Shown piece after piece: positions 1 to 18,090 of a DNA stretch of 18,090 nucleotides (positions are counted from its first letter, which is position 1; each line of letters starts with the position of its first letter). Source of the DNA: Phycisphaeraceae bacterium. GTDB taxonomy: Bacteria > Planctomycetota > Phycisphaerae > Phycisphaerales > Phycisphaeraceae. The position numbers were made by a program, and so were the translations under genes. The DNA lies in the NCBI GenBank assembly GCA_029260695.1, contig JAJDCT010000169.1, positions 1 through 18,090 of the forward strand, read 5' to 3'. The notes under the pieces are model-generated. The model was not told the origin of the DNA, ran no database searches, and saw nothing but the letters and a program-made list of their open reading frames with translations.

Positions 1-14
1 ACGCGAATCAAGCA

Positions 15-61
15 GGGCGATCCGAGGGGCGATCCGGGGGGTGATCCGGGGGCATCCGGGG
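15..61. repeat. Degenerate G-rich tandem repeat, about four units
   Basis: Four imperfect copies of an 11-12 base unit around the core GATCCG follow one another, each flanked by runs of G; the last copy has CATCCG. The unit boundaries are blurred by varying G-run length. No reading frame with coding character crosses it. It looks like a decayed simple-sequence repeat in intergenic DNA; no function can be assigned. Confidence 0.55.
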
Positions 62-72
62 TGGTCTTGGGC

Positions 73-159
73 GATCTACAGATAGACAGGATGAGCAGGA
101 TCGTAATACGATAAGACGGGTCATCCTCTAATCCTGTTCATCCTGTTAATCCGTGGATC
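73..159. repeat. 29-base imperfect inverted repeat with ACAGGAT-type arms
   Basis: The left arm is 73-101 and the right arm 131-159, separated by 29 bases. By hand alignment 24 of 29 positions pair. The core ACAGGATGAGCAGGAT (86-101) faces ATCCTGTTCATCCTGT (131-146) with one mismatch. Each arm itself contains two CAGGAT/ATCCTG words. Transcribed in either direction it could fold into a long stem. No gene lies inside. It could be a mobile or recurrent intergenic element or a binding site array; neither is proven. Confidence 0.6.
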
Positions 160-174
160 TTTGCTCTGTTCGTA

Positions 175-224
175 TTCGCGTTTATTGGCGTTCATTCGCG
201 GCTAATCTTCTTCGCGCCTTTGCG
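175..224. repeat. TTCGCG-type short repeats, partly with 10-base period
   Basis: Words TTCGCG, TTGGCG and TTCGCG begin at 175, 185 and 195, exactly ten bases apart, followed by TTCGCG at 211 and TTTGCG at 219. The block sits directly beside the inverted repeat at 73-159 and before the htpX terminator. It does not resemble coding sequence. I have the impression that similar strings occur in intergenic DNA of unrelated environmental bacteria, but this was not checked. Confidence 0.5.
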
Positions 225-241
225 GTTTTCCCGCTGATCTG

Positions 242-272
242 AAAAAGCCCCGCCCCAGAAGGGCGACGGGGC
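242..272 (-). terminator. Intrinsic terminator downstream of htpX
   Basis: Read on the minus strand, GCCCCG (272-267) pairs with CGGGGC (252-247), an inner CCC/GGG pair tightens the stem, and a run of five T (246-242) follows at once. This is a textbook Rho-independent terminator and fits the end of htpX transcription about 80 bases after its stop codon. Confidence 0.85.
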
Positions 273-298
273 GGAGGGAGAAAGAATCCAGGTTGGTC

Positions 299-322
299 GG
301 CTAACCCCTGCTTGGGTTAGCC
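299..322. other. Perfect 9-bp hairpin in the htpX 3' region
   Basis: GGCTAACCC (299-307) and GGGTTAGCC (314-322) are exact reverse complements around a six-base loop. There is no T run directly next to it on either strand, so it is unlikely to terminate by itself. It lies between the htpX stop and the terminator at 242-272, and a smaller CCCCGG/CCGGGG hairpin sits between it and the stop. It may protect the mRNA 3' end or help termination. Confidence 0.6.
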
Positions 323-352
323 CGTGATCCCCGGGGCCTCCGGGGGGGTGTC

Positions 353-1186
353 TCAGGCCAGTTCACGCAGCTTGGCGACGCGGTCGGCGGTGCTGGGGTG
401 GGTCCGGAACAGGCCTGCCAGGGCGCGTCCGCCGGCAAAAGGTTGCACGATGAACATGTGGTTCTGCGTGGGCATCTGATTATCCATCGGCACACGGCGA
501 GCGGTGGCTTCAAGTTTCTGTAATGCGGAGATCAGCCCGTGGGGGGTCCCCGCGATGGCGGCACCGTCGGCATCAGCCACATATTCCCGGCTTCGGCTGA
601 TCGCCATCTGGATAATCCCCGCCGCGATCGGTGCCAGGACCACGAAAAGCAGGGCCAGCAACGGGTTTACGTCCCGGCTACGTCCGCCGAACATGAACAC
701 CCAGCCCAGCGCGCTGATCGCCCCGGCGATCGTGGCGGCGACCGTGGAGGTCAGGGTGTCACGGTTCTTGACGTGAGCCAACTCATGGGCCATCACGCCT
801 TCAAGCTCGTCGTAGGTCAACAGCGAAAGCGCCCCCTGTGTCACAGCCACGGCGGCGTGCTTTGGGTTACGTCCGGTGGCGAATGCGTTGGGTGCCTGCT
901 GCGGGCAGACGAAGACGCGCGGCATTGGGAGCCCGGCGTTTTGCGACAGCCGGCCGACCATCTCGATCAGATCGGGCGCGGTCTTACCATCGACCTGTTT
1001 GCCGCGCATTGTTGCGATAGCGATTTTATCGCTGTGGAAGTAGGCGATCACGTTGCCTATCCCACCGATCACGAAGGCGAAGACAACGCCCTGTGCGCCG
1101 CCGAACAGGTAGCCGGCCAACAGGATCAGGCCGAACATCAGGCCCAGCAGGATCGCGGTCTTGGTGTTGTTTACGAATTGGGTCAT
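353..1186 (-). CDS. htpX: HtpX-family membrane zinc metalloprotease (M48)
   Basis: A 277-residue M48 peptidase that, in this family, degrades misfolded membrane proteins on the cytoplasmic side of the inner membrane. The zinc site is visible as HELAH at residues 134-138, with the third ligand probably E201 in SREYVADADG. Two N-terminal membrane segments (about 10-28 and 31-50) and two after the active site (about 146-167 and 176-196) match HtpX, and the C-terminal FRTHPSTADRV motif is also typical. The start is supported by AGGAG nine bases upstream of the ATG. It has its own terminator on the left and a 162-base gap on the right, so it is probably a separate transcription unit and not part of the polysaccharide locus. 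Confidence 0.95.
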   Translation of the reverse strand: MTQFVNNTKTAILLGLMFGLILLAGYLFGGAQGVVFAFVIGGIGNVIAYFHSDKIAIATMRGKQVDGKTAPDLIEMVGRLSQNAGLPMPRVFVCPQQAPNAFATGRNPKHAAVAVTQGALSLLTYDELEGVMAHELAHVKNRDTLTSTVAATIAGAISALGWVFMFGGRSRDVNPLLALLFVVLAPIAAGIIQMAISRSREYVADADGAAIAGTPHGLISALQKLEATARRVPMDNQMPTQNHMFIVQPFAGGRALAGLFRTHPSTADRVAKLRELA

Positions 1187-1209
1187 GTGTCGGTCACTCC
1201 TGATTTAAG

Positions 1210-1232
1210 CAGGGCGTCACACCGACACCCTG
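1210..1232. promoter_or_regulatory. Inverted repeat just upstream of the htpX ribosome binding site
   Basis: CAGGGCGTC (1210-1218) and GACACCCTG (1224-1232) pair over nine positions, one of them G-T, around a five-base centre. It lies 24-46 bases upstream of the htpX ATG. It may be a 5' UTR hairpin or a repressor site. No confident -35/-10 pair was recognised in the 162-base gap 1187-1348, which otherwise shows only a short GGTGCATC direct repeat near 1280. Confidence 0.4.
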
Positions 1233-1348
1233 CATCAACGGGTATTTCTACGCAAAGCCCGTGCCCCGGTTCTGGGCAGGTGCATCGGTGCATCCCCGTC
1301 ATTGGGTATATGCTGTGATAGCCCGTAACAGTTGGTTTATTAAGGGAT

Positions 1349-2212
1349 TTACCCGCTAAACGGGTCGAAGGGCAGGGCGGCCATTTTCCAGGCGGCGACA
1401 GCCATCAGGGCGATGAACGCGAGCCTGACCTGCCGTAGCGGCAGGCTGTGGGTCAGCGAGGCCCCCAGGCGTGCGCCGGCCCAGGCCGTGGGCGCGAGCA
1501 TCGCCGCGATCACCAGACTCATCCGCCAATCGATGTGGCTGGTCCCGTTGGCGTGCTGGGCGAGTGTGGCGTTTTTGTAAATCGCGCCGATGGTTGCGCT
1601 GATGCAAATGATGGCGGACGAGTTGGCGATGCAGTTTCGCAGGGGGAGCTTTAGAAGCAGTTGTTGCAAGGGGACTGCGATCGCGCCGCCGCCGACGCCC
1701 AGAAGACCGGCGATCGAGCCCATTACCGCACCGACGGCCGACCCTGTTGCCGGTGTGATCCTTCGGCCGTCCATGTTCTCCGCTGGGTTTTTGTCGCGCA
1801 GCTTCTGCACGTTCATCACGATCACATAGACCAGGAACACCGCCAGCAGCCGACCTAGCCATCTCCCGCCGTCGGCACCTTCGAAGACAGGCAGGTTACT
1901 CACCCAGACCCCGGCTATGACACACACCAACGAAGCGGGCAGCATCCACATTAGCGCGTCGGGGACCAGTGCGTCGGCCTTGCGGTGACGCAGCGTCGCG
2001 GGCACGGAGACGATGACGTTCACGATCATCGCCGCCGCCTGGAACAGGTGTTGGTTCGGCTCGGGTGTGCGGTCGAAGGAAAACAGGATTGCCAGCCCGG
2101 GGATCATCACGACGCTGCCGCCGACACCCAGCATCCCCCCGAGTATGCCCGCGATCACGCCGAGTAGTACCAGCGAGATCAATACGACGGGATCGGATAG
2201 CAGCAGGGACAT
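1349..2212 (-). CDS. TauE/SafE-family permease
   Basis: A 287-residue polytopic membrane protein with the internal duplication of the TauE/SafE (former DUF81) family: GGMLGVGG at 25-32 opens the first half and GLLGVGGG at 169-176 the second, each followed by a hydrophobic span. Members move sulfite, organosulfonates or other small anions across the inner membrane; the substrate cannot be read from the sequence. It lies 18 bases behind the glycosyltransferase at 2231-3394 on the same strand and is probably co-transcribed with it. That position next to a sulfotransferase-rich locus makes a role in sulfur supply or sulfite removal attractive, but this is inference. Confidence 0.88.
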   Translation of the reverse strand: MSLLLSDPVVLISLVLLGVIAGILGGMLGVGGSVVMIPGLAILFSFDRTPEPNQHLFQAAAMIVNVIVSVPATLRHRKADALVPDALMWMLPASLVCVIAGVWVSNLPVFEGADGGRWLGRLLAVFLVYVIVMNVQKLRDKNPAENMDGRRITPATGSAVGAVMGSIAGLLGVGGGAIAVPLQQLLLKLPLRNCIANSSAIICISATIGAIYKNATLAQHANGTSHIDWRMSLVIAAMLAPTAWAGARLGASLTHSLPLRQVRLAFIALMAVAAWKMAALPFDPFSG

Positions 2213-2230
2213 GTTGCTTAGGTTCCGGGA

Positions 2231-3394
2231 CTAGGTGGCGGGTGACGTGTGGACCTTGGACTCGACTGCCGACAGTCGATCGGGCACAGGCCGGCCCGCT
2301 AACTCATAACACATCTTCTCGTATTGATCGGTCACACGCTCCCAAGAGTAGACTTTGGCGGCGTGTTCGGCGGCGCGGGTGCGGTAGCCCTCGACCTCCT
2401 GGGGCTGGTTCAAAACATGATCGAGTACCGCCTTAAGTGCCTCGGCCCCGCCCGCCCCATCGTAGCCCAAGCCGCTGGCGTCGATGGTCTGGAGGTTGAC
2501 AGGGGTGTCGTTGACGATGCAGCAGTTGCCCATGGCCATCGCCTCAATCAGTGCCGGGTGCGTGCCACCGACGCCGGTGGTCGCGACGTAGGCGTAGGCG
2601 TTGGAGCCCAGTTCGCTGTAGCCTTCGCCGAAGACGTACCCGGTGAAGATGATCCGCTCATCTGCACCGGCGAGGTCGCGTAGCTGCTGCTGATATTCCT
2701 CTGCGTAAGGCGCGTCCCCCACGATGACGCACTTCATACTGGTGTCGGTTTTGGTAAACGCTTCAACCAGGTGGTGGGCGTTGTTCTCCGGGACGAGCCT
2801 CCCGACAAAGAGGATGTATTTTTGGTGTTCCAGCCCGAACTGTTTAAGCGTCTCGCCCGGGGGGAGCTTGTCGATGTCCGAGCCGTAGACGATGTAGGGC
2901 GGGGCCTTGCCGGTCTTGTCTTTGTAGTAGGCCTGCACCAGCGGGCTGTCGGTCAGGTAAAGGGTCGGCCCAAACTGCGCGAACCACTCGGCGAATTGGA
3001 TATACCGCTTGGCGAGGCTGTTCCATTTGTCGCGCTTCCAGTCGAGCCCGTCGACATTCAGGGCGGTCCGGGTCCCGATCAGCCGAGGTATCCATGTCAC
3101 CGGGCTGTTGCCTGCGATGAAGTAGAGCCCGACGTGGTAGCCCTCTTTAAGGGCGTGCAGCGAGGAGAGGAAGCTGTGGAACAACGTGTCCAGGTACTTG
3201 TTTTGGATGGTTGGGAGTTTGACCAGACGCATGCCCATGTAGGTGTCGCTGGGGTGGTCGATGTGGTGCGACCGGCAGTAGACGGTCACGTCGTGACCTC
3301 GTTGGGCGAGGCGTTGGCCGAGTTGCTCGACGCAGGTCTCGAACCCGCTGTAGCTTGCGGGGATACCCCGTGTGCCGAGCAAAGCGATCTTCAT
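2231..3394 (-). CDS. DUF1972/GT4-type glycosyltransferase
   Basis: A 387-residue glycosyltransferase with a GT-B layout. The N-terminal KIALLGTRGIPASYSGFET segment is the hallmark of the DUF1972 domain, found in rhamnosyltransferase-like enzymes of surface-glycan clusters. The C-terminal half holds the nucleotide-sugar region: ILFVGRL near residue 200 and the GT4-type HPALIEAMAMGN segment near 290. It should add one sugar to the lipid-linked repeat unit in the cytoplasm; donor and acceptor are unknown. The ATG at 3394 is chosen. An in-frame TTG at 3418 would add eight residues but lies very close to a TATACT box at 3432-3427. Divergent from the sulfotransferase at 3511; followed by the TauE/SafE permease. 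Confidence 0.88.
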   Translation of the reverse strand: MKIALLGTRGIPASYSGFETCVEQLGQRLAQRGHDVTVYCRSHHIDHPSDTYMGMRLVKLPTIQNKYLDTLFHSFLSSLHALKEGYHVGLYFIAGNSPVTWIPRLIGTRTALNVDGLDWKRDKWNSLAKRYIQFAEWFAQFGPTLYLTDSPLVQAYYKDKTGKAPPYIVYGSDIDKLPPGETLKQFGLEHQKYILFVGRLVPENNAHHLVEAFTKTDTSMKCVIVGDAPYAEEYQQQLRDLAGADERIIFTGYVFGEGYSELGSNAYAYVATTGVGGTHPALIEAMAMGNCCIVNDTPVNLQTIDASGLGYDGAGGAEALKAVLDHVLNQPQEVEGYRTRAAEHAAKVYSWERVTDQYEKMCYELAGRPVPDRLSAVESKVHTSPAT

Positions 3395-3426
3395 ATTTTG
3401 CTTGTTGGGGTTCTTCAAGGCGGGAC

Positions 3427-3432
3427 AGTATA
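3427..3432 (-). promoter_or_regulatory. Possible -10 box for the DUF1972 glycosyltransferase
   Basis: On the minus strand TATACT lies about 33 bases upstream of the chosen ATG at 3394. No good -35 hexamer was found 16-18 bases further upstream, so this is a weak call. The divergent intergenic stretch 3395-3510 also has a small GGCGG/CCGCC hairpin (3484-3500 area) just in front of the sulfotransferase start. Confidence 0.3.
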
Positions 3433-3510
3433 GGGGATCGGCCTTGAGCGCATCGGTGGGCGGGCCTACGATGGCGCGCCGCTGGCGGTTTTACGCCGCC
3501 GGTGCTGCTC

Positions 3511-4440
3511 ATGAACGAAAAGACGCTACCCAATCTGATTATCGCCGGTGTAAACAAGGCCGGGACCACCTCGCTGTATGCGTACCTCGGCCAGCACCCG
3601 CAGGCCGGGGCGTCGGCGGTGAAGGAGACCTGCCACTTCCTGCCGCTGCGCTACGGCGAGCCGATGCCGGCGATCGAGGCGTACCACGCCCAGTTCGCCC
3701 GGGTCGTAGATAAGCCCCTGAGGTTCGAGTCCACACCGGGGTACTTCTATGGCGCGCAGGTGTTGATCGATGGGCTTACCAGGACGCTGGGGGCGGACGT
3801 GAAGATCGTCTTGATCTTCCGTGAACCGGTGGGTCGGCTGGTCTCGTTCTTCAACTTCAAGAAGAGCACGCTCGAACTCCCGGCAGACCTGACGCTTAAG
3901 GATTATGTCGAACGCTGCGGTGCCATGGAAGATGGCGCGTTGTGTGAGCGGGAGAATAACCCGTGGTTCGGGCTGGAAGGCGGGAAGTACGCCGACTATT
4001 TACGGCCGTGGGTCGACACGTTTGGTGATCGGCTGAAGGTTTTGTTCACTGATGACCTGCACAGCGATCCGCGGGGTGTGCTTCGGAATGTGTTCACATT
4101 TGCGGGTGTTGATCCCGGCGAGGCTGATCGGATTATTCTGACGCGGGAGAACAAGAGCACGGACTACCGTTTCGCCGGGGTGCAGCGGTTGGCATTGGCG
4201 ATGAACCATGTGGGCGAACGGTTCTGGCGTTCGCACCCGAAGATTAAGCGCTCTGTTCGGCGGGTGTATTACGCGATCAACGGCCGGGCATTTGAGGCGG
4301 GAGATGACCCGGCCGTACTCGAAGAGCTGCGTCGTTTCTATGAGCCGTACAACGACCGTCTGGCTAAGCAGCTCCGCGCTGCGGGGTATGACAAACTCCC
4401 GGACTGGCTGACGCAGAGCGCGGCGGGGGGGGCGGTATGA
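3511..4440 (+). CDS. Sulfotransferase 1, NDST-like (Sulfotransfer_1 type)
   Basis: A 309-residue cytosolic sulfotransferase expected to move sulfate from PAPS to a sugar hydroxyl or amino group. The 5'-phosphosulfate loop is NKAGTTS at residues 15-21 and the 3'-phosphate site is REPVGRLVS at 104-112. ESTPGYFY and, later, GGKYADYLRPW with FTDDL are typical of the heparan N-sulfotransferase-like bacterial group. The ATG at 3511 is preferred; a GTG at 3502 would add only three residues. It shares the most sequence with the sulfotransferase at 10904-11845 (LIIAG, AGTTSL, YLG-x-HP, REP-x-x-RL). It is translationally coupled to the next gene by an ATGA overlap. Confidence 0.9.
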   Translation: MNEKTLPNLIIAGVNKAGTTSLYAYLGQHPQAGASAVKETCHFLPLRYGEPMPAIEAYHAQFARVVDKPLRFESTPGYFYGAQVLIDGLTRTLGADVKIVLIFREPVGRLVSFFNFKKSTLELPADLTLKDYVERCGAMEDGALCERENNPWFGLEGGKYADYLRPWVDTFGDRLKVLFTDDLHSDPRGVLRNVFTFAGVDPGEADRIILTRENKSTDYRFAGVQRLALAMNHVGERFWRSHPKIKRSVRRVYYAINGRAFEAGDDPAVLEELRRFYEPYNDRLAKQLRAAGYDKLPDWLTQSAAGGAV

Positions 4441-5450
4441 TCGCGCAACTCGATGCCGACTACATCAAGACACGGCCGACCAAGGCGGCGTCACGTCTGG
4501 TGGCGCACCTGTTACTACAGGGTCGTCCGCTGACGACTTCGATGCGCTGGCTCAACCCGTTATTGATGGCACAGTACGGCTTGATTAAGCGGTTGCCGAT
4601 GCCGCGTAAGGTTGTTTCGCCGGTCTTCGTTTTGGGCACGGGGCGCAGCGGGACGACGATCCTGGGCAAAGTCCTGGGGATGCACCGGGACATGCTGTTC
4701 CTCAACGAACCCAAGGCGATGTGGCATTCGGCGTGTGTGTTAGACGATGTGATGGGCAGCTACCAGCTCGGTGAGGCCAGTTACACGCTGGATTCTACGC
4801 AGGCCGACGAGGCCACATCGCGCGCAATACGTCGGATCTACAGCTATGCGCTATTGGTCACAGGATCCGGGCGTGTGCTGGACAAGTATCCGGAGATGAT
4901 CTTCCGTGTGCCGTTCGTCAGGGCGGTATTCCCCGACGCGAAGATGCTGTTTCTGGTACGCAACGGCTACGATGCGCTGCGTTCGATCGCTACCTGGTCG
5001 AAAAGAGCGGGGAGGAAGTCGTCCGGGGGGATCGAAGACTGGTGGGGGTTAGATAAACGAAAGTGGAATCTGTTGGTCCGGGACGTTGTGGCGAAAGATG
5101 ATGATCTGGCGGATCGTGCGGAAGCGATTTCAGGGTTGACCCGTCACGAAGACATGGCTGCGGTCGAGTGGGCGGTGACGATGCGCACGGGCCTACGATT
5201 GATGGAAGAGCAGCCGGGTCTGCTCTACACGGTACACTACGAAGCGCTATGCGGGGAACCGGGGCCGGCGCTGTGTGGGGTGTGTGATTATTGCAACCTG
5301 TCGGACGACCCGAAGTTTCTCGCTTATGCCCAGCGCACACTGTCGCCCGTCCCCGCCAGGCCTGCGGCGGAACTCGACCCGCTGATACGCGATGTTTTTG
5401 AAGACACGATGCGCCGGCTGGATTACCCGGTCGATCCCTCACCGGCTTAG
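4437..5450 (+). CDS. Sulfotransferase 2 (Sulfotransfer_3 type)
   Basis: A 337-residue protein with an amphipathic, basic N-terminal extension of about 60 residues and then a sulfotransferase domain. The PAPS loop is GTGRSGTTI at about 67-75 and the 3'-phosphate region VRNGYDALRS at 174-183, where the more usual D-P-R is replaced by N-G-Y. The ATG overlaps the stop of sulfotransferase 1 (ATGA) and is preceded by a long G run that can serve as ribosome binding site. A CGVCDYC cluster near residue 280 is unusual and could bind metal or form a disulfide. Its last 12 bases overlap the convergent sulfotransferase 3. Acceptor unknown. Confidence 0.85.
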   Translation: MIAQLDADYIKTRPTKAASRLVAHLLLQGRPLTTSMRWLNPLLMAQYGLIKRLPMPRKVVSPVFVLGTGRSGTTILGKVLGMHRDMLFLNEPKAMWHSACVLDDVMGSYQLGEASYTLDSTQADEATSRAIRRIYSYALLVTGSGRVLDKYPEMIFRVPFVRAVFPDAKMLFLVRNGYDALRSIATWSKRAGRKSSGGIEDWWGLDKRKWNLLVRDVVAKDDDLADRAEAISGLTRHEDMAAVEWAVTMRTGLRLMEEQPGLLYTVHYEALCGEPGPALCGVCDYCNLSDDPKFLAYAQRTLSPVPARPAAELDPLIRDVFEDTMRRLDYPVDPSPA

Positions 5451-6452
5451 GCGTCGGCGTAGCGATTCGCGCAGGCTTTTAATACGATGGAAGTTCAACA
5501 GCAGTGCCAATGCACTCTTGAATACCCACGTCATCCGGCACCACGCCAGCGCCAGCAAAGATGCACATATAGGTTCGGCGGTGTAGCCGTGTCGGGTCAT
5601 ATGCCCGCCGGTGATGTGTTGGCAGATCGCCAACTCGGTCGGCGTCAGCCCGCCTTGTTTCCATCGGGCGGTAGCGGTGGGGTCAAGCCCGCGCTCGCTT
5701 GGGCGGTCCTGTTCGTGTGAGGACCCGACCCTTGGCACGTCCAGCATTGCCGGGTCGTATTCAAGTTCAGCTGTGGCACACACTTCTTTAAGCACGGCCT
5801 GGGGGTCTGTAATCAGGTCTTCGAACCGCAGCACGCAGACACGCGGATCGTCGGCGTATTTGTCGCCGGCCGCGATGCCGCTGCGCCACAGCAGGCAGAT
5901 CGTGATCGGGTGATAGCCCGCCCAGGTTCTAAGTGCGTTCCACCACGGCGTACTTTTTGCGCCTAGCTGCCGACGCTTCCATCGGTTCTTCTGCGATAAC
6001 ATCACGTCGCGGGGGTCTCGCACCATCACCACGAACTTTGCATCGGGGTAGAGCTTCAGCAACTCGTCGAGGTAATAGAGGTTCCGAGGCGTCTGGTCAC
6101 AGCCGATCTGTTTGCTGTGTAATGACAACTCATTGGCGATGAATGCGTCGAACAAGGAGGGGGGTGTCGTCAAGGGCGCGGGGATCAGGTCGACGATGGC
6201 GGACGCTTCCTGCGTGTATTCTTTGGACTTCGTCTGTGAGTAGTATCCGTCACGCTGGATTGTCAGCAGGCGTGCCGCCAATGCGGTGGCATCTTCACGA
6301 GTAATCGCTTGCGGATCAGATGCGGGAGCCCACAGCTGCTCGAAGAAGTGTAACTCGTGAAATGTGAAGACCGACTGGTGCCCGCCCAGAACCCTGCCCA
6401 TCATGGTCGTACCGCTACGGCTGTTACCGACGACGAAGATCATCCGTCCCAT
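5439..6452 (-). CDS. Sulfotransferase 3 (Sulfotransfer_3 type)
   Basis: A 337-residue sulfotransferase. The PAPS loop NSRSGTTMM is at residues 10-18 and the 3'-phosphate site VRDPRDVMLS at 144-153, both close to consensus; CDQTPRN (118-124) is a further family landmark. It is the last gene of the long minus-strand operon. Two starts are possible: ATG 6452, used here, or ATG 6443, which would make an exact ATGA overlap with the preceding glycosyltransferase and remove three residues. Its 3' end overlaps that of sulfotransferase 2 on the other strand by 12 bases, so no ordinary terminator can sit between them. Confidence 0.88.
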   Translation of the reverse strand: MGRMIFVVGNSRSGTTMMGRVLGGHQSVFTFHELHFFEQLWAPASDPQAITREDATALAARLLTIQRDGYYSQTKSKEYTQEASAIVDLIPAPLTTPPSLFDAFIANELSLHSKQIGCDQTPRNLYYLDELLKLYPDAKFVVMVRDPRDVMLSQKNRWKRRQLGAKSTPWWNALRTWAGYHPITICLLWRSGIAAGDKYADDPRVCVLRFEDLITDPQAVLKEVCATAELEYDPAMLDVPRVGSSHEQDRPSERGLDPTATARWKQGGLTPTELAICQHITGGHMTRHGYTAEPICASLLALAWCRMTWVFKSALALLLNFHRIKSLRESLRRRLSR

Positions 6453-7666
6453 GGTGCCCCCGCTTCCCGATAGACACCCATCAACTCGTGGTAGTGCGTT
6501 TCAGCGTCAAACCTTTCGAGCATCTTGGATCGGCCGGCGCGACCCATGGCGTCGGTGCGCTCGGGGTCTGCGTGCAGGGCCTGGATCTGCTGGCGTAACC
6601 CGGCTGCGTTGCGCGGATCAAAGAGCAGGCCATCAATGCCGTCGTCGATCAGCTCGGGCAGTGCGCCGATACGGCTGGCGATCACCGGACGACTCTGCGC
6701 GAATGATTCGAGCACGGTCAATCCAAACGGCTCGTGCCATTCTGCTGGGAGGACCGTTGCGAGGCTGTCGCGGATCAGCCGCTTAAGTCCCTCCCCGTGA
6801 GTGAAGCCGATCAGTTCGATGTTGTTGATCCCGCGGCTACGGATCATCTCGGCAAGTTCGGGCTTGGCGTTGCCATCACCCACCACCTTCACCTTGACAT
6901 CCGGCAGGCAGGAGGCGGCCTCCGCCAATGTCATGACGCCCTTGACCCGCTCGATCCGGCCGAAGTACAGCAGATATCTGTCTTTTCCTCCGGGGGGTGT
7001 CTGGCTTGCAGGCTCGTCGCCAGGCTCGACGAAGTTGTAGACGCGGCTGATCTTTTCTTCCGGCACGCCGTGCTCGGCCATCTTGCGTTTCTGGAAATCA
7101 CTGATCGCGATGAAGCGGTCGATGCTGCGCTGGCTCCCGATCATACGGGAGACATACCACTCGAATGCCGATAGTGCCGAGCGTGAAAGTGAGCCGCGGT
7201 TAAACCGCCGGGCCACCGCACGCCAGGCACTTATGCCACAGCAATCCTCGTCGATCCCGTCGTTGTGTGTCAGTGTGTAGTTTGGGCTGATCTGGCGGTA
7301 CTCGTGCATCGTGTGGACGATCGGTATCCCCTCGGCTCGGAGTACGGGTAGGATCGACGCGGTGAGTTTTCCGTAATAGATGTGAAGGTGTGCAACATCC
7401 GGCCGGTGTTCACGGATCAAGTCACGTAGCGCTTTTGCGGCCGGGCGTGAGTAGACGTAGCGCAGCAGGTCGACCGGTCCTGGCTTATCGAAGTCGGCGG
7501 CGGGCGGGAAGTGCGCTGACCAGGGGGAGAGTGGGTTTTCAGGGTGTTTCGCAACGAAGGGGATGGCCGTGTGCCCGTGCTGCTCAAGCAAGGCGCAGGT
7601 GTCAAGGAACATCCGGTCGGAACCGCCTTTGACGAACAGGTTTTGCGAGACCTGTAAGACCTTCAT
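6440..7666 (-). CDS. GT4-family glycosyltransferase
   Basis: A 408-residue GT-B retaining glycosyltransferase. The N-terminal KGGSDRMF (13-20) is the acceptor-side glycine loop; FGRIERVKGV (235-244) carries the Arg and Lys that contact the donor phosphates; EPFGLTVLE (312-320) is the E-x7-E motif of GT4. A D-C-C-G segment at 141-144 is present, as in some other GT4 enzymes that hold cysteines there. It should extend the lipid-linked oligosaccharide in the cytoplasm; the sugar is unknown. The ATG overlaps the stop of the preceding Wzy/WaaL-like gene (ATGA), and its own stop overlaps the start region of sulfotransferase 3. Confidence 0.9.
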   Translation of the reverse strand: MKVLQVSQNLFVKGGSDRMFLDTCALLEQHGHTAIPFVAKHPENPLSPWSAHFPPAADFDKPGPVDLLRYVYSRPAAKALRDLIREHRPDVAHLHIYYGKLTASILPVLRAEGIPIVHTMHEYRQISPNYTLTHNDGIDEDCCGISAWRAVARRFNRGSLSRSALSAFEWYVSRMIGSQRSIDRFIAISDFQKRKMAEHGVPEEKISRVYNFVEPGDEPASQTPPGGKDRYLLYFGRIERVKGVMTLAEAASCLPDVKVKVVGDGNAKPELAEMIRSRGINNIELIGFTHGEGLKRLIRDSLATVLPAEWHEPFGLTVLESFAQSRPVIASRIGALPELIDDGIDGLLFDPRNAAGLRQQIQALHADPERTDAMGRAGRSKMLERFDAETHYHELMGVYREAGAPWDG

Positions 7667-9147
7667 GCCGCATCGTGGCTCGTTGGGATAGTTTTTGTGG
7701 AGGTGTCAGGGCTAACGTGCTGCGCTGACCACGCAGCGAATGCCAGGCCGGGGAGCAGCCAGAAGTAGAAGCTGAACGAGCGGATCTCGGGCACACGGTT
7801 GAACCACATCAACCCCGCCGCCTGTAACACGATGCACATCGCCGCCAACGCGGCCCATCGCACGGTCGGATCGTAGCGCGCGGTACTTGCAACAGCTGCG
7901 CAGGTCCATGCCATGCGAGCACCCAGCCAGAGTACGGCGATCACCCCCGCTAACCCGGTGTAGCAAAGCAAGGAGACCCAGTAAACGTCCTCGAACCCCT
8001 CCTTGGCCATGGCTTTGTATAACCTGTTCTTCGGCTCTTGGTTGAGTTGCCTGATTGTGTGCTCTTCGTCTGGCCCGTACCCGAGTACCGGTGCATTCAT
8101 AAGCACGGTCGGTGCGACCCCGAAGACGGCTCCAATACGTTGGCGCTTGGCGCGCTCCAGGTATTCGGCGGAGAAGATGTTGGTCATGTTGTTGAGTATC
8201 GAAAGCCTGGCGTTGCGCGGGTGTCGGAATGCTTTACTACTGGTATCCATCTGCAGCGACCCCGCCAGTATTGCCAGTCCCAGCGCCGCTGCCACGCAGC
8301 ACGCCGCGAGGACTCTGCGCATCCCAAGTCGGTATCCGGTGAACGACAGCAATGTCATGCCGGTTAAGATGACCGCTGCGCGGGAGAAAGAGTACGCTGT
8401 CCCCAAGGCCATCGCCACGGCCTCGGCTGTGTGCCAGCCCCGCCACCGGGTGACCCGTGGCAGTGCGACCGACAGGACGACCAGCAGGAACAGGCCGTAA
8501 TAGAGCGTGTCACCGAGTGTGCCAAAGACGCTGCCGATCTCCCGGCCGCGCTTGACGATAGCGAAGTTACGCGTCTGGCCAACGATGTCTGCGTCGACCG
8601 TGTACGGCAGCATCCAGACTTTCAGGTTGTAACCCGCTTGCCATTGGATCAATCCGGCGAGGATCTGCACCGCGCCGGATACCAGGATCACACTTAACAG
8701 CATGTGTACCTGTCTGCGAGACAAACCGATGTTAACAACAAGATAGAAGACGGCCGCGTAGCGTAATGCTGACCGCAGATTCATGAGGCTCCCGACGAGG
8801 GGCGCGTTATTGACCGCGACAGTGATCGCGACTATTGCGAGGATGACCAGCAGCGGGGCGTCGATCGGTGTGCGTGTCAGGCCTCGGCCGGTTGAAAGGC
8901 GGACGAGTACAACCGCGGCCAGGACCAGGTAAACAGATGCTTCGATGATGAACTGCAACCCGAACAGGACTCGCTCCGGTGCTTGCAGTCGGGCGATCAG
9001 GGTGACCAGAAAACTTTCCAGGGGCACTAGCGCGGTGATCGCGAGTATGAATGCGTATAGCCATGGCCGGGCACCTAAGTGACCAGCCTGGCTTGCCTGG
9101 CCCGCCTCGGTGGGCTGTACGGGTGTTGCTCCCGGATCCTGTGTCAT
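7663..9147 (-). CDS. O-antigen ligase/polymerase-like membrane protein (Wzy_C type)
   Basis: About 494 residues with ten or more hydrophobic segments and one large hydrophilic loop (roughly residues 300-390), the layout of the Wzy/WaaL superfamily. The motif AYSFSRAAVIL near 251-261 and the loop segment PVLGYGPDEEH are typical Wzy_C landmarks. It would polymerise repeat units or ligate the finished glycan on the periplasmic side; the two roles cannot be told apart here. The start at 9147 is chosen because it makes an ATGA overlap with the upstream sulfotransferase and has GGAG six bases before it. An ATG at 9159 would add four residues. The extreme N- and C-termini are hydrophilic and probably cytoplasmic. 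Confidence 0.85.
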   Translation of the reverse strand: MTQDPGATPVQPTEAGQASQAGHLGARPWLYAFILAITALVPLESFLVTLIARLQAPERVLFGLQFIIEASVYLVLAAVVLVRLSTGRGLTRTPIDAPLLVILAIVAITVAVNNAPLVGSLMNLRSALRYAAVFYLVVNIGLSRRQVHMLLSVILVSGAVQILAGLIQWQAGYNLKVWMLPYTVDADIVGQTRNFAIVKRGREIGSVFGTLGDTLYYGLFLLVVLSVALPRVTRWRGWHTAEAVAMALGTAYSFSRAAVILTGMTLLSFTGYRLGMRRVLAACCVAAALGLAILAGSLQMDTSSKAFRHPRNARLSILNNMTNIFSAEYLERAKRQRIGAVFGVAPTVLMNAPVLGYGPDEEHTIRQLNQEPKNRLYKAMAKEGFEDVYWVSLLCYTGLAGVIAVLWLGARMAWTCAAVASTARYDPTVRWAALAAMCIVLQAAGLMWFNRVPEIRSFSFYFWLLPGLAFAAWSAQHVSPDTSTKTIPTSHDAA

Positions 9148-10112
9148 ACCTGGCTCCATTCGCCAAGGTCACGTCCGATCAGCTCTGCGAGGGCGTCGTT
9201 GTGAGGCGCGAAGTGATCGAGGAGTTTGCGTTGAGTCTGCTCGTTCATCGGGGGGGGCGTGAAGGGTTTTTCATTAAGCCGAAGGAGCGTGCGTCTGGCG
9301 CGGTAGGCCAAGCGGTGGGGGATCAGCTTCCTGACAACACGCTTGATCGGGTTTTTGGATTTAAGCATCCCGGCCAATACCCGTGCCGCTGGCTCGCTCT
9401 TAGCAGCCGAAGCGGGGTTGTGGGCGGTGGTCAGGTTGGGGGGGAAGCCGGGGTCGATGCCGGCTGCCTCGAAGATTGTTTTGCATAGCCGTGCCGGGTC
9501 AGCCGCCAGGTCGTCTGTGAGGAATATGTGGACGCGCTCCTTTCCAAAGGTGTCGTGCAGGCTCTTGATATGCGGGTGGTAGACGCCTACATGCAGGTGC
9601 ATCCTGTCTCGGTGAGGCAGCCAATTGTCGGCGGGTTGGTCGGCTTCCCACTTGATGGCCTGCTCGAAAGTTGTTGCCTTCTCCCATCCTCGGCGCCTTG
9701 CGTACCAGAAGGACGAGTATGCTCGTCTGACCGGGTTACGCAGCAGGGCGAAGATATGGGCTTTGGGATTGTGTTCTTTGAGCCGTTGCACCGCATTGGG
9801 TGAGTACATGGTGAAGACGTGTTTGGCGATGGGCAGCGCTTCTCCGACCGGGGCATCGGGGTAGTATTTGGCTACGCAGGCGTCGTAGCCGTGCTGATAC
9901 TCATCGTCACCGAAGAAGTAGGACAATTCGGGCTGGTGGTGGCTGATGAAATCGGGATGCTGTGCGGCGTATCGGTAGAGGCTGGTGGTCCCGGCCTTGG
10001 GTGCGCCGACGAGCATGACGCGGATCGATTTTGCACCGGTGACCGATTCCGAAGCGCGCCCGGGGGTCGGTGCGGGGGAGTGAGTCGTGGTATCGGGGGC
10101 TGGCCGAGGCAT
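9144..10112 (-). CDS. Sulfotransferase 4 (Sulfotransfer_1 type)
   Basis: A 322-residue sulfotransferase. The PAPS loop GAPKAGTTS is at residues 36-44 and the 3'-phosphate site RNPVRRAYSS at 125-134, both standard. About 30 low-complexity residues rich in Pro, Thr and Ala precede the domain. The start at 10112 is chosen because it follows the methyltransferase stop by two bases and has a G-rich ribosome binding site (GGGGCGAG); the longer open frame from 10262 would add 50 Arg/Pro-rich residues lying over the methyltransferase and is rejected. The stop overlaps the next gene as ATGA. Likely acts on the same lipid-linked or nascent glycan; acceptor unknown. Confidence 0.88.
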   Translation of the reverse strand: MPRPAPDTTTHSPAPTPGRASESVTGAKSIRVMLVGAPKAGTTSLYRYAAQHPDFISHHQPELSYFFGDDEYQHGYDACVAKYYPDAPVGEALPIAKHVFTMYSPNAVQRLKEHNPKAHIFALLRNPVRRAYSSFWYARRRGWEKATTFEQAIKWEADQPADNWLPHRDRMHLHVGVYHPHIKSLHDTFGKERVHIFLTDDLAADPARLCKTIFEAAGIDPGFPPNLTTAHNPASAAKSEPAARVLAGMLKSKNPIKRVVRKLIPHRLAYRARRTLLRLNEKPFTPPPMNEQTQRKLLDHFAPHNDALAELIGRDLGEWSQV

Positions 10113-10114
10113 GG

Positions 10115-10810
10115 TTACTCGCCCCGGTCGGGATCGATGTGTACGAATTTGAGCATCCTGCGAGATTGGGGTTCGGGCCGGCCGTCGTCGTGCCCGAGTT
10201 CCAGGAGCGACCCGACGTCGGTCGGCACGAGACCAAAGCGCTCGGCGGTCTGGACATACCACGCCATCGGGCGGTGGACAACGGGGAAGCCTTGCCAGTT
10301 ACCGTTATCCGCCTCGCCGATGTTGACGTTGCTGTAGAACGAGCCGTGTGGCTGGAGGTGCTTGGACACGAAGGTCAGGCAGCCGTTGAGCGCATCATCG
10401 TCCATGTGGATCAGCACGGAGAAAGCCCAGACGGTGTCGGCCTTGTTGTCGAGTTCGAGTGATGACAGCCCCTGGGAATGGATTAGATTGGGTTCCTTTC
10501 TCTCCAGGCCTGCTTCGCGTAACTCGTCTCGGCCAAGTTCCAGGACATCTTCGCGGACCTCGATGCCGGTGTAATGGCCCTTGTCGAGCAGCCTAATTAG
10601 AGGGATGCCACCGCGCAGTGTGCCGCAGCCGATGTCGATCAGCCGGTGGTGCGGTTCAAGGCCGTGTTGCTTGAGGAAGTCGATTTGAAATCGGCGTTTC
10701 ATTTTCCAGAGGTATGCTGGGCCAACGGCGGAGTGCCGACGACCCGCCTCGCCGGCTAAGACCCGGCTAAGTCGGTTGCGTAGAGATCGGGCTTTGCTTT
10801 GGATGCTCAT
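10115..10810 (-). CDS. Class I SAM-dependent methyltransferase
   Basis: A 231-residue methyltransferase. Motif I is LIDIGCGTLRGG (57-68), where the glycine loop binds S-adenosylmethionine; the acidic end of strand 2 is GIEVRED (E84); VWAFSVLIHM is the motif IV region. The basic N-terminus (SKARSLRNRLSRVL) could form an amphipathic helix. Set between sulfotransferases in a glycan operon, O-methylation of a sugar is the simplest role, but it could also methylate another metabolite. The ATG at 10810 is preferred to a GTG at 10855. The 93-base gap to the gene before it is the only sizeable gap inside the operon; no clear promoter or terminator was seen there. Confidence 0.85.
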   Translation of the reverse strand: MSIQSKARSLRNRLSRVLAGEAGRRHSAVGPAYLWKMKRRFQIDFLKQHGLEPHHRLIDIGCGTLRGGIPLIRLLDKGHYTGIEVREDVLELGRDELREAGLERKEPNLIHSQGLSSLELDNKADTVWAFSVLIHMDDDALNGCLTFVSKHLQPHGSFYSNVNIGEADNGNWQGFPVVHRPMAWYVQTAERFGLVPTDVGSLLELGHDDGRPEPQSRRMLKFVHIDPDRGE

Positions 10811-10903
10811 AGGTTCTGCCGAAATAGATCGTGGTTCAGGCGGGTATCTTACCACGAGGCGCGTGGGTTTACCGGCCGGGCGATGTGTTACGAAGTGTAT
10901 GGA

Positions 10904-11845
10904 TTACCACTGCCACTGGGGTAGGTCGAGTATCCGGGCCAGGTCTGCGGGTTCTTGGCGGTAGTAATCTTCCAGCCGGCGTCGATCGTGGTCCGTGAGT
11001 ACCCCGCCGGGGTCGGATGTGCCGGCAACGGGCGTCCCCCCCACGGCGTTGCCCGACCGTCCCAGGGCGGCGTCGGTTGATCGGCGTAGTTTTCGTAGCG
11101 CTGCACGGGCCGCGGGCCTGTCGTGGATGTGGGGTTTGATACGCCAGATCAGCGAGCGGTAGGCCGACTGGATCTTCGGCCAGCGTACCCTTCGAGACTC
11201 ATTGTGTATGTCGAAGGTGTAATTGCTGTAGCACGCCGGGTCGATCCCGACGTGGTCGCAGATGTGGCGGGTCACGTCCGCCGGTGTGTTCAACAGGTCC
11301 CGGTAGTGGCAGATGATCAACCTTGAGCTGTCGAAGGCTTCAACCCATGGAGTGAGGAACTGGGCGTAGCGACCTTCTTTAAGTGAGCGCAGGTGTTGCG
11401 GGAGGTTTTTTCCGGTGGCTTCGGCGTCAAACTGTGTCTGGATATAATCTGTCAGTGTCGTCTTAGCATCGAGCAAGCCGTTCTGGATCGCGTAGCGCCG
11501 CCAGGAAATGAGTCGGCTGATCGGCTCACGCAGGATGACGACAACAACCGCACCGGGCAGGGAGTCAGCGATCCGCTTGGCGGCGGTGGGGCAGTAGAGG
11601 TAGTCGGGCGTCGCCTCAAGGCGGACTGACTCGGCGGGACAATCGGGAAAAAAAGTGTTGTAGGCACCGAGCCCCTCTTCGTAGTGGTGGATGCGTTTGA
11701 GTTCGCTGCTATCCAGAAAGAACCGCGTCTCTTTGATGGTGGATCGGTGGACCCGAGGGTGATCGCCGAGGTAATTAAATAGCGACGTGGTCCCGGCCCG
11801 TGTGGTGCCGGCGATGATCAGATGCTTGGCCGAGGCTGGGTTCAT
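10904..11845 (-). CDS. Sulfotransferase 5, NDST-like (Sulfotransfer_1 type)
   Basis: A 313-residue sulfotransferase closest in this window to sulfotransferase 1. The PAPS loop GTTRAGTTS covers residues 13-21 and the 3'-phosphate site REPISRLIS 106-114; EATPDYLY and GRYAQFLTPW correspond to ESTPGYFY and GKYADYLRPW in sulfotransferase 1. The catalytic-loop Lys is Arg here (TRAGTT), a substitution also seen in other members of the superfamily. The start at 11845 gives an ATGA overlap with the flippase gene and an N-terminus like its paralogue; the longer frame from 11938 adds 31 residues over the flippase and lacks support. Ends QWQW-stop. Confidence 0.88.
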   Translation of the reverse strand: MNPASAKHLIIAGTTRAGTTSLFNYLGDHPRVHRSTIKETRFFLDSSELKRIHHYEEGLGAYNTFFPDCPAESVRLEATPDYLYCPTAAKRIADSLPGAVVVVILREPISRLISWRRYAIQNGLLDAKTTLTDYIQTQFDAEATGKNLPQHLRSLKEGRYAQFLTPWVEAFDSSRLIICHYRDLLNTPADVTRHICDHVGIDPACYSNYTFDIHNESRRVRWPKIQSAYRSLIWRIKPHIHDRPAARAALRKLRRSTDAALGRSGNAVGGTPVAGTSDPGGVLTDHDRRRLEDYYRQEPADLARILDLPQWQW

Positions 11846-13230
11846 GGGGTGGGTTGTTGTGTATGTGGGAGTGTCGGCCGGGCTATCAGCCAAAAGAGGT
11901 TCAGGACCGAGAGGACGGCCGCGGTGCTCGCCGCCCACGCCACACCTCTAAGCCCAAGCCAGTGGAACAGCACGAACGCGAGCAAGACGTTCGCCACCGC
12001 GGCGAGACACATATTGTACAGCACCGCGCCGAAGCGTTTCTGGGCGTAGAGCGCGGAATTGAGTATGGGGGTCAGGCAGTAGAACACGGCCGCGGGCCCG
12101 AGCACGAACAGGACCGACGCCGAGGCGGTGAGCCCATCGTGGCCCAGGTCGCTCCCGCCGTAAAGCAGGCCGATGATCGGTCGGCTTAGCAGCATCAGCA
12201 GCGCCGCTGCGGGGACACTGATAAGCAGGATAACCCCGATGCGTCGGCGGAGCGCCGTGATGAACCGCCCGCGTTCACCTGCCAGATCGTGTTCGGTCAG
12301 CTTGGGGTGGCCCGTCAGTGCCACGGACACGCCAACGAGGTTCTGGATCGCAGCGAGCAGTCGGTAGGCGTAGTAGTAGGCGGCGACCGAGCCGTCGGGC
12401 CCCATCGACGTGATGATGCGCTCGACGACACGCGCCGATTGTCTGACGCCAAACCCGGCAAGGGGGTACCCGATCGTGCCGCGCAGTCGGTTGAATGTGC
12501 TTTGGCCCGGCCAGCGGCGCAGGTCGGGGACGAAACGCAGTCGGCTCCCGGCGTGGAGTGTCAGCAGCAGGAAATACAGACCGTAACCGGCGGTGAACGC
12601 GCCCGCGATCCAGTAGGGGGCTTGAGGGTTACGCCAGGTTGCCAGCGTAGTCGCGATCACCACGGCCGGAGCGACTGTGTTGCGGATGGCGGTGACAGTG
12701 AAGTGTTTGTGGCTGTTGAGCATGACTTCGAGCACTGCGGCGCCCAGAGCGAACGTGGCGATCCCCGCAGCCAGACGCAGCAGTGTGGCGGAGAGCACGC
12801 GGTCGGCGGGTTCCAGCCCCCAGCCGACGACCGAGACAACCGGCCCGGCGAGCAGCAGACCCGCGCATGTCAGCACCACCCCGACTACCAGGAACAGGTT
12901 CAGTACCCGTGCGCCCAGGTCAGCAAAAGCGCCGTCGCCGTCTTCTTTTTGAACCTGGATAAACACGGTCATCAGGCTGAATCGCGTCCCGTCTCGGCCG
13001 ACCGCCGCGATCATCCTGGGGAGGGTCAGGGCAATCAGCAGGGCATCGGTGGTTGCGGTGAATCCCAACCGGCGGGCGATCAAGACGTCCGCCAACAGTG
13101 CCAGCACCATGCCTACCCCGCTGAGGGTCATGACCCGCTGGGTCGAGCTGTGCCACAGACGTGAGAGCAGACGGGTCATCGGGTAGCGTTCACGGCATGT
13201 GGTAGGGGGTGATGGTTCATGGTCGGCCAT
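11842..13230 (-). CDS. MurJ/MviN-like lipid-linked oligosaccharide flippase
   Basis: A 462-residue polytopic membrane protein with about twelve to fourteen hydrophobic spans. The N-terminal region ARRLGFTATTDALLIALTLP aligns in character with the MurJ A-x-x-x-G-x-x-x-x-x-D-A-F motif, and MLNSHKHFTVTAI with the MurJ N-x-x-K-x-F segment, so it belongs to the MVF branch of the MOP exporters rather than to classical Wzx. In this setting it should flip the undecaprenyl-linked repeat unit to the periplasm. ATG 13230 is used; ATG 13179 is possible and would drop 17 hydrophilic residues, with no clear ribosome binding site for either. It is the first gene of the seven-gene operon and divergent from the WbaP-like gene. 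Confidence 0.85.
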   Translation of the reverse strand: MADHEPSPPTTCRERYPMTRLLSRLWHSSTQRVMTLSGVGMVLALLADVLIARRLGFTATTDALLIALTLPRMIAAVGRDGTRFSLMTVFIQVQKEDGDGAFADLGARVLNLFLVVGVVLTCAGLLLAGPVVSVVGWGLEPADRVLSATLLRLAAGIATFALGAAVLEVMLNSHKHFTVTAIRNTVAPAVVIATTLATWRNPQAPYWIAGAFTAGYGLYFLLLTLHAGSRLRFVPDLRRWPGQSTFNRLRGTIGYPLAGFGVRQSARVVERIITSMGPDGSVAAYYYAYRLLAAIQNLVGVSVALTGHPKLTEHDLAGERGRFITALRRRIGVILLISVPAAALLMLLSRPIIGLLYGGSDLGHDGLTASASVLFVLGPAAVFYCLTPILNSALYAQKRFGAVLYNMCLAAVANVLLAFVLFHWLGLRGVAWAASTAAVLSVLNLFWLIARPTLPHTQQPTP

Positions 13231-13316
13231 GGTAGCGGCGTTGCGATCCTTGGGTCACTTCCTGATAGCCGAATCGAGCCTCACCGGTAGATAACCCGCC
13301 TTTTTACCAAGGTTTG

Positions 13317-13344
13317 TTGACTTTAACGCCCCCCGGTTTACACT
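13317..13344 (+). promoter_or_regulatory. Candidate promoter of the WbaP-like gene
   Basis: TTGACT (13317-13322) and TACACT (13339-13344) are separated by 16 bases, a fair sigma-70 match, and lie about 70 bases upstream of the ATG at 13416. This is a pattern call by eye only. Confidence 0.4.
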
Positions 13345-13349
13345 TGCAA
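13320..13349 (-). promoter_or_regulatory. Candidate promoter of the flippase operon
   Basis: On the minus strand TTGCAA (13349-13344) and TAAAGT (13325-13320) are separated by 18 bases and lie about 90 bases upstream of the flippase ATG. They occupy almost the same DNA as the plus-strand candidate at 13317-13344. Weaker than that one. Confidence 0.3.
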
Positions 13350-13415
13350 TAGACTGCGGCTTAGGCTCGTTCGGCTGCATAAGGATGGCACCGATCGGCG
13401 TGGGAACGCTTTGAC

Positions 13416-14963
13416 ATGACCCCCAGTAATATTGTCTCACCCCAATCGCCTCCGGCCACCTCGGCCGTTGAGATCGTGACCACCACGCCGCCTCGCCGGA
13501 GGCTGCGTCGGCCGCCGGCGCGTGACCCACTGGCGTTCAGGCGGGTGCGTTGGGTTGGGCTGACTCTGTTTCTGACAGACGTGGTGTCGATGCAGTTGGC
13601 CCTCTCCTTGGGCACCTGGCTGCGGACCTTGTTCGATATGCTCGGTAGGGATTCGGGGCTGCAGTGGTTGCAGGGCGGGCTCCGCCGGGGGGAGTACGGC
13701 TCACTTGCGGCGGGGATGATGGTCCTGCCGGTCGTCTACTGCTTTCAAGGCTTGTACCCCGGGTACGGGCTAACCGCGGTGGAGCGGCTGCGCCGGCGGG
13801 TCCACACCGTGGGCCTGGTCTTTGCGCTACTGATTGCATGGGACTACGCGGTGGTCAAGACAGACCCTTCCCGTGGCGTGTTGGTTTTGACGTTCCTCTT
13901 CGCGGTTGTGTTGGGCCCGGTGTTTGAAGCGTTCTCACGGAAGCTGCTTCGGATGGTGGGTGCCTGGGGCATGCCGGTTGTCATACTCGGTGCCGCCAAG
14001 ACCGGCGAACTGGTGACAAGGGTGCTCCAACGCGAGCCGGAGTTGGGCTTTGTCCCGATCGCGGTGTACGACGACGACCCCGAGAAGTGGACGAAGGACA
14101 TCGCAGGGGTGCCGGTGCTCGGTCCCTTATCGCGAGCCAAGAAGCAGTCGAAGATCTGCCGCACCGCCCTGATCGCCATGCCCGGGATGGAGGCGAAGAA
14201 GGCGGCGCACCTCAGCCACCGCCTGCCGTTCGCCCGGGTCATCTCTATCCCGGACCTGGTCGGCTTATCGAGTTTGTGGGTCTCGTCACGCGACCTAGGC
14301 GGCGTCGTCGGGCTCGAGGTCAAGAAGAACCTGTTCCCCCGGCGGAACTGGATGCTCAAACGATCGCTGGATTACGTGCTGGGTGTGCACCTGTTCATCG
14401 CCAGCCTCCCGCTGCTTGCGGTCTTCGGCCTGTGGATCAAGATCGTCAGCCCAGGTGCCCCGGCCCTCTTCCGCCAGCCCCGCGTCGGGTTCGGCGGCAA
14501 GACGTTCAGCATCTGGAAGCTGCGCACCATGTACCCCGACGCAGACGAACGACTGCACGCCTATCTGGAAAACGACCCCGAGAAATTCGAGCAGTGGAAA
14601 CGCTATTGCAAACTCAAGGACGATCCCCGCGTCCTGCCCGGCATCGGCCGACTCCTGCGCCGCACCAGCCTCGATGAACTGCCGCAACTCTGGAACGTCC
14701 TGGTCGGCGAGATGAGCCTGGTCGGCCCACGGCCTTTCCCACACTACCACCTGTCACGTTTCAGCCCACGCTTCCGCACCATCCGAAGAAGCGTCCTCCC
14801 CGGCCTCACCGGGCTCTGGCAGGTCTCCGGCCGAAGCGAAGGCGATGTCAACGTCCAGGAACTCATGGACACCTACTACATCCGAAACTGGTCGCTCTGG
14901 CTGGACATCTACCTCCTCGCACGAACCATCGGCGCGGTGCTGTTGGGTAAAGGGGCGTACTGA
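13416..14963 (+). CDS. wbaP: WbaP-type undecaprenyl-phosphate sugar-1-phosphate transferase
   Basis: A 515-residue polyprenyl glycosylphosphotransferase that starts glycan assembly by moving a sugar-1-phosphate (galactose or a related sugar) from its nucleotide carrier to undecaprenyl phosphate. After a Pro/Thr/Arg-rich cytoplasmic N-terminus come about four membrane segments (roughly 45-175), a Rossmann-like middle domain with [13 protein letters not shown] near 188-200, and the C-terminal catalytic domain: [31 protein letters not shown] (D420-E421 is the catalytic Asp-Glu pair), MSLVGPRP and [12 protein letters not shown]. The S-R-D-L-x-G-x-x-G-L-E segment is characteristic of WbaP-like members. 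The ATG has only a weak ribosome binding site. It is divergent from the flippase operon and is the best indicator that the locus uses a Wzx/Wzy-like route. Confidence 0.92.
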
Positions 14964-14975
14964 TTTCGAGGGGCT

Positions 14976-15007
14976 GGGGTCTAGGGTCTAGGGTCTGGGG
15001 TCTGGGG
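14976..15007 (+). repeat. GGGTCTA/GGGTCTG heptamer repeat with five G-tracts
   Basis: Two GGGTCTA units are followed by two GGGTCTG units and a final GGG, with heptamers starting at 14977, 14984, 14991 and 14998. Five G-runs of three or more bases spaced by four-base loops satisfy the usual G-quadruplex pattern on the plus strand. It begins 13 bases after the stop codon of the WbaP-like gene, so it would sit in its 3' UTR. Confidence 0.7.
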
Positions 15008-15017
15008 TTCGCGCGGC

Positions 15018-15059
15018 GAAGCCCACTGATGCACCGCCGCGGTGCTTCGGTGGGGTTTC
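15018..15059 (+). terminator. Two-step hairpin after the WbaP-like gene, possible terminator
   Basis: An inner stem GCACCG/CGGTGC (15031-15036 with 15040-15045, loop of three) is enclosed by an outer stem in which GAAGCCCAC (15018-15026) faces GTGGGGTTTC (15050-15059) with one bulged or mismatched base. The U run after it is short (TTT inside the outer arm), so termination would be imperfect. The symmetrical shape also resembles a dispersed palindromic element. Confidence 0.5.
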
Positions 15060-15107
15060 CAGCAGGTCTTAGAAGGCAATTTTTCAGCGTTCTGCCCGGA
15101 ATTAGCG

Positions 15108-15136
15108 TTGACTCACTATTAAAACACGGTTACCTT
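15108..15136 (+). promoter_or_regulatory. Weak candidate promoter of the pseudopilin-like gene
   Basis: TTGACT (15108-15113) has a good -35 look; 17 bases later TACCTT (15131-15136) matches the -10 consensus at only three positions. If real, it overlaps the in-frame TTG at 15135 and favours translation from the ATG at 15189. Confidence 0.3.
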
Positions 15137-15188
15137 GAATCAGTCGAATACGACACAGGCCTTAGACCGGGGGCGATCGGGGGCCGAC

Positions 15189-16139
15189 ATGCCGGATGGG
15201 AACAGACAACTCAGGGACTCAGGCAAGACCATTCTTGATGCACTGGTCGGCTGCGCGGTTCTAGCCCTGCTCGGCTGCATGGTCCTCCCGGCCCTCTCCA
15301 AAGAACGCGACGACGCCCGCATCGCCGAGTGTGCCGACCACCTCAAACAACTCGGCCAGGCCGCCCACCAGTACGCGGCGGATTTCGAGGGGAAGTTTTT
15401 CTATAACTGGTACACGAAGCTGGCTCCCGACGGCTCCTATGACGAGAACGCGCCCGAGAGCTGGTATGACGAGGAACGCATCGGCCGGTACATACTGGGC
15501 TGGTCGCAACTCGATGAAGACCGCCACATCATCGATGATGAGAAAATCAAGATCGGTAAGCGAGGTTTCATTTTCGGCACGTTCCTCTGCCCGTCAGACG
15601 AAGCCGATCCCGCCCGCTCCTACCACATGAACTATTGGGCCTCAGGTGTTGACAAACCCGAGATGCCCGAACAAGGTTTTCGTCATGGGGCACTATTCGA
15701 TTCTCACTCGGATGATCTCGATCGACTGCTTCTGTTTACCGATGTCGTTGGTACGTCAAAAACATCTGACGGTTGGGTAACGGCGGGGCGCTTTGGCACG
15801 TTCGGTTCGCCGGGTTCTAGATTCGGTCGATCCCAAGGTGAGGCCCCGCGTTATACCGATCCTTACCATGATCCTGTGGTTCGCCGATTTCGTAATGCGA
15901 TCGCCTCACACTTAGACTATGTCCGCCACGGCGATAACGGGAATCGGGCGCAGTCAGTTGGCGCCGTTAACATTGCTTACGCTGACGGCCATGTTGCACT
16001 AAAGGAACACAATGATCTCTTTGATCCAAACACAGGTCATTCTACCTTTGACACGTTATGGTCTCCCATAGACATTGAGATTCAAAATGCATTCGCACAT
16101 GGTCAACGTACTAGCACTCCACCCCAAGAGATGCCTTAA
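15189..16139 (+). CDS. Divergent type IV pilin/pseudopilin-like protein
   Basis: A 316-residue exported protein with a short charged N-terminus, then G12-KTILD and a hydrophobic helix to about residue 36, the arrangement of a class III (prepilin) signal, but with Lys at +1 and Asp instead of Glu at +5 after the presumed cut. Downstream landmarks agree with the large pseudopilin-like families of planctomycetes: the conserved Cys with an L-x-Q-L-G-x-A-x-x-x-Y-A segment (about 48-68), FLCPSD near the middle, and AYADGHV near the end. The His usually found ten residues before that last Asp is Ser here. ATG 15189 is chosen, with GGGGG upstream; a TTG at 15135 would add 18 residues. Function unknown; it may sit in a secretion pseudopilus or at the surface. 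Confidence 0.75.
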   Translation: MPDGNRQLRDSGKTILDALVGCAVLALLGCMVLPALSKERDDARIAECADHLKQLGQAAHQYAADFEGKFFYNWYTKLAPDGSYDENAPESWYDEERIGRYILGWSQLDEDRHIIDDEKIKIGKRGFIFGTFLCPSDEADPARSYHMNYWASGVDKPEMPEQGFRHGALFDSHSDDLDRLLLFTDVVGTSKTSDGWVTAGRFGTFGSPGSRFGRSQGEAPRYTDPYHDPVVRRFRNAIASHLDYVRHGDNGNRAQSVGAVNIAYADGHVALKEHNDLFDPNTGHSTFDTLWSPIDIEIQNAFAHGQRTSTPPQEMP

Positions 16140-16221
16140 CTGGAATTTCTCTGACGGTGCCCAACTGTGACTGTAGGTTCTATCTGGTCAGTTGAATTGT
16201 TTCTTTTCGGGAGCATGAGAC

Positions 16222-18090
16222 ATGGTGTTTACCATGAATCGCATTGTAGCCAGTGTATCATTCTATGTGATCTTGACTGCTACTTGTATTATGCCTCGCC
16301 AGGTTCAAGCCTTGGTTACATCGGACTTTTCTGGATCTCATGTCACCGTACCGGGTGTTCCAGCTTTTGGCATTAATCCTGATGGGGTCGCTCGTATAGA
16401 TCTCAACTACAACAATGCGGGAGAGGTTCCGGTCACCGGAGTTTTACTGGAAGGTGGAGAGTACGTTTTGACGGCGGCCCATGTTTTCGAGCCATTTGTC
16501 GGCGATTTTTTGATAGATATAGATGTTACATGGTGGGTGGGTCACGGGGGCGGTTCAGTTGAGATTGTCTTTGTGAATAATCTCAAAAATAACCCCACAA
16601 ATGTCATACCTCATCCACTATGGGAGTCGAATTTTGCATTGGCCACTGGATACGATGTCGCACTTATCAAATTGCCCTCAAAAAAAGAGAGGATCCCGAC
16701 ATATGAGGTTCATCGTGGGGGTGTTAACTCGGTTCTCAATTCGGTTCATGTTAAGATGGGCTACGGTCGGAGTGGGCTCGGTACGGTTGGTTCAATAATA
16801 AATGCGGGGACCAAACGGGCGGGTTTGAATGAATGGGATAAGGAGGCTAAAGACAAGAATGGGAACTCGCTTGAAGGAGAAGTATTACAAGGTGTGTTAC
16901 CCCTTGTAAATTCGCATACGATGTTGTTTTCTGATTTTGATAGTGGAAGTGCGGATAACGATGTATTCAAGCAAATCGATGATTGGGATGATCCGGTTGC
17001 GGATCTGGGGTGGGGCCCACATGAAGTAGATCCATCGAATGGAGATTCGGGAGGACCGGTCTTTGTATTCGATAGCGGGACTCCTAAAATCGCTGGTGTG
17101 ATTTCATGGGGCGGGAGAGTCGAGGATTCGGACGGAAGCCCAGACTTTGACGGAACTGTTAATTCTACATACGGGGAGCTCCAAGCAGATACCTGGCTTG
17201 GGGCTAGAAACTCCGCACTGCCAAACGAAAAAGAAACAATAGCAGATTGGATTAACTCGGCTACAGGAACGGGAACTAGTTTCAAGGAAGAGGCGGGGGG
17301 ATCGTGGGAGGCCGCGAATAACTGGGCTTTTGGCGATCTACCAAGTCCGAATCGTAATGTGTATATAGATCGGGAAGTCACGGGTGTCATGACCGTCAAT
17401 GGTCCGGTTGCCGATGAAACGGTCGCCTCGCTTACTGTGGGTGGCAGATTAGGTGACAAGCAACTCCATCTGGCGAGTGGGGCGGTACTGACCGCAATGG
17501 GTGAAGTGGATCTTCGGGATGACGGCCTGATCTATCATCGTAGTGGTACACTTGCGGCGGAAAGCGTCTCGTTGTCGGCATCATCCTCGGCACAGTTTTC
17601 CGGGGAGTTGCTTATCACGGGTGATCTTGGGGCCGCATCCGTTAATGTGACCAACGATGTTGTCATCGACTCCGGCGGATTATTAAACTTCTTCGGAACC
17701 CCGACGACCACATCGCTATCTGCCCCCCGGATTATTATCAACGATGGGGGCAGATTTCAGACGAATCGGGTGGGTGGCGGGTCGTTGGATTTGGATTGGG
17801 AGATCAACGGTCTCGCGAATTTTTCTTTTCCAAATGTGAACACAGGATCAGAAGACTTCGTCATCATGCCGGGCAGGACGCTGACGATGGTAGGAGGGTT
17901 AATCGCCACCGATACGTTCCGCGTAGAATCCGGCGCGTCAGCCAGTGTCACTGACCTCCCAACAACCGGTGCGATTATTAACACACAAGCGACCGAAGTT
18001 GCAGGTACGCTGGATATGGATCATGGACAGGTAACGGGCGTAAATCTGACGGTAACCTCTGACGGTGTCTTGGACATTGGTATTGGCGGA
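16222..18090 (+). CDS. Secreted trypsin-like serine protease with repetitive C-terminal region (partial)
   Basis: A frame with no stop from 16222 to the window edge, 623 residues so far and truncated only by the edge. A signal peptide covers about residues 1-30, with cleavage likely after VQA. The S1 catalytic triad is complete: H87 in LTAAHVF, D145 in GYDVALIKL and S276 in NGDSGGPVF, followed by GVISWG. After the protease domain (ending near 350) comes SWEAANNWAFGDLPSPN (361-377), an adhesin or autotransporter-type W-x-x-A-x-N-W module, then more than 200 residues of short Val/Gly/Thr-rich strands that look like a beta-helix or similar stack. GGGAG eight bases before the ATG supports the start; ATG 16234 is possible. 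The C-terminus, which would show the anchoring signal, is missing. GC is well below that of the glycan genes. Confidence 0.85.
   Translation, partial: MVFTMNRIVASVSFYVILTATCIMPRQVQALVTSDFSGSHVTVPGVPAFGINPDGVARIDLNYNNAGEVPVTGVLLEGGEYVLTAAHVFEPFVGDFLIDIDVTWWVGHGGGSVEIVFVNNLKNNPTNVIPHPLWESNFALATGYDVALIKLPSKKERIPTYEVHRGGVNSVLNSVHVKMGYGRSGLGTVGSIINAGTKRAGLNEWDKEAKDKNGNSLEGEVLQGVLPLVNSHTMLFSDFDSGSADNDVFKQIDDWDDPVADLGWGPHEVDPSNGDSGGPVFVFDSGTPKIAGVISWGGRVEDSDGSPDFDGTVNSTYGELQADTWLGARNSALPNEKETIADWINSATGTGTSFKEEAGGSWEAANNWAFGDLPSPNRNVYIDREVTGVMTVNGPVADETVASLTVGGRLGDKQLHLASGAVLTAMGEVDLRDDGLIYHRSGTLAAESVSLSASSSAQFSGELLITGDLGAASVNVTNDVVIDSGGLLNFFGTPTTTSLSAPRIIINDGGRFQTNRVGGGSLDLDWEINGLANFSFPNVNTGSEDFVIMPGRTLTMVGGLIATDTFRVESGASASVTDLPTTGAIINTQATEVAGTLDMDHGQVTGVNLTVTSDGVLDIGIGG

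Follow-up and report, generated by a model that had tools for sequence, protein, structure and literature searches.

Five orthologous sulfotransferase lineages in a putative sulfated-glycan assembly locus of a Phycisphaeraceae bacterium

The locus described here is probably, at odds of about three to one (roughly 75%), an assembly line of Wzx/Wzy type for a glycan that would be methylated and would bear several sulfates in each repeat. It lies in the window, by which we mean the whole 18,090-nucleotide stretch analysed (contig JAJDCT010000169.1, assembly GCA_029260695.1), and the original prediction of a dedicated locus for a sulfated and methylated glycan is supported at the level of sequence. 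Five of its genes encode putative sulfotransferases (ST1 to ST5) that recur together in distant phyla.

Gene layout and sulfotransferases

The genes are listed in Table 1. A WbaP-like initiator, two GT4 enzymes, a methyltransferase, a MurJ-like flippase and a Wzy/WaaL-like protein had been described and are all present, but one of the two GT4 genes (GT4a) lies outside positions 3511 to 14963, to which the locus had been assigned. ST1 starts at the ATG at 3511 and overlaps ST2 by 4 bases. The start of ST4 was moved from 10262 to about 10112, because the listed frame runs into the methyltransferase gene. Comparison with the 231-aa orthologues in the congeners G001 and G002 probably places the MT start at 10810, the listed frame extending to 10855, and ST5 probably starts at 11845. 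The TauE/SafE-type permease is found at the same place in all five other genomes of the genus; a role in sulfite or sulfate transport is a guess.

Table 1. Features of the locus, with positions in the window and supporting matches.
Feature	Position	Strand	Evidence
TauE/SafE-type membrane permease	1349..2212	-	PF01925 142 bits
GT4a glycosyltransferase, DUF1972/Cps2T-like	2231..3418	-	PF00534, PF09314
ST1 sulfotransferase	3511..4440	+	PF00685 50.8 bits; 1t8t E 1.2e-16
ST2 sulfotransferase (Sulfotransfer_3)	4437..5450	+	PF13469 72.3 bits
ST3 sulfotransferase (Sulfotransfer_3)	5439..6452	-	PF13469 97.6 bits; convergent with ST2
GT4b glycosyltransferase group 1	6440..7666	-	PF00534 105.4 bits
WZY, multi-spanning O-antigen polymerase/ligase-like protein	7663..9159	-	8 hydrophobic segments; family members match PF04932
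ST4 sulfotransferase	9144..10112	-	PF13469 39.2 bits; 3rnl E 1e-31, 1nst E 4.8e-16
MT, SAM-dependent methyltransferase	10115..10810	-	PF08242 39.1 bits
ST5 sulfotransferase	10904..11845	-	PF13469 43.9, PF00685 34.3 bits; 1nst E 8.4e-21
MURJ, MurJ/MATE-type lipid-linked oligosaccharide flippase	11842..13230	-	PF03023 148 bits
WBAP, initiating undecaprenyl-phosphate hexose-1-phosphate transferase	13416..14963	+	TIGR03022 410.1 bits; PF02397 187.1 bits

Profile searches had been named as the check on the five PAPS-type sulfotransferases, and all five proteins match PF00685 (Sulfotransfer_1) and/or PF13469 (Sulfotransfer_3) above the curated cut-off (best scores in Table 1, cut-offs 22 or 27 bits). 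The PAPS 5'-loop xxxGTT is present in every one of them, as predicted (NKAGTT, GRSGTT, SRSGTT, PKAGTT and TRAGTT). The accompanying 3'-phosphate pattern RxPxxRxxS is exact in three (REPVGRLVS, RNPVRRAYS and REPISRLIS) and takes a looser form in ST3 (RDPRDVMLS) and ST2 (RNGYDALRS). Alignments within the genus, each with 5 or 6 sequences, show the motif-defining letters invariant and the x positions variable; the sole exception is in ST2, where one genome has Gln in place of the Arg that precedes the serine. Judged by these profiles and motifs, ST1 to ST5 are PAPS-type sulfotransferases with predicted PAPS binding.

The nearest solved relatives of ST1 are heparan sulfate 3-O-sulfotransferases and that of ST5 is the heparan sulfate N-sulfotransferase domain (NDST, 1nst); ST4 is kin of 3rnl and likewise of the 1nst domain. 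For ST2 and ST3 the nearest solved structures, matched weakly, are tyrosylprotein and polyketide sulfotransferases. When profile alignments were used to place the catalytic residues of the heparan enzymes on ST1 and ST5, the acidic residue near KETxxF of ST1 did not align with the 3-O-sulfotransferase glutamate. Hydropathy revealed no membrane segment in ST1 to ST5 of the window. The same measure did show a hydrophobic segment at the C-terminus of two distant ST3s, so that ST3 may be membrane-bound.

Conservation in the genus and recurrence in other phyla

All 11 locus genes occur in the same order and on the same strands in G003, G004 and G005, and likewise, across a contig break, in G002; in G001 nine of the 11 are seen, on two contigs. 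In the comparison of the window with G004, the one congener used, dN/dS is 0.08-0.17 over 12 genes and 0.12-0.17 for the sulfotransferases, and all locus genes are under purifying selection. A decay of redundant sulfotransferase copies was rejected from this genome pair, given the lack of stop codons together with these dN/dS values in all five genes. The locus of G005 is interrupted by three genes for secreted PEP-CTERM-like proteins, with others on its flanks. The richness of planctomycetes in sulfatases, given earlier as context, is not typical here, as the six draft genomes of the genus contain 2-7 Sulfatase matches each.

A look for the same gene set in related genomes had been named as a check; within the genus its order is conserved, and subsets of the sulfotransferases extend to other phyla. 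Three to five of ST1 to ST5, with GT4b and usually WZY, were found in loci of one Desulfuromonadales, one Bacteroidota, one Gloeobacterales and one further planctomycete MAG, and of a single-contig genome, probably of Ca. Jettenia; the carriers of matched sets apparently include ammonium-oxidising (anammox) bacteria. At least three orthologous sulfotransferases occur in four of the ten non-genus loci (L086-L095), the other six having fewer. L092 has the complete set and an additional ST4, while L086 and L089 have four each and L087 three; L088 combines ST5 with two non-orthologous sulfotransferases and L091 has ST5 only. Further cyanobacteria, e.g. Pleurocapsa sp. FMAR1, appear by name among the protein matches listed. 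No habitat of the OFTM MAGs was found in the literature.

Clade support is 100/100 for ST1 (7 rows, cross-phylum), 95/97 for ST2 (9 rows), 93/88 for ST3 (6 rows; below the strict mark of the tool), 100/99 for ST4 (6 rows) and 97/92 for ST5 (12 rows). This grouping separates ST1 to ST5 into five orthologous lineages, which are found together also outside the genus. Lineage-specific duplication was rejected: in alignments of at least 200 residues identity is about 20-35% between lineages, as against 31-49% between each lineage and its orthologues in L086, L087, L089 and L092 (ST2 38-49%). Since each sulfotransferase has orthologues outside the genus, the five do not represent a lineage-specific expansion. 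Their maintenance as five divergent lineages would fit different positions or substrates.

Gene order was compared with six non-genus loci in a permutation test, both flippase families being counted as one gene, and is significantly kept in three. It is clear in L086 (21/21 pairs concordant, p 0.0004, a count that includes a GT4a of 26% identity) and L092 (31/36 pairs, p 0.005, 20,000 shuffles) and moderate in L089 (18/21 pairs, p 0.03); L087 (p 0.08), G306 (p 0.14) and L091 (p 0.33) are not significant. The profiles of the locus genes were built from proteins of the window, the genus and L086-L092, and the scores of L086-L092 are therefore high by construction; independent of them are G306, G162 and most of L135, whose ST2 is that of L086. 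Plasmid records yielded 5 matches to ST2, at 21-28% identity, and 84 to ST1, with 24-33% identity among the best 20 of the 84. At E <= 1e-60 ST2 was found in one of 386 genomes of the phylum of G429, namely G429 itself, the genome of L087; such genome counts may be too low, because scoring was limited to at most 5 candidates in each genome.

The varying subsets also bear on the question whether all five enzymes serve one glycan. Some could be redundant or sulfate other molecules, leaving sulfation below the gene count, and the affinities of ST2 and ST3 to tyrosylprotein and polyketide enzymes agree with this, as does the synechan mutant of xssE, described as hardly altered (PMC8205485). We nevertheless regard such a division of labour as unlikely, because the five genes sit in one tightly packed locus whose order is kept in the genus, each is under purifying selection in the pair compared, and L092 retains the full set in a single gene run.

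Assembly proteins, PAPS supply and the proposed pathway

Under the reading as a Wzx/Wzy-type assembly line, WBAP, which exceeds the TIGR03022 cut-off (403 bits), would load undecaprenyl phosphate with the first hexose phosphate, its family being clear and the sugar presumed. GT4a and GT4b, likewise of clear family, would then extend the chain, possibly with rhamnose. GT4a scores 150 bits against the rhamnosyltransferase family NF046071, far under the equivalog cut-off of 500, and its relatives in L092, L088 and L135 are 26-29% identical. Counterparts of GT4b have 38-47% identity in L086, L087 and L092, 39% in G306 and 28% in L089. Soluble ST1 to ST5 would transfer sulfate from cytosolic PAPS to the lipid-linked repeat, and MT would add a methyl group to it, both on the cytoplasmic side; we place sulfation before the flip because of the location of PAPS and because the window sulfotransferases have no membrane spans. 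The recognised sugar-adding enzymes number three and the sulfotransferases five, from which we predict a short repeat that is sulfated unusually densely. The gene count may overestimate the sulfates, since one of the two synechan sulfotransferase mutants was little changed.

MURJ would flip the sulfated repeat, the direction being presumed. By its PF03023 match the protein is MurJ-type and not Wzx-type, and it scores under the MurJ equivalog cut-off (162 vs 235.55); in the five other loci tested the flippase belongs to another family. WZY would polymerise or ligate the repeat, a role suggested by its relatives. The window protein itself has no Pfam match (E <= 0.1), and six of nine family members match Wzy_C (PF04932) at E <= 0.01, the one in L092 scoring above and that in L088 below the cut-off. 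The Wzy_C/O-antigen ligase superfamily holds both polymerase and ligase activities, and family membership does not tell the two apart.

WZY could accordingly be a ligase, the repeat not being polymerised to a free or capsular polysaccharide and a short sulfated glycan being attached instead to a lipid (lipid A or another) or to secreted proteins, for example of the PEP-CTERM type. Besides the grouping of WZY with Wzy_C/O-antigen ligase proteins, the PEP-CTERM-like proteins in and around the G005 locus speak for this, as does a profile scan of the 15 window genes that found no PCP or export gene. However, relatives carry a Wzc-type autokinase in the locus (L087) or, in G306, genes for Poly_export, Wzz and Wzi at a distance of about 7-12 kb from the module, and all six genus genomes have two Poly_export matches each, away from the window. 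We consider the ligase version improbable, if worth keeping in mind. For polymerisation and export, chain-length and export proteins would have to be encoded elsewhere than in the window.

No PAPS gene was detected among the 15 window genes scanned, nor by custom profiles in the ~20 kb stretches L086, L091 and L092. Among genes for making or recycling PAPS, curated cut-offs are exceeded by Sat, CysC and CysQ in L087, by CysC, CysD, CysN and CysQ in L089, by CysC, CysN and CysQ in L090, and by CysQ in L088, G306 and G162. The same holds for the dTDP-rhamnose genes, RmlA-D in L087 and L092 and RmlA and C in L088 and G306. All these PAPS and Rml names rest on NCBIfam cut-offs; CysD in L090, found by a custom profile, is the exception. 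The genus carries a Sat-type enzyme: Sat is present in five of six genomes (G000 included; not found in G003), and CysD gave weak matches below the cut-off in five of six. APS kinase is present in four of six; the two genomes without a match are the draft to which the window belongs (76.9% complete) and G004 (93%). In the genus, Sat and CysC are encoded on contigs other than that of the locus, and PAPS for the pathway would come from these enzymes.

Relation to known sulfated polysaccharides

The making of sulfated glycans had been called far less described than their breakdown, but it is better described in bacteria than that implies, gene clusters being reported for synechan (PMC8205485) and for polymers of Vibrio (PMC11641403) and Cobetia (PMC11766843). 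The synechan xss cluster, on plasmid pSYSM of Synechocystis sp. PCC 6803, is likewise of Wzx/Wzy type, with sulfotransferases of two subfamilies, and loss of the polymer was demonstrated in mutants (PMC8205485). As both clusters (xss as described there and in L102) combine a priming transferase, glycosyltransferases, Wzx, Wzy and sulfotransferases, the window might be suspected to hold a synechan-type system. We rejected this as highly improbable. XssA and XssE are 22.6% and 22.5% identical to the nearest window sulfotransferase, are placed by the tree outside the clades of ST1 to ST5 (XssA drew a long-branch warning) and are not orthologous; the WZY profile gave no match to XssF at E 1e-5. 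Moreover, the xss cluster is described with two sulfotransferases, eight glycosyltransferases and its own regulators (PMC8205485), whereas the window has five sulfotransferases and three sugar-adding enzymes, and no regulator was found among its 15 genes scanned.

The capsule clusters of Vibrio sp. KMM 8419 (PMC11641403; three sulfotransferase genes are named) and Cobetia marina KMM 1449 (PMC11766843) contain, by their descriptions, genes for sulfotransferases, PAPS synthesis and dTDP-rhamnose, and the solved structures include sulfated L-rhamnose. Unlike the window they are ABC-transporter dependent. PAPS genes beside the sulfotransferases, the hallmark in PMC11641403, were not found among the 15 window genes scanned and are present in L087, L089 and L090. 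For the PVC bacterium Pontiella sulfatireligans, PMC7356697 describes a measured sulfated GAG-like exopolymer, mainly N-sulfated, and a putative cluster of one GAG-type sulfotransferase (three in the genome), glycosyltransferases and a methyltransferase. The wps-1 cluster of the Gram-positive Actinoplanes missouriensis, whose product is predicted, is described as Wzx/Wzy type with two sulfotransferases, one of heparan type, and a methyltransferase (PMC13390465). The animal heparan sulfate NDST and 3-O-sulfotransferases (1nst, 1t8t, 3bd9) are sequence kin of ST1, ST4 and ST5 (E down to 8.4e-21). They act on a GAG backbone, and neither an N-deacetylase domain nor a GAG synthase was found in the window.

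ST1 to ST5 recur across phyla with GT4b and usually WZY, probably as a module. More tentatively, and with less than even confidence, we propose that they form a horizontally mobile multi-sulfotransferase cassette for a sulfated glycan of heparin-like density, probably containing rhamnose, in at least four phyla, which in Jettenia-group anammox bacteria would make a sulfated GAG-like matrix polymer. The bacterial pathways to such material are described as not well known (PMC10483923), and which members of granules produce it as unclear (PMC7356697); the locus offers candidates for the genes behind the sulfated GAG-like material reported from anammox and other granules. In animals and algae, signalling and the building of matrix depend on sulfated glycans, and bacterial routes to them have been described from few loci. 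The ST1, ST4 and ST5 lineages may offer enzymology soluble bacterial relatives of the heparan sulfate sulfotransferases, and a recurring, recognisable set of sulfotransferases would make it possible to test by sequence for densely sulfated glycans in bacteria of different phyla.

The eleven-gene locus and its conservation in the genus

The window is the entire contig G000:C169. The draft genome to which it belongs comprises 492 contigs with a total of 2,842,216 bases and is 76.9% complete. Within the minus-strand run of the eleven-gene locus adjacent genes overlap or nearly abut, except for the gap between ST5 and the methyltransferase gene MT, which measures 48 to 93 bases depending on the MT start chosen. 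The five sulfotransferases (ST1-ST5) of the original prediction hold up in a Pfam profile check, as all five exceed the cut-offs, and the WbaP-like initiating transferase likewise passes the WbaP subfamily cut-off (410.1 versus 403 bits). The glycosyltransferase GT4a matches the Cps2T rhamnosyltransferase model along its length with 150 bits; because this is far below the equivalog cut-off of 500, a putative transfer of rhamnose is a lead and no more. The O-antigen polymerase/ligase-like protein WZY of the window has no Pfam match of its own. Six of the nine family members in our alignment A8 match Wzy_C (E ≤ 0.01), the Desulfuromonadales protein (L092) above the cut-off of 31.7 bits (33.5) and that of Ca. 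Jettenia ecosi (L088) below it (28.3).

Looking for the same gene set in related genomes, as had been proposed with the original prediction, we found all eleven genes in the same order and strand in four of the five other genomes of the genus (G002-G005), with a contig break inside WZY in G002; in G001 nine of the eleven are seen, spread over two contigs. In G005 an insert of about 3.4 kb between MT and ST5 encodes three PEP-CTERM-like secreted proteins, and further PEP-CTERM-like genes lie near this locus. Between the window and G004, a single genome pair, twelve genes show 72-90% amino acid identity and dN/dS values of 0.08-0.17 (ST1-ST5: 0.12-0.17). The WZY protein was found in four of the five congeners and in none of the 55 further genomes searched within the family and order (E ≤ 0.001 in both cases). 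For the flanking TauE/SafE-type permease a sulfur role is putative and unproven. On the other side, the trypsin-like protein is adjacent to a DUF1559 protein, a type typical of planctomycetes, and the G004 frame matching its end carries a PEP-CTERM-like tail. The original prediction had noted that planctomycetes are famous for their many sulfatases; the six genomes of the genus depart far from this picture, with only 2 to 7 matches to Sulfatase (PF00884) per draft genome.

Gene content and coordinates of the locus, its flanks and related loci
Feature	Location	Content or remark
Window locus	2231-14963	GT4a (-), ST1 ST2 (+), ST3 GT4b WZY ST4 MT ST5 MURJ (-), WBAP (+)
MurJ-type flippase (MURJ)	window 11842-13230	
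TauE/SafE-type permease	window 1349-2212	adjoins locus in window and 5/5 other genus genomes
HtpX-like M48 protease	window 353-1186	adjoins locus in window and 5/5 other genus genomes; cut by contig end in G001
Trypsin-like secreted protein	window 16222-18090	runs off contig end
Three PEP-CTERM-like proteins, G005 insert	L015 11987-15144 = G005:C42 87987-91144	
Congener sulfotransferase L039	G005:C54:6905-7438	
L092, Desulfuromonadales MAG		all five STs and a second ST4, WZY, flippase, GT4b, GT4a, WBAP
L086, planctomycete MAG		ST5, ST4, ST3, ST2, GT4b, GT4a relative; polymerase of another family
559-residue protein between ST3 and ST2	L086 16194-17873	matches GINT1_N (PF24793, E 2.4e-38)
L089, Bacteroidota MAG		CysC, CysD, CysN, CysQ, flippase, ST5, WZY, GT4b, ST1, ST2, ST3
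L087, Gloeobacterales MAG		cut by contig end; Wzc-type kinase, CysQ, Sat, CysC, RmlB/A/C/D, ST5, WZY, GT4b, ST1, ST2
L090, cut locus of L089 type		ST5, partial WZY, cys genes
L091		ST5, WZY, GT4b only
L088, Ca. Jettenia ecosi		ST5, WZY, CysQ, two STs outside the five lineages
L094		three STs, none a clear orthologue of ST1-ST5
L093, L095		one ST each
G306 locus		RmlA, RmlC, CysQ, flippase, ST5-like, methyltransferase, GT4b, ST5, WZY, ST1, GH20-like protein, ST2
G162, 34.6 kb stretch		ST2 with GT4b, CysQ, RmlA, GT4a relative; no further ST1-ST5 member kept
GH20-like proteins in or beside anammox loci	L123 17338-18735; L124 536-1915; L088 13975-15414	

Orthologous sulfotransferases in other phyla

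A scan of one genome per species (84,980 species) with two ST5 peptides yielded 15 loci, five from the genus (Phycisphaeraceae MAGs OFTM41, OFTM355, OFTM326 and OFTM374, and Planctomycetota Dive100_bin3.48) and ten from elsewhere. In four of these ten (L092, L086, L089, L087) at least three of the five sulfotransferases have side-by-side orthologues; each of those named pairs with its window namesake as reciprocal best match, with identities of about 31-49%. Trees built from 32 and from 24 proteins recover clades that extend across phyla for ST1 (7 rows, support 100/100), ST4 (6 rows, 100/99), ST5 (12 rows, 97/92), ST2 (9 rows, 95/97) and ST3 (6 rows, 93/88, under the strict support mark). The weakest member of the ST5 group by identity is that of L092 (31%). 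The synechan sulfotransferases XssA and XssE, encoded on pSYSM, fall outside all five clades. Because of long branches, the exact place of XssA, L095_a, L094_b, L092_ST5, L094_c, L046_other and L050_other in these trees is unsure. A congener sulfotransferase encoded elsewhere in the genome (L039) groups with XssE (99/99), and therefore a second route of sulfation may exist in the genus.

In L092 the sulfotransferase set lies behind RmlB, D, A and C, and the flanking genes, judged by the starts of their sequences, resemble those of an ordinary chromosome. Within the genus the flippase is of MurJ type, in all five other loci tested of Polysacc_synt/MatE type (L086, L088, L089, L092, G306), which on sequence grounds is a non-orthologous swap within a kept module.

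In a sample of 392 genomes from the planctomycete phylum, an ST2 above 500 bits occurs in three: the genome of the window itself, G162, and G306, which is taken to be Candidatus Jettenia sp.; the next score is 131 bits. At a distance of about 7-12 kb from the G306 locus there are genes of Poly_export/SLBB, Wzz/GNVR and Wzi type. The genome of Ca. Jettenia ecosi has no ST2 match at E ≤ 1e-20. The GH20-like proteins of the anammox loci, a type absent from the window genes scanned, hint at hexosamine in the anammox polymer. The ST2 family itself is large: at least 1612 proteins were found at E ≤ 1e-20 (mixed profile, 7997 candidates scored), and single-query searches at E ≤ 1e-60 gave 2256 and 461. 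The best 120 matches per search carry names such as Ca. Jettenia caeni, Ca. Brocadiaceae, Halomicronema, Phormidium and Pleurocapsa sp. FMAR1, and also Bacteroidetes, Gammaproteobacteria and Poribacteria.

Sulfate supply and predicted product

No PAPS genes were found among the window genes. Sat (PF01747) is present in five of the six genus genomes including the window's own (missing from G003), and APS kinase in four (missing from G000 and G004), so the genus is plausibly able to make PAPS, the window's own draft having Sat without an APS kinase match. CysD-type matches are weak and below cut-off in five of the six; APS kinase is present in all five other family genomes tested.

Hydropathy indicates no membrane segment in any window sulfotransferase and one in two distant ST3 proteins. 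As soluble enzymes that draw on cytosolic PAPS, ST1-ST5 would sulfate the repeat on the inner side of the membrane, ahead of flipping. Five sulfotransferases against three recognised sugar-adding enzymes suggest a densely sulfated product; the repeat could be longer if glycosyltransferases encoded outside the locus contribute to it. For synechan such a gene count fits roughly, since passages of PMC8205485 give eight glycosyltransferases, two sulfotransferases and a sugar to sulfate ratio of 8 to 2. ST1, ST4 and ST5 are sequence relatives of heparan sulfate sulfotransferases, a donor kinship which does not imply acceptor identity; ST2 and ST3 weakly match tyrosylprotein and CurM sulfotransferases.

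Loci for sulfated exopolysaccharides or capsules are known from Synechocystis (PMC8205485), Vibrio (PMC11641403) and Cobetia (PMC11766843), and sulfated-glycan loci have been proposed for Pontiella (PMC7356697) and Actinoplanes (PMC13390465). Passages of PMC9723792 report sulfotransferase genes in some Planctomycetes MAGs of Shark Bay mats, most orders of the phylum being without them. The hallmark of such clusters as worded in part of PMC11641403, PAPS and sulfotransferase genes together, is seen in L087, L089 and L090 and not in the window alone. Among the open-access papers listed for sulfotransferases in Phycisphaerae, Brocadia or anammox bacteria and for related subjects, no title or abstract opening describes the five-sulfotransferase set; the cyanobacterial sulfotransferase clusters that PMC8205485 gives in supplements to its figures may include some of its genes.

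The observation behind the original prediction is confirmed, and its glycan-locus interpretation is supported in part and widened. We regard this locus as a variant on a general plan that is already known; judged from sequence, it departs from the loci compared in which sulfotransferases it carries and how many, and in the way they recur in several phyla. The predicted product is a multi-sulfated glycan.
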